DNA of 64,000 bases from Gloeocapsa sp. PCC 7428 (GTDB lineage Bacteria; Cyanobacteriota; Cyanobacteriia; Cyanobacteriales; Chroococcidiopsidaceae): assembly GCF_000317555.1 (NCBI RefSeq), contig NC_019745.1, forward strand, positions 3,224,001 to 3,288,000, written 5' to 3'. Below the pieces are notes generated by a model. The model did no database searches. It was not told where the DNA came from and was given only the letters and a program-made list of their open reading frames with translations. Both the position numbers and the translations under genes were made by a program. This document shows positions 1-64,000 of the stretch, in pieces; within the stretch, counting starts at the first letter, position 1; every line of letters begins with the position of its first letter.

Positions 1-713
1 CTTTTGCATTGCAATCTGACCAAATATTTCAGCAGAATTTAAAAGATTATAGTGATGCTAGTGCTTCTTTAACTTTACTTAACGCGAAATTTTTACCCGA
101 TCATCCGACTGTAATTGAACAACAAGCAAAACGAGATGCATCGCGAACAGCTTTCTTATCTCGAAGTCAAGAGTTGTTGGGGCGATCTGTGGATGAGCAA
201 GCAGTACAACAATATGCACTCAATCAAGCTAATTCTCAATCAGCACGGGAAGCACTCTTCCAAGGGTTAGTTGCATCACAAGCCGAACAACGAGGACTAA
301 AAGCTCAAGCTCAAGAAATAGATAGACAAATTGCAATCCTTGAAAATAGGCTGAAAAATTTAGCACAAAATGAGTCTACTTTAGATGCTCTGAAGCGAGA
401 CGTACAAATTGCAGAAGCAGTATTTTCTTCTACTCTAACTAAGCTTGATATTAGCCGAGCTAATGCATTTGGCTCCTACCCTCTCATTCAAATGCTCTCA
501 GAACCCACGCTTGCAGAAAGTCCAAGTGGACCAAAACCAGAGTTAGTTTTGTTAGGTGCAGCGCTAGGCTCTCTATTTATTAATACTGGGATAACACTTC
601 TTTATCTACGTAAACCTAAATCTAAAGCATTCAGAAAAGAGTTAGAAACACTTGAACTACAACAACCTGTTCTAGGTTTTAATGAGAGTAATATCAGCAG
701 CCCTTTCCTATAA
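1..713 (+). CDS. Polysaccharide co-polymerase (Wzz/GumC type), C-terminal part, truncated by window edge
   Basis: This is the C-terminal part of a chain-length determinant protein of exopolysaccharide export. The reading frame is open to the window edge (first complete codon at base 3), so the TTG at base 9 is not a credible start. Visible are a long, charged and Gln/Ala-rich helical region (coiled-coil-like), then a Pro-rich stretch (SEPTLAESPSGPKPE) directly before a single hydrophobic segment (VLLGAALGSLFINTGITLLY), and a short basic cytoplasmic tail. A proline-rich stretch before the last membrane helix is typical of PCP-2 proteins. No BY-kinase Walker motifs follow, so this copy lacks a fused tyrosine kinase. 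It leads a cluster of polymerase, flippase and glycosyltransferase genes on the same strand. The family call is fairly sure; the substrate is unknown. Confidence 0.75.
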   Translation, partial: FALQSDQIFQQNLKDYSDASASLTLLNAKFLPDHPTVIEQQAKRDASRTAFLSRSQELLGRSVDEQAVQQYALNQANSQSAREALFQGLVASQAEQRGLKAQAQEIDRQIAILENRLKNLAQNESTLDALKRDVQIAEAVFSSTLTKLDISRANAFGSYPLIQMLSEPTLAESPSGPKPELVLLGAALGSLFINTGITLLYLRKPKSKAFRKELETLELQQPVLGFNESNISSPFL

Positions 714-757
714 AGCAAGTGCTTCTACTGCTTTTTGTTAATTGTAAAATTCTATAA

Positions 758-810
758 AAAAGCAGCTTGAGGCAGGTAGATAGTATGAATTAGAACCTGC
801 CCTGCTTTTA
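758..810 (+). terminator. Stem-loop, probable terminator before the GH5 gene
   Basis: Two nested inverted repeats form one long hairpin: AAAAGCAG at 758-765 pairs with CTGCTTTT at 802-809, and GCAGGT at 772-777 pairs with ACCTGC at 795-800. It ends in a short T run. It lies between the co-polymerase stop (713) and the GH5 start (826), so it probably ends or attenuates the upstream transcript. Confidence 0.5.
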
Positions 811-825
811 AGTTCAGTAGGAAAG

Positions 826-1824
826 ATGAAAAAACTTAAAAAGTACCTGGCTCTTTTTTTATTAAGTTATCTTTTGATTATAGGAACAATATTTATATGG
901 TTTGATACTAAATCTTCGGCAGGATCATCTAATTGGCTGCATGTAGATGGCATACATATTAAAGATATACATAATAACAAAGTTGTTTTACGGGGTGTAT
1001 CACTTCCTGATTTAGCTCACTATGACTTTAGAGGTAAAATAGGAAAATCACCTGTTGAACTAATTGAACTGTTAACCGATCATAAACAAGGGTGGTATTC
1101 TACAGTAGTTAGATTGCCGGTCTATCCTATTTGGAAGTTAGGCTATAATTCCAATCCTAAACGGTATTATGAAAACTATATTAAGCCTGCTGTTGACAAG
1201 TGTGTAGAACGGAAAATTTATTGCATTATAGATTGGCACTATATAGATGACCCTACGAATTTAGATGCTGAAACACGTACTTTCTGGGCTGATATTGCCC
1301 CAAAGTATAAGAGTTATCCTAATGTGCTATTTGAAGTGTTTAATGAAAACTCAACTGATATGAGTTGGGCTGCCTGGAAAAATATTGTTCAACCTTGGGT
1401 TGACCTTATCCGTTCTTATGCTCCTAATAATTTAATTTTGGTAGGAGCACCGCATTATGCTCAACATCTATATGATGCTCCCAGCAATCCAATTAAAGGA
1501 AAAAATATTGTTTATGTAGGTCATATATATCCTGGTTTAGAACAAAAATTATGGGATAAATGGATTTTTAATGTAGCGGATAAAATTCCTCTATTTATTA
1601 CAGAGTGGGGATTCCGCAACGGTGCTGATTATCCTACGAGTGGAACAGTGACTAGTTTTGGCATTCCCCTAAAGAAGAAATTAGAAAAATATAATTTAAG
1701 TTGGACTTGTTGGGTTGCTGACCACTCTTGGCAGCCAGAAATGTTTGATAAAGATTGGAACCTGTTAGTTGGAGAAAACTATATGGGTGGGTTTGTTCAA
1801 GATTACCTGTTGAGTAAGAATTAA
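826..1824 (+). CDS. Membrane-anchored glycoside hydrolase family 5 (endoglucanase-like)
   Basis: Predicted retaining endo-glycanase of the (beta/alpha)8 clan GH-A, family 5 (cellulase). Residues 7-26 form a hydrophobic signal anchor, so the catalytic domain is likely periplasmic. Family hallmarks visible: an Arg in VVRLPV (about residue 96), DWHY (His 138), the acid/base Glu in FEVFNEN (E174, where most relatives have NEP), the His in VGHIYPG (about 233), and the nucleophile Glu in FITEWGF (E260). Length 332 aa suits a single-domain GH5. It sits between the co-polymerase and the Wzy-like polymerase, which suggests trimming or release of the nascent polysaccharide, as BcsZ does in cellulose operons. 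That role is inferred from context; cellulose as substrate is not shown. Confidence 0.82.
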   Translation: MKKLKKYLALFLLSYLLIIGTIFIWFDTKSSAGSSNWLHVDGIHIKDIHNNKVVLRGVSLPDLAHYDFRGKIGKSPVELIELLTDHKQGWYSTVVRLPVYPIWKLGYNSNPKRYYENYIKPAVDKCVERKIYCIIDWHYIDDPTNLDAETRTFWADIAPKYKSYPNVLFEVFNENSTDMSWAAWKNIVQPWVDLIRSYAPNNLILVGAPHYAQHLYDAPSNPIKGKNIVYVGHIYPGLEQKLWDKWIFNVADKIPLFITEWGFRNGADYPTSGTVTSFGIPLKKKLEKYNLSWTCWVADHSWQPEMFDKDWNLLVGENYMGGFVQDYLLSKN

Positions 1825-1883
1825 GCAAGACAGAGCTTTTATTTCTTAAATTCTGTAAGTTCATTATGACTGGAAAGATATAA

Positions 1884-3182
1884 ATGAAACCCCTCAATTT
1901 TGAAGAAAAATTGGTTTGGTACACAATTATTGGCACTTATGGCTTATACATTTTCGGAGCACAGCCAATTGTCATACCTATAGTAGCTTGGATATTAGTA
2001 GGATATCTTGGCAAGAAACTTTGGCACCAATCAAAAGGTACTCCAGAGGCTCAGCAAATAACAATTCCTTTCACAGCATGGTTATGGATTATTTCGATGT
2101 GCATAATCCTAGTTGCTATAGTGATTGGAAATCTTAACTTTAATGTTGATAATATTAGATTAATGAAGTCTGTTTTTAAATGGACTAGAGAACACGCTTT
2201 ATGGGGTTTACTACCTTTAGTTGCTTGCCTTAACATTAGACCCAAGTTGCTCTACAGAGCAGTTTGTATTCTTTGTGCTCAAAGCCTAATTGTTATTCCA
2301 ATTTGTTACTTAGCATATTTATTACGTCTTCCTACGAGTACTTTATATGTTTCTCCTTTCGCTAAAATTGGGGGAAATTCTCCGGATCTTTATAGTTTAG
2401 TTCTTTATTTTTTAGACTATGATAGCAATCAAGTTCGCTTAGCTTTATTTGCTCCTTGGGCACCTAATTTAGCCTTAATATCACTCATTTATTTTTTTAT
2501 TGCTCGGCAAGAAACAAATATAAAATGGCGTAGAATTGGCATGATAGGTGCACTTGCCATGGTGTTGGTTTCGGTATCGCGGGCAGCAATCTTATCCTTT
2601 CCAGTGATTTTATTGCTTACTTGGCTTTTAACAAACTTTACTCGACCTGGAATATATTTTGCGACAGGAATAGGCAGTTTTTTTCTAAGTATTTTCTCAA
2701 CTCAAATAACTAATTTTGTTAATGATTTTACTGAACAAGTGCATAGTGCTAGAGCAACTTCCTCTGAAGCTCGAATGAACTTAGTTAAACTGTCCTTAAA
2801 TAAATGGTGGAATGAAGCACCTATTTGGGGTCATGGATATACTGAACCTATAGGTCCAGCGATTGTATACTTCTTGCCAATCGGAACTTCTGGATGCGGT
2901 ACTTGGGTAAACTTACTTTACACAAAAGGTTTAGTAGGTTTTATGGCATTTGCTGTGCCGTTTTTGTGGAGTCTTGTGTATTTAGTGACTCAAGCACATA
3001 GAAGTGCGATCGCGAGAACAGGATTGAGTATCATTTTAGTTTTCTTCTTTTTTTCATTCACCGAAGAACTCGACCTTTTAGCCTATCTTTACTGGCCTGG
3101 TTTGTTGATGTTAGGTCTTGCTTTAAGAGCAGAAACACAATTGACTTCTGTTAGTTTAAGAAGACCTTTACTAGAAGGCTAA
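1884..3182 (+). CDS. O-antigen ligase/polymerase-like (Wzy/WaaL) membrane protein
   Basis: A 432-residue polytopic membrane protein with about ten hydrophobic segments and one larger loop toward the C-terminus. That loop contains an Arg/Ser/Glu-rich stretch (HSARATSSEARMNLVK) followed by PIWGHGYTEP and a Gly-rich GTSGCGTW segment, the layout of the Wzy_C/O-antigen-ligase superfamily. It would polymerise lipid-linked repeat units in the periplasm or ligate a glycan. Downstream flippase and glycosyltransferases support a Wzx/Wzy-dependent pathway. A GGAAAG Shine-Dalgarno-like sequence lies just before the ATG. Polymerase and ligase cannot be told apart from sequence; with no lipid A-core genes nearby, polymerase is favoured. 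Confidence 0.8.
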   Translation: MKPLNFEEKLVWYTIIGTYGLYIFGAQPIVIPIVAWILVGYLGKKLWHQSKGTPEAQQITIPFTAWLWIISMCIILVAIVIGNLNFNVDNIRLMKSVFKWTREHALWGLLPLVACLNIRPKLLYRAVCILCAQSLIVIPICYLAYLLRLPTSTLYVSPFAKIGGNSPDLYSLVLYFLDYDSNQVRLALFAPWAPNLALISLIYFFIARQETNIKWRRIGMIGALAMVLVSVSRAAILSFPVILLLTWLLTNFTRPGIYFATGIGSFFLSIFSTQITNFVNDFTEQVHSARATSSEARMNLVKLSLNKWWNEAPIWGHGYTEPIGPAIVYFLPIGTSGCGTWVNLLYTKGLVGFMAFAVPFLWSLVYLVTQAHRSAIARTGLSIILVFFFFSFTEELDLLAYLYWPGLLMLGLALRAETQLTSVSLRRPLLEG

Positions 3183-3222
3183 CTTACAGTTAATCAAATT
3201 ATTATTTTAAGGTAAGAATCAA

Positions 3223-4263
3223 ATGAAAAAAGTTTCTGTAATTATTCCAGTTTATAATGTAGAACAATACGTAGCTGATACTATTAATTCAGTCCTTCAA
3301 CAATCATATACAAATTTTGAGTTAATTATCATTGATGATGGTTCTCCTGACAGAAGTATAGAAATTTGCCAAAATTTTAACGATCCTAGAATCAAGATTA
3401 TTCGTCAAAAGAATCGAGGAGTAGCAGCAGCAAGAAATACAGGTATTCGTCATAGTCAAGGAGAATACTTAGCATTTTTAGATGCAGACGACTTATGGTT
3501 ACCGCAGAAATTAGAAAAACATATTGAACATTTAGAAAGTTCACCAAATGTTGGAGTCAGCTTTAGCCGCTCTGCCTTTATTGATGAAGAAGGAAAGCCC
3601 TTAAAGCTGTATCAAATGTCCAAGCTTAAAGATATTACTCCGTTAGATTTACTATGTCGTACGCCAATCGGGAATGGTTCTGCGGCAGTTTTTAGAAGAG
3701 AGGTTTTTGCAGAAATCAAGTTTAAAGACGAGCTTGAGGGTACAATGGAAGACTTGTACTTTAACGAGGATAGAAACTTACATCCATCAGAAGATGTAGA
3801 ATGCTGGCTACGAATTGCTATTCAGACGAAATGGAAAATAGAAGGAGTTGCAGCAGCACTAACGCTCTATCGAGTAAATCCTCATGGATTTTCTGCGCAG
3901 ATTTTGAAAAAACTTAGATCTTGGGAAACATTATTGGATAAAGCTCAAGCATATACTCCTGCACAGTCTATGCGTCAGTGGAAAGCTCCAGCTATGGCAT
4001 ATCAACTACGACATTTGACTAGAAGAGCAGTAACTTTAGAAGCAAAATCAACAGCAATAGAGTTAATACATAAAGCCTTGTTTACACACTGGCAAATCTT
4101 AATTGAAGAGCCACATCGTACACTTATGACTTTAGCTGCTGCTTACTCATTATTTTTGTTACCGAGATCTTTACACTCTCGACTTAAAGATGTAGCTATA
4201 AAAATCGTAGGAGCAATCCAAAACCGTACTCTAATCACAGAAGAGTATCAGCAGTCAGTATAA
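3223..4263 (+). CDS. Family 2 glycosyltransferase
   Basis: GT-A fold glycosyltransferase that would add a sugar from a nucleotide sugar to the lipid-linked repeat unit at the cytoplasmic membrane face. Visible motifs: the N-terminal strand VSVIIPVYNVEQYV (residues 4-17), nucleotide-binding Asp residues in IIDDGSPDRS, the RNRGVAAARNTGI stretch, and the metal-binding DxD in FLDADDLW. A PSEDVECWLR segment supplies the likely catalytic Asp/Glu. The C-terminal 100 residues are basic and helical, without a clear membrane span. Length 346 aa is normal. The gene follows the Wzy-like gene by 40 bp, probably in one transcript. Donor and acceptor are unknown. Confidence 0.88.
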   Translation: MKKVSVIIPVYNVEQYVADTINSVLQQSYTNFELIIIDDGSPDRSIEICQNFNDPRIKIIRQKNRGVAAARNTGIRHSQGEYLAFLDADDLWLPQKLEKHIEHLESSPNVGVSFSRSAFIDEEGKPLKLYQMSKLKDITPLDLLCRTPIGNGSAAVFRREVFAEIKFKDELEGTMEDLYFNEDRNLHPSEDVECWLRIAIQTKWKIEGVAAALTLYRVNPHGFSAQILKKLRSWETLLDKAQAYTPAQSMRQWKAPAMAYQLRHLTRRAVTLEAKSTAIELIHKALFTHWQILIEEPHRTLMTLAAAYSLFLLPRSLHSRLKDVAIKIVGAIQNRTLITEEYQQSV

Positions 4264-4278
4264 ATATTAATTACTAGC

Positions 4279-4347
4279 ATTACATAGTATCTGAGTTAAC
4301 CCACGATCAGAGTTATCAAAATGTATTAAGGGTTAACTCTATGTAAT
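4279..4347. repeat. Long two-part inverted repeat in the gap between GT2 and flippase
   Basis: ATTACATAG at 4279-4287 pairs with CTATGTAAT at 4339-4347, and GAGTTAACCC at 4293-4302 pairs with GGGTTAACTC at 4330-4339, leaving a loop of about 27 bases. There is no T run, so this is either a factor-assisted terminator or a small palindromic insertion. The rest of the 317-bp gap (4264-4580) is AT-rich with no gene that I can support. Confidence 0.55.
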
Positions 4348-4580
4348 ACCAATCAATACCTAATGCAAGCTCATAGTAATAGTCTTTGTAAAAGAAGTTA
4401 GTAATAATTTTACTATTACTGTAGTTTAATGAAGAGATTTTGAAGAAGAGTAGATAAGAATAGATTATCAGTAAATATATCTTAAGATTTAATTAAGTTA
4501 CTTTTCACCTAAGTAATACTTCTACCATGAAAAATTAGCATCTACACAATATTTTTAAATATTTAGGCTTAAGACAAACA

Positions 4581-5873
4581 ATGACAATTAGTATTAAAAA
4601 AGCAAGGGTAGTAGCTCATAAATTGAAATGGAAGCTCTCTGGTGAGTTTGTACGTAACATGGGCTGGCTTGGTGGAGCCGAACTAGTTAATCGTGTTTTT
4701 CGTTTAGCTACAACTGTTACTTTAGCTCGTCTACTAAGTTCTTACGACTACGGTCTTATAGCAATTATTTTAATTACGCATGATTTTGCTGCTACGTTTT
4801 CCTCTGCTATTGATGCAAAAATTATCCAAGCATCTGATAAAGACCTCAAAGTTTTATGCAACACAGCATATTGGATGAACTGGATCTTGTTCGTAGCTGT
4901 TTTTATTATCCAGTGTATTGCAGCTTTTCCGCTTGCGTGGTTCTACAACGATAATAATCTGATTTTACCTATTTGCTTTATAGCTTTAGGTTATCTATTA
5001 CTACCAGTTGGATCTGTGCAATCTTCATTGATCAGGAGAGAAAATAGGCTGAATATCATAGCATTGATTAATGTTCTTCAAGGAATCAGCCTTAATGTTG
5101 CGACAGTAATATTAGCTTTTTTAGGTTTTGGGATTTGGTCAGTTATATTACCTTTCGGTTTAGCTACTCCAATTTGGCTGCTCATTAGCCTTATGAATCA
5201 TCCTTGGAGACCAAAGGTGCCTTTTACTCTTTATAGATGGGAAGAAATTGCTGGATACTCCACAAATGTTATTATAGTTGAGTTTTTAAATAAGTTAAGA
5301 GCAAATTTAGACTATTTAATAGTAGGTAAGTTTCTAGGTTTTCAAGATTTAGGATTATATTATTTTGCTTTCAATGCTGGGCTAGGCATCAGCATGAATG
5401 TCCTGAATGTGATTGTTTCTTCTTTGTTTCCTCATCTATGTGCTGTACGAAATAATTTAAATCTACTCAAATCAAGATATTTGAGTAGTTTGAAAACTAT
5501 TGCTTTAGTCGTTATACCATTAGTTCTTCTACAATCGAGCTTGGCTCCTTTTTATGTACCAATTATTTTTGGTCAAAAGTGGGTTCCAGCAATTCCTATT
5601 TTAATACTGATTTGTTTGTCAGCGATAACACGTCCCTTTGGAGAAGCTGCTAAGCTTTTACTCTTAGCTGTTGATAGAAGTCGGGTAGCTCTTGCCTGGA
5701 ATTTAATTTTTACTTTGGTGTTTGCGCTCAGCTTAATTGTAGCTGTGCAGTGGGGAGTTTTGGGAGTAGCAGCGGCAGTTTTAATCACTCATATCATATT
5801 ATTACCTCTGTTTACTCTATGGACTAGTAAATATATTTTTGACAAAAACTTACCTATGAAGCCTTTGTTATGA
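4581..5873 (+). CDS. Wzx-like polysaccharide flippase (MOP superfamily)
   Basis: A 430-residue integral membrane protein with about twelve hydrophobic helices, matching lipopolysaccharide/polysaccharide export proteins (Polysacc_synt family). The start FVRNMGWLGGAELVNRVFRL, followed by TTVTLARLLSSYDYGLIA, is typical: a helix with Asn/Gly then the conserved ARLLsp-YG pattern. It would flip undecaprenyl-linked repeat units across the inner membrane. Its partners in this cluster are the co-polymerase and the Wzy-like polymerase. It is the first gene after a 317-bp gap holding a hairpin, so it may have its own promoter. The family is clear; the specific glycan is not. Confidence 0.87.
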   Translation: MTISIKKARVVAHKLKWKLSGEFVRNMGWLGGAELVNRVFRLATTVTLARLLSSYDYGLIAIILITHDFAATFSSAIDAKIIQASDKDLKVLCNTAYWMNWILFVAVFIIQCIAAFPLAWFYNDNNLILPICFIALGYLLLPVGSVQSSLIRRENRLNIIALINVLQGISLNVATVILAFLGFGIWSVILPFGLATPIWLLISLMNHPWRPKVPFTLYRWEEIAGYSTNVIIVEFLNKLRANLDYLIVGKFLGFQDLGLYYFAFNAGLGISMNVLNVIVSSLFPHLCAVRNNLNLLKSRYLSSLKTIALVVIPLVLLQSSLAPFYVPIIFGQKWVPAIPILILICLSAITRPFGEAAKLLLLAVDRSRVALAWNLIFTLVFALSLIVAVQWGVLGVAAAVLITHIILLPLFTLWTSKYIFDKNLPMKPLL

Positions 5874-5935
5874 GCTTACGTTTGTTACTGTAAACTAGCT
5901 ATTTTTTTAGAGCTAAAGAGAACAATATTCGCATA

Positions 5936-6979
5936 GTGAATATGAATAAAATAGATATATTACCAAATTCTCTAGAATCTATAAAGAGTCAATGCCCTGG
6001 GATTGAATTAGTTAAAGAGCAAAAAGATAGACCACTTTGGTCTGTGATGATTCCAACTTATAATCGTACCAAGTATCTAGAGCGAACTCTTAAAAGTCTA
6101 TTAAACCAAGCGCTTGCGCCAGAGGTAATGCAGATTGAAGTCGTAGATAACTGCTCTACAGAGGTTGATATGGAAGCAGTTGTTAAAGATATTGGTCAGG
6201 GTAGAATTTCATTTTATCGACAACCTTATAATGTTAGTTTAACGGCTAACTTAACAGCTTGTATTCAGCGATCGCGCGGTTATTTGGTGCATATCTTACA
6301 CGATGACGACGTGGTTTTACCTGGATTTTATCAACATTTACAGGAAGCGTTTGAAAAAGAACCTACCATCGGAGCAGCTTTTTGTCGATACGCTAACATA
6401 GATGAGAACGATCGCCCTGTTTATATTCCTAAGTTAGAGCAAAGTACCGCTGGTATTATTTCCAATTGGATAGAGCGAATTGCGGTGGAACCACTCATTC
6501 AACCGCCAGCGCTCGTTGTTAAACGTAGTGTTTATGAAAACATCGGCGGATTTCATCCAGAACTACGTTACACTTGCGACTGGGAAATGTGTAAGCGAAT
6601 AGCCGCATATTACCCAGTATGGTATGAACCACAAATATTAGCATACTATCGGATACATTCTGCATCTGCAACATCCGATGTCATCAAGTCGGGAGCAAAT
6701 GTTGCAGATCGACGTAAAGCAATTGAAATTTCACGCGCGTATTTACCTTCGCCACTTGCAGATCAGTTATCGCACAAAGCGGAAGAAGTGTCTGCAATTA
6801 ATACATTAGGTGCTGCACGTCGCGCACTGAGTAGAGGTGATACTGCTACTACAATTGTTCAAATCAAACAAGCTCTTAAATGTAGTTCTTCACCAAAAAT
6901 TGTTGCAGTACTGACTCTTGTTCCGATTCTAGCTGGAATAGAGCGTATGAAGCAGTATAGCTATAAACGAGCTTACTAG
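5936..6979 (+). CDS. Family 2 glycosyltransferase
   Basis: GT-A glycosyltransferase, 347 aa from a GTG at 5936; an ATG two codons later (5942) is an equally good start. The catalytic domain begins only near residue 36 with LWSVMIPTYNRTKYLERTL and has the metal-binding acidic cluster in HILHDDDVVLPG. A second conserved block includes VVKRSVYENIGGFHPEL, then TCDWEMCKRIA, the usual acceptor-side motif with a catalytic acidic residue. The 35-residue N-terminal extension and the Ala/Arg-rich helical C-terminus are not part of the core fold. It lies between the flippase and another GT2 gene on the same strand. Sugar specificity cannot be read from the sequence. Confidence 0.87.
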   Translation: MNMNKIDILPNSLESIKSQCPGIELVKEQKDRPLWSVMIPTYNRTKYLERTLKSLLNQALAPEVMQIEVVDNCSTEVDMEAVVKDIGQGRISFYRQPYNVSLTANLTACIQRSRGYLVHILHDDDVVLPGFYQHLQEAFEKEPTIGAAFCRYANIDENDRPVYIPKLEQSTAGIISNWIERIAVEPLIQPPALVVKRSVYENIGGFHPELRYTCDWEMCKRIAAYYPVWYEPQILAYYRIHSASATSDVIKSGANVADRRKAIEISRAYLPSPLADQLSHKAEEVSAINTLGAARRALSRGDTATTIVQIKQALKCSSSPKIVAVLTLVPILAGIERMKQYSYKRAY

Positions 6980-7081
6980 TGATGTGCGATCGCACTAAGA
7001 AGCAGTTGTACTCCATCAAGCTACATCGGCAAAAGCCAGTCCTACTGACAACTAAGTATCATTTTTACATAAGGCAAAGCA

Positions 7082-7927
7082 ATGAAACTGAGTGTGATTA
7101 TTCCTTGTTTCAATGCAGCTGATACTATTGCTGTTCAACTCGAAGCGCTTGCTCATCAGTCGTGGCACGAGCCATGGGAAATTATTGTCTGCAATAACGC
7201 CTCAACAGATGATACAGTAGCAATTATAAAAGAATATACAAAGCAGATTCTAAATCTCCGTCTCATCCATGCACTAGCGCGAAAAGGACCATCATACGCG
7301 CGTAATATGGGTATATTAGCGGCAACAAGTGATGCTTTTGCTTTCTGCGATGCAGATGACGAGGTTGCTCCTGGCTGGGTAGCGGCGATGGGAGAAGCGC
7401 TCACTCGTTATGAACTTGTGGCTGGTGTTCTTGATTATACAAAGCTTAATACAGCTTCGCCAAGGAAGAATCATCAACGACCATCAGGACTAATTTATCC
7501 AAAGCATCCTCCTTATCTTCCGTTTGCGGGTAGTTGCAATCTTGGTTTTCAACGCTCACTGTACCAAGCTATCGGCGGTTTTGATGAGTCTTTTTTGTAT
7601 GTAGAAGATGCCGAATATTGTTGGAGAGCGCAACTTGCAGGAGCCAAAATTCATTTAGAACCAAGCGCGATCGTCTATTACCGCTTTCGTAATTCTTTGC
7701 TCAGCAACTATCACCAAGCGTTGAAATGGTCAAAGGCGTATTTATCACTTCGTCAGAAGTACGGTGGCTCTTTGAGTGCATTTTCTACCTTAAAGTTATA
7801 TTTGGGTGGTTGGAAATACCTGACTTTTAATCTTCTACAAGTCCGTAATCGTGGTGACTTGGCTGATTTTGTATGGCAACTTGGCTGGAAAATTGGGGAA
7901 TTGCAGGAAGCTATAAGTATGATGTGA
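7082..7927 (+). CDS. Family 2 glycosyltransferase
   Basis: A compact 281-aa GT-A glycosyltransferase. Motifs in order: LSVIIPCFNAADTIAVQLEA (residues 3-22), the nucleotide-site region IVCNNASTDDT, RKGPSYARNMGI, the DxD in FCDADDEVAPGW, and the C-terminal acceptor motif FLYVEDAEYCWRAQLAG. The tail after residue 210 is amphipathic and could sit on the membrane. It is the third GT2 gene of the cluster, so the repeat unit probably holds at least four sugars if the opposite-strand WecG-type enzyme and an initiating transferase outside this window also take part. It is followed by a 1.2-kb AT-rich gap. Confidence 0.87.
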   Translation: MKLSVIIPCFNAADTIAVQLEALAHQSWHEPWEIIVCNNASTDDTVAIIKEYTKQILNLRLIHALARKGPSYARNMGILAATSDAFAFCDADDEVAPGWVAAMGEALTRYELVAGVLDYTKLNTASPRKNHQRPSGLIYPKHPPYLPFAGSCNLGFQRSLYQAIGGFDESFLYVEDAEYCWRAQLAGAKIHLEPSAIVYYRFRNSLLSNYHQALKWSKAYLSLRQKYGGSLSAFSTLKLYLGGWKYLTFNLLQVRNRGDLADFVWQLGWKIGELQEAISMM

Positions 7928-8639
7928 CTTGATAACTTGTATATTCAAAGCTCCATTGTTTCTACTCAGACACGTACTAACCTAAACGCAATGCAACTAT
8001 ATCTGCAATAAAAATTTTAGCCCTGAATTATAGCTTAACAGTGTATCTATGTATTTAGTGTATTATGTTATACGCAAGATTTATTTTTATTTTCTGATAA
8101 ATATTAAATTAGAACAGTAGATAGCCATTCAATTTAGTACTTGGTATCTCTAAAGCTAAAAACATTTATTTTGATTACTTGATTAAAAAGTTCTTATTGC
8201 GAGAAGCTCTAGTCAGTATTTTGACTTATTCATTTCTTTTAAAAGCTACATTTTACATAAGAATAAAATATTATCTTTATAATTAACTAATATTAAAAGT
8301 ATTTATTTGACTGTGTATTTCTATTATATAGTAAGTCTACTGCAATGATTAAGTTTTAATTGTGGGCTATCAATAGTCAATATTTAATAAAAAAACTAAC
8401 AATCTTGACAAGATATTTCAACAATTAAAAAAATGCTATTTTTGACATAAATAATCAATCTCATCTTCATCAAAACTTAATATAAGTATTTGCTAGCAAT
8501 ACAGAATCTTATTATTGAGGCTATTGATTAGATTGAGTCTACGTATTATTATGTATATGAATCTAATAAAATATAAATAACAATATTATATAGCGCTATA
8601 AGATCAGGTTTAACATTTTATAGTCTTGACTTTACTATA
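7928..8639. other. AT-rich intergenic stretch without a recognisable gene
   Basis: About 700 bases, very AT-rich, with stops in all frames. It shows many short A/T runs but no ORF, tRNA or clear inverted repeat that I can support. It precedes the folded element at 8640-8850 and may contain that element's promoter. Confidence 0.6.
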
Positions 8640-8850
8640 AGATTAAACCCTCTGGCTAGAAAGTGATCGGCGAATAGCTAAAACACTAAGCTGTTAAGTT
8701 TTTAGGATAGCTTCCCTCGTGAACAAAGCACTAGATACTAGAAACTGGTTGCAAGAAAACCGATGCCGAAATCGGGGAAGTATCTATTTATTTGCGCCAA
8801 TGGTGGACTTCAATGTAATGTCTGAAGTAGGCGACACTCCACCATAAGTT
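8640..8850 (+). ncRNA. Candidate structured RNA (multi-stem, possible pseudoknot), family unknown
   Basis: Within an AT-rich gap this stretch is less AT-rich and folds well. Perfect pairs seen by eye: TAGATACT 8732-8739 with AGTATCTA 8779-8786, enclosing GGTT 8747-8750 with AACC 8758-8761 or the competing CCGAT 8760-8764 with ATCGG 8771-8775; then TGGTGGA 8801-8807 with TCCACCA 8838-8844, continued by CTTCA 8808-8812 with TGAAG 8823-8827. CGCC 8795-8798 could pair with GGCG 8830-8833 in the bulge, making a pseudoknot. AAGCT/AGCTT near 8688-8713 may add a 5' stem. It ends about 320 bases before the acyltransferase start, so it could be an independent small RNA or a long 5' leader. I do not recognise tmRNA, 6S, RNase P, SRP, cobalamin, TPP or c-di-GMP signatures. 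Strand is assumed from the neighbours. Confidence 0.5.
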
Positions 8851-9173
8851 AAACGTAGTAAGTTTTAAGTTATTTGTGAATTAATTAGTGAACCTCAATT
8901 TTTTGATTGAGGCAATATGTACTGGTTTTATAAACAATAAACCAGCATAATCAAGAAAACACTCTCTTAATCTCTAAGATGAGTTTGCAGTTTTTAGAGA
9001 TAGCAGACAATAGAAGCAATAAAAATCATGTCTAGAACTTTAGCTTCAGCTTCTAGGCTCTAGATTTTTTGGCTTCTTCTATAGCAAATCGCACATATTT
9101 TAAATGCCTTTAAGCAAATTAACTTTTGTTTCAGGTGTTGAATATTTTTGTAGAAATTGAGTACGGGTTAACT

Positions 9174-9890
9174 ATGAATATCAATACGAGTAGCGTAAAA
9201 CAGCAGTTTTTAGCTGAACGTCAAGAAAGGTTCTTTTGGTTACGTGCAAAAGAAACAGCAATAATTCTACTAGTAGGTTGGATTCCAAAACTTCCAGGTT
9301 CTTTATTAAGGCAGTTGATATACCGTACTATAATCAAACACATTGGAAAAGCGGTTTATATTGAATCTGGAGTAGAAATTGCTGGTGCGAATCGTATAGC
9401 AATTGGCAACCAAGTTAAAATTCTTCGTGATGTTCGTTTGACTGCTAGAGAAAAAAATAGCCAGATTTGCTTGCGCGATCGCGTATGCATTGAGCGCGGT
9501 GTCAACATCAGCGTTGTTCCTACTGAAGGAAACTGCCAAATAGAAATTGGCGAGCGTACGGTCATTGGTGCGTATAGTTGTGTTGCAGGTCCTGGTAATA
9601 TTAAAATTGGTAAACACTGTTTGATTGCTTCACACGTCGGAATTTACGCTAATAATCATATTTTTGCCGATCCAGATCGTTATATTTGGGATCAAGGCGT
9701 CACTCGCCAAGGAATTACCATTGAAGACGATTGTTGGTTAGGTAACGGAGTCACAGTGCTAGATGGCGTTACTATTAGTCGAGGTAGTGTTATTGGTGCT
9801 GGTGCTGTTGTTACTAAAAATATTCCTCCGTATTCAATTGCCGTTGGTGTTCCCGCAAAAGTAATTGCGCGTAGAGGAGAGCAGAAATAG
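9174..9890 (+). CDS. Hexapeptide-repeat (left-handed beta-helix) acyltransferase
   Basis: Predicted O- or N-acetyltransferase of the LbetaH/maltose-acetyltransferase-like group, probably acetylating a sugar of the exopolysaccharide. After a short hydrophobic N-terminal region (AIILLVGWIPKLPG) come imperfect hexapeptide turns (IGNQVKI, IEIGERTVIGA, IKIGKHCLIASHVGI). The catalytic His is probably that of YANNHIF. The ending IGAGAVVTKNIPPYSIAVGVPAKVI is the family's usual C-terminus (coenzyme A and trimer contacts). A longer frame opens at a TTG at 9126, but the ATG at 9174 removes a stretch that does not look like protein and gives 238 aa, so I chose it. A strong terminator at 9923 follows. Confidence 0.85.
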   Translation: MNINTSSVKQQFLAERQERFFWLRAKETAIILLVGWIPKLPGSLLRQLIYRTIIKHIGKAVYIESGVEIAGANRIAIGNQVKILRDVRLTAREKNSQICLRDRVCIERGVNISVVPTEGNCQIEIGERTVIGAYSCVAGPGNIKIGKHCLIASHVGIYANNHIFADPDRYIWDQGVTRQGITIEDDCWLGNGVTVLDGVTISRGSVIGAGAVVTKNIPPYSIAVGVPAKVIARRGEQK

Positions 9891-9922
9891 GTAAAAAATG
9901 TTGAGTAATTAGTTATTCAAGT

Positions 9923-9953
9923 AAGTAGGTAATCTAATTACCTACTTGTTTTT
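9923..9953 (+). terminator. Intrinsic terminator of the acyltransferase gene
   Basis: A perfect 11-bp stem, AAGTAGGTAAT at 9923-9933 with ATTACCTACTT at 9937-9947, has a 3-base loop and is followed by GTTTTTC. It lies 33 bp after the acyltransferase stop and is a convincing rho-independent terminator. Confidence 0.85.
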
Positions 9954-9977
9954 CTTCACATATCAAAACTATAATAG

Positions 9978-10006
9978 AAAATCTCCTTCATCTCGAAGGA
10001 GATTTT
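9978..10006 (-). terminator. Intrinsic terminator of the WecG-type gene (possibly bidirectional)
   Basis: A perfect 12-bp stem, AAAATCTCCTTC at 9978-9989 with GAAGGAGATTTT at 9995-10006, has a 5-base loop. It lies just downstream of the stop of the minus-strand gene ending at 10053. The A/T ends of the stem would act as a U tract on either strand, so it probably separates the two convergent transcripts. Confidence 0.75.
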
Positions 10007-10052
10007 ATGTGTGTCAGTAAGTACTCGATGTTTCGTTATTAAGCGTTTTATT

Positions 10053-10811
10053 TTAATCTACACTTTGATTAGGAACAGTGTATAACCTCAATTTTTGTTT
10101 TAGGATTAACCAGAAAAACGGTAAATCTTCTAGCAAATATCGCCTCCAAAGCCTCTTAGGTTCAACTAATAATCTATAGAGCCATTCAAGTCCAGCATTA
10201 CTCATCCACTTTGGCGACCTTTTCACATTACCAGCTTCAAAATCAATTGTTGCTCCTACAGCTAGAAAGATTTTGATATTTGGCAAGCGGTTTTTATATT
10301 TTATAATCCATTTTTCTTGCTTTGGCGCGCCAACTCCTACTGCTAAAACTGATGCCTCAGATTGATTGATCATTTCAATAATTTCTGCACACTCTAGCTC
10401 ATCTTTTTCAAACCCAAAAGAAGGAGAATGAGCACCTATCACTATAGACCTACCAACTTTGTTGTTTATCCGCTTAGCGGCTCGCTGTGCTACTCCTTGC
10501 TTACCTCCTAGAAGAAAGATTTTGATGTTTGGATTATTTTTATGATAGGTGTAGAATGCTGGAAATAAGTCTGAACCTGAAATTTTCTCTTTAATAGGAG
10601 TTCCTAAGAATCTTGATGCATAAACTAAAATTTGACTGTCACAAACTTTGTAATCAGCTTGCAAATAAGCTTGTAAAAACTCGCGATCGTATTGCAGCTT
10701 AACCATGTGATCTACATTAGGTGTAAATACAACACCTGACTTGAGTTGTTTAAGTAACTCCACTTTAGACAAATTGTCAAGTGAAATATTGAGTATTTTT
10801 ACGAATTTCAT
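10053..10811 (-). CDS. WecG/TagA/CpsF family glycosyltransferase (GT26)
   Basis: A 252-aa cytoplasmic, membrane-associated transferase of the WecG/TagA/CpsF family. It would transfer a sugar such as N-acetylmannosamine or glucose from a UDP-sugar to an undecaprenyl-diphosphate-linked acceptor. Family signatures: FTPNVDHMVKLQYDREF (residues 29-45), SDLFPAFY near residue 80, KIFLLGGKQGVAQRAAKRI, the core VLAVGVGAPKQEKWI, then FLAVGATIDFEAGNVKRSPKW and GLEWLYRLLVEPKRLWRRY, which includes the basic C-terminal membrane-contact region. Length is normal. It is convergent with the acyltransferase but functionally belongs to the exopolysaccharide cluster. An early biosynthetic step is likely from family knowledge. 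Confidence 0.9.
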   Translation of the reverse strand: MKFVKILNISLDNLSKVELLKQLKSGVVFTPNVDHMVKLQYDREFLQAYLQADYKVCDSQILVYASRFLGTPIKEKISGSDLFPAFYTYHKNNPNIKIFLLGGKQGVAQRAAKRINNKVGRSIVIGAHSPSFGFEKDELECAEIIEMINQSEASVLAVGVGAPKQEKWIIKYKNRLPNIKIFLAVGATIDFEAGNVKRSPKWMSNAGLEWLYRLLVEPKRLWRRYLLEDLPFFWLILKQKLRLYTVPNQSVD

Positions 10812-11365
10812 TGGTTTATATGTAGGAAAATAATAAAGAGAAAGTTCGTTGCAGGTTTAACTTTGAATTTCCAAAAAAGGCATGAAAGAATTATCTGAAC
10901 CCTGCATTCAGTACATCTTTTTTGGAGCGCAACGTAGATTGTGTATGTCTGCGAATACAGTGCCTGTGCTTTAAAAAGCACAAACATTTCTGCTCTACTG
11001 CACTTACAGTAAATTTACGTATGATTGATATCTATTGGTGAAATAGATACTAAATAGATTAATTGCTCTTTTCGGAATCTGCGGAGATATACAGTTAAGG
11101 TTTATACGATCTTCAAAGTATAGGAAAGTTAGGTAAAATTTACATAAAAACTGTGCGGTTGAAAAACCGAAGGCTATAGTGAAAATACGTAAGAACGACA
11201 AATGAATGTATTTATTACTGAAATGTAGCTAAATGTTTTTCTGAGAAAACAGAGGTAGGGGAAACCGAATATGTGGCGGGGGGCAATTTCTCTGTGTGAG
11301 ATTACAGCGATCGCACTTGATCTGCCTTTATGATCCTGAATGAAGAACCGATGAGCTAAATCACC
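10812..11365. other. Divergent promoter region between the WecG-type gene and htpG
   Basis: About 550 bp separate two divergent genes, so both promoters should be here. One small hairpin is seen (TGTGCTT 10965-10971 with AAGCACA 10976-10982). I looked for a CIRCE operator (TTAGCACTC-N9-GAGTGCTAA) upstream of htpG and found none. A HIP1-like GCGATCGCAC lies near 11308. No supported gene. Confidence 0.5.
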
Positions 11366-13339
11366 ATGCTGGAACAAGGCACGATCAGTATTCATACAGA
11401 AAACATTTTCCCGATTATTAAGAAATCGCTTTACTCTGACCACGAAATATTTTTACGGGAACTCGTATCCAACGCTGTAGATGCCATCCAGAAACTAAAA
11501 ATGGTATCCCGCGCAGGAGAGTATAGTGGAGATGTTGGCGAACCGGAAATCCAAATTGCGATCGACAAAGACAAAAAAACTCTCGCGATCAGCGACAACG
11601 GTATCGGCATGACCGCTGAGGAAGTAAAGAAATATATCAATCAAGTCGCCTTCTCAAGCGCCGAAGAATTTATTCAGAAATATCACAGCAAATCCGATCA
11701 ACCGATTATCGGGCATTTTGGATTAGGTTTTTACTCCTCGTTCATGGTGGCGCAAAAGGTTGAGATTGATACACTCTCCTATAAAGAAGGTGCAACTGCT
11801 GTACATTGGTCGTGTGACGGTTCGCCAGAGTTTCGTTTAGAAGATTCACCCCGTACGCAACGCGGTACAACAATCACGCTGACTCTGCAAGAAGAAGAAC
11901 AAGAATATCTAGAACCAGCGCGGATCAAGCAGTTGGTGAAAACCTACTGTGACTTTATGCCAGTCCCGATTAAACTCGATGGTGAGGTACTCAATCGGCA
12001 AAAAGCACCCTGGCGCGAATCTCCAAGTAGCTTAACAAAAGAAGATTATCTAGAGTTTTACCGCTACCTGTATCCTTTTCAAGAAGAACCACTAATTTGG
12101 GTACATCTCAACACGGATTATCCCTTCATTCTCAATGGAATATTATATTTTCCGAAGTTGAAGCCGGATGTCGATGTCACGCAAGGACAGATTAAGTTAT
12201 TTTGCAACCAGGTGTTCGTCAGCGATCACTGCGAGGAAATTATTCCCAAGTTTTTACTGCCGATGCGCGGTGTGATTGATAGCACGGATATTCCGCTGAA
12301 TGTATCGCGGAGTGCTTTGCAAATGGATCGCACTGTTCGCAGAATTGCAGATTATATTTCACGTAAAGTCGGCGATCGCCTCAAGGAACTCTACCGCGAT
12401 AACAAAGAAGAATACATTAAAGCTTGGCAAGATATCGGTACTTTTGTCAAATTTGGTGCGCTCAACGACGAGAAATTCAAAAAACAAATTGAAGACATCA
12501 TCATCTATCGCACGACGCACGAAGCAAAAGCCAGTGAAACCCCAAGCGTCGAGGTACAGTCGCAAGAAGGCGATGTGTGGCAAGACGTTACCCCACAAGA
12601 ATCAGCAGCTACGACACTTCCATACACAACGCTGAAAGAATACCTCGAACGTAACAAACAGCGACACGAAAATCGAGTTTATTACTGCACCGATCAAGTC
12701 ACCCAAGCTACATATGTAGAGTTACATAAAAACCAGGGTTTAGAAGTCCTATTTATGGACTCGTTCATTGATACCCACTTTATTACATTCCTCGAACGCG
12801 AATATCCTGATGTCAAGTTTTCGCGCGTAGACTCTGACTTGGATGAAACGTTGCTCGATCAAGATAAAGCTGCGGAAATTGTCGATCCTAAGACAAATAA
12901 AACTCGCAGCGAATTGATTAAAGAACTCTTTCAACAAGCGCTCAACAAGCCTAAACTTAATATTCGCACTGAAGCACTCAAATCAGACGATCCGCAGGGT
13001 ACGCCGCCAGCAATGGTATTGTTACCCGAATTCATGCGCCGCATCCAAGAGATGAATGCATTTATGCAACAGCAAGCCGCCCAGTTTCCTGAAGAACACA
13101 TTCTACTTGTGAATACCGCACACCCACTGATTCAAAATCTTGTGAGTTTAAATCAGGGTAGTATCGTGCAAGGAGATACTGCGTCTCCTTCGGCAGAGTT
13201 AGCGAATATGATTTGTCATCATGTCTACGATTTAGCGCTGATGGCACAAAAAGGATTTGATGCTGAAGGGATGAAAGCTTTTGTCGAACGGTCTAATCAG
13301 GTATTGACAAAACTAACTGAACGTGCTGCTAAGAGTTAG
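11366..13339 (+). CDS. htpG: Molecular chaperone HtpG (bacterial Hsp90)
   Basis: ATP-dependent dimeric chaperone that remodels client proteins with DnaK. The N-terminal GHKL ATPase is clear: LRELVSNAVDAIQKL with the Mg-binding Asn (about residue 36), ISDNGIGMT (about 78-86), and the lid/P-loop region GHFGLGFYSSF (about 117-127). The middle domain includes the catalytic-loop region SRSALQMDR (about residues 313-321), corresponding to LNVSRE of other Hsp90s. Length 657 aa is normal for cyanobacterial HtpG. It is monocistronic, ending in a clear terminator at 13362. Cyanobacterial htpG is usually induced by heat and high light, but I see no CIRCE element. Confidence 0.97.
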   Translation: MLEQGTISIHTENIFPIIKKSLYSDHEIFLRELVSNAVDAIQKLKMVSRAGEYSGDVGEPEIQIAIDKDKKTLAISDNGIGMTAEEVKKYINQVAFSSAEEFIQKYHSKSDQPIIGHFGLGFYSSFMVAQKVEIDTLSYKEGATAVHWSCDGSPEFRLEDSPRTQRGTTITLTLQEEEQEYLEPARIKQLVKTYCDFMPVPIKLDGEVLNRQKAPWRESPSSLTKEDYLEFYRYLYPFQEEPLIWVHLNTDYPFILNGILYFPKLKPDVDVTQGQIKLFCNQVFVSDHCEEIIPKFLLPMRGVIDSTDIPLNVSRSALQMDRTVRRIADYISRKVGDRLKELYRDNKEEYIKAWQDIGTFVKFGALNDEKFKKQIEDIIIYRTTHEAKASETPSVEVQSQEGDVWQDVTPQESAATTLPYTTLKEYLERNKQRHENRVYYCTDQVTQATYVELHKNQGLEVLFMDSFIDTHFITFLEREYPDVKFSRVDSDLDETLLDQDKAAEIVDPKTNKTRSELIKELFQQALNKPKLNIRTEALKSDDPQGTPPAMVLLPEFMRRIQEMNAFMQQQAAQFPEEHILLVNTAHPLIQNLVSLNQGSIVQGDTASPSAELANMICHHVYDLALMAQKGFDAEGMKAFVERSNQVLTKLTERAAKS

Positions 13340-13361
13340 GGAAATCTAAATTATGGATGTT

Positions 13362-13386
13362 AGCCCGTATTGACGGGCTTTTTTTA
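13362..13386 (+). terminator. Intrinsic terminator of htpG
   Basis: AGCCCG at 13362-13367 pairs with CGGGCT at 13374-13379 around a 6-base loop, followed directly by a run of Ts. It lies 22 bp after the htpG stop. Confidence 0.9.
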
Positions 13387-13404
13387 TGGTTGAATAATAG
13401 CCTG

Positions 13405-13450
13405 GCGACTTTAGTCGCGGCTTCACAAACTAAGTCTACCTTCGTGGACT
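13405..13450. repeat. Two-hairpin dispersed intergenic repeat
   Basis: GCGACT at 13405-13410 pairs with AGTCGC at 13413-13418, and AGTCTAC at 13433-13439 pairs with GTGGACT at 13444-13450 (one G-T pair). The joined pattern 'GCGACT..AGTCGCGGC..CAAAC.AAGTC.ACC' resembles a common cyanobacterial intergenic repeat. A related element lies at 34401-34472. Confidence 0.55.
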
Positions 13451-13547
13451 AATAGATACGAGATGCGATCGCACTTCCAGCACACTCATAAGGTAATGCG
13501 GATACAATAAGAGATTGCACGTTAATTCACACACATGGAGATAGAGT

Positions 13548-13784
13548 ATGTCGCGCAAATGTCAGCTAACAGGTAAAAAAGCAAATAATGCTTACGCAAT
13601 TTCGCACTCGCACCGTCGCACCAAAAAGCTACAAGAAGCAAACTTGCAGTGGAAACGAGTATGGTGGGCGCAAGGAAATCGTTGGGTAAGACTGCTACTT
13701 TCGACTAAAGCAATCAAAACTTTAGAACACAAAGGTTTAGAAGCAATGGCAAAAGAAGCAGGAATCAATTTGAATCGCTACTAA
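13548..13784 (+). CDS. rpmB: 50S ribosomal protein L28
   Basis: Small, basic structural protein of the large ribosomal subunit, 78 aa, the normal size. The start [20 protein letters not shown] and the middle [19 protein letters not shown] are characteristic of L28. Of the zinc-binding Cys pairs found in some L28 proteins, only the single Cys at residue 5 is present. GGAGATAG precedes the ATG. It stands alone between htpG and accessory genes, as it often does in cyanobacteria, and is followed by a GC-rich hairpin. Confidence 0.96.
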
Positions 13785-13795
13785 TGCGTACTTTG

Positions 13796-13811
13796 GGGGC
13801 ATTATTGCCCC
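13796..13811 (+). terminator. GC-rich hairpin after rpmB
   Basis: GGGGCA at 13796-13801 pairs with TGCCCC at 13806-13811 around a TTAT loop, starting 11 bp after the rpmB stop. No T run follows, which is common among cyanobacterial terminators. Confidence 0.6.
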
Positions 13812-13834
13812 AGTATGACAAAACGAGGATCAAG

Positions 13835-14682
13835 TTACTGCTGTGCTACCCGCCTAACTGCTTCTAAATCAACACCAAGCCGCTCTGCAATTTGCTCTAT
13901 ACTCATGCCTAATTCCAGCAATATTGGCACTGCGGTTAGTTTACCTTCTTGGCGACCTTCTTGGCGACCTTCTTGGCGACCCTGTTCAAGTCCCTGTTCA
14001 AGTCCTTGTTCAAGTCCTTCTTCTAAAGCTTCTTGATAAACTCTAGTTTGCTTTAGTTCACTTAATCCCAGCATTTGTTCAATCTCCTCTCTACTCAATT
14101 CTGGGAACTTGTAAATGAGACTGTTTCTATTAATTCTATAATTTTTTGCCGCTCGGTAACATCCGTAAGTTCGCGCTGCGCTTTCTCAATTATCTGTTTT
14201 GCGGTTTCAGGTGCCGTAGCTTCTTTGACACCGACAAGTTGTAACAAGCCTAACCCAATAGAGATGTCAGCGACTTCTCCTGTAAGTTGATCTAAGTAGA
14301 TGCGTTGCAGGCGCGAACTCCTGGCAAAATCTTGGTAGTGTAATGGTAATCCTGGATCTAAACGACGTTTGGTAAACACTAGAATACCTCGCCAATCATT
14401 CGCAGGTCGGTAGTCGTTGAGATAAAGAAAAATCTCGCTAAAGAAACTAGGATAAAGATCGCCGTTTAAATCGCGATAGCCTTGAAACTCCACAAAGTAT
14501 ATGGGCAAATCAGCAGCATAGGGAGGTGGAAGTAAAATGCCATCAATGCGAAAACTGGTTTGCTTCACCTCTTGAGACAAAAAGCTATAAGTGGATGTTC
14601 GGGGTGATAAGTCACCAATCAATTCAAACAGAATTGTGGGATAAATCTGAAAAAGCTGGTAAAACAGGCTATCAGTACGCAA
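13835..14682 (-). pseudogene. Rpn/DUF2887-type PD-(D/E)XK nuclease-like gene broken by a one-base deletion
   Basis: Two adjacent minus-strand reading frames are halves of one gene. The upstream half (14682 to 14095) starts MRTDSLFYQLFQIYPTILFE and carries the nuclease-like core FRIDGILLPP then YFVEFQGYRD. It runs to KIIELIETV, after which the frame ends in SFTSSQN-stop. The other frame reads LIYKFPELSREEIEQMLGL, exactly what should follow. Restoring one base between 14119 and 14120 (coding 'GTC TCA TTT' to 'GTN CTC ATT T') joins them into an intact protein of about 280 aa. The C-terminal part has the Gln/Glu/Gly heptad-like repeats usual in this family and an HTH-like end (SIEQIAERLGVDLEAVRRV). 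Relatives include the recombination-promoting Rpn nucleases. A real mutation and a sequencing error cannot be told apart here. Confidence 0.8.
13944..14016. repeat. 12-bp in-frame tandem repeats inside the Rpn-like gene
   Basis: Three copies of CCTTCTTGGCGA (13944-13979) are followed by three copies of a CYTGTTCAAGTC unit (13981-14016). On the minus strand they encode GRQE- and GLEQ-type four-residue repeats. As whole-codon repeats they can expand or contract by slippage without changing frame. Confidence 0.9.
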
Positions 14683-14799
14683 GAGTTATTAGCTGATATT
14701 GTCAAAGTAAACACCATTGTAGACTAAGAGCGATCGCCACAAAAATCTTATTGCTGTATCCGTATTGCCCGCAAGTAATCAGAATCTCAAGGAGATATT

Positions 14800-15357
14800 A
14801 TGATAAGTCTCAAACTTCCCTTAACTGATGAAGAGTTTATGCGTATTGCCTCGGAAAATGAGGAGTGGCGCTTGGAAAGCACAAAGGATGGAGAATTAGT
14901 TATTATGCCGCCTACTGGGGGAAATACTGGACGCCGTAACAGTAAAATAACAACTCAGTTGGAGCTTTGGAATAGTGCTAGCAATTTGGGTGAAGCGTTT
15001 GCTTCTTCTACTATGTTCGTCTTACCAAATGGCGCGCGACGTTCTCCTGATGCAGCTTGGATTAGACGCAATCGCTGGAACGCACTTACCCTAGAACAGC
15101 AAGATAAATTTCCCCCACTCTGCCCAGATTTTGTTATTGAACTTTGTTCTCCTTCAGATAACATTGAAGACTTACAACAAAAGATGCAGGAATATCTTGA
15201 AAATGGTGCAGTATTAGGCTGGTTAATTGACCCAAAAACACGAAGAGTAGAAGTTTATCGTATAGGTAAAAATAAAGAGGTTTTAGAAAACTCGACAATG
15301 CTTTTTGGGGAAGATGTGTTACCTGGATTTGTCTTGGATTTGCCAGCGATTTATTGA
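14800..15357 (+). CDS. Uma2 family putative endonuclease (DUF820)
   Basis: A 185-aa PD-(D/E)XK-fold protein of the Uma2 family, very numerous in cyanobacteria and of unknown cellular role. Visible family features: the N-terminal TDEEFMRIASENEEWRLE, the GELVIMPPTGG strand, RRSPDAAWI with the conserved Asp (about residue 78), PDFVIELCSPSDNIEDLQQK with the conserved Glu, and the ending YLENGAVLGWLIDPKTRRVE. An AAGGAGA Shine-Dalgarno sequence precedes the ATG closely. It sits between two frameshifted nuclease-like genes. Unlike them it is intact and normal in length. Nuclease activity is assumed from fold only. Confidence 0.88.
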   Translation: MISLKLPLTDEEFMRIASENEEWRLESTKDGELVIMPPTGGNTGRRNSKITTQLELWNSASNLGEAFASSTMFVLPNGARRSPDAAWIRRNRWNALTLEQQDKFPPLCPDFVIELCSPSDNIEDLQQKMQEYLENGAVLGWLIDPKTRRVEVYRIGKNKEVLENSTMLFGEDVLPGFVLDLPAIY

Positions 15358-15411
15358 TTTTACGTGGGTAAGTGTTCGTTCTTTAAAAATGAGAATTTAA
15401 GCGATCGCATT

Positions 15412-16046
15412 CTAAACAGCTATTACTTTACTGATTCGTTTTAACACGCGCAGCACATCATATAATTTATTTTGGTGTATTAGTAACAAAGAAAAATTAT
15501 CTGAAAAATCATACTGAAGTTGCTCTTGCTTCATTATTTTGATGAACATAAATAAACTACCATCTGTTACCATACTATATACAGGTTTTTCTGCATTAGG
15601 GTTACTCATCATATAAGTTAGTGCCTGAGGTATTGCAGCTTCAAAGGAAATTGAAGATTTAGACTCAACGACAAGCACCCAAAACTGCTCTTGAATGACT
15701 AGTGTATCAATACGACCGCGTAAAATTTCATCTCGATTTTCCAGCGAAATTTCAACTGAGGCTTCTGTTGTAATAAAGAAAGGTTCATCGTAGAAGCCTG
15801 CTAATTCAAGTAAAGGCGATACGAGCAAGAGATTAACAGTTCCTTCTGCTAACTTACCACGGTTTCTATGACGAGAGAATCTCTGTTTGAGTTTATCTAA
15901 AGTTATCTTTTCTTCATCAGTAATTTCAGATAAATCTTGATGCCATTCTGTAAAAACTGCTTATTGTCAGTTGGCGTTAGGTTAAACCTCTCTTCTACAT
16001 CGGCAAGTGTAGGTATGGATTTGAAAATTGCTATAGTTTGAACCAT
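15412..16046 (-). pseudogene. HSDR_N-like restriction-endonuclease-fold gene broken by a one-base deletion
   Basis: Read on the minus strand from an ATG at 16046, the gene begins MVQTIAIFKSIPTLADVEER and runs to DNKQFL, then is thrown out of frame. The other frame continues at once as EWHQDLSEITDEEKITLDKL, passes through RNRGKLAEGTVNLLLVSPLL and reaches the stop at 15412. One missing base just after 15951 (coding 'TTTTTACAGAATGG', expected 'TTTTTNACAGAATGG') explains it. The second part has the nuclease-like motif RGRIDTLVI then WVLVVESKSS (Asp and Glu-x-Lys), as in the N-terminal domain of type I restriction R subunits. The intact product would be about 210 aa. No partner methylase or specificity gene is nearby, so it is not a functional R-M system. 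It could be a sequencing error. Confidence 0.78.
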
Positions 16047-16527
16047 AGTTTTAATTGTTATTTTACTGGTTACACAGATATTGTATCATTCAACTATATT
16101 TAGTGAAGGCTCACTTTAGAGTGTAGTTACAGAAGTAAATAAGAGAGCGATTATTTTTTAAAATTAGTATTAGTAAATGGAATTTTAATATTTCTTAAAG
16201 AGCAATAATATATTAATGAAGCAGTAATCTTACTCCTCTAAAAATTCACAGAAATAGTAGTATGTATGAATATTAAAGTGCAATCACCCAGTCAAAAAAC
16301 TAATAATCAATAATCTCGAAGTATTATCAAATCATACTGTAAATACTATCTTTTCATCGAATATTTATCCAATTTATCTAAGCTGTAATAAAATAAATTA
16401 TTGTTTTTACGTGAATCTACTTATTTATAAATAAGTAAGGAAGATCACTGATGTTGCGGCTAGAAACGTAATGTTATTACGGAAATATTGAATTTATTAT
16501 ATTTGCTTTAAATTGCCTGTAACTATT
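16047..16527. other. AT-rich upstream region of the first hps module
   Basis: About 480 AT-rich bases between a minus-strand broken gene and the plus-strand hpsA-like gene. Both promoters should lie here. I see no ORF, strong palindrome or RNA gene. Confidence 0.5.
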
Positions 16528-19500
16528 ATGGTTAAGCGCAAATCTACTAAAATGCTTAATCGCGTTTTGCGGAAAGTTGTCAGTTTTATACTTTTGACAA
16601 AACGAAAGCTGTATTGGTTGTTGCGTCGTTCTTTAAGCCGTCGCCGACGACATTTGCAGAGTGGATTTGTGTTACCAACAGTGTTGATGGTGTCAATGGT
16701 AGTTGTGTTGCTGACTACAGCAATGGTTTTTCGATCCTTTGATCGCTCCAAAAATGCTACGTATGTGAGGGTAAATCAAGCTGTACTTAATGCTGCTACT
16801 CCTGCACTTGACCGCGCTAGAGCAAAACTCGATGCTTTATTTGCAGATCCTACACTACCAAGAGCAACGCCTTCTGATATTGCTTTGTACACTGCTCTTA
16901 GTAATAGTAGGTATACCTTTGGAGATGAAGAGCGTTTGAAGCTCGTTACAGATATTAATGGAGTTGCAGGTATTCAAAAATATCCTGATGTTACTCTAGA
17001 AAATGATGATACGCTAAAAACTGCATGGCGATTTCCTGTTGATACAGATAACAACGGCAAATTTGATAGCTATACCCTATACGGTATTTACTTCCGTAGT
17101 CCCACGCGTGGTAGTGATGGGAAATTTAATAGAGCTAGAAACCCGCTAGAGGCAAGAACTCCACCAATGAGAGGTGGTAACATCGGCAATCAATGTGCTA
17201 ATGCCGCAGGTACGAGTGCTAGTTTAGTAGGTGATTCTAGTTGGTATAAATCTGGTGGTAAGCTGAGTAAAAGCTTCTTTGTTTATACCGCCACTGTTCC
17301 AATCACCAATCCTCCTCCTGATGATCTTGATAGTAACAAGTACTATGAACTAGGTAAGCAAAGCTTTTCTGCTTTAGAGTATCAGCAGGATCGAAGTCTT
17401 ATCCCTCTAAGTAATAATGCAGCTGTATTTCAGGATGATCTTGAATTAACTCCTGGCTCGGCTTTCCGAATGAATGGTAGAATTTTTACAAATGCTAACT
17501 TGCTCATTGGTGGACGCAGTAATACTGTAGTTAGACTTTATCAAGTTAGTAGTAAGAATTCATGCTTTTATGAAGAAGAAAATAGTAAAATTACTGTCGG
17601 TGGGAATGTAGGAACTGGAAACGTTGCTGATACTTCAAACCAAAATCAGGTAACGGTTGATCTCTTCAAGGGCTTTGGGAACGATCCTGGTACTGCCACA
17701 ATAAGCAGCAACAATAAATCTACAAACTCCAATGGTGGAGCACAAGTAGCATACAACGATGCTGCTTATAATCGGCGGATTGCTGTAATGAAACGAACAG
17801 CGCTCTTTTTACACGGAAACTATAGCTCTACCACGAATAAGATTGAGCCACCACCAACAATCAGCAGCGTTGATGCAGTATCGCGGTATCCTCAAGCAGT
17901 GAAAGATGGCTTCAAAGCAAAAATTCAAGCACCTGGAGGTAGCAGCTTAAATACACAAGATGTTTTAGCACAAGAACTCGAAATTTATCTAAAGAACCGT
18001 ACTCGGCGTGTTCCTTACGCTGAAGTTGCAGCACCTGATGGTACAGGTGCATTAGGTACATATGATAGTGATGGAGATGGAATCGATACATCCATCTTTG
18101 CATCAGGTACGATTGATCCGCCTGATGCTTGGAGTGCAGTCACAAATACCAGTCCTCTGACTCTTACTACTAATAGATTAGAACAAACTCAACCAGAGCA
18201 GCAAAAAAAAGATGCCAAAGAAACATATGTAGGCGATCGCATCCTTGTAGGCAATAACCTTCCTGCTTTCTGGAAAAAAGATGGCAAGTATGTTACTGGA
18301 CGTAATGAAAAGCAGTTTCTAGGTAACAATATTCATTGGACGAGTCCGAGTAATGAACCACGTTATCGCACTACTCAGGTAGTACCTTTACCTGATATAG
18401 GAATATCTGACAGAAACGGTTTTTGGGAAGATGCTGCTGCTCAAGAACCACAAGGTAGTGCTAATACAGGTGGACTAAGGGTAATCACTGGAGCAGGAAT
18501 TTATCGCAATGACTCATCTTCTTACACAGTTTTATCCACTTCTTCTTTCTTATCCAAGCCTACTACTCTAGAGTCCGGTGGAGCTATTCCTAATGCCCCA
18601 CGTTTAGCAGGTGAGTCTACCGCAACTCCTTACAACCTAGTTTGGTCTGATTTAATGCCAATGACTGGTGGTGCTAATGTTTCTGCGCCAGCAGACTTAC
18701 GCATGAGAGCTACAACCGTTTATCACTATAAAGACAATGCGGGAACTAGTCAGACTCCGATCGCGTGTGTAAGTAGTTACTACGATCCAACAAACGCAAC
18801 CACAGCGAAAAATAGAGTTAATGTTGATGGTGGATATGGCATCGACACGACTGATGGGAAGTCAAATAATGGAGTAGTTTATCCTCCTCCTTACACTACT
18901 AATTCTGCTAGGTTTGCGGCGATCGCAACTTATTTGCCAGAATTAAAGGCTCAAGCAAAACTGATGTTTCCTAACGGACGCATTGTTAACGAACCATTGC
19001 AGCAAGCTTTACAAAAACTCAATACAAGCGGACAACTGGCAGATACGACTAAACCGCTAAGCTTATCTGAGAATTCCGCAATTGATGCAGCAATTTGTGC
19101 GCTCAGAATTTTAACTGATAGCACATTCACGCCTAGTAGTAGCCCTGTACTTCCTCACGGTGCAATTAAGGAAGCAACTTTCCTCGATGCTAGACAAGTT
19201 AGAGCAATTGATAAAACTCCAGCTAACTACGACTTAGAACTAGAGCAACGCCAACCGTTGGAAATTCGAGTAACTGATCTCGATATTCGTCAATTAGCTA
19301 CAACCTCAATTGGTTCCTCAACCAAGCAGGAGTATATGCTACCTAATAGTGGCATTATCTATGCGAGTCGCGATGATGCTTTAGCTGATTTAAGTGACAC
19401 AAGTGTTGAGCGAGAGTTACTTAGCCCTACTGATTTTAGACTTGATGCTACTCGTCGCCCAAATGGTATTCGATTAATCAACGGCAGTAATTTAGCAAGA

Positions 19501-21885
19501 GAAAATGATTATAGAGAAGAAGAAAAGGGCTTAATTCTAGTCACTAATTTACCTGCATACGTTCGAGGTGATTTTAATCTACATCAGGAAGCAGGAGGTA
19601 GTACGCCTACTGAAGAGTTTACAACGACTTTAGCTCCTGATTGGGATAATTTCTATAATCGTGATAAACCTTTTAATAATAACTTTGCTTGTCGTCAAGG
19701 ACAAACTGGTTGTGGTAGTAATGGCGATCAATGGCGTCCTGCAACAATAATTTCTGATGCAATTACTCTACTTTCTAATAGTTTTATAGATGGTTTCCGT
19801 AACCAAGGAGACTATGATCTAAACAATAATGCTGGTATCTCTTCTATTCGATCGCGTCTCCGAAATGGCTTCTGGAATAATAACTTTGTTACCAGTGCTT
19901 TTTGGTGGCGTGCAAATGCCAGTAACACTACTGGCTATCCTTATCCGTACCAGAAACCTCCTGCTAATAGTCATGTAGGTTCTTATCTCACTAATGGAGT
20001 AACACCCATCCAACGGCGAGTAGATTTTCCTGAATATTTGATGGAATACTGTCCAAAAATACCTGTTTCTCTATGCCAACCTTCAGATTGGGTAATTAAC
20101 CCTAGTGGTACAAGAGCAACTAACGCTATTGGTCAAACCTTTGATATTGCTACTCATCAAGCAGGCACAACGGCACAAGCGGCATCTTCTACACTACAGC
20201 GTTATGCTCGCCGTGTTGCTTTTAAACGTAAGCCTAATGGCACGCTTGAACTTAAGGAATGGAACGACAAGGCTACACCGATACCATTGGGGATCGATTC
20301 GACTGGTAAGATTGATGAATTTCCTTATGACACGTACAGCACTAAGTCTCCAAGGATAGCAAAGAATGCTCTTTGGTTTAGAACAACAAATAATACAAGC
20401 GGTGAACCATATAACAATCCTAGCTATAGAACTGATAAGCCACTCGCATACTTAGGCAGTACTCAGTTAGTCTCACCTCCTACTCCTGAGATTCCAGGGA
20501 TTCCTAGCCTAAACTTACCAGAAGGAAATCCAGCCTCTGACTATATGATATGTACAAATCAAAACACTAGGGGTTCTACTAAGAAGTTTTTTATTGATGA
20601 ACCTAGCGACCTTGACTTAAATAGATGTCCAAGTGACACGATGGCTCAAATAACAGCAGTGCGAAACGCCTTGATAAATACAACTACTTTTAATCCAGAT
20701 TCTTCCACGACTGATAACATTGTTAGACCTACACGAACTGGAACAACCGGAGCATTTCCTGCTGCTGCTGGAACAACAACTACCTTTACAAGTAATCCGG
20801 CTGCACCATCTCAAGAAGTTGTTAATGTTATTGACATAGGAGGAGACTTTAATACAAGTACTGCCTGTACAACCATTAGGCTTGTGGGTAATGAAAATTC
20901 AATCTTTGTATTGAGAAAACCCTCAAATAGTCAACTGAGCTTTGGTGGTAGAAGTAGTGACTGTGGCATTCAGGTTCAATTAGAAGGAGTTGAGCCAAAT
21001 AATGTGATTTGGGCAATCAATGCTAACGTTCATTGGAACGCAGTAGATTCTACTAAACCTCATAAAATGGTTGGTACTTTCATTACTGATTCTACTGGTA
21101 GTCCTAAATGGGAAACTGTCAACTTTGAGGATGGTGGTCGGATATTAGGACCTAATGTTGTTCCATCAAGTTCAAACTTCACTAATAGCAAAATTTATGC
21201 GATCGCTTCTAATGGACAACCATATCTAGTTCCCATATTACAAATTCATAGCCCCGAAGGAACCCCTTCCAATAGTAGCGATTCTCTGCCAGATAACAAT
21301 CACCTAGAACGCGAATGGCTATCAAGAGTAGCCGCAGATGTAACAATGAATGCTGTTTTTGTGTCAGGTAACAGTCCAAGTCGCCCAGCAGAAGAATCAG
21401 CAGGTTTGCATAACTTTGTGCGTTTTATCGAAACATGGCAGAACCCTTCTCAAAGAACACTCAATATCAAAGGTAGCTTTATTCAATTTAAGCGAAGTGC
21501 CTATGCTACAGCACCGTTTGCTACTGTATTAGTCGGTAAGTCTACCGCTAATGATGGTTCTCTTAGTATTTTTGGCTATAGCCCTACACGCTACAAAGTT
21601 CAAAACGGTACACCTACCGGAACTTTACCTTACTACAAAGCACCTACTCGGCAATGGGGTTTCGATGTAGCAATCTTATCTCAGTCACCCGATCTTTTTG
21701 CTCAGAAATTTACTCAGCAACCTACAAATCCTCCTGATGAGTTTTTTAGACAAGTAGATCGCAATGATTCCTGGGTTGAAACTTTGTTGTGCGCAGCGAA
21801 AGGTTCAGGGACAAGCTACACCGATGCACTTGATAGAAGCGATCGCCCCACAAGTTGTCCATCTCTTAGTTTGTATAACGACTAA
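16528..21885 (+). CDS. hpsA: Giant HpsA-like protein with pilin-like N-terminus (module 1)
   Basis: Resembles hormogonium polysaccharide biosynthesis protein HpsA, required in filamentous cyanobacteria for the motility polysaccharide. The frame opens at TTG 16513, but the ATG at 16528 is the better start (1785 aa). After a very basic leader (RRSLSRRRRHLQ) comes SGFVLPTVLMVSMVVVLLTT, a pilin-like helix with Gly-Phe at about residues 46-47 but Pro, not Glu, at position +5. ALNAATPALDRARAKLDAL-type helical sequence follows. The rest is Asn/Ser/Thr-rich and extracellular in character. Two acidic loops look calcium-binding: DTDNNGKFD (about 172-180) and DSDGDGID (about 513-520). Near the end is VFVSGNSPSRPAEESAGLHN. 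Three pseudopilin genes follow on the same strand. I read it as a GspK/PilX-like tip protein grown to giant size; that is inference. Confidence 0.82.
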   Translation: MVKRKSTKMLNRVLRKVVSFILLTKRKLYWLLRRSLSRRRRHLQSGFVLPTVLMVSMVVVLLTTAMVFRSFDRSKNATYVRVNQAVLNAATPALDRARAKLDALFADPTLPRATPSDIALYTALSNSRYTFGDEERLKLVTDINGVAGIQKYPDVTLENDDTLKTAWRFPVDTDNNGKFDSYTLYGIYFRSPTRGSDGKFNRARNPLEARTPPMRGGNIGNQCANAAGTSASLVGDSSWYKSGGKLSKSFFVYTATVPITNPPPDDLDSNKYYELGKQSFSALEYQQDRSLIPLSNNAAVFQDDLELTPGSAFRMNGRIFTNANLLIGGRSNTVVRLYQVSSKNSCFYEEENSKITVGGNVGTGNVADTSNQNQVTVDLFKGFGNDPGTATISSNNKSTNSNGGAQVAYNDAAYNRRIAVMKRTALFLHGNYSSTTNKIEPPPTISSVDAVSRYPQAVKDGFKAKIQAPGGSSLNTQDVLAQELEIYLKNRTRRVPYAEVAAPDGTGALGTYDSDGDGIDTSIFASGTIDPPDAWSAVTNTSPLTLTTNRLEQTQPEQQKKDAKETYVGDRILVGNNLPAFWKKDGKYVTGRNEKQFLGNNIHWTSPSNEPRYRTTQVVPLPDIGISDRNGFWEDAAAQEPQGSANTGGLRVITGAGIYRNDSSSYTVLSTSSFLSKPTTLESGGAIPNAPRLAGESTATPYNLVWSDLMPMTGGANVSAPADLRMRATTVYHYKDNAGTSQTPIACVSSYYDPTNATTAKNRVNVDGGYGIDTTDGKSNNGVVYPPPYTTNSARFAAIATYLPELKAQAKLMFPNGRIVNEPLQQALQKLNTSGQLADTTKPLSLSENSAIDAAICALRILTDSTFTPSSSPVLPHGAIKEATFLDARQVRAIDKTPANYDLELEQRQPLEIRVTDLDIRQLATTSIGSSTKQEYMLPNSGIIYASRDDALADLSDTSVERELLSPTDFRLDATRRPNGIRLINGSNLARENDYREEEKGLILVTNLPAYVRGDFNLHQEAGGSTPTEEFTTTLAPDWDNFYNRDKPFNNNFACRQGQTGCGSNGDQWRPATIISDAITLLSNSFIDGFRNQGDYDLNNNAGISSIRSRLRNGFWNNNFVTSAFWWRANASNTTGYPYPYQKPPANSHVGSYLTNGVTPIQRRVDFPEYLMEYCPKIPVSLCQPSDWVINPSGTRATNAIGQTFDIATHQAGTTAQAASSTLQRYARRVAFKRKPNGTLELKEWNDKATPIPLGIDSTGKIDEFPYDTYSTKSPRIAKNALWFRTTNNTSGEPYNNPSYRTDKPLAYLGSTQLVSPPTPEIPGIPSLNLPEGNPASDYMICTNQNTRGSTKKFFIDEPSDLDLNRCPSDTMAQITAVRNALINTTTFNPDSSTTDNIVRPTRTGTTGAFPAAAGTTTTFTSNPAAPSQEVVNVIDIGGDFNTSTACTTIRLVGNENSIFVLRKPSNSQLSFGGRSSDCGIQVQLEGVEPNNVIWAINANVHWNAVDSTKPHKMVGTFITDSTGSPKWETVNFEDGGRILGPNVVPSSSNFTNSKIYAIASNGQPYLVPILQIHSPEGTPSNSSDSLPDNNHLEREWLSRVAADVTMNAVFVSGNSPSRPAEESAGLHNFVRFIETWQNPSQRTLNIKGSFIQFKRSAYATAPFATVLVGKSTANDGSLSIFGYSPTRYKVQNGTPTGTLPYYKAPTRQWGFDVAILSQSPDLFAQKFTQQPTNPPDEFFRQVDRNDSWVETLLCAAKGSGTSYTDALDRSDRPTSCPSLSLYND

Positions 21886-21922
21886 TAAAACGATAGTTAG
21901 AGCTTAAATTAGGTGGACAACA

Positions 21923-22540
21923 ATGATTAAACGCATCAAGCAATATTCGGCTCAAAATAGCCAATCAGGTTTTACTATTGTTGAGTCATTAATGGCTGTG
22001 ATTGTAGTTGGTATCTTAATGAGTGCGATCACTCCTGCAATTGCGCTTTCAGTTGCAACTAGAGTACAAGCAAGGCGAGTAGAATTAGCAACTCAAGCTG
22101 CTAGAACTTACATTGATGGTATCAGAAGTGGAACAATTGCTCCTCCTAATACAACCATTGTACGTAGTACAACCCAATACTTTTTAAATAGTGTAGATCC
22201 GCCAACAGCCTCAGCAGCAGGTTTAACAAGTTTACATTGTGTAAGCCTCGACGATACTCCAGGTTGTAGTAGCGCAAGTTCTAAAGATTTAGTTATTCAA
22301 GCTGTTCGCAGTGTGACTTCAACATCTACTGATGCTGATAAAGGTTATCGCCTGGGGTTAAGAGTATACAGGGCTGATGCTTTTAGTGATAGCAATGCTT
22401 TGCAGAAAGGAACAAAACAAGCAACTTTTACTGGTGGTTTGGGCGATCGCAAAAAACCTCTAGTGGAAATGACAACAGAAATCACTACTACTAGAACGAC
22501 TTTTCAAGATTTCTGTAATCGCCTTGGTGGGTGTCAGTAA
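21923..22540 (+). CDS. hpsB: Pseudopilin HpsB-like (GspI-like), module 1
   Basis: A 205-aa type IV pilin-like protein. The leader MIKRIKQYSAQNSQSG ends in Gly, followed by FTIVESLMAVIVVGILMSAI: a prepilin peptidase site with Glu at +5 and a hydrophobic assembly helix. Next come ARRVELATQAARTYIDGIRS and a small globular part with two Cys (about residues 97 and 105) that could form a disulphide. It ends in FCNRLGGCQ with two more Cys. Size and helix pattern (TIVESLMA) suit a GspI-like minor pseudopilin. It lies 37 bp after hpsA and 21 bp before hpsC. The HpsB name rests on family resemblance and gene order. Confidence 0.85.
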   Translation: MIKRIKQYSAQNSQSGFTIVESLMAVIVVGILMSAITPAIALSVATRVQARRVELATQAARTYIDGIRSGTIAPPNTTIVRSTTQYFLNSVDPPTASAAGLTSLHCVSLDDTPGCSSASSKDLVIQAVRSVTSTSTDADKGYRLGLRVYRADAFSDSNALQKGTKQATFTGGLGDRKKPLVEMTTEITTTRTTFQDFCNRLGGCQ

Positions 22541-22561
22541 TGCAAACAGGGAAGCCATAAC

Positions 22562-23527
22562 ATGAGAAAATCACTGAAATTCTTATTACAGCAATCTCAT
22601 CAAAGCAGAAAAACAAGCGGCTTTACCCTGACTGAATTACTCGTAGGTATGCTAATGGCATCATTAGTTATAACGCCTTTGTTCTCGTTTGCCCTTAATA
22701 TTATGGAGAACGATCGCAAAGAACAAGCAAAAGCAACTACCGAGCAAGAAATTGAGTCAGCCTTAGACTACATAGCACAGGACTTAGAGCAAGCAATCTA
22801 TATATACGATGCAGATGGATTAGATAATAATAGCTCTACCAGTTCTTCTTCTGGTATTAAAAATCAAATTCCACCTGTATCTACTACTCGCGGTTGTGGA
22901 AGTACAACACCAACTTGTGTACCAGTTCTTGTGTTTTGGAAACGCGATCATCGACCAGGTGTTCTTCCTGTATCTGGTAGTTCTGTAAGGGATGATACGT
23001 TTGTATATTCTTTAGTTGCTTACTACTTAATCAAAGATAACAGCAGTATTTGGTCGAACGCTGCCCGTATTGGTAGATTTGAAATTCGAGATGGTGTGAG
23101 AAATCCAACTTCACCTACAAATAGTGATGGTACACCCAACTTTATTACAAACGAATCTACTAGCTCAGGTTTTCAGCTATTTGACTTGAGTGTAACTGGT
23201 AGCAGCCTGAAAGAAAAGATGAATCGTTGGACAAAAGCCAGTAGTAGCTATACGACCAATGTTCTTACTTTAATTGATTATGTAGATCAGAGTAACTTAA
23301 CGCCACAGGCTTGCCCTACAGGTATGCAAAGAGTTCCGTCTACAGCAACTGTACCAGGCGGATTTTATGCTTGTGTTGACTCAGCCACAACTTCTGCACA
23401 AATTTATATTCGAGGAAATGCCCTAGCACGTATAGGAAACAATAGTACATTTAGTACAAATCAATCTGCTTATTTCCCAAGTGCAACAATTCAAGTGAAA
23501 GGGCGCGGTTTTCTTGGAGTTGAATAA
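22562..23527 (+). CDS. hpsC: Pseudopilin HpsC-like (GspJ-like), module 1
   Basis: A 321-aa pseudopilin. The basic leader ends SRKTSG, then FTLTELLVGMLMASLVITPL: cleavage after Gly, Glu at +5, and the hydrophobic helix. The region after the helix, including ESALDYIAQDLEQAIYIYDA, is the alpha-helix and first strand expected in PulJ/GspJ-type minor pseudopilins, and the length (larger than I or H) also fits J. A CGSTTPTCVPVLVFWKRD segment and later Cys residues suggest disulphides in an exported domain. It is followed 12 bp later by the fourth gene. Paralogue in module 2: 30928-31893. Confidence 0.85.
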   Translation: MRKSLKFLLQQSHQSRKTSGFTLTELLVGMLMASLVITPLFSFALNIMENDRKEQAKATTEQEIESALDYIAQDLEQAIYIYDADGLDNNSSTSSSSGIKNQIPPVSTTRGCGSTTPTCVPVLVFWKRDHRPGVLPVSGSSVRDDTFVYSLVAYYLIKDNSSIWSNAARIGRFEIRDGVRNPTSPTNSDGTPNFITNESTSSGFQLFDLSVTGSSLKEKMNRWTKASSSYTTNVLTLIDYVDQSNLTPQACPTGMQRVPSTATVPGGFYACVDSATTSAQIYIRGNALARIGNNSTFSTNQSAYFPSATIQVKGRGFLGVE

Positions 23528-23538
23528 ATTTAATTTTA

Positions 23539-24090
23539 TTGATGATGTTAAAGCGACAGCTAGATAAATTGAATCAAGGATTCACCCTAATAGAAATGCT
23601 AGTGGTGATATTTGTAATTGGAATAATCGCAGCGATCGCTATTCCAAGTTGGCTTAGTTTTCTCGATACTCGTCGTCTCAATATTGCCCAAGATCAACTT
23701 TACCAAGCTATGCGTGACGCTCAAAGAAACGCCAAAAGAGATAAATCAAATTGGCAAGCTAGCTTTAGGCAAGATAATGGAGTCGTTCAATGGGCTGTTC
23801 ATCAAGCAAGCAACACGCCCACTACAACAGATTGGCAGAGCTTAGATCAAAGTATTCGCATAGTTGCAACGCGGCTCAACTCGACAGATCCTAATGACAC
23901 TACATTATTCTTTGACACCACAAATAATCTTTGGAGAATTGTATTTAATCACAAAGCCAACCCGAATGGTCAAATAGGAAAAATTACACTATCTACTCGC
24001 AATAATAATCAAATAAAACGTTGTGTGATAGTCTCTACTCTAATAGGAGGTATGAGAAATGCTAAAGATAGTCAATGTTCATCTAGTTAA
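23539..24090 (+). CDS. GspH/FimT-type pseudopilin, module 1 (hpsD-like position)
   Basis: A 183-aa pseudopilin with two possible ATG codons at the start (23539, 23542). The leader MMLKRQLDKLNQG is followed by FTLIEMLVVIFVIGIIAAIA, a classic prepilin helix with Glu at +5, then IPSWLSFLDTRRLNIAQDQL and QAMRDAQRNAKRDKSN, the arrangement of GspH/FimT proteins (helix leading into a beta domain with WQASF-type strands). It is the last gene of the four-gene module, 12 bp after hpsC. The equivalent Nostoc position is called hpsD, but I did not assign the symbol because the family itself is generic. Confidence 0.87.
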   Translation: MMMLKRQLDKLNQGFTLIEMLVVIFVIGIIAAIAIPSWLSFLDTRRLNIAQDQLYQAMRDAQRNAKRDKSNWQASFRQDNGVVQWAVHQASNTPTTTDWQSLDQSIRIVATRLNSTDPNDTTLFFDTTNNLWRIVFNHKANPNGQIGKITLSTRNNNQIKRCVIVSTLIGGMRNAKDSQCSSS

Positions 24091-24191
24091 GTTATTTCCC
24101 TACATCATTATTGTGATTTTATAAAGATATAGAGTAAAGCTAGTGTAGCGATCGCAAATATGCATTTTGAACTCAAATTCTTAGAAAGGAA

Positions 24192-24338
24192 ATGACGGAA
24201 CATCAACGTTTATCTAGCAAAATTACCCCAATTGTACAAGCTGCGGCTCAAGCAATCGAACGACATCGTAGGTTAGGACAAGCGATCGCCATTTGGCACG
24301 CTAGTAAAGATATTATTAATGCGATCGCAAATTCCTGA
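24192..24338 (+). CDS. Small conserved-type protein (48 aa), possibly with a frameshifted tail
   Basis: An ATG preceded by AGAAAGGA opens a 48-codon frame: MTEHQRLSSK, ITPIVQAAAQ, AIERHRRLGQ, AIAIWHASKD, then IINAIANS-stop. The first 35 residues resemble a family of short cyanobacterial proteins with an ERHRRLGQ-x-I-x-W core, often found beside toxin-like genes (recalled, not checked). The usual ending after the Trp is a short 'DGKVV...IPEL' strand. Here the next frame contains QIPELCAEQQKISALD ending at 24378, so the tail may have been shifted. Function unknown, no partner toxin nearby. It could be a relic. Confidence 0.45.
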   Translation: MTEHQRLSSKITPIVQAAAQAIERHRRLGQAIAIWHASKDIINAIANS

Positions 24339-24378
24339 ACTTTGTGCAGAACAACAGAAAATCAGCGCCCTAGATTGA

Positions 24379-24997
24379 TGCAGAGTGTTGCGTTCACTGC
24401 ATTACATCTATAGTAATTGAAGAGATACTTAGGACATGATAGAAGCTCAGAATCAATAGCTCTTCTAGATTTTAACCCTGACCTCTGACCTCTGCTTCCT
24501 GACCCCTATTATAAGATCTACAGTGTATAAACTTATAATAGTTGTATACAAAAATTACTTACGCAAACGATTACACAGCACTCTAAAGTGAACAGTTGAC
24601 AGTAAAGAGAGTGTGGGAAGACTTTGCCAACTATCAACTATCAACTATTTAGATTAAAACAATGTAATGGCGTTGGGTATCCTCTGTCTATCTCTGTGGT
24701 TCGTTCAAATTCTCAAGCAAAAATAGTTTCCTACATTGCGTATATCTACATATCAACTTTGCAATCAAAATTACATTGTAATAGTGAGGCTGCTTGGGTA
24801 AAAATACTCTGTAAAGATTTTGTATAAATGCGATCGCGCTCACGGTCGTTCCTTGTTAAACGCTACAATAACTGTGATTTTCTCAAGCACCAATTTATAC
24901 TGTTCGATGTAAAGCTCAGCACACCAAATCACCTTTACAACAAACCTGATTTTAAATTCAGCGGTAGAATATTTCAGATTGTGGCAAGGAAGCAGTT
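24379..24997. other. Spacer between the two hps modules
   Basis: About 620 bases with no supportable gene. It holds the heptamer repeat CTGACCT twice in a row at 24478-24491 and low-complexity direct repeats (CAACTAT three times near 24629-24649). The end contains the module 2 ribosome binding site (AAGGAAGC before the ATG at 24998). Short frames here have unlikely protein composition. Confidence 0.5.
24478..24494. repeat. Heptamer tandem repeat (CTGACCT unit)
   Basis: Two perfect CTGACCT units and a partial third. The same unit, in either orientation and often degenerate, recurs in gaps near 34531, 48585, 48783, 55784, 56835 and 56911. It resembles the short tandemly repeated heptamers (STRR) known in cyanobacteria. 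Confidence 0.7.
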
Positions 24998-27900
24998 ATG
25001 TCAACTGGTAAGTACGGCAATGCCATTCTAAGTCAATTAAAGCATGGGCAACCGCAAAGACAATGGCTGCTACGGAGTCTGATTGTGATGCGGCAGAATT
25101 CTTCGACATCAGGATTCGTTTTGCCAACTGTGGCGATGGTATCGTTGGTAATTGTGCTGCTGACAACTGCGATTTTGGTGCGATCCTTCGATCGATCGCG
25201 GACTGCAAGTAATCTTAGAGTAAGTGAAGCTGCATTGAATGCTGCGACTCCTGCACTCGATCGCGCTAGAGCAAAAATTGATGCTTTGTTGCTCGATCAA
25301 ACTTTACCACAAGTTACGCCTACTGATGCCGAACTCGAAAACGCCCTGAACCGCAACAGTTACACTCTCGGTGACGAAACTCGGTTGAAGCTTGCGCAGG
25401 ATAATAGTTCTCGCAACAATAATCCCAATAATACCTTAACAACCGCTTGGAAATTTCCGGTTGATACCGACAGTAACGGTAAATTTGATAGCTATACGCT
25501 ATATGGCATTTATTTTCGTAGTAATACCACAGAAGCAGCGCGAAATCCTTTGCAAGCACGAACGCCACCGATGCAAAGTGAAGCACTCGGAAGAGAATGT
25601 GAAAATGTCTTTAGTAATAGCGATCGCGCGCTAGGTGACTCTGGATGGTATCAATCTGGCGGAAAACTCAGTAAGAGTTTCTTTGTTTACACTGCAACTG
25701 TTCCGATTGCGAATCCCCCAAATGATAATAATTACGAAGCTTATCGCGGAAATCGCAGCTTTTATGCATTAGAATTTCAGCAAGATCGCAGTCGCACACC
25801 GTTGAGAAATCATGCGGCGCTGTTTCAAAACGACTTAGAAATTACTCCTGATTCGACATTTCGGTTGAATGGCAGAATTGCGACAAATGGTAATTTATTA
25901 GTTGGTAGTCAAAATAACGCAACGACACAGTTTTATCAAGTTAGTAGTCCATACTCTTGCTTTTACAACGAAGAAAACGGCAAAATAACCGTTGGGGGAA
26001 ATGTTGGGTTAGGTAACGCAGCAGATACAGGCGATCGCACAGCCGTAAATATCGACTTATTCAATGGATTCGGCAATAATCCGATAAAAGCCGCACTCGA
26101 TCGCAACATTAAATCGACAACAACGACAGGTGGGGCGCAAGTTAGTTATAACGATGCAGCTTACAATCATCGCCTTGCTTTAATGAAGCAAACAGCGTTG
26201 TCTTACCACCCAAATTTTGAACGCCGCAACACGATTGATGAAATTCCCCCAACAGTAGAAAGTGTTGCAGCTGTTAGACAATATCCGCCAGAAGTTAAAG
26301 CAGGATTTGCAGCCGCGACCGCAGATACAAACAATCAGCGTGGGAGTAGTTTAAATGCGTGGGATATTTTAGGCGAACAAATCGAAACGTATTTGAGAAA
26401 TCTAACGCGGCGCGTACCTTATGCGGAAGTGGCAACAAGCGATCGCCGTGCTGCTTTAGAACGATATGATTTTGATGGAAACAGTATAGATACGAGTGTC
26501 TTCACTCCTGATACGATTGAACCACCGCTAGCGTGGCGCGAACCAACACCAGTAAATACCCAATTAACGCTGAATCAATATAACTTACCGCAGACACAAC
26601 CAGAAAAACAGCAGCAAGAAGGAAAAGAAAGTTTCGTAGGCGATCGCATTGCTGTTGGTAATAACCTTCCCATGTTTTGGAAAAAGGCAGGGAACTTCTT
26701 TTTAGGCTTTAATGAAAAGCAATTATTTGATAACGGTGTCAACTGGAATAACCCGAATACGCAACCGCGTTACCGCACAACTCAAACCTTACCGCTTCCC
26801 GATCGAAGAATCATTGAACGGAATGGATTTTGGGAAAATACAGCTGCACAGCAACTTTCTACAACCTTAACAGGTGCAGGTGGTTTACGGATTATCACAG
26901 GTGCAGGAATTTACGATCGCGCCGCTTCTTTTCTACCAGAACCCAAGCTAGAAGAAGGTGTAAGTGAACCACCGCTATTTAGAACGCGTTCGTTTAACGC
27001 TAATCGTAACATTGTTGTGTGGTCTGATGCGCTACCAATGACGGGGAATGCGGAAGAAAGTAAAAAAGGCGATCTTCAGATGCGCGCTACCGCAGTTTAT
27101 CATTACATAGATTCAAGTTACACCGGCACAGACTATATCGAAAGAACGCCGACAGCGTGTATTAGTAGCTACTACGATCCTACAACGGCAATTACTGCCA
27201 GAAATCAAGAAGATTTACCCGATGTCAGTGGTGTTATCGATGGCACGCAGCCTGCAAATGGCAGATCGAATAATGGTGTTGTTTATCCGTCTCCCTATAA
27301 TGATATCGGCGGTCGAGAAGCGGCGGTTAATCAATTTCGCGAACAACTTAATTTTCAAGCAAGCCTCATTTTTCCGAATGGGCGTGTTGTTAATCAACCA
27401 TTACGCGATGCTTTAGCGAAAATCGATGACAATCGAACGCGATCGCTAGCGGATAATTCAGCAATAGATACGGCAATTTGTGCAATTAGAATATTAGATG
27501 ATAGTCTTTCTCCTGTTAGCAATCCGATCGTGCCGCATGGCGCAATCAAAGAAGCTACTTTTCTAGATGCTAGAGAAATCAAAGCTATTGATAAAGATAA
27601 ATCGCCAAGTAACTACGACTTAGAACTAGAAAAGCGCCAACCGCTAGAAATTCGCGTCACCGATATTGATTTGAGTTTACTTGCAGAAACAGAAATTGGT
27701 AACGAAAGAAACCCGCAAGAATATCTATTACCTAATAGTGGGATTATCTATGCAAGTCGCGATGATGCATTAGCAGATAGAAGCGATCAAAGCACCGAAA
27801 CGAAATTACTTAGTCCTAATGATTTTATCCTCGATTCGACGCGTCGTCCAAATGGAATTCGGTTAATTAATGGTAGCGATTTATCGCGAGACGAGAATTA

Positions 27901-30202
27901 CCGAGAAGCAGAAAAAGGCTTAACTTTTGTTACTAATTTACCTCTGTATATCCGAGGTGACTTTAATTTACATCAACAGCCACTCACGCGAACTCCAACT
28001 GAGGAATTTTTAGAACGATTGACATCAAATTGGACTAATTTTTACACTCGCAATACAAATTTTGATAGAAACTTTGCGTGTAGAAAAGGACAGCCAGGCT
28101 GTGGTAATAATGGCGATCAATGGCGTCCTGCAACCGTTGTTTCTGATGCAGTTACAGTATTATCTAATAGTTTTATTGATGGTTTTCGTAGTGGTGGAGA
28201 CTACGATTTGAATAATCACATTGGCAATTCGGTTACTACGCAACGTAAGAGAAATGGATTTGTTGATAATAGCTTTGCTACCAGTGTTAATAGACAAACT
28301 GATACTAGAAGAAATTCTTATTTAAATAATGGTGTCACTCCAGTACAGCGGCGTACTAATTTTCCTGAGTATGTTATGGAAATTTGCCGTAAAATTCCGG
28401 TATCAGAGTGCAAGCCTAACGATTGGGTAGTCGGATATGAAGGTAACAAAGATGTCAAAGCTGCAAGTTTACCTGAAAACGCAAAAGCTGATAGATTAAT
28501 GGCAGGAACAACTGCTAGACCTGCACTCAGTCCAGAAGATCGACGTTATGCGCGGCGAATTGCATTTCAACGTAATGAATTGGGGACGCTAGAATTATCA
28601 GATTTTCAAAATACCTCTACTCCCATACCTCTAGGAATTAATTCAGCCGACGAAGTAGATTTCTTTCCTTATAATACTTATAACAGTAAGCGTCCAAAGT
28701 CAGCAGATAATGCTTTATGGTTTAGAACAACAAGCGATCCTGCACAACCTGATAGTGCGCCTAGTTATCGAAGTGAACAACCTTTAGCGTATACACCAAA
28801 TACTCAACTTATCTCACCTTCAACGCCTGACATTGGTACGATTAGTTTGAATTTACCAGAAAATAAGCCTCTTTCTAGCTATACAATTTGTACAGCGTCA
28901 GGTAAATACTCCAAGCAATATGAATTTGAAAGTGGAGAACAACTACAAACACTTCCAAGTGAATGTGGAATAGATGTCCGAAACCAAATTCAAACTGTTT
29001 ACGAAGATTTAAGAAATCTCAATCCAGATACTGATACAACTGATGACATTGTTCCAGCAGCGCAACAAGGGGATTTTGAAGAAGCAAGAGAAACTGTTAT
29101 AACTGCTAACGATAGTAACCCTATCAATATCGTTGATATAAGGGTTGAGAGAATACCTACTAATAATACTAATCCAACAATAATTAGATTTGTAGGTAAT
29201 GAAAATTCAATATTTGTTATTAGAAACACGACAGGTCAATTGCAGTTTGGTACAGGAGGTAAAGACCATCATGGAGTTAATATTGAATTAGTTGGAGTGA
29301 GTCCTAATAATATTTTTTGGGTAATTAATGGAAATCTCACTACAAATCAAGTTGCTGATGATAAGCGTCATTCTTTAGCAGGAACTTTTTTGAATAATGG
29401 TGTTGGTATTCCTGTATTAAAAAATGTAGAAATTAATGGTCGTTTACTCGGATTTCAAGATTTACCTCAGAAAGGAGAAAACTTTACCGAAGGAAGTAAA
29501 ATTACTGCGATTACCTCAGATGAACAACCTCTATTGATTCCTGTTCTACAAATTCATAGCCCTAACGGTTCTCCTGGGGGAAATAATCTGGATCGCGGTA
29601 GCGCAGATTTGCAAGATGCATGGTTGCAAACTCCAGAAAATGATACGACTGTCAATGCTGTTTTTGTCTCAGGAAATAGCCCCAGTCGTCCAGGAGAAGA
29701 ACCCGCAGGTTTACAAAACTTTGTCCGATTACTCGAAAATTGGCGAAATAGAACATTAAATATTAAAGGTAGTTTTATTCAACTAGATCGCAGTACTTAT
29801 GCGACTGCACCATTTGCACCAATCTTAGGTAGTAAATCTAGTGCAAACGACGGTAGTTTGAGCGTTTTTGACTACGGTTTTACACAGTATAGAACTAATA
29901 ACGGTCAATTTGTTGGTACACTACCCTACTTCGCGACACCAAACCGACAATGGAGTTTCGATGTTGCACTTTTATCGCAGTCACCAGATTTGTTCGCGCA
30001 AAAGTTTACGCAACCGTTGGGAAATGCGACTAACGAATTTGTTCGCGAAGTCAATCGCGACGATCCTTGGATTGAAACGTTGCTATGTGCGGCAGAAGGT
30101 TCTGGCAATAATTATACCTATGCGGTTGATGAAAGCGATCGCCCCCAAAGTTGTCCCGCGTTAAATGCTTACCAAGACACCCAAACTAACGTCACGCCAT
30201 GA
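24998..30202 (+). CDS. hpsA: Giant HpsA-like protein with pilin-like N-terminus (module 2)
   Basis: Second HpsA-like protein, 1734 aa, colinear with the module 1 copy along its whole length. Shared blocks include SGFVLPTVAMVSLVIVLLTT at residues 38-57, AALNAATPALDRARAKIDAL, GKFDSYTLYGIYFRS, GGKLSKSFFVYTATVPI, HGAIKEATFLDAR, LPNSGIIYASRDDALAD, RGDFNLHQ, and VFVSGNSPSRPGEEPAGLQN. The calcium-loop-like DTDSNGKFD is kept (156-164); the second loop is weaker (DFDGNSID). Like its paralogue it has Pro rather than Glu at +5 after the Gly-Phe. Its stop overlaps the next ATG by four bases (ATGA), implying translational coupling to the pseudopilin. Differences are spread through the sequence, pointing to an old duplication rather than an assembly artefact. 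Confidence 0.82.
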   Translation: MSTGKYGNAILSQLKHGQPQRQWLLRSLIVMRQNSSTSGFVLPTVAMVSLVIVLLTTAILVRSFDRSRTASNLRVSEAALNAATPALDRARAKIDALLLDQTLPQVTPTDAELENALNRNSYTLGDETRLKLAQDNSSRNNNPNNTLTTAWKFPVDTDSNGKFDSYTLYGIYFRSNTTEAARNPLQARTPPMQSEALGRECENVFSNSDRALGDSGWYQSGGKLSKSFFVYTATVPIANPPNDNNYEAYRGNRSFYALEFQQDRSRTPLRNHAALFQNDLEITPDSTFRLNGRIATNGNLLVGSQNNATTQFYQVSSPYSCFYNEENGKITVGGNVGLGNAADTGDRTAVNIDLFNGFGNNPIKAALDRNIKSTTTTGGAQVSYNDAAYNHRLALMKQTALSYHPNFERRNTIDEIPPTVESVAAVRQYPPEVKAGFAAATADTNNQRGSSLNAWDILGEQIETYLRNLTRRVPYAEVATSDRRAALERYDFDGNSIDTSVFTPDTIEPPLAWREPTPVNTQLTLNQYNLPQTQPEKQQQEGKESFVGDRIAVGNNLPMFWKKAGNFFLGFNEKQLFDNGVNWNNPNTQPRYRTTQTLPLPDRRIIERNGFWENTAAQQLSTTLTGAGGLRIITGAGIYDRAASFLPEPKLEEGVSEPPLFRTRSFNANRNIVVWSDALPMTGNAEESKKGDLQMRATAVYHYIDSSYTGTDYIERTPTACISSYYDPTTAITARNQEDLPDVSGVIDGTQPANGRSNNGVVYPSPYNDIGGREAAVNQFREQLNFQASLIFPNGRVVNQPLRDALAKIDDNRTRSLADNSAIDTAICAIRILDDSLSPVSNPIVPHGAIKEATFLDAREIKAIDKDKSPSNYDLELEKRQPLEIRVTDIDLSLLAETEIGNERNPQEYLLPNSGIIYASRDDALADRSDQSTETKLLSPNDFILDSTRRPNGIRLINGSDLSRDENYREAEKGLTFVTNLPLYIRGDFNLHQQPLTRTPTEEFLERLTSNWTNFYTRNTNFDRNFACRKGQPGCGNNGDQWRPATVVSDAVTVLSNSFIDGFRSGGDYDLNNHIGNSVTTQRKRNGFVDNSFATSVNRQTDTRRNSYLNNGVTPVQRRTNFPEYVMEICRKIPVSECKPNDWVVGYEGNKDVKAASLPENAKADRLMAGTTARPALSPEDRRYARRIAFQRNELGTLELSDFQNTSTPIPLGINSADEVDFFPYNTYNSKRPKSADNALWFRTTSDPAQPDSAPSYRSEQPLAYTPNTQLISPSTPDIGTISLNLPENKPLSSYTICTASGKYSKQYEFESGEQLQTLPSECGIDVRNQIQTVYEDLRNLNPDTDTTDDIVPAAQQGDFEEARETVITANDSNPINIVDIRVERIPTNNTNPTIIRFVGNENSIFVIRNTTGQLQFGTGGKDHHGVNIELVGVSPNNIFWVINGNLTTNQVADDKRHSLAGTFLNNGVGIPVLKNVEINGRLLGFQDLPQKGENFTEGSKITAITSDEQPLLIPVLQIHSPNGSPGGNNLDRGSADLQDAWLQTPENDTTVNAVFVSGNSPSRPGEEPAGLQNFVRLLENWRNRTLNIKGSFIQLDRSTYATAPFAPILGSKSSANDGSLSVFDYGFTQYRTNNGQFVGTLPYFATPNRQWSFDVALLSQSPDLFAQKFTQPLGNATNEFVREVNRDDPWIETLLCAAEGSGNNYTYAVDESDRPQSCPALNAYQDTQTNVTP

Positions 30203-30891
30203 TTTCTCGTTCACAAGATGGATTCACCATTGTTGATGCTTTAGTCGCGATTGTCGTTGTTGGCATTTTGATGAGTGCGATCGCACCTGTCATGGTACTT
30301 TCTGTCGGCAACCGCGTACAAGCCCGCCGAGTCGAACTCGCAACCCAAGCCGCAAAAACTTATCTTGATGGTATCCGCAACGGCACAATTCCACCACCAA
30401 ATCATACCGTATTAATTAATGAAGTCGATACTAGCGTGACTCGCCAATTCAACGCGCAGCGCGTTACTTTCACAAATGCTGCGGTTCCACCTGCAAGTGG
30501 TTTAACAAATTGTACCCCCACAACACCCGATTACCCGTACTGTCAAAATTCTCCAAATCTAAGTTTGTACTGCATTGACTTTGATGCAGAAGCAGGTTGT
30601 CGCAGTAACAGCGTACGCGATCTTGTTGTTCAAGCATTTCGCAGTGTTACGCCTACGTCTACCGATGCCACAAAAGGTTATTTATTAGGTGTGCGAGTTT
30701 ATCGCGCTGATGCTTTTAGCGATAGTTTACCCCTCGTTAAAAGTGATGTTGATACCAGACGAACGCAAGCCACTTTTACAGGCGGATTAGGCGATCGCAA
30801 AGCCCCATTAATCGAAATTACTACCGAAATGAGTACGACAGAAACCCGATTGCAAGATTTGTGCGATCGCCTCGGTGGTTGTCAACTGTAG
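30199..30891 (+). CDS. hpsB: Pseudopilin HpsB-like (GspI-like), module 2
   Basis: A 230-aa paralogue of the HpsB-like protein at 21923. A very short leader (MISRSQDG) is followed by FTIVDALVAIVVVGILMSAI. Position +5 is Asp instead of the usual Glu, an unusual change in type IV pilin-like proteins because that residue neutralises the N-terminal amine of the neighbouring subunit. Next come ARRVELATQAAKTYLDGIRN and a Cys-containing globular part (CTPTTPDYPYC, then LYCIDFDAEAGC), ending LCDRLGGCQL like module 1. It is about 25 residues longer than its paralogue, mostly in one inserted loop. The start overlaps the hpsA stop. Confidence 0.85.
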   Translation: MISRSQDGFTIVDALVAIVVVGILMSAIAPVMVLSVGNRVQARRVELATQAAKTYLDGIRNGTIPPPNHTVLINEVDTSVTRQFNAQRVTFTNAAVPPASGLTNCTPTTPDYPYCQNSPNLSLYCIDFDAEAGCRSNSVRDLVVQAFRSVTPTSTDATKGYLLGVRVYRADAFSDSLPLVKSDVDTRRTQATFTGGLGDRKAPLIEITTEMSTTETRLQDLCDRLGGCQL

Positions 30892-30927
30892 TAGTAATAC
30901 GAATGGCAACAAGAGGATAGCTATGCC

Positions 30928-31893
30928 ATGATGAACTCACTCAAACTGCTTCGGTACATCCACACAAACCGTTTTGACTCGCAATCGAAAGGTGGCTTTA
31001 CCTTAATCGAACTGCTAGTAGGTATTGTCCTAGCAGGATTAGTCATTACGCCATTAATGAACTTTATGCTCAATATTTTAACAACCCAGCGACAAGAGGA
31101 AGCCAAAGCTAATACCGATCAAGAATTACAATCAACCATTAATTATATTACGCAAGATTTAAGGCAGGCAATTTATATTTATGATGCTGATGGTTTAAAT
31201 AATATTTCAACCCATACTCAACCAGGAATTAAAGATCAAATTCCCCCGTTAGCACCTGTTACAGGATGCGATGCTAGTACAAATTGTACTCCCGTACTTG
31301 TGTTTTGGAAGCGTGATTTTAAGCCAGAAATTTTATCTCGTTGCACAAGCGAATCAATCGATTGTTTAGCTAATACCAACCTCGACGACACTTTTGTATA
31401 CTCGTTAGTAGTGTATTATTTAATTGAAAATAATCCCGTAAATACAACTGAATCTAACACGGCTCGTATTGCCCGATTTCAAATCAATGATGGCGTCAAA
31501 GATCCGCGAAATTTTAATAACTACATTGAACCACCGGATAACGGGTTTCAATTTTTTAATTTAAGAGTTCCAGGATTAACAATCAAAGATAAGATGAATC
31601 GCTGGCAAAAAGCTAACGAAAACTATACTAACAGCGTTGCTACGCTTGTTGATTTCATTGATATAAGTGCTAGCACAAAACAGCAAAATTGTCCAGCTAA
31701 TATGCAACAAGTTCCCGCTATCGCCAGTGGGTTTTATGCTTGCGTAGACTCAATAAATACAACAGCACAAGTTCATTTAAGAGGCAATGCGATCGCACGA
31801 ATTAGAAATGATGCAACGTGCGATATCGCTTCTGTATACTGCCCTAGTGTTAGCGTTCAAGTTCAAGGCAGCGGATTACTCAGCCGTAACTAA
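30928..31893 (+). CDS. hpsC: Pseudopilin HpsC-like (GspJ-like), module 2
   Basis: A 321-aa paralogue of the module 1 HpsC-like protein, with the same length. The leader ends QSKGG, then FTLIELLVGIVLAGLVITPL with Glu at +5. The following QSTINYITQDLRQAIYIYDA closely matches module 1 and suits a GspJ-type minor pseudopilin. A Cys pair in GCDASTNCTPVLVFWKRD and a second in RCTSESIDC may form disulphides; the second is absent from module 1. It ends with SVSVQVQGSGLLSRN. The gap to the next gene (81 bp) holds a heptamer repeat. Confidence 0.85.
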   Translation: MMNSLKLLRYIHTNRFDSQSKGGFTLIELLVGIVLAGLVITPLMNFMLNILTTQRQEEAKANTDQELQSTINYITQDLRQAIYIYDADGLNNISTHTQPGIKDQIPPLAPVTGCDASTNCTPVLVFWKRDFKPEILSRCTSESIDCLANTNLDDTFVYSLVVYYLIENNPVNTTESNTARIARFQINDGVKDPRNFNNYIEPPDNGFQFFNLRVPGLTIKDKMNRWQKANENYTNSVATLVDFIDISASTKQQNCPANMQQVPAIASGFYACVDSINTTAQVHLRGNAIARIRNDATCDIASVYCPSVSVQVQGSGLLSRN

Positions 31894-31936
31894 TCATACG
31901 TAAAGCTTACTATTTGTTGGTAACTAGATATGACCC

Positions 31937-31957
31937 ATTACCAATTACCTATTACCT
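31937..31957. repeat. Heptamer tandem repeat (ATTACCY unit)
   Basis: Three 7-bp units, ATTACCA, ATTACCT, ATTACCT, in the gap between module 2 hpsC and the GspH-like gene. The same unit occurs four times in a row at 53199-53226. Confidence 0.8.
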
Positions 31958-31973
31958 TTTTTACAATTAACAT

Positions 31974-32570
31974 ATGTCAAATGAACAATTAGATTCTGGT
32001 TTTACATTAATCGAAGTTATTGTTGTTACCTTAGTCATCGGAATTTTGTCGGCGATCGCCGTACCTTCTTGGTTAGGTTTTGTGAATCGTCAACGGATAA
32101 ATACAGTAAACGAATCGATTCTCCGTGCTTTACAAACCGCGCAGCAAGAAGCTAGAAAGCAAAAAATTAGCTACAGTGTCAGTTTTAGAACTAACAATCA
32201 AATTCCTCAAATTGCCATCCATCCTAGAGGAACAACACCCAGTAATACAGATTGGCAACCATTAGGTGAAGATTCAGGAATTAACCCACAACAAATTTTG
32301 TTAGGAACTAATCTTAATGGTGACAGCGTTGCCACTAATGCTATGACTTATGCAGCTAATACAACACAAACAATTAGCTTTGATTTTAGAGGCAATTTAC
32401 CACGCGATGCTAGTTTTGGCACTCCGGACAAAGGTTTAATAGTAACAGTTGCTCAACCTCGTAACAATTCCACAACTCCTATTGAAGGAACAAGGCGATG
32501 TGTTGCGGTAAGAACCCTTCTTGGTGCCATGCAAACAGATAGTGAAGATGAATGCAATCCTAGTGGCTAA
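31974..32570 (+). CDS. GspH/FimT-type pseudopilin, module 2 (hpsD-like position)
   Basis: A 198-aa pseudopilin, paralogous to 23539-24090. The leader MSNEQLDSG is followed by FTLIEVIVVTLVIGILSAIA (Glu at +5), then VPSWLGFVNRQRINTVNESI and ALQTAQQEARKQKISYSVSF, the GspH/FimT arrangement. The C-terminus RRCVAVRTLLGAM matches the module 1 end (RCVIVSTLIGGM), including the Cys. It closes the second four-gene module. No terminator-like hairpin is obvious in the next 130 bases. Confidence 0.87.
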   Translation: MSNEQLDSGFTLIEVIVVTLVIGILSAIAVPSWLGFVNRQRINTVNESILRALQTAQQEARKQKISYSVSFRTNNQIPQIAIHPRGTTPSNTDWQPLGEDSGINPQQILLGTNLNGDSVATNAMTYAANTTQTISFDFRGNLPRDASFGTPDKGLIVTVAQPRNNSTTPIEGTRRCVAVRTLLGAMQTDSEDECNPSG

Positions 32571-32706
32571 CATTAGGGGTGTATAGAGTCATCTCGATTT
32601 CTGCTTGACGGTATTCGCTACTTAGACGCTTTGTTACAAAAGTTAAACTAAAACAGTTTGGCATTAAAAAGTTATACGGCTGAGACTAGGAAACTGACGA
32701 ACTGTT

Positions 32707-32964
32707 ATGAATATCTCTCATCTAGATTCTGAAACGATTGACCGTATTATTGAAATGGCATGGGAAGACCGGACACCGTTTGAAGCGATCGCCCTGCAAT
32801 TTGGGCTAACCGAAAAACAGGTCATTGCCTTAATGCGCCGCGAGATGAAAGAATCTAGTTTTAAGATGTGGCGCGAACGCGTGAGTGGGCGCAAAACAAA
32901 ACACCTCAAAAAACGCGACTTTATTCAAGGACGTTTTCGTTCTCAGAATCAGAAAGGAAGTTAG
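32707..32964 (+). CDS. TIGR03643/DUF2805 family small protein
   Basis: An 85-aa basic protein. The sequence DSETIDRIIEMAWEDRTPFE, AIALQFGLTEKQVIALMRRE and MKESSFKMWRERVSGRKTKH fits the TIGR03643 (DUF2805) family: an HTH-like three-helix start (positions 10-45) followed by a conserved FKMWRERV stretch and a Lys/Arg-rich tail. The family is of unknown function and common in cyanobacteria and some other bacteria; DNA or RNA binding is suggested only by composition. Length is typical. It stands alone downstream of the hps modules. Confidence 0.88.
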   Translation: MNISHLDSETIDRIIEMAWEDRTPFEAIALQFGLTEKQVIALMRREMKESSFKMWRERVSGRKTKHLKKRDFIQGRFRSQNQKGS

Positions 32965-33191
32965 ATATCAAATTCAACTAAAGCGATCGCTGAAAATTTT
33001 TGCAAAAGCTTCTTGTAAACTCTCTTATCAATTATCAGATAAACGAATTGTTAAAGTAGGTATTATTAAATTTCCTTATATAGCAACCGTACAGCTAACT
33101 GGCAGCAAGCTAGGATCAAATCAAACACCACATTTGCTGAAATCAAGCTTACTACGCTGTGGTTGTTCGCTTTGAGCTTAAGGATTAAGCT

Positions 33192-34379
33192 ATGCAACTT
33201 CTCTCGATTGAAACCACTCCTAGCCCCAGCTGCATCAAGCTCAATTTGAATGAGTCCATCAGCACCAAAGCCCTGACACTACAGCAGGGAGTCGATCAGA
33301 AAGATACTCCAGTGTTGGCGCAACAGTTACTTACTATTGAGAACATTCAGTCAGTCTTTCTATTTAAGGATTTCATCACACTGACGCGGAAGGGAAATGC
33401 GGATTGGCAGCCCATTCTAACCCAAGCTGTGCGTATTATTGGAGTTGCCAAGGATGCTGATGCCAAGCTACTCGCTGATGTTGCGCAACCTCAAGATATC
33501 ACAGCGTCTAACTCAACGAACTTACAGCAGACGTCGTTAGGTCATGTTGAGGTAGCTGTTCAAATGTTTCGCGGTATTCCTGTTCAAGTCCGCGCGATCG
33601 CATCTGATGGTCAACAAGCACGAGTCGCATTACCAGAACGATTTAACCAAGCACTCCAACGAGTAATTAGTGCGACAGGAGCAAATTATATCGCCGAGCG
33701 AAGCTGGAACCCGTATCAGTCTCCGGCTGGTGCTCCAAATGAAGTGGCGCAACTCGTTGCAGACGAAATTGCCAGTCTTATAGACGAAGATGAGTTAGCT
33801 CGAATTGAAACAGCTGCTATTGCTAATTCGCATAAGTTTGAGCCAACAAATCAGCAATCCTTACAGCAAGAGCTTTTAGCTGACTTGCAGCATCCGAACT
33901 GGAAACAGCGACTCAAGGCGCTGCAACAAATTGAAGTCACTTCTGAAACATTTTCTCAAATTGTAGCTTTACTCGATGACGAACAGAGTACGATTCGGCG
34001 CTGGGCGGCGGCGCTTTTGGGTGCGAGTAGTATGGCAATTGCCATTGAGCCGCTTTGTCGTGTTATTCTGACAGATTCATCGGCGATTGTTCGTCGCACT
34101 GCTGGGGATGCATTAAACGATTTGGGGGATGACAGTGCGATCGCAACAATGTGCCAAGCTTTAGCCGATCCCTCAAAGTTAGTTCGTTGGCGAGCCGCTC
34201 GCTTTTTGAATGAAATGGGCGATCAAAGCGCTGTTGATGCCTTACGCCGTGCTGTCGAGTGCGAAGCTGAATTTGACGTTCGGATCGAAATGATGGCAGC
34301 GTTGGAGCGGATAGAGGGCGGTGGTGAAACTCAACTACCAATGTGGCAGCGAATCACCCAAGGTGGGCTAACGGAATGA
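33192..34379 (+). CDS. NifU-N / virulence-factor / HEAT-repeat protein (CvfC/YpgR-like)
   Basis: A 395-aa cytoplasmic protein with three parts. Residues about 6-85 resemble the NifU N-terminal scaffold domain (IKLNLNES, then IENIQSVFLFKDFITLTRK, then DWQPILTQAVRII), without the Cys cluster of a true Fe-S carrier. Residues about 115-180 resemble the conserved 'virulence factor' domain (VEVAVQMFRGIPVQVRAIAS, then ERSWNPYQSP). Residues about 225-380 are HEAT/PBS-lyase-like repeats (RRWAAALLGASSMAIAIEPL, VRRTAGDALNDLGDDSAI, VRWRAARFLNEMGDQSAVDA). Domain order matches the CvfC/YpgR proteins of Firmicutes and their cyanobacterial relatives. The exact role is unknown; a scaffold role is guessed from the domains. 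Confidence 0.8.
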   Translation: MQLLSIETTPSPSCIKLNLNESISTKALTLQQGVDQKDTPVLAQQLLTIENIQSVFLFKDFITLTRKGNADWQPILTQAVRIIGVAKDADAKLLADVAQPQDITASNSTNLQQTSLGHVEVAVQMFRGIPVQVRAIASDGQQARVALPERFNQALQRVISATGANYIAERSWNPYQSPAGAPNEVAQLVADEIASLIDEDELARIETAAIANSHKFEPTNQQSLQQELLADLQHPNWKQRLKALQQIEVTSETFSQIVALLDDEQSTIRRWAAALLGASSMAIAIEPLCRVILTDSSAIVRRTAGDALNDLGDDSAIATMCQALADPSKLVRWRAARFLNEMGDQSAVDALRRAVECEAEFDVRIEMMAALERIEGGGETQLPMWQRITQGGLTE

Positions 34380-34400
34380 CCTTTTGCATGAATCTCAGAC

Positions 34401-34472
34401 GCCCTTCGATTGAAATCGGGGCTACTCAAGCAAACTGTACCTTCGTACACTGAAGTCCACGAAGGTGTACAG
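34401..34472. repeat. Dispersed multi-hairpin intergenic repeat
   Basis: An imperfect hairpin GCCCTTCGAT...ATCGGGGC (34401-34422) is followed by a larger one in which CTGTAC-CTTCGT (34435-34446) pairs with ACGAAG-GT-GTACAG (34459-34472). It shares ACCTTCGT and the two-hairpin layout with the element at 13405-13450. The remainder of the gap to glgB (34473-34623) holds a CCTGACCT-like heptamer relic and a GTGTGC/GCACAC hairpin. Confidence 0.5.
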
Positions 34473-34623
34473 CGTTTTAGCTGCAAATTCATCGCTGCCT
34501 CAATTAGCTTTTAACGTTAACCTCCGACCTCTAATTCCTGACCTTTGCTTGGAGTGTGCGCAGGCACACTTTGTTTATCAAGCCCTAGACTTTAGCCTGT
34601 GGGCTTAAATTCATGCACCGCAA

Positions 34624-36915
34624 TTACTTACGCAACGCTTGCGCCGTTTTCTCGCCATCGAGTTTTAGAATAAGTACACCTAAAGGTGGTAGACATAGAT
34701 CAATTGAGTAAGAGTGATTGTGATAAGACCATTCCTCAGCCCACTTACCACCTAAATTTCCCATATTGCTACCACCATACTCGCGGGCATCACTGTTAAA
34801 GATTTCAGTATAGAATCCAAACTCTGGGACACCAATTCGATAATGCGAATGCGGTTGAGGGGTGAAATTACAAACCACAATGACAAAATCTTCAGGATCT
34901 TTTCCACGACGAATGAAGGAAACAACACTATGACGGTTGTCGCTACAGTCAATCCATTCAAATCCTGCTTGCCCGAAATCTTGCGTGTATAAAGCTGGTT
35001 CAGCGCGGTAGAGATGGTTGAGATCCTTCATGAATCGCTTTAGCTGTTGGTGCGGTTCATACTGCAACAAGTGCCACTCCAAATCGCCCCACACATTCCA
35101 CTCGCTCCACTGTCCAAACTCCATCCCCATAAACAGCGTTTTCTTGCCAGGATGCGCAAACATATACGTAAACAAACAGCGCACGCTTGCAAACTTCTGC
35201 CAGCGATCGCCTGGCATTTTACCAATGATATTGCTCTTGCCGTGTACCACTTCATCGTGTGACAGCGCCAGCATGAAGTTTTCGCTGTGGTGATACCACA
35301 TACTAAACGTGATATTGTTTTGATGAAATTGCCGGAACCAAGGGTCCATGCTGAAATAATCCAGCATATCGTGCATCCAACCCATGTTCCACTTTAAATT
35401 AAAGCCCAATCCTCCTGTGTATGTCGGCCAAGATACCATTGGCCAATCGGTAGACTCTTCTGCAATTGAGAGAATGCCAGGAAAGTAACTGAAAATTACG
35501 TGATTTGTTTGGCGCAGAAACTCAGCAGCTTCGATATTTTCTCGTCCACCATACTGGTTAGGCAGCCATTCGCCTTCTTTACGGCAATAATCGAGGTACA
35601 GCATCGACGCAACTGCATCAACTCGAATACCATCGATGTGATACTTATCAAACCAAAATAAAGCGTTGGCGACTAAAAAGTTTCTCACTTCATGGCGGCT
35701 ATAGTTAAAAACTAACGTTCCCCACTCTTTGTGTTCGCCTTTGCGGGGATCGGCGTGTTCGTAAAGATGCGTACCGTCAAAAAATGCTAAACCATGACCA
35801 TCTTTCGGAAAGTGACCTGGTACCCAATCAACAATCACACCAATTCCATTTTGATGGCATTGGTCGATGAAGTACATAAAATCTTCAGGGCTGCCATAGC
35901 GCGAAGTACAAGCATAATAACCCGTGACTTGATAACCCCACGAACCATCAAACGGATGTTCCGCGATCGGTAGCAGTTCAACGTGCGTGTAGCCCAAGTC
36001 TTTAACGTAAGGAATTAGTTTAGCCGCAAGTTCGCGATAAGTCAGAAATCGCGCCCCTGGTTGGAGTTCAGAAACCGGAACGACTGGTTCAGTTTCTCCA
36101 TTAGGGAGTTTAGCTGGTTCTGCCGAGGCAGCGTGTAACCACGAACCTAAATGAACTTCGTAAACTGAAATAGGCTGCGTTAAGGTATCTGTATGACGCC
36201 GCTGCTCCATCCATTCTGCATCGTTCCACGCGTAAGCCTCAAGATCGGCGACAATTGAGGCGGTTTTGGGGCGAACTTCTTGTTGAAAACCGTAGGGGTC
36301 GGATTTTTCGTAGATGTGCCCGTCGAAGTTTTTAATTTCGTATTTGTAGCGATCGCCTACTGTGATTTCTGGAATAAACAATTCCCAAATGCCCGTTACG
36401 CCTTTACGCATTTGATGCTTCCGTCCATCCCAGGAATTAAAATCTCCAAGGATTGACACATTCCGCGCATTCGGTGCCCAAACCGCAAAATAAACGCCTT
36501 TAACACCATCAACTTCAGTCAGATGCGCCCCTAGTTTTTCATAAATGCGGTGGTGGTTCCCTTCGGAAAATAAATGCAGATCAAAATCAGTTAACTTTGG
36601 CGAACGAAAAGCATATGGGTCGTATATTACCCGTTCGTGTTCGCCTTCTTTGATTTTTAATTGGTAGTTTGCTAATTCTGAAACGTCGATCGTACACTCA
36701 AAGAAATGGGGATGATGCACCGGATGCATTTGATGTTCAATTCGTGCTTCTGGACGAATCACCCATGCTGCACTCGCGTTTGGTAAATAAGCTCGCACCA
36801 CCCACACGGTTTTGCCATCTTGTTCTATGGGATGAGAACCAAGCACTTCAAACGGATCGTCATGCTGATTCCAGACAATGCGCTCAACCTGTTCTGGGGC
36901 GATGGTCATAGACAT
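34624..36915 (-). CDS. glgB: 1,4-alpha-glucan branching enzyme
   Basis: Transfers a cut segment of an alpha-1,4-glucan to a 6-OH, making the branches of glycogen. 763 aa, the long form usual in cyanobacteria. The N-terminal half holds two CBM48-like modules ([16 protein letters not shown] near residue 14; [20 protein letters not shown] near 143). The GH13 barrel shows [10 protein letters not shown] (region I), the nucleophile in [16 protein letters not shown], the acid/base Glu in SIAEEST, and [12 protein letters not shown] with the third catalytic Asp. It ends with an all-beta domain. A second Met (36909) is an alternative start. It is transcribed opposite to its neighbours, with no glycogen operon partner nearby. 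Confidence 0.97.
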
Positions 36916-37080
36916 GAAAATACCTTACCTAAAACAAATTTGTTATTTCTACGTCATATTTATACATATTCTTTACATTTATTTGCAATCATTTGCTGTA
37001 TCCAAATAACCTGCAATTGAACGAGTAGCAGCATCAGAAAGCTGTATTAATAATGATTACAGCATACTATTTTTGGGAAT

Positions 37081-37392
37081 TTAAATTGGCAAAAATGGCA
37101 GCAACGTGCGAATAATACGTCGCAGGCGCAAAAGTTGCACAGTTTCTCTTACCTGGGGAGAAAGCGGTGGAGTCACTTGACGATTTTGTAATTGCGCTTG
37201 TAATTCTGCATATTCTGCCGCATTTAGTCGTTTGCCATCAATTGGCGATCGCGCTTCTGTAATAATCTCTGTACGTAAAATCTCTTCTGGTATATCGTCT
37301 GGAGGCGGTAAGGCAAATGCTAAGGAAGCATTCCATCCTAGTAAAACACTAGCACTCGTACCCAAACTTAATTTATTGATAATTTTCAGCAT
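37081..37392 (-). CDS. Conserved-type exported protein of unknown function
   Basis: A 103-aa protein with a likely signal peptide (MLKIINKLSLG, a hydrophobic middle, cleavage near SLAFA-LPPP at residues 27-28). The mature part starts PPPDDIPEEILRTEIITEAR, then SPIDGKRLNAAEYAELQAQL, and ends in a basic, hydrophobic LLRLRRIIRTLLPFLPI that may touch a membrane. I recall similar short exported proteins in other cyanobacteria but know no function. It sits between glgB and a structured intergenic element, on the same strand as glgB. The coding call rests on the signal peptide, codon use and plausible composition. Confidence 0.7.
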   Translation of the reverse strand: MLKIINKLSLGTSASVLLGWNASLAFALPPPDDIPEEILRTEIITEARSPIDGKRLNAAEYAELQAQLQNRQVTPPLSPQVRETVQLLRLRRIIRTLLPFLPI

Positions 37393-37542
37393 AACTTGTT
37401 GACTCTTTAGCGCACTTACCCACAGTCGCCCTGCTTTCTTTATCCTTCCTCAGGTGAGATTTAGCCAAATCGACTTGTCAGCACGACGGTAGAATTTTTG
37501 TCGGATTTCAATTTTCAGCTTATCGAGTCTTTTGCGCACCGA

Positions 37543-37598
37543 GTGAACGGTACACCGGAGTTAAACTCCGGGGAAAAGCGTTCACCGCATTCCGCGGT
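37543..37598. repeat. Compact three-hairpin palindromic element
   Basis: GTGAACG at 37543-37549 pairs with CGTTCAC at 37579-37585, enclosing CCGGAGT at 37555-37561 with ACTCCGG at 37565-37571. Immediately after, overlapping by two bases, ACCGC at 37584-37588 pairs with GCGGT at 37594-37598. All stems are perfect. It may be a dispersed palindromic repeat, a bidirectional terminator or a small RNA. Confidence 0.6.
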
Positions 37599-37836
37599 CA
37601 GATTCAAGATTTATAAATTTTTCTATTGAGAGTTCTTTAAATTGTTTGTTTTTTTTATCAAACAACTTTTCCGCAATTAGCAAGCGGATGAATTCAAAAA
37701 AATACTCTCCTGCAAAGAAGTCGTGTTATCAGGCGCAAGCGGTAAATACTGCTACCGAAAACAGACGTTTGACTTTGTAGGAGAGAACATAGCTTGAACT
37801 GATGAAAAGTGAAATGTCAACTACTCAGCATTACAG

Positions 37837-37998
37837 CTATGGAGATGGAGATGTTGTTGGAGTTGCGGCAGGATCTACGGGAGATACTGTCGGGCTAGCT
37901 CCAGGGTCTGCGCCACCTCCGGTACCAGTTGTATCACATGCTCCCAGGGTGGTGAGCAAGCCTAGAAATAAAGCAAAACCAAGGATTTTTTTGTTCAT
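37837..37998 (-). CDS. Small lipoprotein (53 aa)
   Basis: A short gene antisense to a longer spurious frame. It starts at an ATG (37998) preceded by AGAGGAGT, a strong Shine-Dalgarno sequence. The product is MNKKILGFALFLGLLTTLGA followed by CDTTGTGGGADPGASPTVSP and a Pro/Thr/Ser tail. LGAC with the preceding basic and hydrophobic segment is a good lipobox, so Cys21 should be lipidated and the remaining 33 residues (Gly, Pro, Thr, Ser-rich, probably unstructured) held at a membrane. I know no function. Tiny lipoproteins of this style are common in bacteria and often missed. Confidence 0.72.
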   Translation of the reverse strand: MNKKILGFALFLGLLTTLGACDTTGTGGGADPGASPTVSPVDPAATPTTSPSP

Positions 37999-38417
37999 AA
38001 CTCCTCTTTCACCAATTGCGGCAAATAATAATCTGCTAGTTGATTACGATACCGCATTTGTTGACTTTTTTTACAAAAGTGCGATTTTGACTGTATTAGC
38101 TTGATACCCTATCACTTCAGTGATATGTCGTCTTCTTTCTTAAGACAGAGGTTTTCGACAGGTGCGACTTTAAGTCTATCCTGTTTGTTAGTGCTTCGGG
38201 TTGACACATGCGAATTACCAAACACACTCTAGCCCGACAAGGTAGCAATCATCGTAGATGCTTTGAGCAATAGATGTTTGTAGCTATTACATTAACCTCT
38301 TAGCTGCGGAAATCTTAGAACGAAAGCTATCTAAATGATACGATGGGGGCGACTTGCAGCTTTTTAGTAGCTAGCGCTCTTAATACCCAACTAGCTTCCA
38401 CTTAACAATAAATTACT
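37999..38417. other. Intergenic region between the lipoprotein and FtsL-like genes
   Basis: About 420 bases between divergent genes, so it should carry both promoters. I see no ORF or RNA gene. A TTGACACATGCG sequence near 38201 could be a -35-like box, but no convincing -10 pairs with it. Confidence 0.35.
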
Positions 38418-38960
38418 ATGCGTGCTGCTTACAAATCGAGTGTAACCAACCATCAGCGGACAAACGCTTTGAAATCAACATCTGCTACACGTACAAGCGC
38501 TCCTGATCGAGTGCGACCGACTGGGAATTTCCCACAAGGAACGACAACTCGCCATCCTACTAGCGTGCCGATTTTGCCTAGTGCCAGAAAGCCTCTATGG
38601 TTAATTCGCCTCAGCGTTTTGCAACGCAGTTCTACTGTGGTGCTGTTTTTCTTGATCGCGACAGTATTGGCACTTTACACTGGAACAATTTATTCGCAGC
38701 GAAAGTGGTATCAATCATACGAGAAGCGAGAAAATCTACAACGTCAAGAACGGCAGATCACGACAGCAATTGAAGTGTTGAAAAATAAAATGGCGCAGCA
38801 AGCTGAGCAACCTGAAACAGGTTTACTTCCTGCCGATCCCACACAGGCAATTTTCTTGAAACCAGCACCGCAGCGCCCCGCACGCCCCGTAGAAACAATT
38901 GTTTCTGCAACTTCGATGACTCGTAAAAGTTCTCATGACACAACTCCTGTAGGCTATTAA
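38418..38960 (+). CDS. FtsL-like bitopic protein upstream of ftsI
   Basis: A 180-aa protein with FtsL topology: a basic, Ser/Thr-rich cytoplasmic N-terminus (residues 1-70), one membrane helix (about 72-92, VVLFFLIATVLALYTGTIYS), then a charged helical stretch (RKWYQSYEKRENLQRQERQI, about 95-128) that could form a coiled coil, and a Pro-rich tail. FtsL precedes ftsI in many division clusters and sequence conservation is poor, so position plus topology is the usual way to find it. The ftsI start lies 208 bp downstream. The tail beyond residue 130 is longer than in typical FtsL. Assignment as the FtsL counterpart is inference. Confidence 0.6.
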   Translation: MRAAYKSSVTNHQRTNALKSTSATRTSAPDRVRPTGNFPQGTTTRHPTSVPILPSARKPLWLIRLSVLQRSSTVVLFFLIATVLALYTGTIYSQRKWYQSYEKRENLQRQERQITTAIEVLKNKMAQQAEQPETGLLPADPTQAIFLKPAPQRPARPVETIVSATSMTRKSSHDTTPVGY

Positions 38961-39168
38961 AGACGGATAAACAACGAGTACCTAGCACATCGAGAAGTTT
39001 GTCTTAGTTTAGAACTTACGTAAGCATTCGCTGAAACTCTTATTCTTTTGTGTCCTAGCCTACACTGGTGTGGTTCGTTTTTTTCATAATTTGCGTAAGT
39101 CCTACTTAATTTTCCGTTTACCCTAGTCTCATCGCCTCGAGTATAATTGATAACTTAAAACTTGTCCT

Positions 39169-41040
39169 ATGCCTACTTCAGTTCCTCCTGGCTCTAGCTT
39201 TGACCGCAAGCGTCGTAGAGTTGCAACTATGGACGCACCGAACCAATCAACTCGGCAAAAAAGCAAGCCGTTGAGTCAACAGCTAAAACGTTCTTCAGTA
39301 CCGTATTTTCGATTGCTCTTGGTGTGGGGTGTATTGCTGGCTGGTGGTTTAGTGCTAGCGGGGAACTTGTATCATCTCCAAGTTGTGCATTCCTCAACTT
39401 TACTGAGAAGAGCGCAACAGCAACAAACAACCTACGTACGCCCCTTTGTACCGCGCCGTCAAGTCGTTGACCGCAATGATAACGTGTTAGCGATTGATCG
39501 TCAGGTGTACACGCTGTACGTGCATCCTAGGTTATTTAAGAATGTCTCAGAAGCAGAAGATACCGCTAAAAAAGTTGCTGCAATTCTAGATCGTCCACCA
39601 ACCGACCTCGTTACTTTATTGACAAATGGCTACAACAACGATCGCAATCGAGGTATTCGAGTCGCGTCAGCTTTGTCCGAAGAAGTTGCAGATAAGCTCA
39701 AAGGACTGAAGGCAAATGGCTTAGACTTGGTTCAAGAGTCCTCGCGGTTGTATCCTCAAGAGAAGGTTGCTGCTGACGTTGTTGGCTACGTCGATCGCGA
39801 CCATCGCGGTCAAGCAGGAGTAGAGTATAGTCAGCAAAAGCTACTCGAACGCTCAGCAGAACAATTCGAGCTACGCAAAGATGGTAACGGGGTATTATTA
39901 AGCGATCGCATTCCGGAAAACTTTGTCCATCGCGATGAGACGAAACTGCAACTGACAATCGATACTCGACTGCAACGCACGACGCGCATCGCCTTGCGCG
40001 AACAAATGCAAAAGTTCAACGCCAAGCGTGGTGGCGTGATTGTGATGGACGCCCACGATGGTTCGATCCTAAGTTTGGTTGCTGAGCCTTCTTACAATCC
40101 TAATGAGTATTTCAACTTTGAACCCCACGCTTTTAGAAATTGGTTACTCGCAGATCTTTATGAACCAGGCTCCACCTTTAAGCCGATAAATATCGCGATC
40201 GCGCTCGAAGAAGGAGTCATTAAACCCGACGATGTTTTCCCCGATCCCGATGTCATCAAAGTGGGTGGTTGGTCGATTCGCAATGCTGAAAAAGAAGACA
40301 ATCTTGCCCTATCGATTACCGGCATTTTACAGCACTCCAGCAATGTCGGCATGGTACAAGTCATGCAACGCCTTAAACCCGACGTGTATTATAGTTGGCT
40401 GCAAAAGCTGGGCTTAGGAAAAACCGTAGGCATCGATCTCCCGTTTGAAGCACGAGGTCAGCTAAAAAATCAAGCCAAGTTTGTTTCCTCGCCGATTGAA
40501 CCCGCAACCACTTCGTTTGGTCAAGGATTTTCATTAACACCCATTCAGCTGGTGCAACTCCATGCAGCTTTAGCTAATGGTGGCAAACTCGTTACACCTC
40601 ATGTTGTACGCGGGTTGATAGATAACCAAGGTCGGCTACAACAGCCTAATTTACCACAACCCAAAGCAATCTTCTCGCCACAAACAACCCAGACTGTTGT
40701 CAAAATGCTAGAAGCTGTTGTTCTTGAGGGGAGCGGCAAAGCTTCACAAGTGCCAGGATACCGCATTGGTGGCAAAACAGGTACAGCACAAAAAGCAAAC
40801 ATCGGCGGTCGTGGCTACCAGCGCGGTGCAGTCATTACAAGTTTTGTTGGGATGTTGCCCATTGAATCCCCTCGTTACGTCGTCTTAGCTATTGTCGATG
40901 AACCAAAAGGAATTGCATATGGCTCAACCGTCGCAGCGCCTATTGTCAAGTCAGTGATGGAATCGCTCATTTCGATTGAACGAATTCCCCCAAGTCAGCC
41001 CATACCTACGCAAGAGAGCAGCAGGGCTTCAGGAGCATAG
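39169..41040 (+). CDS. ftsI: Penicillin-binding protein, FtsI/PBP3-type class B transpeptidase
   Basis: Septal peptidoglycan transpeptidase of the divisome. 623 aa: a basic cytoplasmic start, one membrane anchor (about residues 47-66), a PBP dimer-type domain (about 95-255) and the transpeptidase domain. Active-site motifs are all present: SxxK as S335-T-F-K338 in EPGSTFKP, SSN at 390-392 in LQHSSNVGM, and KTGT at 536-539 in GGKTGTAQKA. There is no PASTA domain. Its upstream neighbour is the FtsL-like gene. Class B type and division role are firm from family knowledge; choice of FtsI over another class B PBP is supported by length and context. Confidence 0.93.
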   Translation: MPTSVPPGSSFDRKRRRVATMDAPNQSTRQKSKPLSQQLKRSSVPYFRLLLVWGVLLAGGLVLAGNLYHLQVVHSSTLLRRAQQQQTTYVRPFVPRRQVVDRNDNVLAIDRQVYTLYVHPRLFKNVSEAEDTAKKVAAILDRPPTDLVTLLTNGYNNDRNRGIRVASALSEEVADKLKGLKANGLDLVQESSRLYPQEKVAADVVGYVDRDHRGQAGVEYSQQKLLERSAEQFELRKDGNGVLLSDRIPENFVHRDETKLQLTIDTRLQRTTRIALREQMQKFNAKRGGVIVMDAHDGSILSLVAEPSYNPNEYFNFEPHAFRNWLLADLYEPGSTFKPINIAIALEEGVIKPDDVFPDPDVIKVGGWSIRNAEKEDNLALSITGILQHSSNVGMVQVMQRLKPDVYYSWLQKLGLGKTVGIDLPFEARGQLKNQAKFVSSPIEPATTSFGQGFSLTPIQLVQLHAALANGGKLVTPHVVRGLIDNQGRLQQPNLPQPKAIFSPQTTQTVVKMLEAVVLEGSGKASQVPGYRIGGKTGTAQKANIGGRGYQRGAVITSFVGMLPIESPRYVVLAIVDEPKGIAYGSTVAAPIVKSVMESLISIERIPPSQPIPTQESSRASGA

Positions 41041-41145
41041 GAAGAATAGTGTTGTCTATATAACTTATCACTCACCACTCAAAACTAACTCCTTTGATCG
41101 CTGTCCGCTAGACTAAGCAGTAGATAGCAAATGCACTAGATCGCT

Positions 41146-43209
41146 ATGACTAACCGCCTTGCCCAAGCTCAAAGCCTTTACTTGCGCAAACACGCAGAAA
41201 ATCCAATTGACTGGTGGACTTGGTGTGATGAAGCCTTGGCAACAGCAAAAGCACAAAACAAACCAATTTTTCTCTCGATAGGCTATTCGAGTTGCCACTG
41301 GTGTACGGTCATGGAAGGAGAAGCATTTTCAGATTTGGCGATCGCCGACTATATGAATGCTCACTTCCTCCCGATCAAGGTAGACCGCGAAGAACGCCCC
41401 GACCTCGATAGTATCTATATGCAAGCCTTACAGATGATGGTAGGTCAAGGCGGCTGGCCTTTAAATATTTTTATTGCTCCTGATGATTTAGTCCCCTTTT
41501 ATGGCGGGACTTATTTTCCGGTTGAACCACGCTACGGACGTCCAGGCTTTCTACAAGTACTACAAGCGATTCGCCGCTACTACGATACCGAAAAACAAGA
41601 CTTGCTTGCACGTAAAGCCGCGATTTTGGAAGCAATTCAACAAAGTGCAGTATTACCTAAAACGCAGCAGTCAGACGAAGACTTGCTCAAAAAAGGCATC
41701 GAAACCAATACAGGTGTGATTACGCCGCACGATTACGGTACGCAGTTTCCCATGATTCCCTATGCTGAGTTAGCGCTACGCGGCACTCGGTTTAACTATT
41801 CCGCCTGGCGCTACGATATTCCGCAAGTGTGTCAACAGCGAGGCTTAGATTTAGCATTGGGCGGTATTTATGACCATGTTGCAGGGGGATTTCATCGCTA
41901 TACTGTTGATCCGACGTGGACTGTACCGCATTTTGAAAAGATGCTTTACGACAATGGTCAAATTGTTGAGTATCTCGCGAATTTGTGGAGTAACGGCGTT
42001 CAAGAGCCGGCAATCGAACGCGCGATCGCTTTAACGGTTCAATGGCTCAAACGCGAAATGACGGCTCCTGAAGGTTACTTCTATGCCGCACAAGATGCGG
42101 ATAGTTTTACCAGCCCCTATGAAGCTGAGCCAGAAGAGGGAGCTTTCTACGTTTGGAGTTACAGCGAATTGCAGCAAATTCTCTCATCAGAAGAATTATC
42201 TGCGCTTGAGCAACAATTTACTATCACCTCACAGGGCAATTTTGAAGGGCAAATCGTCTTGCAGCGGCGACACCCAGGGTCGTTGAGTGACATCACAGAA
42301 CAGGCGTTGTCTAAACTGTTTACTGTTCGCTACGGTGCCACACCAGAATCGTTAGATGTCTTTCCGCCTGCCAGAAATAACCAAGAAGCAAAAACTCAAA
42401 ATTGGTCAGGGCGAATTCCTGCTGTTACTGATACCAAAATGATTGTGGCTTGGAATAGTTTGATGATTTCTGGACTAGCAAGGGCGTACGCAGTTTTCAA
42501 AAAATCCGAGTATCTCGAAATTGCACTGTCATCAGCACGTTTTATTTTGAATCATCAGCAGGTAGATGGACGCTTTCATCGACTCAATTATGAAGGTCAA
42601 ACGAGCGTGATTGCGCAGTCAGAAGATTATGCTTTGTTTATCAAAGCTTTGTTAGATTTGTACCAAGTGACGCTAAAAGACGCCAATTCGCAACACTGGT
42701 TAGAGCAAGCGATCGCACTCCAAGCAGAATTTGATGAATACTTGTGGAGTATCGAATTAGGGGGATACTATAACACCGCAAGTGATGCCAGTCGCGATCT
42801 GATCGTCCGCGAACGAAGTTATGCCGATAATGCGACTCCCGCAGCCAATGGAGTTGCGATCGCTAATTTAGTGCGGTTAGCCCTACTTACCGAAAAGCTC
42901 AGTTATCTCGATCGCGCCGAGCAAGCGTTACAAGCTTTTACGAGCGTCATGGATTCTGCCCCTCAAGCGTGCCCAAGTTTATTTACCGCTTTAGACTGGT
43001 ATCGTAACTGTACGCTAGTGCGTACAACGTCAACGACGTTAGAGACTGTCCTCGCCAAGTATTTACCCGCAAGTGTCCTCAGCGTGGCAACCGATTTACC
43101 CACATCAGCAGTAGGCTTAGTTTGTCAAGGATTAGCGTGTCTTTCCCCCGCCCGCACCGCAGCTGAGTTATTCGAGCAAGTCGAGCAAAGTCAAGTGCGA
43201 AGTTTATAG
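41146..43209 (+). CDS. Thioredoxin-domain protein of the YyaL/DUF255 family
   Basis: A 687-aa protein with an N-terminal thioredoxin-like domain and a long (alpha/alpha)-barrel-like C-terminal part, as in YyaL and human SPATA20. Signatures: NPIDWWTWCDEAL, then SIGYSSCHWCTVMEGEAFSD with the CxxC pair (about residues 47-50), VDREERPDLDSIYMQALQMM, GGWPLNIFIAPD, the glycosidase-barrel-like GGIYDHVAGGFHRYTVDPTW and HFEKMLYDN, and SYADNATPAANGVAIANL. Most relatives read CHWCHVM; here the sixth residue of that string is Thr or follows the CxxC as Thr. Length is normal. Biochemical function is not established for the family; a redox or sugar-related role is guessed. Confidence 0.9.
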   Translation: MTNRLAQAQSLYLRKHAENPIDWWTWCDEALATAKAQNKPIFLSIGYSSCHWCTVMEGEAFSDLAIADYMNAHFLPIKVDREERPDLDSIYMQALQMMVGQGGWPLNIFIAPDDLVPFYGGTYFPVEPRYGRPGFLQVLQAIRRYYDTEKQDLLARKAAILEAIQQSAVLPKTQQSDEDLLKKGIETNTGVITPHDYGTQFPMIPYAELALRGTRFNYSAWRYDIPQVCQQRGLDLALGGIYDHVAGGFHRYTVDPTWTVPHFEKMLYDNGQIVEYLANLWSNGVQEPAIERAIALTVQWLKREMTAPEGYFYAAQDADSFTSPYEAEPEEGAFYVWSYSELQQILSSEELSALEQQFTITSQGNFEGQIVLQRRHPGSLSDITEQALSKLFTVRYGATPESLDVFPPARNNQEAKTQNWSGRIPAVTDTKMIVAWNSLMISGLARAYAVFKKSEYLEIALSSARFILNHQQVDGRFHRLNYEGQTSVIAQSEDYALFIKALLDLYQVTLKDANSQHWLEQAIALQAEFDEYLWSIELGGYYNTASDASRDLIVRERSYADNATPAANGVAIANLVRLALLTEKLSYLDRAEQALQAFTSVMDSAPQACPSLFTALDWYRNCTLVRTTSTTLETVLAKYLPASVLSVATDLPTSAVGLVCQGLACLSPARTAAELFEQVEQSQVRSL

Positions 43210-43218
43210 GGTAAGCAG

Positions 43219-43280
43219 GGGTAAGGCAATGCCTTACCCGTAATCAGGCAATTTTGCAGGGGTAAAGCATTGCCTTACCC
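43219..43280. repeat. Pair of related palindromes in the yyaL-clpP gap
   Basis: GGGTAAGGC 43219-43227 pairs with GCCTTACCC 43231-43239. A second copy has GGGTAAAGC at 43260-43268 opposite GCCTTACCC at 43272-43280 with one mismatch. The copies are in direct orientation 41 bp apart. There is no T run, so a short dispersed palindrome is more likely than an ordinary terminator. Confidence 0.75.
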
Positions 43281-43408
43281 GTACTGCGAGGGGTTGCGTT
43301 TTGGAAAGCGCAGCGTGTTGGAGGCATTATGAAAAGAATTTTCTTCCTCGCTCCCCGCTCTTATTCTCGATAAAATTAAGAAAAGCTAAGATTACGAGCA
43401 AATCTAGA

Positions 43409-44017
43409 ATGATTCCTATTGTTATTGAACAATCAGGTCGCGGCGAACGTGCTTTCGATATTTACTCTCGATTGTTGCGCGAGCGGATTATTTTTTTGGG
43501 ACAGCAAATTGATTCCAATTTGGCAAACTTAATCGTTGCCCAACTTTTATTTCTCGATGCTGAGGACTCCGAAAAAGACATCTACCTGTACATCAACTCT
43601 CCTGGGGGTTCGGTGACAGCAGGAATGGGAATTTTTGATACGATGAACCACATTCGCCCTGATGTTTGTACGATTTGTACAGGACTCGCGGCGAGTATGG
43701 GAGCTTTCCTACTCAGTGCAGGAACTAAAGGTAAGCGCATGAGTTTGCCTAATGCCCGCATTATGATTCACCAACCTTTAGGAGGTGCGCAAGGACAAGC
43801 AACCGATATCGAAATTCAAGCTAAAGAAATTTTGTATCACAAGCGGCGTCTCAACGAGTATTTAGCAGCACACACAGATCAACCAATTGAGCGAATCGAG
43901 CAAGATACCGAACGTGACTTTTTTATGTCTCCAGACGAAGCTAAAGACTACGGATTAATCGATCAAGTCATAAACCGTAGCGCTGTTGGTAATCGCCCTG
44001 TAGCGGTCTTTAGCTAG
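43409..44017 (+). CDS. clpP: ATP-dependent Clp protease proteolytic subunit ClpP
   Basis: Barrel-forming serine peptidase that works with ClpC/ClpX. A longer frame opens at 43301, but the ATG at 43409 ([20 protein letters not shown]) matches the family start and gives 202 aa. Catalytic triad: S96 in [11 protein letters not shown]121 in [13 protein letters not shown]170 in [26 protein letters not shown] forms the conserved substrate strand region. Cyanobacteria carry several clpP paralogues plus the inactive clpR; this one is active by sequence and stands alone here, with no clpX following. Its stop is one base from the stop of the convergent neighbour. Confidence 0.96.
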
Positions 44018-44018
44018 T

Positions 44019-44873
44019 TTAAGTGATAGACTCTTGCGGAGAAGGCTGGAATTCTAAATATTGTAGGAATTCCAGCAATTCTTGATGCGTGAGTGAAGTA
44101 CGTTTTCGTTTATTGTAGGTTTGGAGGAGATAATCTCTTCCTTTTTGCACACTCCACTTGAGACGCTTCATTTCATCGCCTGTTTTCGCAAGCAATTCTA
44201 AGTAGTCTTGAAATTCGACGACTTCGGTTTCAGTCAAAAATTGTCGCGATCGCTTTTTGTAAGTTCGTTCTAAATACTCGCTTTCATGTTCGGCACTCCA
44301 GCCTAAACGCTTGAGCAAAACATCGATTTTGAGCAGCGCATCGGATAAATCAATCGGCGAACTGCCCATAATGACATCATCTGCGGTTTCTAGCTGAAAA
44401 TCCTGGCTACGCGATCGACTAAGCGGTGTGACATTATTCCAAGCGCGATGTTTATTGTCGCTTTCGTCTGAACTTAAGTCTAAGTCTAAATTTGAGGTTG
44501 TCACCTTCGCAGGTGGGTCTAAAGCGACGCGATCGCTTTCAGAATCAACGTTTGTGACTGGTGCTGGTTGTGGTGACGCAAATGAATCAGATTCTATCGC
44601 TTCGGGTTGTTGAGATGTCGTATCCGCAAGCGACGGTAGCGAACTCGGTTCAATGGGTGTCACCGCCACAGGTTGCATCAAAACTCGTAACGCGCGATCG
44701 CGGGCTTGATCTTCCGCAAGTTCGACGGTTTCTGCGGCTGCCATGCCTGTAATTCTAGTTGTACCATCGATTTGCACGGCTACTTGGACAACAAATTTTC
44801 CTTGGTAAATTTCGATTAATTCAGATAAAAGATTGCCCGTTGGATAGCGGGCAAAAAATAATTGCGCCAACAT
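44019..44873 (-). CDS. Unknown protein with dsRBD-like start and duplicated C-terminal domain
   Basis: I do not recognise the 284-aa product by name. Residues about 14-66 (SELIEIYQGKFVVQVAVQID, then an Ala/Glu-rich helix AEDQARDRALRVLM) have the helix-strand-strand-helix order and helix composition of a double-stranded-RNA-binding-like fold; this is a weak call. Residues 70-175 are Ser/Asp/Pro-rich and probably disordered. The end is a tandem duplication: about 185-228 (LLKRLGWSAEHESEYLERTY...LTETEVVEFQDYLELL) and 233-275 (MKRLKWSVQKGRDYLLQTY...LTHQELLEFLQYLEF). Each unit reads R-L-x-W-S then Y-L-x-x-T-Y-x-K-R-x-R, a small helical domain. It converges with clpP, stops one base apart. Confidence 0.7.
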   Translation of the reverse strand: MLAQLFFARYPTGNLLSELIEIYQGKFVVQVAVQIDGTTRITGMAAAETVELAEDQARDRALRVLMQPVAVTPIEPSSLPSLADTTSQQPEAIESDSFASPQPAPVTNVDSESDRVALDPPAKVTTSNLDLDLSSDESDNKHRAWNNVTPLSRSRSQDFQLETADDVIMGSSPIDLSDALLKIDVLLKRLGWSAEHESEYLERTYKKRSRQFLTETEVVEFQDYLELLAKTGDEMKRLKWSVQKGRDYLLQTYNKRKRTSLTHQELLEFLQYLEFQPSPQESIT

Positions 44874-45535
44874 GATGATTAATCTACTGCTTGAAGTAGG
44901 GTTGTTTGATTTTTGTAGGTAAATTCATGCGGTGAAACGGAGTTGGATTAACTCTTTTACCCGCGCTCACTGTCTGCACGCATTACCCTATTTACTATTT
45001 TATTTGGGCGATCGGGGGAAAAACCCTTTGCCTAAGTACGCTTCTTATTTAAAATATAGTAGGGTTCACTCGCTTGGTGTCCGCTTACTGCTGAATTTAG
45101 TGTTACCAATTCTACAAATAAGGTAATGATGTTCGGTGGTAGTCTCATTAAATTCATAATTACAGCCTAACGAACACTGACTTGTATCTAAATCAAGTAC
45201 CGCCAACTCGTGTTGCAGTTAGGGTTGCTTGCTATCTGTTGATCGGTCATTTGTAGGTATTGCGGATGTGAATAACAAGAATATTGTTGTAGCATCCAAT
45301 ATGTGAAGTACCTGCTTTAAGTAGCGATCGCACCTGCGGTTCCTTATAAAGAGGGATTGTAGAACCACAAAAGCAATTGGGCTGAAGGTGGTAGAGACAC
45401 TGTATTTATCAATTTGAGGTAGAACTACTGTAGTTTGTTCTTGAGTCCCCTGAGTGATACTACAGTTGTGTAGGCAACGACACATGACACCAAAGACAAC
45501 ACAAATAATTTTTTGACCAAAGGTCGGTTTTTTCA
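44874..45535. other. Intergenic region upstream of the RNB-family gene
   Basis: About 660 bases. Short frames exist on both strands, but their products are low in charge pattern and lack ribosome binding sites, so I do not call them. A small hairpin GACC-AAA-GGTC followed by a T run (45515-45534) ends just before the ATG at 45536; it could be an attenuator or chance. Confidence 0.4.
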
Positions 45536-47917
45536 ATGGAATTTTCAATCGCTACACTACTTGCGAATTTTCATGATGATAAATTAGTCGCTGCCAAGGT
45601 ACTAGAGAAAAAATTAGATTGTCTCGAAGAAACGAGTTTAACGAAGTTACATATTGCCTTGGAAGTCCTCGAAAAAATTGGCATCTTAGCTAAAGAGCGT
45701 GGAAAGTATCGCCGCCTACCCGAAGAAGGAGTTATTGAAGCTAAACTCCGCTGTTCGAGTAAAGGATTTTGCTTTGCGATTCAAGACGAAGAGGGCGCAG
45801 AAGATATTTACATCCGCGAAAGTCATCTCAGTACAGCGTGGAATGGCGATCGCGTCTTGGTGCGACTCACAAAAGAAGGTAGCCGCCGCCGCAGTCCTGA
45901 AGGCGAAGTACGCTTGATTCTAGAACGGGCAAACCACAGCTTACTCGCGCGGTTGAAGCAAACCGAAAAAGGCTTTCGCGCAGTACCTTTAGATGACCGA
46001 TTATTGTTTGAAATCGACTTAGTACCAAGTGATATCAACTTAGCAGAAGCAATCGAACACTTGATTCATGTCGAAATCTTGCGCTATCCGTTAGGACAAT
46101 CACCACCGCTGGGTAGGGTAGTACAAGTTCTTGGTGGAAGTGCCGAAGCGGCTGCGGATATTGACTTAGTTTGCTGTAAGCACGATCTACCACGCGGCTT
46201 TAGCGAAAGCATACTCGCCGCAGCTGCCAACTTACCGAGTCAAATCACCAAGACAGAGATTAAACAGCGCCTCGATTTGCGATCGCTGCTCACAATTGTC
46301 ATCGAAACTCAAGATCGCGCCGACGCTGCGTGTATCGAAAATGCGCTGACTTTAGAAAAAACGTCCGAAGGACGATGGCGTTTGGGAATTCATACAACCG
46401 ATGTCGCGCATTACATCTTACCTGACTCACCGTTAGATAAAGAAGCACTTAAGCGCGGTAGTAGCGTTTACTTGCGCGATACCGTATTACCACTATTTCC
46501 CGAAGCCGTCCAAGAACGATGTTCATTAGTAGCAGGTAGCGATCGCTTAGCAATGTCTGTCCTGCTGATCCTCGACTCGAATACAGGACAAATCGTCGAG
46601 TATGAAATTCAACCGACGGTGATTGCGATCGACCAACAGATCAGCGAACAACAAGTACAAGCCATTATCAAGGCACAGCAAGCTGCATTGAATGGTCAAC
46701 AACAAGAGAATAGCCAGACTGTGGACGAGTTGCCAACGAACATTGTTGAATTGATCCACCAGCTATCGGCGATTAGTCAAGCAGCCCAAACTCAAAGACA
46801 TCAACGCGGTAGCTTTGAACTCAAATTACCCCAAGACGATTATCCGCACTACGATGAGGGAATGCTTGGCGTCGTTAAAGCTGAATCACCGGTAAGAGCG
46901 TTGTTAACCGAGTTGCTACTGCTAGGAAATCAGGCGATCGCCCAACACTTGCAAACCTTAGAAATTCCCGCAATTTACCGCAGTCAACCGGCTCCTGATG
47001 CGGAAGATGTGCAGGAGATGATCAAGTTGGCAAGCAACTTAGGCGTAGAATTGCAACTTGAGCAAGAAGATACGATTTCACCAACGGACTTTCAAGCGTT
47101 TACCGAGCAATTCGCGCAAGTGCCATCAGAGCAAGTCCTCACGTATCTTTTGCAAGCTACGCTCAAGCAAAGCGTTTACAACGTTGCACCCCAGCCACAT
47201 TTTGGTCTAGCGCTCCCAGTTTACGCGCGGGGAAATTCTCCTTTATGGCGGTATGCTGATTTACTGCTACAACGCGTCCTACACATATTATTCGAGCAAG
47301 GACGCGATCGCCGCACGACTCGCGCGAAAGAGCGAGTAAACCTGCGGCATAGTTCGGCGCACGGTAATATTACTTGGAATGTCTTACCGCCAGATATTCA
47401 GCAAGAGTTAGAAACGGATCTTGCTAGACTTGTCGTGCAACTCAACGACCGCGAAAAGGAAGTTCAAGAAGCCGAAGAAGATCTCGCTGGGCTACAAAAA
47501 GCACAGTTAATGAAACAGCGTACTGGCGAAGTTTTTCAAGGACTGATCACCGGAGTCCAATCCTACGGCTTTTTTGTCGAAATTACAGTTCCAGATGCCA
47601 ACGGTAAACAACTGCGCGTCGAAGGCTTAGTTCATGTAAGTTCGCTCAAAGATGACTGGTATGAGTATCGCGCCCGCCAACAAGCGCTGTTTGGTCGCAA
47701 AAGCCGTACCGCTTATCGTTTAGGCGATCGCGTTGCTGTACAAGTGAAAAATGTCGATTACTACCGCCAACAAATTGATTTGGTCACAGTCAATGGTGAC
47801 GTTGAAGGTGATTTACTCCCAGATGAGGGTTTGCTAGAAGATAACGACGACGATTTTAATTCTGATATGGAGGAAGATCTCAATTCCGATTCGGATTTTT
47901 ACCTTGATGAGGAGTAA
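45536..47917 (+). CDS. RNB-family (RNase II/R-like) protein with degenerate catalytic motif
   Basis: 793 aa with the layout of RNase R: a cold-shock-like region (about 65-130), an RNB domain (about 245-600), an S1 domain (about 660-745, EVFQGLITGVQSYGFFVEI) and a very acidic tail. Many RNB blocks are clear: RLDLRSLLTI, WRLGIHTTDVAHYILPDSPL, LKRGSSVYLRDTVLPLFPEA, and SLVAGSDRLAMSVLLILD. However, the four-Asp active-site motif (T-I-D-x-x-x-A-x-D-x-D-D-A) is replaced at about 255-270 by IETQDRADAACIENAL, with only one or two acidic positions kept and extra residues. The arginine-bearing 'SPIRRYxDLxxHR' block reads NSPLWRYADLLLQRVLH. It may be a weakly active or non-catalytic relative. Usual annotation would be rnr; I leave the symbol empty because of the motif. 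Confidence 0.8.
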   Translation: MEFSIATLLANFHDDKLVAAKVLEKKLDCLEETSLTKLHIALEVLEKIGILAKERGKYRRLPEEGVIEAKLRCSSKGFCFAIQDEEGAEDIYIRESHLSTAWNGDRVLVRLTKEGSRRRSPEGEVRLILERANHSLLARLKQTEKGFRAVPLDDRLLFEIDLVPSDINLAEAIEHLIHVEILRYPLGQSPPLGRVVQVLGGSAEAAADIDLVCCKHDLPRGFSESILAAAANLPSQITKTEIKQRLDLRSLLTIVIETQDRADAACIENALTLEKTSEGRWRLGIHTTDVAHYILPDSPLDKEALKRGSSVYLRDTVLPLFPEAVQERCSLVAGSDRLAMSVLLILDSNTGQIVEYEIQPTVIAIDQQISEQQVQAIIKAQQAALNGQQQENSQTVDELPTNIVELIHQLSAISQAAQTQRHQRGSFELKLPQDDYPHYDEGMLGVVKAESPVRALLTELLLLGNQAIAQHLQTLEIPAIYRSQPAPDAEDVQEMIKLASNLGVELQLEQEDTISPTDFQAFTEQFAQVPSEQVLTYLLQATLKQSVYNVAPQPHFGLALPVYARGNSPLWRYADLLLQRVLHILFEQGRDRRTTRAKERVNLRHSSAHGNITWNVLPPDIQQELETDLARLVVQLNDREKEVQEAEEDLAGLQKAQLMKQRTGEVFQGLITGVQSYGFFVEITVPDANGKQLRVEGLVHVSSLKDDWYEYRARQQALFGRKSRTAYRLGDRVAVQVKNVDYYRQQIDLVTVNGDVEGDLLPDEGLLEDNDDDFNSDMEEDLNSDSDFYLDEE

Positions 47918-48575
47918 CCCCAATAATCTTGTGTCTAACCCGCAACCAATTTATCAAAACCCACCTACGTTACCACTTGTTTTAGGAGTTTCTGGAGCGT
48001 CGGGGTTAATTTATGCCGTCCGCGCACTCAAGTTTCTTTTAGCGGCTGACTATGCAGTTGAGCTTGTTGCTTCTAAATCAACATACATGGTTTGGCAAGC
48101 CGAGCAAAATATTCGAATGCCCGTGGAAACTTTGCAGCAAGAGCAATTCTGGCGACAGCAAGCTGGTGTGGAAGCGCAAGGGAAACTCCGCTGTCACCAT
48201 TGGGGCGATGTGGGAGCTAACATTGCAAGTGGCTCCTTCCGTACCCTTGGTATGGTCGTGATCCCCTGTAGTATGAGTACTGTCGCCAAACTCGCGGCTG
48301 GTTTAAGTTCAGACTTGCTAGAACGAGCATCCGATGTGCAATTAAAAGAAGGACGCAAGTTAGTGCTTGTGCCGCGCGAAACGCCTTTTAGCTTGATTCA
48401 CTTACGCAACTTAACAACACTTGCTGAAGCTGGTGCCAGAATTGTGCCAGCGATTCCAGCTTGGTATCACAAACCGCAAACAGTTGAAGATTTAGTCGAT
48501 TTTGTCGTTGCCCGTGCGTTGGATCAACTCGACATCGATTGTATTCCGATTCAGCGATGGCAAGGACGTGATTAG
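47907..48575 (+). CDS. ubiX: UbiX-type flavin prenyltransferase
   Basis: Makes prenylated FMN, the cofactor of UbiD-type decarboxylases, from FMN and dimethylallyl phosphate. A TTG at 47904 is possible, but the ATG at 47907 is preferred (222 aa); it overlaps the end of the RNB gene by 11 bases, implying coupled translation. Motifs: the FMN-binding GVSGASGLIYAVRALKFLL, the IASGSFRTLGMVVIPCSMST segment, LLERASDVQLKEGRKLVLVP, RETPFSLIHLRNLTTLAEAG, and IPAWYHKPQTVEDLVDFVVA near the end. The Asn/Pro-rich first 25 residues are an extra N-terminal tail. In cyanobacteria the enzyme probably supports plastoquinone or related quinone synthesis. Confidence 0.9.
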   Translation: MRSNPNNLVSNPQPIYQNPPTLPLVLGVSGASGLIYAVRALKFLLAADYAVELVASKSTYMVWQAEQNIRMPVETLQQEQFWRQQAGVEAQGKLRCHHWGDVGANIASGSFRTLGMVVIPCSMSTVAKLAAGLSSDLLERASDVQLKEGRKLVLVPRETPFSLIHLRNLTTLAEAGARIVPAIPAWYHKPQTVEDLVDFVVARALDQLDIDCIPIQRWQGRD

Positions 48576-48584
48576 AGAGGGGTC

Positions 48585-48797
48585 AGGGTTCGGAGGTCAA
48601 AGGTCACGGGGTGAATAAAGCAGCAGGTTTCATGATGCGTCGATCTCGTTTACTCAGACGTACGGAGAAACTCGATCTTCTGAGGTGAAAATAGAATGGT
48701 ATAGCAACAGTCAATATAATTAGAACATCTATAGCTCAAAATCATTTGCTTCAATTGTATTAACCGTAGCATTTCCTGAACCCTGACCTCTGCTATA
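48585..48797. repeat. Degenerate heptamer repeats (CTGACCT family) flanking a short gap
   Basis: The stretch at 48585-48612 carries reversed copies (GGGTCAG, GAGGTCA, AAGGTCA), and 48783-48792 a forward copy (CTGACCT). Both lie in the 235-bp gap between ubiX and the LapA-like gene, which otherwise has nothing recognisable. Confidence 0.5.
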
Positions 48798-48810
48798 ACA
48801 CCCCAAAACT

Positions 48811-49503
48811 ATGCCTGTTTTGCGACTACTTTTGTTACTGGTGGTGCTGGGAGGACTAACTTTGTTACTGTTGCAAAACTGGTCCCCTGTCCTACCACTT
48901 GTCTTTTTGGGTGGGCGATCGCAAGCGCTACCATTAGCTGTTTGGATTTTACTCAGCATCGCTGCTGGGGCGCTTTCTGCGTTACTGATCGCGGGGTTAT
49001 TCAAAACGTCGAATTATTTTGCCCAAAGTCGAGTCAAGCGGCGCAGTATTGGCGATCGCACTCCACCACGTCCCAATCAACGTACTGTCAAGCAGGAATA
49101 TACAACAGCGGCGAGTGCTACTTATTCATCAGCAGCATCGACACCAACCGATCCGACGGATGATTGGAATAGTGATAATTCCACTGATGAAGATTGGAAC
49201 TTTGAGGAAAATCCGACACCACCAGGGAACTTTCCTCCGGAAACGACGATCAATAACTCTAAAACCTACGAAGTCAGTCCAGACTCTTCTAAAACTAATC
49301 CATCAAGTTCTGTATACTCGTACAGTTCTAGCGAACCGCGCAATACCAGTGTTGGTAAAACTGAGTCAGTCTATGATGCTGACTATCGCGTGATTACACC
49401 ACCTTATGGTAGTCGCAATACAACCGAGGAGGATGATGAAGATTGGGGATTTGAGGATGACGAGTTTGACGATGAAGATGACAGGAATTCACGCTTGCGA
49501 TAA
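48811..49503 (+). CDS. LapA/DUF1049-like two-helix membrane protein with acidic tail
   Basis: A 230-aa protein with two N-terminal membrane helices: about 4-21 (LRLLLLLVVLGGLTLLLL), ending in QNWSPVLPLVFLG, and about 40-63 (LPLAVWILLSIAAGALSALL). The 'helix, QN-x-x-P-V-x-L-x-F-L-G, helix' pattern is that of LapA-domain (DUF1049) proteins, in E. coli linked to lipopolysaccharide assembly. The remaining 165 residues are hydrophilic, Ser/Thr/Asp/Glu/Pro-rich and probably disordered, with repeated D-W-x-F/N motifs (DDWNSDN, DEDWNFEE, DEDWGFEDDE). Such a long tail is unusual for LapA and may bind partners. Function in cyanobacteria is unknown. Confidence 0.72.
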   Translation: MPVLRLLLLLVVLGGLTLLLLQNWSPVLPLVFLGGRSQALPLAVWILLSIAAGALSALLIAGLFKTSNYFAQSRVKRRSIGDRTPPRPNQRTVKQEYTTAASATYSSAASTPTDPTDDWNSDNSTDEDWNFEENPTPPGNFPPETTINNSKTYEVSPDSSKTNPSSSVYSYSSSEPRNTSVGKTESVYDADYRVITPPYGSRNTTEEDDEDWGFEDDEFDDEDDRNSRLR

Positions 49504-49610
49504 AGCTTGCCTTATCACCTGGCGCAGTACTATGGAGCTTAATTTTATTTATAGGAGTTAATTTAATTTAACGTCACCTAGATAAAGCGCAGCGCTCATA
49601 GGCGATCGCA

Positions 49611-49823
49611 TTAGCTACATTGTTCAATTGGTGTATACTCAAACCGCTCGCGCGATTCTTGCTTAACTTTACCAGCCATCGCGGCTTCTTGCAATGCCAT
49701 AAAAGCATTGAGATCTTCTAAGTCGTAGTGGGTTGTGAGTAATTGTCGCAGTTGTTCCTCTGCTTCAATCGTTAAGTACCCTGTTTTTAGTGTCTTTTGC
49801 ACTAGTTCGCGAATCAAAGCCAT
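49611..49823 (-). CDS. Small conserved-type cyanobacterial protein (70 aa)
   Basis: A 70-aa acidic, helical protein: MALIRELVQKTLKTGYLTIE, AEEQLRQLLTTHYDLEDLNA, FMALQEAAMAGKVKQESRER, then FEYTPIEQCS. The composition and regular helical pattern look like a real gene, and I recall similar short proteins annotated as hypothetical in other cyanobacteria. There is no membrane helix and no metal site. A short segment (TIEAEEQLRQLL...DLEDLNAFMALQ) could form a helix-turn-helix-like pair, but nothing supports DNA binding. Neighbours give no clue. Confidence 0.7.
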   Translation of the reverse strand: MALIRELVQKTLKTGYLTIEAEEQLRQLLTTHYDLEDLNAFMALQEAAMAGKVKQESRERFEYTPIEQCS

Positions 49824-50157
49824 ACTTTAAACCTCATCCATAACATCTGAAGGGTGGAACTACCTACGAGCTAATGATGAATCTAAGTCATTTATTGCTA
49901 TTCAATTGAGGCATAGTAGCGTCAGCAGCCTGAGTCATCAAAGTTTGATTTTGTTGACAGCACGGTAAGCCTTACTGTCGTTGTGACGTACAAGAATTAA
50001 TAAAGTTTCAATATAATTAAGCCAAACATAACTTCGTTATTTGTAATCTATCACTTAACAATCGTTATGTAAATCATTAAAATAGTGCTATTTAGCATTT
50101 ATAAAAATAAAATACATTGTTATTTTGTAACGAAAGAAATTAAGGGGTAATGTAAAA
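49824..50157. other. AT-rich gap before a decayed gene
   Basis: About 330 AT-rich bases with no supported gene or repeat. The promoter of the minus-strand 70-aa gene should be at its left end. Confidence 0.4.
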
Positions 50158-50497
50158 ATGCACTCTAAAACAAAGCTATTCGAGACAAATCTTACAGCAG
50201 CAGAAAAACTCTGGAATCTAGAATAACTGTACTCGGATTTAGCCAAAACAAAGGAAAAGTTCCTGAATGCTGTAGAGATAGCATTACTCAGAAGATTACT
50301 TTGCGGTTACAGTCTAGCAGAAATTGCCAGTATGATTTGTCAAAATTGTAGTAACATCAGACATAGTTGATTTATCAAATGGATTATATAAGTACGTAGA
50401 AGAAATGTTGAGTCTTCCGTTTGAAGACTCGGTTAAAATCAAAAATTAAAGTCGTGTAGCGCAACTACTAGAAACATCTGGCTATAAAAAAGTTTGA
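50158..50497 (+). pseudogene. Decayed N-terminal domain of a cyanobacterial effector-associated HTH-type protein
   Basis: An ATG at 50158 begins MHSKTKLFETNLTAAEKLWN LE, then an in-frame stop (50224). The same frame continues LYSDLAKTKEKFLNAVEIAL, then LRRLLCGYSLAEIASMICQN to a stop at 50368. One frame over, from about 50366, it reads VDLSNGLYKYVEEMLSLPFE, a stop at 50447, then SRVAQLLETSGYKKV and a final stop at 50495. Together these spell a domain I recall at the start of many cyanobacterial multidomain proteins (with WD40, TIR or NTPase modules): 'AEKLW..L..L....K..TD.EK..LRGLL.GYS..EIA...', then 'V..DLSKGLY.YIEELLNLP...IKNWSRV..LLE..GYKK'. At least two stops and one frameshift make it a relic. 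The partner domain identity is lost. Confidence 0.7.
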
Positions 50498-50956
50498 CTT
50501 TCAAGACAAATTATGTATCTGCTACAGCAGTTTTGCAAGCCAATACTATCGTTACGACATACAAAGTTTGGGGTAAGGCAATTGATGCGAGAATTTTTAT
50601 GGACGAAGCCTAGAATTGCAATCGCTTTTCTGCAACGACGGAATACTATCGCTGGTAATTTACTCTAACTCGTTCAAAAGAAGTGCTTTGCGACTTATAT
50701 CGCTGAACAATTAAGCGATCGGATTTATCAAAGCCAGAGAAATCATCAAAGTCTTTCTGTTTTTAATAAAAGAAGTATTCAAAATTATTTGTGCCGTTCT
50801 ACTCTAGAGAAGGCTGCCGATTTAAGTAAGCAGGATTAAGTTTTGCTACTTTTGAACGAACTACAGAAGAGAACAGACGAAAGCTGCGGGGGTGTCCGTG
50901 ACGTCGAGGAAAGAGAAAGATAAGTATTTTAGATACTATATTACAGTTTTAGTGAG
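50498..50956. other. Probable continuation of the decayed gene, no intact frame
   Basis: Some stretches read like protein (for example YIAEQLSDRIYQSQRNHQSL then FNKRSIQNYLCRST near 50698-50810, ending at a TAA), but frames are broken by many stops. I cannot name any domain here. The last 100 bases should hold the aroK promoter. Confidence 0.35.
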
Positions 50957-51544
50957 TTGAATAATAGTATTGTGAACACATCAGATCGGCAAAGCAACGT
51001 ATTGAAGGGAGTCAACTTATACTTAGTTGGCATGATGGGTACTGGGAAAACAACAGTAGGACGTGCCTTAGCAACTAAACTAGGCTATAGATTTGTCGAT
51101 ACGGATGAGATTATTACTCAAGTAACACAACAATCAATTAGCGAAGTGTTTGCAACGAGTGGTGAAGCAGCGTTTAGACAAATAGAAACTCAAGTATTAG
51201 CAAAAGTTTGTGCTTATACGCATTTAGCGATCGCCACAGGTGGTGGTATTGTTCTTCAACGCGAAAATTGGAGTTATCTACACCACGGTTTAATTGTCTG
51301 GCTGGATGCGCCAACAGAATTACTCTCTACTCGCTTAAGTGCTGATGACACTCGACCATTACTCCAAACAGGAGACTTGCGATCGCAGTTAGAAACGATC
51401 TTGCAACAGCGACAACCGCTTTATTCACAAGCTGATCTCCGAGTTGTTGTCACTTCCGAAGAAACGCCAGAACAACTTGCTACACGGATACTACAAGAGA
51501 TTCCGCAAGTTTTGAAGCAGCCAAGCACGCTCCCACAATCATAA
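50957..51544 (+). CDS. aroK: Shikimate kinase
   Basis: Phosphorylates shikimate at the 3-OH in the chorismate pathway. 195 aa from a TTG at 50957; a GTG at 50972 is an alternative start, and neither has a strong ribosome binding site. The P-loop GMMGTGKTTVG (about residues 26-36) is followed by the shikimate-binding FVDTDEIITQ (DTDxxI), FRQIETQVLAK, the Walker B-like ATGGGIVLQRENW, and the lid DDTRPLL with its Arg. All key residues are present. It lies 94 bp upstream of argB on the same strand, but the two pathways are not linked. Confidence 0.95.
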   Translation: MNNSIVNTSDRQSNVLKGVNLYLVGMMGTGKTTVGRALATKLGYRFVDTDEIITQVTQQSISEVFATSGEAAFRQIETQVLAKVCAYTHLAIATGGGIVLQRENWSYLHHGLIVWLDAPTELLSTRLSADDTRPLLQTGDLRSQLETILQQRQPLYSQADLRVVVTSEETPEQLATRILQEIPQVLKQPSTLPQS

Positions 51545-51637
51545 TTTGAGATTTCAAATTGTTGCAATTGAGATTGTTGCCAAGCACAAATTCTTTTAAA
51601 CTGCTGTGCATACTTTTATGCTTTATAAAAGCTACTC

Positions 51638-52531
51638 ATGTTTAACGATAGCGAATACATTAGAGAAACCGAAGCTACCCGCGTCCGAGTACTGAGCGAA
51701 GCACTACCTTATATTCAACAGTTTGCTGGAAGAACCGTTGTTGTCAAGTACGGTGGTGCAGCAATGAAAGATAGTTCGCTTAAAGATAAAGTTATTCGCG
51801 ATATTGTATTTTTATCTTATGTGGGACTGCGACCGGTTGTTGTTCACGGTGGTGGACCAGAAATTAATAGCTGGTTAGATAAATTAGGAATTGAGGCGCA
51901 GTTCAGAAATGGCTTGCGCGTCACAGATGCGGCGACAATGGATGTCGTGGAAATGGTGCTAGTTGGTCGCGTCAATAAAGAAATTGTCTCTCTAATCAAC
52001 CGTGCTGGTGGCTCAGCGGTTGGATTGTGCGGTAAAGATGGCAATTTGATTAAAGCACGTCCTCAAGGTCAAGAAGGTATTGGCTTTGTTGGAGAAGTCA
52101 CTAACATGGATGTGAGTATTTTGGAAGCACTCGTTAAAAATGGCTATATTCCTGTTGTGTCCAGTGTCGCAGCCGACGAAACAGGTCAGGCTTATAATAT
52201 TAACGCCGATACAGTTGCTGGCGAACTTGCAGCCGCATTAGGTGCAGAAAAGTTAATTTTACTAACCGATACACCAGGAATTTTGAAAGAGTATAAAGAT
52301 CCTTCAAGCCTGCTGCATAAACTAGATATTCAACAAGCGCGGGAACTAATCGCCCAAGGTGTTGTCAGTGGTGGAATGATTCCGAAAGTGAATTGTTGCG
52401 TGCGATCGCTTGCGCAAGGCGTCCATGCTGCACATATCATCGATGGTAGAATTCCTCATGCTTTGCTACTAGAAATCTTTACCGATAGTGGTATTGGCTC
52501 AATGATTGTCGCCTCAGATTTTATGGGGTAG
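51638..52531 (+). CDS. argB: Acetylglutamate kinase
   Basis: Second step of arginine synthesis: ATP plus N-acetylglutamate to the gamma-phosphate. 297 aa. Motifs: [20 protein letters not shown] near residue 35 with the catalytic Lys, [75 protein letters not shown], and [20 protein letters not shown] (second catalytic Lys). In cyanobacteria this enzyme is feedback inhibited by arginine and relieved by the PII protein GlnB. The N-terminal helix containing [20 protein letters not shown] is consistent with the arginine-sensitive hexameric form. A hairpin follows at 52559. Confidence 0.97.
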
Positions 52532-52558
52532 ACGAAGAATTAGTTTTGAGTTGTGAGT

Positions 52559-52596
52559 TTTGAGTTGTGAATTATAAAGACTTGTTTCAACTCAAA
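52559..52596 (+). terminator. Hairpin after argB in low-complexity DNA
   Basis: TTTGAGTTG at 52559-52567 pairs with CAACTCAAA at 52588-52596, 28 bp after the argB stop. The left arm is preceded by a near-identical direct copy (TTTTGAGTTGTGAG), part of a repetitive stretch. No clean T run follows, so terminator function is probable rather than certain. Confidence 0.5.
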
Positions 52597-52634
52597 ATTC
52601 ATCATTCTTAACTTCCTTGCACCTCTGCGCTCAC

Positions 52635-53051
52635 TTAAGGGACAAAAATAACGCCTGATGGTACTCTATTAAAACGCCGATACCCTGAATCAAGAATAAC
52701 AGGATTAATTAACGTTGAATCTTGAATTTTGGGATTAACTAACACAGGATTAATCAAGGTAGAGTTAACTACTGTACCAGTTCTCCTTGTTGGCGTGGAA
52801 CTCCAAGAATTTATTGGCGCACGCCGCACAGATATTCCAGTTACGGGATCTACAGGCATAGGAGTCGGAATTGGGCTACCGTAAATAAAGGAACTGACAT
52901 TCTGCGGTTGACTGACGCCGTAAGGAACTCCTTGACCAATAAATACTGACTGCGCCGCGACTGGTGCTGATGGTATTGTCATTAACGCTGCACCAAACAA
53001 TATAGATGTTATGGCACTACCCGCCCTTAATATTTTTTGAAATTGAATCAT
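52635..53051 (-). CDS. Exported protein with a short internal repeat, function unknown
   Basis: The frame opens at a TTG (53096), but the ATG at 53051 begins a textbook signal peptide (MIQFQKILRAG, hydrophobic AITSILFGAALMTIPSA, cleavage near VAAQS), giving 138 aa. The mature protein is rich in Pro, Ser, Asn and Val, including PIPTPMPVDPVTGISVRRAP. It has a repeated phrase STLINPVLVNPKIQD then STLINPVILDS, possibly short beta strands. It ends GVIFVP. No Cys, no lipobox. I do not recognise a family. The repeat and composition suggest a periplasmic or cell-surface protein. It is convergent with argB. Confidence 0.62.
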   Translation of the reverse strand: MIQFQKILRAGSAITSILFGAALMTIPSAPVAAQSVFIGQGVPYGVSQPQNVSSFIYGSPIPTPMPVDPVTGISVRRAPINSWSSTPTRRTGTVVNSTLINPVLVNPKIQDSTLINPVILDSGYRRFNRVPSGVIFVP

Positions 53052-53170
53052 AACTTTATTACCAGTAGGTTTCACTAAGTTATTAGGTATAGCCAACTTG
53101 TAGCAATGTCTAACTATATACCTCTGCTACAATTTTATCGGTTTTACTAGTAAGATATAAATTTGGTAAC

Positions 53171-53226
53171 TGGTCATTGGTCATTAGAAAGAATAGTTAT
53201 TACCTATTACCCATTACCTATTACCA
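53171..53226. repeat. Heptamer tandem repeats (TGGTCAT and ATTACCY units)
   Basis: TGGTCAT occurs twice at 53171-53184, then ATTACCT, ATTACCC, ATTACCT, ATTACCA at 53199-53226. The second unit matches the repeat at 31937-31957. The two unit types are partly complementary in sense (GGTCAT/ATTACC), so the stretch can fold back. Confidence 0.85.
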
Positions 53227-53267
53227 TCACAAATCATCTAATATGAACGCTTATTAGGCTATCTATA

Positions 53268-55769
53268 CTACGTCAAAATAGCGCCACCCATTAATTTTTG
53301 ATAGCGATATTCCAACTCAGCTTTCATCAAACGCCAGCGTTCTAGAGTCGCATCAATTTCGATGACTTTTTCTGCGGCTGCTCTTGCCAATTCTAAAACT
53401 TCTTGATCTTCTACAAGACTTGCTAAAGTAAAGTCTGGTAAACCTGATTGTCGCGTTCCTAGAACTTCTCCAGGACCGCGAAAACGCATATCCATCTCTG
53501 AGATAAAAAAGCCATCTTGCGATTGTTCTAACACTTTTAAGCGAGATATTGCAGTCTCTGCTTTAGAATTACTCATTAAAAGACAGTAAGATTTTGCTGC
53601 ACCCCGACCAACACGACCGCGTAATTGATGCAGTTGTGATAAACCAAAACGCTCTGCATTTTCAATCATCATCACTGTTGCATTAGGTACATCAACTCCT
53701 ACTTCAATTACAGTTGTTGAAACTAAAATTTGTGTTTGGTTGTAACGAAATTGACTGATTGCGGCGTCTTTATCCGCTGAACTCATCCGACCATGAAGTA
53801 AGCCTACTTGATATTGCGGAAAAATGCTTTCTTGCAGTCGTTGATGTTCTTCAACAGCAGCACGGACATCAAGTTTTTCGGATTCTTCTACTAAAGGTAG
53901 AACAATATAAGCTTGACGCCCCTGCGCAATCTCGCGGTTAATTAAATCATAGGCGTGAGTGCGCTCTTTTCCTGATAAAACTGTTGTCTGAATTTGTTGT
54001 CTTCCTGGTGGAAGCTCGTCGATTTGACTAACATCTAAATCGCCATGCAGTGTAAGCGCGAGTGTACGCGGGATGGGAGTCGCTGTCATTGTCAAGACGT
54101 GGGGCGATTCGCCTTTTTGCTGTAATTGCGCCCGCTGTCCCACACCAAAGCGATGTTGTTCGTCAATGACAACTAAACCTAAACGCTGAAAGTTGACTTT
54201 TTCTTGAATCAACGCATGAGTACCGACTAAAAGCGGTAATTCGCCTGTTTCGAGTTGCGCGTGAATTTGACGGCGTTTTGCAGTTTTTGTAGAACCTGTT
54301 AACAGTTCTACAGGTAAATGCAACAGATTAAACCAGCCCACTAACTTGCGATAGTGTTGTTCTGCTAACACTTCGGTAGGAGCCATTAACGCTGCTTGAT
54401 AGCCTGATTGAATCGCCGCCAGGATGGCGACAACAGCAACAACGGTTTTCCCCGAACCTACATCGCCTTGTACCAAACGATTCATCGGTACTGGTTTTTG
54501 TAGGTCATCGAGGATGTCGTTAACAACTCGCGATTGAGCGTTAGTTAGTTGAAAAGGTAGGAGTTGATAAAATGTTTTTATAAGTTGCCCAGTACGCGCT
54601 AAAACTGCACCATTTTGAATTTGACGTGCTTTATGCTGGCGTTGGAGTAAACCAAGTTGTAAATAGAAAAATTCATCGAAGACTAAGCGACGTCGCGCCA
54701 CTTCTAAGGAAGTACTGTCTGCGGGAAAATGAATATTGGTGATCGCTGCTTTTAATTCCATCAAACCATACTTATCGCGCAGACGAAAGGGTAGTGGGTC
54801 TTTAAGATGGACGCACGCAGGTAAAGCCGCAGTGACAGCCTTGCGTACCATATCTGCGCCTACGCCTTCGGTCAAAGCATAAACTGGTACGACTCGACCG
54901 ATTGTTAGCGAGTCAATCGTATCTCCTGGATGTGCTAAAACTTCAATTTCGGGATCTTCTAACGTTAAACCATATTTGCTTTCTTTAACTAACCCAGAAG
55001 CAGCTACGACTGCACCCACGGGGTAGCGACGTTTTTGCTGTTCTTGCCAACCACGATGGCTATATCGCGCCCCTGCAAAAAAACGACTAATCCGAATTTG
55101 ACCAGTATTATCTTTGAGGACAAGTTCTAAAATCGTTAATTTAGGATTTCGCGGGCTATTAAAGCAAGTACAGCGCTTGACTGCGCCTAGTAACGTGACT
55201 GTCTCGCCTGCTTGAAGTTCTTTGATATTAACTTGCCGCGCGTAATCAATGTGGTCGCGAGGATAATAAAATAAAATGTCGCGTACTGTATACAACCCCA
55301 ATCGTGCTAAGTAGCCACTTCTTCTTGCTCCTATTTCGGGTAAGCTTTTGAGTGGCTGCTCTAGGTTGGGTGCAATGCGGGTTGCGGCTTCTATTGGTAG
55401 TGATTGTGTTAAAGGTGTTGTCGGCGGGAGTTTTGTTTTTGTTGAGTATGGCGATCGCTCGATTTGACTTTGCTCGCTTGTGACATTTTCTCCCCGCTGA
55501 TATCGTTGTGTATGATACACGCATCTGCGTGCTTCCGCGACTAGGTGTTGTCGTTCTTCTAGTGGCAATTCGGGATATTTCGCAAATTGTGCCGCGATTT
55601 CTTGCCAGCGCTGACGTTCATCTGATGGCAGAGTCAGCGGAGGTTTACCAAAACTGAGACAGAGAAATTCACTAAAGCGATATTGCTTGCCTATTAAATC
55701 AGCGAAGCCGCGTTCTGCTTCTACTGCCAACGCTTTTTGCAATCGCCCTAAATCTAGTGATTCTGTCAT
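53268..55769 (-). CDS. recG: ATP-dependent DNA helicase RecG
   Basis: Branch-migration helicase that regresses stalled forks and processes recombination intermediates. 833 aa, longer than E. coli RecG (about 690) because of an N-terminal extension of about 125 residues, usual in cyanobacteria. The wedge/OB domain is at about 150-290 (TVLLGAVKRCTCFNSPRNPK). Helicase motifs: QGDVGSGKTVVAVVAILAAI (I), MAPTEVLAEQHYRKL (Ia), VGTHALIQE, VVIDEQHRFGVGQRAQL (II, DEQH), TMTATPIPRTLAL (III), ILVSTTVIEVGVDVPNATVM (V), and QLRGRVGRGAAKSYCLLM (VI). All are intact. It is downstream of the rpsB-tsf block and a hypothetical gene, same strand. Confidence 0.97.
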   Translation of the reverse strand: MTESLDLGRLQKALAVEAERGFADLIGKQYRFSEFLCLSFGKPPLTLPSDERQRWQEIAAQFAKYPELPLEERQHLVAEARRCVYHTQRYQRGENVTSEQSQIERSPYSTKTKLPPTTPLTQSLPIEAATRIAPNLEQPLKSLPEIGARRSGYLARLGLYTVRDILFYYPRDHIDYARQVNIKELQAGETVTLLGAVKRCTCFNSPRNPKLTILELVLKDNTGQIRISRFFAGARYSHRGWQEQQKRRYPVGAVVAASGLVKESKYGLTLEDPEIEVLAHPGDTIDSLTIGRVVPVYALTEGVGADMVRKAVTAALPACVHLKDPLPFRLRDKYGLMELKAAITNIHFPADSTSLEVARRRLVFDEFFYLQLGLLQRQHKARQIQNGAVLARTGQLIKTFYQLLPFQLTNAQSRVVNDILDDLQKPVPMNRLVQGDVGSGKTVVAVVAILAAIQSGYQAALMAPTEVLAEQHYRKLVGWFNLLHLPVELLTGSTKTAKRRQIHAQLETGELPLLVGTHALIQEKVNFQRLGLVVIDEQHRFGVGQRAQLQQKGESPHVLTMTATPIPRTLALTLHGDLDVSQIDELPPGRQQIQTTVLSGKERTHAYDLINREIAQGRQAYIVLPLVEESEKLDVRAAVEEHQRLQESIFPQYQVGLLHGRMSSADKDAAISQFRYNQTQILVSTTVIEVGVDVPNATVMMIENAERFGLSQLHQLRGRVGRGAAKSYCLLMSNSKAETAISRLKVLEQSQDGFFISEMDMRFRGPGEVLGTRQSGLPDFTLASLVEDQEVLELARAAAEKVIEIDATLERWRLMKAELEYRYQKLMGGAILT

Positions 55770-55946
55770 ACAGCAGGGGTCAGAGGTCGGATGTCGGATT
55801 ATGAGTTCTCGGTGTTGAATGTTGAGATAAGAAGTAAATTAAAAACTCAAAACTTGAATAGTGTTTTAAGCTTTACTTCTATTACTATAAGAAATTGGCT
55901 GAGCCGCGATCGCCCAATCCCCTTTATAACTTTATAGTACGCACTG

Positions 55947-56798
55947 CTAATCTTCAAACCAGCTTGCCCGCCACGCTGCTTCGGCTTCGGCAACGGCTTG
56001 CTCGCGTTGTTTTCTATAATATTCTTTCAATAAAGCACGGCTTCGGGTTTCTAGCTGACGAATCTGGTTACGCTTAGTTCTAAGTGTCGCATCTGCAAAT
56101 TCAATCTCGCCTAGCCTTAGATAAATTGCGACAAGCGTTGTCACACTAGACTCTTCTTGCTCGCTGTTGCTTTCTGCTTCTACTAATAAGTTTAACAAGT
56201 TCGGCGGTCCCGCCGTTGCTTCTGCTGGAAGTTCAGGGGCGTTTAACGCTGCATCGAGTAGTGGAAAGGGAAGATTCTGTGGTAAAATCTTCGCTTGCTG
56301 AAGTAAATAGTTGATTTCCCGCGAAATTGTTTTTAGTTGCAAAGCGATCGCCTGCTCGATATTTTGTTGCCACTTGATAAGCTCGATCGGATTTGCAGGA
56401 AATTTAAGTATTGTGCTAGGAGTTGATGGTTGAGGGCTAACAGATTCCAACAACGCCGCTTCAGTCGCTTCTAGCTGAATGTCTTCTTTAATTTCTTCTT
56501 CTGAGTTTTCTTTCGCTTTAACCTGTGAAGAAATTGTTAACAACTGCTCAGTAGCTTCTCGTATGACCTGGCGTATGTCTTGCTGCAATTGTTGCCGCTG
56601 ATTAAAAGATAAACTCAAAAACGCTTCTGGGTAGCCCTGCGTACACAAGTGATAAGTTGCTAAAACTGCTTGCTGTCGTATAGCTTGCCCTAAAGCGATG
56701 AAATAACTTTTGTAAGCCACGTAAAGTTCTTCTGCTAGAACTCGACACGCTTCTTCTAAAGCTGCAATCTCTCGTTTAATTTGTTCAATTGTTGCCAT
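55947..56798 (-). CDS. Helical protein of unknown function between tsf and recG
   Basis: A 283-aa soluble protein with no motif I recognise. It starts MATIEQIKREIAALEEACRV, a heptad-like helix, followed by AEELYVAYKSYFIALGQAIR and QQAVLATYHLCTQGYPEAFL. The middle has many Gln/Glu/Ala (about 90-115 is acidic). The end, TRKNQIRQLETRSRALLKEY-like sequence followed by YRKQREQAVAEAEAAWRASW, is a long charged helix. No signal peptide or membrane span. The same-strand position between tsf and recG suggests a shared transcript, but not function. I recall similar hypothetical proteins in other cyanobacteria. Confidence 0.72.
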   Translation of the reverse strand: MATIEQIKREIAALEEACRVLAEELYVAYKSYFIALGQAIRQQAVLATYHLCTQGYPEAFLSLSFNQRQQLQQDIRQVIREATEQLLTISSQVKAKENSEEEIKEDIQLEATEAALLESVSPQPSTPSTILKFPANPIELIKWQQNIEQAIALQLKTISREINYLLQQAKILPQNLPFPLLDAALNAPELPAEATAGPPNLLNLLVEAESNSEQEESSVTTLVAIYLRLGEIEFADATLRTKRNQIRQLETRSRALLKEYYRKQREQAVAEAEAAWRASWFED

Positions 56799-56910
56799 TA
56801 CCTCAAAAACTAAGGAGCCAAAGGTCGGGGATCAGGGGTCAGGGAGTTATAAGCCGTGAAGTATGACTAGTTATTCAAAACTCAAAACTAATTACTACTC
56901 ACTAGTCACC

Positions 56911-56938
56911 CTGACCTCTGACCTCTAAACCCTAACCC
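56911..56938. repeat. Heptamer tandem repeat (CTGACCT unit)
   Basis: Units in order: CTGACCT, CTGACCT, CTAAACC, CTAACCC, immediately downstream of tsf. Further degenerate reversed copies lie at 56820-56850 in the same gap. Confidence 0.75.
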
Positions 56939-56944
56939 CCAATT

Positions 56945-57604
56945 CTACTTACTACCCATTTGCGCAGCAACTTCTTCTGCAAAGTTACTTTCTTGCTTTT
57001 CGATACCTTCGCCTAAGACAAAGCGGACAAAGCGACGCACTTGGATATTTTCACCCAACTGCGCGATCGCCTGTTTCACTAAATCTTCCACAGAAATGTT
57101 TTGATCCCGAATATACGGCTGATCCATCAAAGTCATCTCTTTCAGGCGTTTTTCAATTCGACCTTGAACGATTTTTTCTTTGATGTTGTCTGGCTTTTTC
57201 GCCAGATCGTCACGCCCCATTTCAATTTCTTTTTCTTTTTGGACGATATCAGCTGGGATATCTTCTACTTTGACATACTCGACATTCGGGCAAGCCGCTA
57301 CCTGCATGGCGATATTCCGCACCAGCGTTTGGAATTCTTCACGACGAGCCACGAAGTCGGTTTCGCAGTTAACTTCTACTAACACACCAACTCTACCGCC
57401 AGTGTGGATATAGCTACCTACGAGTCCTTCTGCTGCTACGCGTCCAGCTTTTTTGTCAGCAGAGGTGATACCTTTTTGCCGCAGCCATTCGATGGCTTTG
57501 TCCATATCACCATTGTTTTCTTTCAGCGCCTTTTTGCAATCCATCATTCCAGCGCCGGTTCTTTCGCGTAGCTCTTTGACGACTTGTGCAGATATTTCCG
57601 CCAT
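56945..57604 (-). CDS. tsf: Translation elongation factor Ts
   Basis: Nucleotide exchange factor that releases GDP from EF-Tu. 219 aa, the short cyanobacterial/chloroplast-type form (E. coli has 282). The N-terminal UBA-like module is typical ([20 protein letters not shown], then [15 protein letters not shown]). The core has [20 protein letters not shown], with the TDFV motif that contacts EF-Tu, and [20 protein letters not shown]; the C-terminal coiled-coil subdomain of E. coli EF-Ts is reduced. It lies 61 bp after rpsB, the usual operon. Confidence 0.97.
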
Positions 57605-57665
57605 CTTGCCTCAATTTCCTACTTAACTAAATTCGAGCTTTTAGGTCACATTCCCAAAAGCTATT

Positions 57666-58481
57666 TTATTCTTCTTCGTCTTCGGCTGGTTCTGCTTCCT
57701 CATCTGGTAGCAGTGAGTCAGTGTATTCGACTTCGCTTTCGTCGTAATCGAGGTCTTCCTCCGCACCTTCGTAGTCGTATTCCTCTTCTACGTCTAGCTG
57801 ACCGTGACGCCCTTCATAAATCGCGTCGGCTAACTTACCAACAATCAGCTTGATCGAACGAATCGCGTCATCGTTGGCTGGAATCGGAACATCAACAACA
57901 TCGGGATCGCAGTTAGTATCTAGCATTGATACAATTTGAATTCCTAGTTTTTGACATTCTTGCACGGCGTTATATTCCCGACGCTGGTCTACAATCACAA
58001 CCACATCAGGAATTTTCCGCATCATTTTGATGCCGCCCAGATACTTCTGTAGCTTTGCCATCTCGCGGCGCAGTACCGAAGCTTCTTTTTTTGGTAACAA
58101 GTCTAGCGCTCCGCTTTCTTCGCGGCGCTCCAAGTCTTTTAACCGCTCGGCACGCGTTTTGATTGTTGTCCAGTTCGTTAGCATTCCGCCTAACCATCTT
58201 TGGTTGACGTAGTACGAACCGCAGCGCGCGGCTTCTTGCGCGATGATTCCTGCTGCTTGCCGCTTTGTCCCAACAAAGAGGAACTTTTTACCCTGTTCAG
58301 CCGCAGTGCGCGTGTACTGGTACGCTTCATCCATCAACTGGGCAGTTTGTACCAAGTCGATGATATGCACTCCGTTACGTGAAGTATAGATATAAGGAGC
58401 CATTTTCGGATTCCACCGTCGGGTTTGATGCCCAAAGTGAACCCCTGCCTCCATCATTTGCGCCAATGAGACAACTGGCAT
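57666..58481 (-). CDS. rpsB: 30S ribosomal protein S2
   Basis: Structural protein of the small subunit that helps S1 bind. 271 aa. Typical parts: [80 protein letters not shown], and [20 protein letters not shown] then [20 protein letters not shown]. After about residue 225 an acidic extension rich in Glu, Asp and Tyr runs to the end ([20 protein letters not shown]). This tail is longer than in E. coli and seen in some cyanobacteria; its role is unknown. The 5' leader carries a strong hairpin (58510-58555). Confidence 0.97.
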
Positions 58482-58509
58482 ATTTTCTCCTAATTTCGGG
58501 TTAATCCTC

Positions 58510-58555
58510 CATCCAGGTGTATTTCCTTACCGGAAACACCCGAAAAAACTGGATG
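58510..58555 (-). promoter_or_regulatory. Folded 5' leader of rpsB
   Basis: Within 75 bases of the rpsB start, CATCCAG (58510-58516) pairs with CTGGATG (58549-58555). Inside, GGTGT (58516-58520) pairs with ACACC (58536-58540) and TTCC (58523-58526) with GGAA (58532-58535), leaving a short loop. Ribosomal-protein leaders often fold to let the protein repress its own operon, so S2 autoregulation is a reasonable guess. It could instead be the terminator of an upstream transcript, but no T run follows on the minus strand. Confidence 0.55.
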
Positions 58556-58597
58556 TGTGATTTTGGTCAACTCTACTAGTGTATCATATCAAAAGCT

Positions 58598-59548
58598 CTA
58601 CTTGGCGCGGTCAGCAGACTGCATTTGCGCGTAAGCCGAATATACACCTTGAACGTTGTACCAATTCAGAAAAATTCGCGCAATTTCTAGGGCTAATTGC
58701 GGTTTACCCTGGTCAATCAACCACTGAAGTACAGGTGCTAAGCTACGTTCATTAAGATTGCCACCCAGCGAAAGCAATCCCCAAAGCAAACGGTGCAGCC
58801 AAGTCATTTGAATCATCATCCGCACTTCCCAAATCGGGTGTTTTTGATAAAACAACACACCCATGCGCCCGCGTTGAATTTCCTTTTCGATCAGGTTAGG
58901 AATTTGCTTGAGGTTAAACGGCGGATGCCAGTGATAGCCAACTGCGGCAGGGCATTTGATGAGTTTTAAGCCTAATTGTTTTAACCGTACTCCGAGTTCT
59001 AAATCTTCCCAGCCATAAAGTTGAAATCGCGTATCAAACAACCCTGCTTTGTCCAACCAATGCCGCGCGATCGCCACATTCCCCGTCGCAAAATAAGCCG
59101 CAGAAAAGTCCGTAATTTTGTACGGTTCGGCTGTAGGATCGGCAAAATTGCAAGTGTTGATTACAAGACCATAGGTAAAAACGCGATCGCTACCATAGGT
59201 TTGTTGTCCTTGCTGTAATCCATCAGCGTGTGCTTGGAGAAAATTTTCTGTAACAACAAGGTCGCTATCAATAAAAATAATCGTATCGCCCTGCGCGTGT
59301 TCTACACCCAAATTACGCGCGGCTGCTGGTCCTTGGTGGTTTTGTAGAAGCGATCGCACGTGCGGAAACTCCGCAGCATTGTCTTGCAGCCACTCTAACG
59401 TGCCGTCAGTCGAACCATCGTCTACTAAGACAACTTCGTAGCCCTCAATGGCGCTATCAGCCGCTAAATTCTGGCGTTCGAGCGCTTTTAAGCACTTCGC
59501 TAAAATCGGCTGACGATTGTAAGTTGGAATCACAACACTAAAAAACAC
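58598..59548 (-). CDS. Family 2 glycosyltransferase (rhamnosyl/galactosyl-type)
   Basis: A 316-aa GT-A glycosyltransferase. The frame opens at GTG 59566, but a GTG six codons later (59548) is preceded by GGGGGAAG at good spacing and begins directly with the family strand (MFFSVVIPTYNRQP). Motifs: VVLVDDGSTDGTLEWLQDNA, NHQGPAAARNLGVEHA, the DxD in IIFIDSDLVVTENF, and LYGWEDLELGVRLKQLG, the C-terminal ED block of the chondroitin-synthase/galactosyltransferase-like subgroup. The end is a helical region. Transcribed toward rpsB, but separated by the folded leader. Acceptor and donor unknown. Confidence 0.88.
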   Translation of the reverse strand: MFFSVVIPTYNRQPILAKCLKALERQNLAADSAIEGYEVVLVDDGSTDGTLEWLQDNAAEFPHVRSLLQNHQGPAAARNLGVEHAQGDTIIFIDSDLVVTENFLQAHADGLQQGQQTYGSDRVFTYGLVINTCNFADPTAEPYKITDFSAAYFATGNVAIARHWLDKAGLFDTRFQLYGWEDLELGVRLKQLGLKLIKCPAAVGYHWHPPFNLKQIPNLIEKEIQRGRMGVLFYQKHPIWEVRMMIQMTWLHRLLWGLLSLGGNLNERSLAPVLQWLIDQGKPQLALEIARIFLNWYNVQGVYSAYAQMQSADRAK

Positions 59549-59795
59549 GCTTCCCCCTAGCACCACCTACAAAAGTCATCATAAAGCGATTAGCTGGACT
59601 TGCTGACGGTAAGCTTGCTAATGGTTCTGTCGTCATGAATTTTACCCGTTGATACTATTGCCGCAGAGTCCTAGCAAACCATAACTGATCGTGGCTTATG
59701 ACGGAATGACAAATAATTCTGTGCCATGGCTGACAAGAATGCGCCTAAATTAGTTAGATAATAATCACTCGTTGTTGTGCCAAATCGAGGAATCA

Positions 59796-60998
59796 ATGGG
59801 TCGTGCTACTAAAGTTGTCCTGGCATACTCTGGTGGAGTAGATACTTCTGTCTGTATTCCCTATCTCAAACATGAATGGGACGTTGCCGAAGTGATTACC
59901 TTAGCCGCAGATTTAGGACAGGGAGATGAATTAGAGCCAATTAAACAAAAAGCGCTGCAATCAGGTGCAAGCGAATCACTCGTCATTGATGCACAAGAAA
60001 GCTTTGTCAAAGATTATGCGTTTCCAGCAATTCAGGCAAATGCTTTGTATGAAAACCGCTATCCGCTTTCGACGGCTTTGGCGCGTCCATTAATCGCGAA
60101 GCTTTTGGTAGAAGCCGCACAAAAGTATGGTGCCGATGCCGTCGCGCATGGTTGCACTGGTAAAGGTAACGATCAAGTCCGATTTGATGTTTCCATTGCT
60201 GCACTTAACCCGAATTTGAAAGTATTAGCCCCAGCGCGCGAATGGGGAATGAGTCGTGAGGAAACAATCGCATACGGCGAACGTTTTGGGATTCCTGCAC
60301 CTGTCAAAAAATCTTCTCCTTATAGTATCGACCGTAATTTACTCGGTCGCAGTATTGAAGCCGGACCATTAGAAGATCCCCGCACCGAACCACTCGAAGA
60401 AATTTATTTGATGACAAAGGCGATCGCCGATACTCCCGATACGCCAGAGTATGTTGAAATCAGCTTTGAGCAAGGTATTCCTACGCAACTCAATGGAGAA
60501 GCGATCGCACCTGTAAAACTCATCGCTCAACTTAACCAAATTGCAGGCAATCACGGCGTTGGGCGGATTGACATGGTAGAAAACCGCTTGGTTGGGATCA
60601 AATCACGGGAAATTTACGAAACACCAGCATTATTAGTTTTGATTCAAGCACACCGCGATTTAGAAAGTCTCACACTCACGGCAGATGTCACGCACTACAA
60701 GCGTGGTATCGAAGAAACTTACAGCCAAATGATTTATAACGGGCTGTGGTATAGTCCGCTTAAAGGTGCGCTTGATGCGTTTGTGCAAAAAACTCAAGAG
60801 CGCGTATCGGGTACTGTGCGCCTTAAATTCTTTAAAGGAAACGCAACAATTGTCGGACGCTGGTCTGATAATTCGCTCTACACTCCAGATCTAGCGACTT
60901 ACGGCGCTGACGATCAATTCGATCACAAAGCCGCAGAAGGTTTTATCTACGTTTGGGGACTACCAACTCGAATTTGGTCAAAGCAAGTGCGAGGTTAG
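59796..60998 (+). CDS. argG: Argininosuccinate synthase
   Basis: Joins citrulline and aspartate with ATP in arginine synthesis, the step before argH. The frame opens earlier (59772), but the ATG at 59796 has CGAGGA just upstream and matches the family start ([20 protein letters not shown]), giving 400 aa, the usual size. Motifs: the PP-loop [29 protein letters not shown] with the aspartate/citrulline-site residues, [20 protein letters not shown], and [20 protein letters not shown]. argB lies 7 kb upstream on the same strand, not in an operon. Confidence 0.97.
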
Positions 60999-60999
60999 G

Positions 61000-61085
61000 A
61001 GTATGGAGAGTATGGGGAGTGTGGGAGTTTTGGCGAGATTAAGATACGATTTTCCTACAACCCTACAACCCTCCTACTCTCCGCT
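61000..61085. repeat. Low-complexity GGAGTATGG / CCTACTCTCC stretch between argG and the DedA gene
   Basis: After the argG stop there are direct copies of GGAGTATGG, AGAGTATGG, GGAGTGTGG, and 40 bp later the partly complementary ACAACCCTACAACCCTCCTACTCTCC. The halves can pair imperfectly, making a long hairpin between two convergent genes. Confidence 0.55.
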
Positions 61086-61086
61086 C

Positions 61087-61719
61087 TTAATCTTCACTCG
61101 CAACTTTCTTAACTTGGCGCGACTCCCACCACAAGGGAACAACAATCCAAGCGATCGCAACAACTAAGGCGAGAATCGCAAATTCACCTACCCAAGAAAC
61201 CAATTGTTCTAAAGATACAACCTGTCCGACAAAGAAAGCTAAAGTCACCATCACAGATGCCCATACGGCTGCTCCAGCTAAGTTGTAAACGAAGAACTGA
61301 GCAAAAGACATCCCAGCTATTCCGGCTAATAATCCCGAAAAAATGCGTAGTAAAGCAATAAATCGCCCAAAGAAGACGGCTTTGGTTGCATTTTGACTGA
61401 ATTTGTCCTTCAATTCTTCCAACCGCACTGCGGGGATGCGAAAAAAGCCAGCAACGCGAAGAATAAATTCCCAACCAGTATATCTGCCAATCCAATATCC
61501 ACAAGTGCCACCAAGAACCGCGCCAAAAATGGCACTACCAAGCACAAACCAATAATTCAGTTCCTTGCTACCAGCTAGAAAACCTCCAATCAACGTTACG
61601 GTTTCTCCTGGAATGGGAATACCTAAGTTTTCTAGCAAGATCCCTATAAATATTGCCCAGTAGCCGTAATGATGCGCAAACTCCTGGATTTTCTCCAGTG
61701 ATACAAACTCCAGAGACAT
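61087..61719 (-). CDS. DedA family membrane protein
   Basis: A 210-aa integral membrane protein of the DedA family; some members are now regarded as undecaprenyl-phosphate or phospholipid transporters/scramblases. Features: the re-entrant loop ENLGIPIPGETVTLIGGFLA with the conserved Glu (about residue 40), the GYWIGRYTGWEFILRVAGF segment, the conserved Arg motif in AVFFGRFIALLRIFSGLLAG (about 110-129), and GAAVWASVMVTLAFFVGQVV. Both Glu and Arg residues needed by the family are present. It has a short basic C-terminus. It converges with argG. The transported lipid is not known here; an undecaprenyl carrier link to the exopolysaccharide genes is possible but unproven. Confidence 0.9.
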   Translation of the reverse strand: MSLEFVSLEKIQEFAHHYGYWAIFIGILLENLGIPIPGETVTLIGGFLAGSKELNYWFVLGSAIFGAVLGGTCGYWIGRYTGWEFILRVAGFFRIPAVRLEELKDKFSQNATKAVFFGRFIALLRIFSGLLAGIAGMSFAQFFVYNLAGAAVWASVMVTLAFFVGQVVSLEQLVSWVGEFAILALVVAIAWIVVPLWWESRQVKKVASED

Positions 61720-62332
61720 TCCCGCAGCCTTTACAAAGTTTTACGTTTTCTCCATCTTGACGCGGTTTTGCTTAGGGTGTCAATTAAGGAAATACGATGA
61801 GCAATAAAATCTACCTTTTGTTGAGTTGCTCGTAAAGAGTAACGCAAAGGCTCAAACCTTTAATTATCTTTAAAATCTTTTATGTCCTAATACTACTTCA
61901 CAAAAACTTTAAATAAGTGCCGCTGCCGCATAAAGATTCCGTAAAGCTCCCCAAAACTACTGAAATCATTTTGTACCAGTGTTTATAGTAGGGGGATTAA
62001 AACCTATGTCTGTAGAATTGTATTAAGTCAACAAGCATGAGCTATTGATGACGACATAAGCCAATACTGCCGATTATAGGGCGATAGTTGAAGTAATGTT
62101 ACAAAAACAACAATCTATTTAGTGTTATCAGTGGCATACTTCTTTCATCTCATCATAAAAAGCAACTGCTTTTACATAAATAGGCGCAAGCATTCGTTTC
62201 ATCTAAAGACTGCATCCGTATAAATAACAATCCATAGAATGGGTATTTTTACAAGTTGCTTTTCCAAAGGATGAAACTTTTTAATTTTTTGGATTCTGCG
62301 CTCAACTTCTTAACCACATAACGACAAGGTAT
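61720..62332. other. Intergenic region between the DedA and STAS genes
   Basis: About 610 bases between divergent genes, AT-rich, with stops in all frames. It should hold both promoters. I see no ORF, repeat or convincing hairpin. Confidence 0.4.
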
Positions 62333-62683
62333 ATGAATATTACACACAAAAATGGTCACATGGTTGTACTTCATCCTCAAGGACGATTAGATTGTGACGG
62401 TAGTAAGCGCTTAGAGGCTCAATTGACACGCCTGATGGTACAGCGTCATTCACTATGGGTAATCAACTTATCGCAAGTTGACTTTATGGATAGTACTGGT
62501 TTAGTAGCTTTGATAACAGGACTGAAAGCAGCGCGTGAAAGCGGTTGCCGATTAGTGCTATGCCATTTACCGGAACCTGTCAAGTTAATTTTAGAACTTA
62601 CTCAGCTTGATTCAGTGTTTGAAATTTGTGAAGACTACAACGCCGTTTTGACATTGACTCAAACTCCCGCTTTAGCTGCTTAG
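62333..62683 (+). CDS. STAS-domain anti-anti-sigma-factor-like protein
   Basis: A 116-aa single STAS domain. It has the SpoIIAA fold pattern: the strands MVVLHPQGRLDCDGSKRLEA, WVINLSQVDFMDSTGLVALI, then ARESGCRLVLCHLPEPVKLI. The phosphorylatable Ser is S54 in FMDSTGLVAL. Such proteins are usually switched by a serine kinase (RsbW-like) and a PP2C phosphatase, controlling a sigma factor or other partner. Neither partner gene is near. In cyanobacteria similar proteins regulate motility and biofilm or polysaccharide output (for example the Hmp and Hfq-linked systems), but that cannot be said for this one. An AAGGTAT sequence precedes the ATG. Confidence 0.9.
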   Translation: MNITHKNGHMVVLHPQGRLDCDGSKRLEAQLTRLMVQRHSLWVINLSQVDFMDSTGLVALITGLKAARESGCRLVLCHLPEPVKLILELTQLDSVFEICEDYNAVLTLTQTPALAA

Positions 62684-63122
62684 TTGCTTTATGCGAACAT
62701 AAATGTCTGTATTTTGATTTGTGCGCAGCAGTTCAATTAGTGTAAACTATGAAATCAGCAACGTTAGTCAACTATCCCGAACACTAAGATCGTAATTATC
62801 ACAATTGGCAGTGCAGCTAGTTTTTGCAGGAGAGAACGCTAACTTATAAACTTGCTAGTGCTGTACAACCGAAGCATAATCTCAATCGAACTCATATACT
62901 TTTTCACTAGTCCGTAGTACCAAACTATTTCTCAGGGGTGAAATAGTAGTTCTTAGCGATCGCGCATCTAAAAAATTTACGCTAAGCGCTGGTCACTGAT
63001 ATAAACAGATTTTGTTTTAGTGCAAATACCATGACCTCACCTTTATGGCTATGAAGGCATTATCCCGCTTTCAGCTTTCTACCTGGTGGGGCTTGAGCAG
63101 CGGGAGTAATGATGCTGTACCT
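62684..63122. other. Intergenic region between the STAS gene and rpsF
   Basis: About 440 bases between convergent genes. No ORF, RNA gene or clear repeat that I can support. Confidence 0.4.
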
Positions 63123-63141
63123 AATCAGCTGCTAGCTGATT
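63123..63141 (-). terminator. Palindrome overlapping the rpsF stop codon
   Basis: AATCAGCT at 63123-63130 pairs with AGCTGATT at 63134-63141 around a 3-base loop, and the TAG stop of rpsF (63132-63134) lies within it. It may be part of the terminator or protect the mRNA 3' end. There is no clear T run beyond it. Confidence 0.45.
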
Positions 63142-63470
63142 GCTGTTGCTTCTTCGGGAGATTCTTGGGAATCTTCGATTTCTGAGGATTCTTGCTTGAT
63201 AGTTAGGTAGCGAATCACCTCATCACTCAATCGCATTGCGCGCTCTAGTTGAGCAATAACCGTTCCAGGGGCTTGGTAGTTCATTTGAACATAAACACCT
63301 TCACGGTGCCTAGCGATTTCGTAAGCAAGGCGACGTTTACCCCGATTTTGGATTTCAACTTGCGTTGCTCCTTGCTCTTGGAGCATATTTTGGTATCTTG
63401 TAACCGCTTGCTCGACCTGTTCTTCTGCGAGATCAGGACGCAAGATATACATTGTTTCGTAATTTGCCAT
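63132..63470 (-). CDS. rpsF: 30S ribosomal protein S6
   Basis: Small-subunit protein that binds S18. The frame extends to 63542, but the ATG at 63470 ([20 protein letters not shown]) is the family start, giving 112 aa. Typical features: the first strand [50 protein letters not shown], and [16 protein letters not shown] Glu/Ser-rich tail ([20 protein letters not shown]) follows, as in some other cyanobacteria. No rpsR or ssb partner is adjacent, unlike in many bacteria. Confidence 0.95.
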
Positions 63471-63751
63471 GATAAAAGTTTTCCTTATGGACAACACGGC
63501 TGCTTGGGGTTGGGTGCTTGTGAACCACAACTCCAGCAACAAGGAATTACAATTTTAGCAAAGTTAGTGCCTTATGCCATAACTTAGGTTCGATACCGCG
63601 ATCGCAGCTAGCAAAAAAACTAAGTTAATCATAGATGAGATGATATCTTACAAAGTTGATCGACCTATGCAATGTATGCTGAGGTGTGATCAATTGATCG
63701 CAGCCTGTCTTTGGCAGCAGTTAAGCTCAAAACCTAGATTAACAGCACTTT

Positions 63752-64000
63752 ATGGCGCAGCGCTACGTCCGAGTTCAAAATCAAGAGGGACGGATTTACT
63801 ACGGGTTGCTCAAACCAAGCCAAAGCGTTCAGGTCCTTGATGCTCCACCGTGGTTGCAAGGTCAGCCTACGGATTTGCATTTAGAACCAGATCGCTATCA
63901 AATTCTAGCTCCGTGTGCTCCCTCTAAAATTGTTGCAGTTGGGAAAAACTATGCCGACCATGCGGCAGAAATGGGGACAGACGTACCCAGAGAACCATTA
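63752..64000 (+). CDS. Fumarylacetoacetate hydrolase family protein, N-terminal part, truncated by window edge
   Basis: The frame from the ATG at 63752 is open to the last base, 83 codons. It reads [20 protein letters not shown], then [20 protein letters not shown], a short spacer, and the family hallmark [20 protein letters not shown] followed by [12 protein letters not shown]. The 'P-S-K-I-V-A-V-G-x-N-Y-x-x-H-x-x-E' segment opens the catalytic fold of FAH-family enzymes, where His and Glu act with a divalent metal; the three metal-binding acids lie further on, outside the window. Members cleave or decarboxylate acylpyruvates and related keto acids. The exact substrate is unknown. Confidence 0.85.

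Follow-up and report, generated by a model that had tools for sequence, protein, structure and literature searches.

The window, a stretch of 64,000 nucleotides, holds two tandem modules of four genes each, all on the plus strand. Module A consists of hpsA (16528(16513)..21885; 1785 aa), the minor pilin genes hpsB (21923..22540) and hpsC (22562..23527), and a fourth gene for a GspH/FimU-like minor pilin (hpsH, 23539..24090). Module B consists of hpsA (24998..30202; 1734 aa), hpsB (30199..30891), hpsC (30928..31893) and its own GspH/FimU-like fourth gene (hpsD, 31974..32570). In both modules the first three products score over the cut-offs of the NCBIfam equivalog models: HpsA with 2119 bits in A and 1739 bits in B (cut-off 400), EPS_HpsB with 249 and 296 bits (cut-off 150) and EPS_HpsC with 398 and 323 bits (cut-off 200). 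Thus, the original prediction of eight real genes on one strand, of HpsA and pseudopilin identity, is confirmed by the open reading frames and these scores. It was also right that the ATGA coupling differs, since hpsA and hpsB overlap in module B only. Between the modules HpsA is 54%, HpsB 57%, HpsC 50% and the fourth protein 34% identical. These are the only two HpsA genes that a search of the whole genome finds. An assembly artefact is rejected because the copies are about 55% identical, both stand on one 5.4 Mb contig and two-module loci recur in relatives.

The position of module A, hereafter the slot, is bounded on the left by a gene that we take from its sequence to be of htpG type (11366..13339, plus strand) and by a Uma2-family gene (14800..15357, plus strand; PF05685, 1.6e-46). 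With the window genome numbered G000 and its relatives likewise, the htpG-type gene is kept beside the slot in G001, G002, G007, G010, G015 and G016 and was not seen within 10 kb to the left of the slot in G014. On the right lies a gene presumably of glgB type (34624..36915, minus strand), a landmark as a conserved neighbour in relatives. In G001, G002, G003, G006, G008, G009 and G013 it adjoins the single module or, of two, the downstream one; module B adjoins it in G000-G002, and not in G004, G010 and G014. An open reading frame beside module B (33192-34379, plus strand) has the odd combination of Nfu N-terminal, "virulence factor" (PF13769) and HEAT-repeat domains. In the window, scans for Rfam families and for tRNAs gave no matches, and sigma-70 and terminator scans gave chance level only.

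The fourth genes are not counterparts. We built a tree from hpsD-like open reading frames of the window, its relatives and named loci (over 100 bits, 150-299 aa; 146 rows). It has two sides, HpsD with 72 rows and HpsH with 74, split at 100/99 with the bootstrap not fully settled (0.989 of 0.99). The HpsD clade contains the gene that immediately follows hpsC in loci of the Nostoc type and the window's gene at 31974, and the HpsH clade contains the gene after the glycosyltransferases in Nostoc-type loci and the window's gene at 23539. Since the fourth genes fall in different clades, the order is hpsA-B-C-H and then hpsA-B-C-D; the predicted four-gene set in two copies holds for the HpsA/B/C equivalogs and fails for the fourth member. 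We use the name HpsH because of the gene order and of a table in PMC10581220 that places hpsH after hpsC for a species lacking hpsD. A profile of HpsD gives 319.5 bits for the module B gene, which is included in it, against 128.7 bits for the module A gene. Across the 19 family genomes this profile has one strong match (271-320 bits) in nine genomes and fragments in a broken module of G011, while HpsH-kind module genes score 76-134 bits and two other partial pilin matches 77 and 84 bits. The broken module (L073, 3675-11606) is interrupted by many stops, in a genome that is 73% complete.

G000 has one HpsD and one HpsH, in different modules. HpsH-kind genes were seen in all module-bearing genomes except G005 and G011. 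A B-type set with D alone occurs in G005 (84% complete), and G012 and G015 have an A-type set with only H; a single ABC set is joined by both D and H in G008, in G016 and in numerous loci of the Nostoc type. In the single modules of G016 (L078, 13844-15089) and G008 (L070, 6803-8337) HpsD and HpsH adjoin, with no glycosyltransferase between them. Directly upstream of the A-type module of G012 stand four extra open reading frames (L074, 3513-7959; 191, 166, 377 and 771 aa), three with prepilin-motif matches, which form another kind of pilin operon with another gene order. An independent tandem is found in G140, from another family (L081, 496-15342), where one ABC set goes with HpsD and the other with HpsH. 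Its two HpsA are sisters (100), and in the HpsB and HpsC trees one copy is nearer a Fischerella sequence (79 and 85). Because both sets of the tandem in genus g2 carry H, pairing of D and H across sets is not a rule. We take D and H to be alternative fourth subunits.

Each of the six small pilins matches PF07963 with E 0.0021 or better, P0003 and P0006 below the gathering score. In HpsA the motif reads GFVLPTV in both copies, with no Glu at position 5. The GspK model matches one HpsA copy in register with E 0.024 only, a model of the HpsA N-terminus had no confident Foldseek match, and PDB profile searches with HpsA alignments returned no pilin and no ice-binding protein. HpsA, which appears as a hypothetical membrane protein in PMC6495340, may be a giant tip pilin of the GspK/PilX type. 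Its DUF3494 part has the IBP beta-solenoid fold; in module B this ice-binding-like domain spans 28826..29518 (plus strand, residues 1277-1507). HpsA of types A and B carries the solenoid, and it is absent from the C type introduced below and from most HpsA outside the family. As a fold does not show function, ice binding cannot be deduced from it. For the pilus motor, a PilB-like gene of G000 (C1:387250-389052) scores 547.6 bits over model positions 4-562 of 564, below a cut-off of 675.65 bits that was reached by none of the 19 genomes nor the 14 controls. A shorter PilT-like match lies just after it, and other ATPases of the superfamily are all below the cut-off. A single pilus machine may serve both modules. 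We set aside a remote tie to the Verru_Chthon cassette, whose C and D models match HpsC and the D/H pilins far below cut-off; no match of its models to HpsA was listed.

By the NG86 method, dS between modules A and B is 1.3-2.4 for hpsA-C, near saturation, which agrees with the earlier view that the duplication is old. That both copies are maintained likewise holds, since both are under purifying selection: dN/dS of hpsA-C is 0.11-0.23 in module A and 0.07-0.20 in module B, that of hpsH is 0.19-0.32, and the highest module B value, 0.40 for hpsD of G000-G001, rests on a dS of 0.04. The C-type set with its hpsH has 0.12-0.40. Relaxed selection in one copy is thus rejected, with dN/dS well below 1 in both.

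Comparison with relatives reveals that the content of the slot changes between close species. Two HpsA genes over cut-off are present in 8 of the 19 family genomes, and in 7 of these the two share a contig. The B modules of G000, G001, G002, G004, G010 and G014 are orthologous, with HpsA 85-94% identical among them. The slot upstream of it is occupied by an A-type module in G000, G004 and G014 and by a third, C-type module in G001, G002 and G010. In the 300 residues that follow GFVLPT, A and C HpsA share 29-34% identity (35 pairs; 7 A, 5 C), and they stand in separate deep clades of the HpsA tree. G000 and G001 hold A and C despite a median reference-gene dS of 0.08 (19 genes), as do G004 and G010 despite a median of 0.09 (8 genes). 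In genus g2, beside a conserved downstream module, the slot is A in G009, C in G003 and without a module in G013; the median dS values there, which counted module genes and one overlapping antisense reading frame, are 0.18 for G009-G003 (13 genes), 0.27 for G009-G013 (11) and 0.20 for G003-G013 (10), and 0.21, 0.29 and 0.18 without them. Genus g6 has a single slot, adjoining htpG, which is of C type in G007 and of A type in G015 and G016; the DNA on both sides of it is 79-92% identical between G007 and the other two. Both types are widespread in the family.

In G001 the C-type module is in the same htpG-linked place, on a contig other than that of module B (L062, L063), and is a further recombinant, with C-type hpsABC and an hpsH of the window's clade. 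Module B of G001 has genes for a phospholipase-D-like protein, an orange-carotenoid-N-domain protein and a histidine kinase as neighbours, and this neighbourhood suggests a rearrangement of the slot. Open reading frames with weak similarity (24%) to the window's Uma2 gene lie between the modules in G002 (L064, 11944-12411) and G010 (L072, 8142-8708). Uma2-like genes at the slot may mark or provoke rearrangement.

These comparisons draw on defined samples. The dS baselines are genes within the fetched stretches, 7-24 per pair in g1 and g3 and 10-13 in g2, those of g3 mostly from elsewhere in the genome and not beside the slot. The HpsA tree has 54 rows (26 family and G140 rows, 28 chosen others), with rows under 1200 aa left out, the HpsB tree 54 and the HpsC tree 52; L082-L087, L073 and L144 were kept out of the trees because they are broken or duplicate other loci. 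Folding used 62 of the 69 rows selected for it. The order-wide survey took best matches only, with at most two candidates scored per genome, and no frequency is drawn from it.

The hpsA gene of module A records such a change within its own reading frame. The window's promoter and leader, the 45 codons before the G of GFVLPT (16395..16662, plus strand), resemble those of C-type relatives: the DNA is 91-92% identical to G002 and G010 over 16395/16371-16679 and 76% to G001, and this homology ends at 16679. Homology to the A-type modules of G004 and G014 covers 16654-24389 and 16651-24336, respectively, at 87-88% DNA identity. The junction thus lies at the codons of the prepilin motif (16651..16682, plus strand), where the GF codon is at 16663, and the imported segment (16651..24389, plus strand) would comprise mature hpsA, hpsB, hpsC, hpsH and some 250-300 bp downstream. 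A reading frame of 48 residues (24192-24338, plus strand) sits just 3' of hpsH at the end of the stretch common to G004 and G014. The proteins follow the DNA. The window's leader is 78% identical to that of G002, 82% to G010 and 62% to G001, against 29% and 36% to A-type G004 and G014; the first 300 residues after the motif are 32, 30 and 30% identical to the same C-type proteins, against 93% and 88% to the A-type ones. By these comparisons the window's hpsA is a recombinant, in which a C-type-like promoter and leader are joined to an A-type mature protein.

Two other genera have the same pattern, with leader and mature identities of 56% and 31% in g2 (G009, A, and G003, C), and of 70 and 65% against 31 and 30% in g6 (G007, C, with G015 and G016, A). 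For shuffled leaders the 95th percentile was 30% and the maximum 36% (n = 390). High leader and low mature identity in six pairs means that the leader belongs to the location and the mature part to the cassette. Genus g3 is the one departure: the leaders of A-type G004 and G014 are only 33 and 38% identical to that of C-type G010, and the boundary there is upstream of hpsA. Relative to the GF codon the end points differ by genus (about +16, -106 and -44/-26 bp), which suggests separate events, these being limits of detectable similarity that later change may have blurred. At the right end, the sequences become similar again some 70-100 bp past hpsH in G004-G010, G000-G010 and G007-G015/G016, and farther out in G000-G002 and G009-G003. 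Cassette exchange in the slot is well supported.

The A cassettes of the window and of G004 and G014 differ by a dS of 0.41-0.42 in hpsA and 0.26-0.27 in hpsH, while the median for reference genes is 0.82-0.83 (8 genes each). Since the cassette values are about half of these medians, the cassette crossed between the genera after their split. The C alleles of G001 and G002 have an hpsA dS of 0.70 against 0.43 for reference genes. Around the slot, dS between G000 and G001 is mostly 0.03-0.16 and rises to 0.29 in htpG and 0.33 in the Uma2 gene; within module B it is 0.25 for hpsA, 0.13 for hpsB, 0.30 for hpsC and 0.04 for hpsD, and a farther gene, w44019, has 0.22. This raised divergence resembles that of a recombination hot spot, though there is no smooth gradient. 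Module B has been touched too, as its hpsA has a dS of 0.36 for G004-G010 against 0.09 in the reference genes. We considered and rejected gene conversion between the window's two modules: HpsA of module A in G000 is 56.4% identical to HpsA of module B in G000 and 56.5 and 57.4% identical to those of G014 and G004.

We consider it probable that the locus encodes two minor-pilin tip complexes, one of them in a slot whose content species exchange by homologous recombination. Both modules would be tip (priming) complexes of a type IV pilus, each made of HpsB, HpsC, a GspH-like pilin (HpsH for module A, HpsD for module B) and the giant HpsA, probably as the GspK/PilX-like tip pilin. Module B is the more stable set. 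The unit exchanged in the slot is mature HpsA with HpsB, HpsC and usually HpsH, and natural transformation is the most likely route. In the window and two other genera the promoter and HpsA leader stay with the locus, so that expression and membrane targeting remain local while the exposed tip changes. The slot of the window genome apparently lost a C-type occupant to an A-type cassette akin to the one in the Gloeocapsopsis-like genus g3. The two parallel tip sets of the original prediction fit two such complexes, except that module A is the present occupant of a replaced slot, with a recombinant hpsA.

The modules could instead be DNA-receptor tips of a competence pilus, similar to ComZ, with no part in adhesion or polysaccharide. 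We regard this as unlikely, as C-type and most non-family HpsA are without the solenoid segment, and for Nostoc PMC6495340 links hpsA-D to the motility and the polysaccharide of hormogonia. The ComZ chain of Thermus thermophilus has 518 residues, whereas HpsA is over three times longer, its solenoid is optional in the family and DNA binding by it is only putative.

Slightly less likely still is an old tandem duplication, in which both copies descended vertically and became specialised, for example for two polysaccharides. A and B HpsA do form one 14-row clade confined to this family (SH-aLRT 99), purifying selection acts on both modules, and the G140 tandem has sister HpsA copies. A duplication within the family may still account for the deep split between A and B. 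However, the A/B clade finds no confirmation in the trees of HpsB and HpsC, the fourth genes do not pair as homologues, and slot content differs between species at a reference dS of about 0.1. Vertical inheritance of the window's module A is contradicted by its leader/mature chimera. The secretion of two polysaccharides, as originally predicted, finds no backing either: no HpsE-type glycosyltransferase exceeds the 300-bit cut-off in the 19 family genomes (best 197), whereas the same model gives 524 and 464 bits on two genes of Nostoc L134, which has three glycosyltransferase-type genes between hpsD and hpsH, two of them scoring as HpsE. With no HpsE over cut-off, there is no sign here of a part in secreting hormogonium polysaccharide, although such a part may exist, as weaker glycosyltransferase matches are abundant in the family genomes.

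Least probable is an ancestral C-A-B array of three modules with differential loss, A and C then being remnants and not alleles of one slot: the wide spread of A and C, the ability of tandem arrays to form (G140) and the different A and C leaders inside g3 speak for it, but C, A and B occur together in none of the 19 genomes examined (some incomplete), the leader of the window's A is like that of C modules in relatives, the A cassette has about half the dS of the reference genes, and both flanks of the swapped segment align between G007 and G015/G016.

Two tip complexes with one exchangeable slot remain our preferred explanation, and known systems share parts of it. The hps locus of Nostoc punctiforme and its relatives (hpsA-D, hpsE-G, hpsH) is alike in its HpsA/B/C equivalogs and in having HpsD and HpsH clades. 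It differs in that here two ABC sets divide D and H between them and no glycosyltransferase gene lies between or beside the modules. Unlike in the hps system, no exact J-box GGGNATACT (SigJ promoter) was found near the modules; the 12 matches with one mismatch, which include one upstream of module B at 24615, are at chance level (10.35 expected). Switching of surface loci is known from capsule loci and from the pilin/minor-pilin allele sets of Pseudomonas, in which non-homologous allelic cassettes lie between conserved flanks and divergence is raised around the site. The slot shares these features, but its crossover is at the prepilin leader/mature boundary and concerns a cyanobacterial minor-pilin set. 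Myxococcus xanthus also has several alternative tip sets in one genome (PilY1/minor-pilin clusters 1-3, Kil Tip1-4), according to PMC7541494 and PMC12075869, and its PilY1 proteins are linked to duplication and suspected transfer in PMC13190605. In contrast to Myxococcus, a Pfam scan of the proteins here finds no PilY1 domain, the sets stand in tandem, and in one slot the content is replaced from one close species to another while the leader remains. Among the open-licence papers that literature searches listed, no title or abstract opening dealt with tandem hps modules, with exchange of cyanobacterial minor-pilin sets or with the D/H split, which is no proof of absence.

Close relatives have swapped whole minor-pilin sets at a defined boundary, and species pairs that differ in the cassette are a natural experiment. 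Our analysis further suggests that HpsA serves as a giant tip pilin, in which the ice-binding-like solenoid is optional, and that HpsD and HpsH can be told apart as alternative fourth subunits. The tips may serve in adhesion or recognition, and switching may be selected for by recognition or by escape from phages. More tentatively, and as a possibility that we hold to be somewhat short of even, the slot could be a tip-switch locus, in which a fixed promoter and signal peptide receive whole tip complexes swapped between species far faster than the surrounding genome changes, possibly fed by DNA uptake through the same pilus. If true, such a locus would give cyanobacterial pili new binding specificities or an escape from phages that use the tip.
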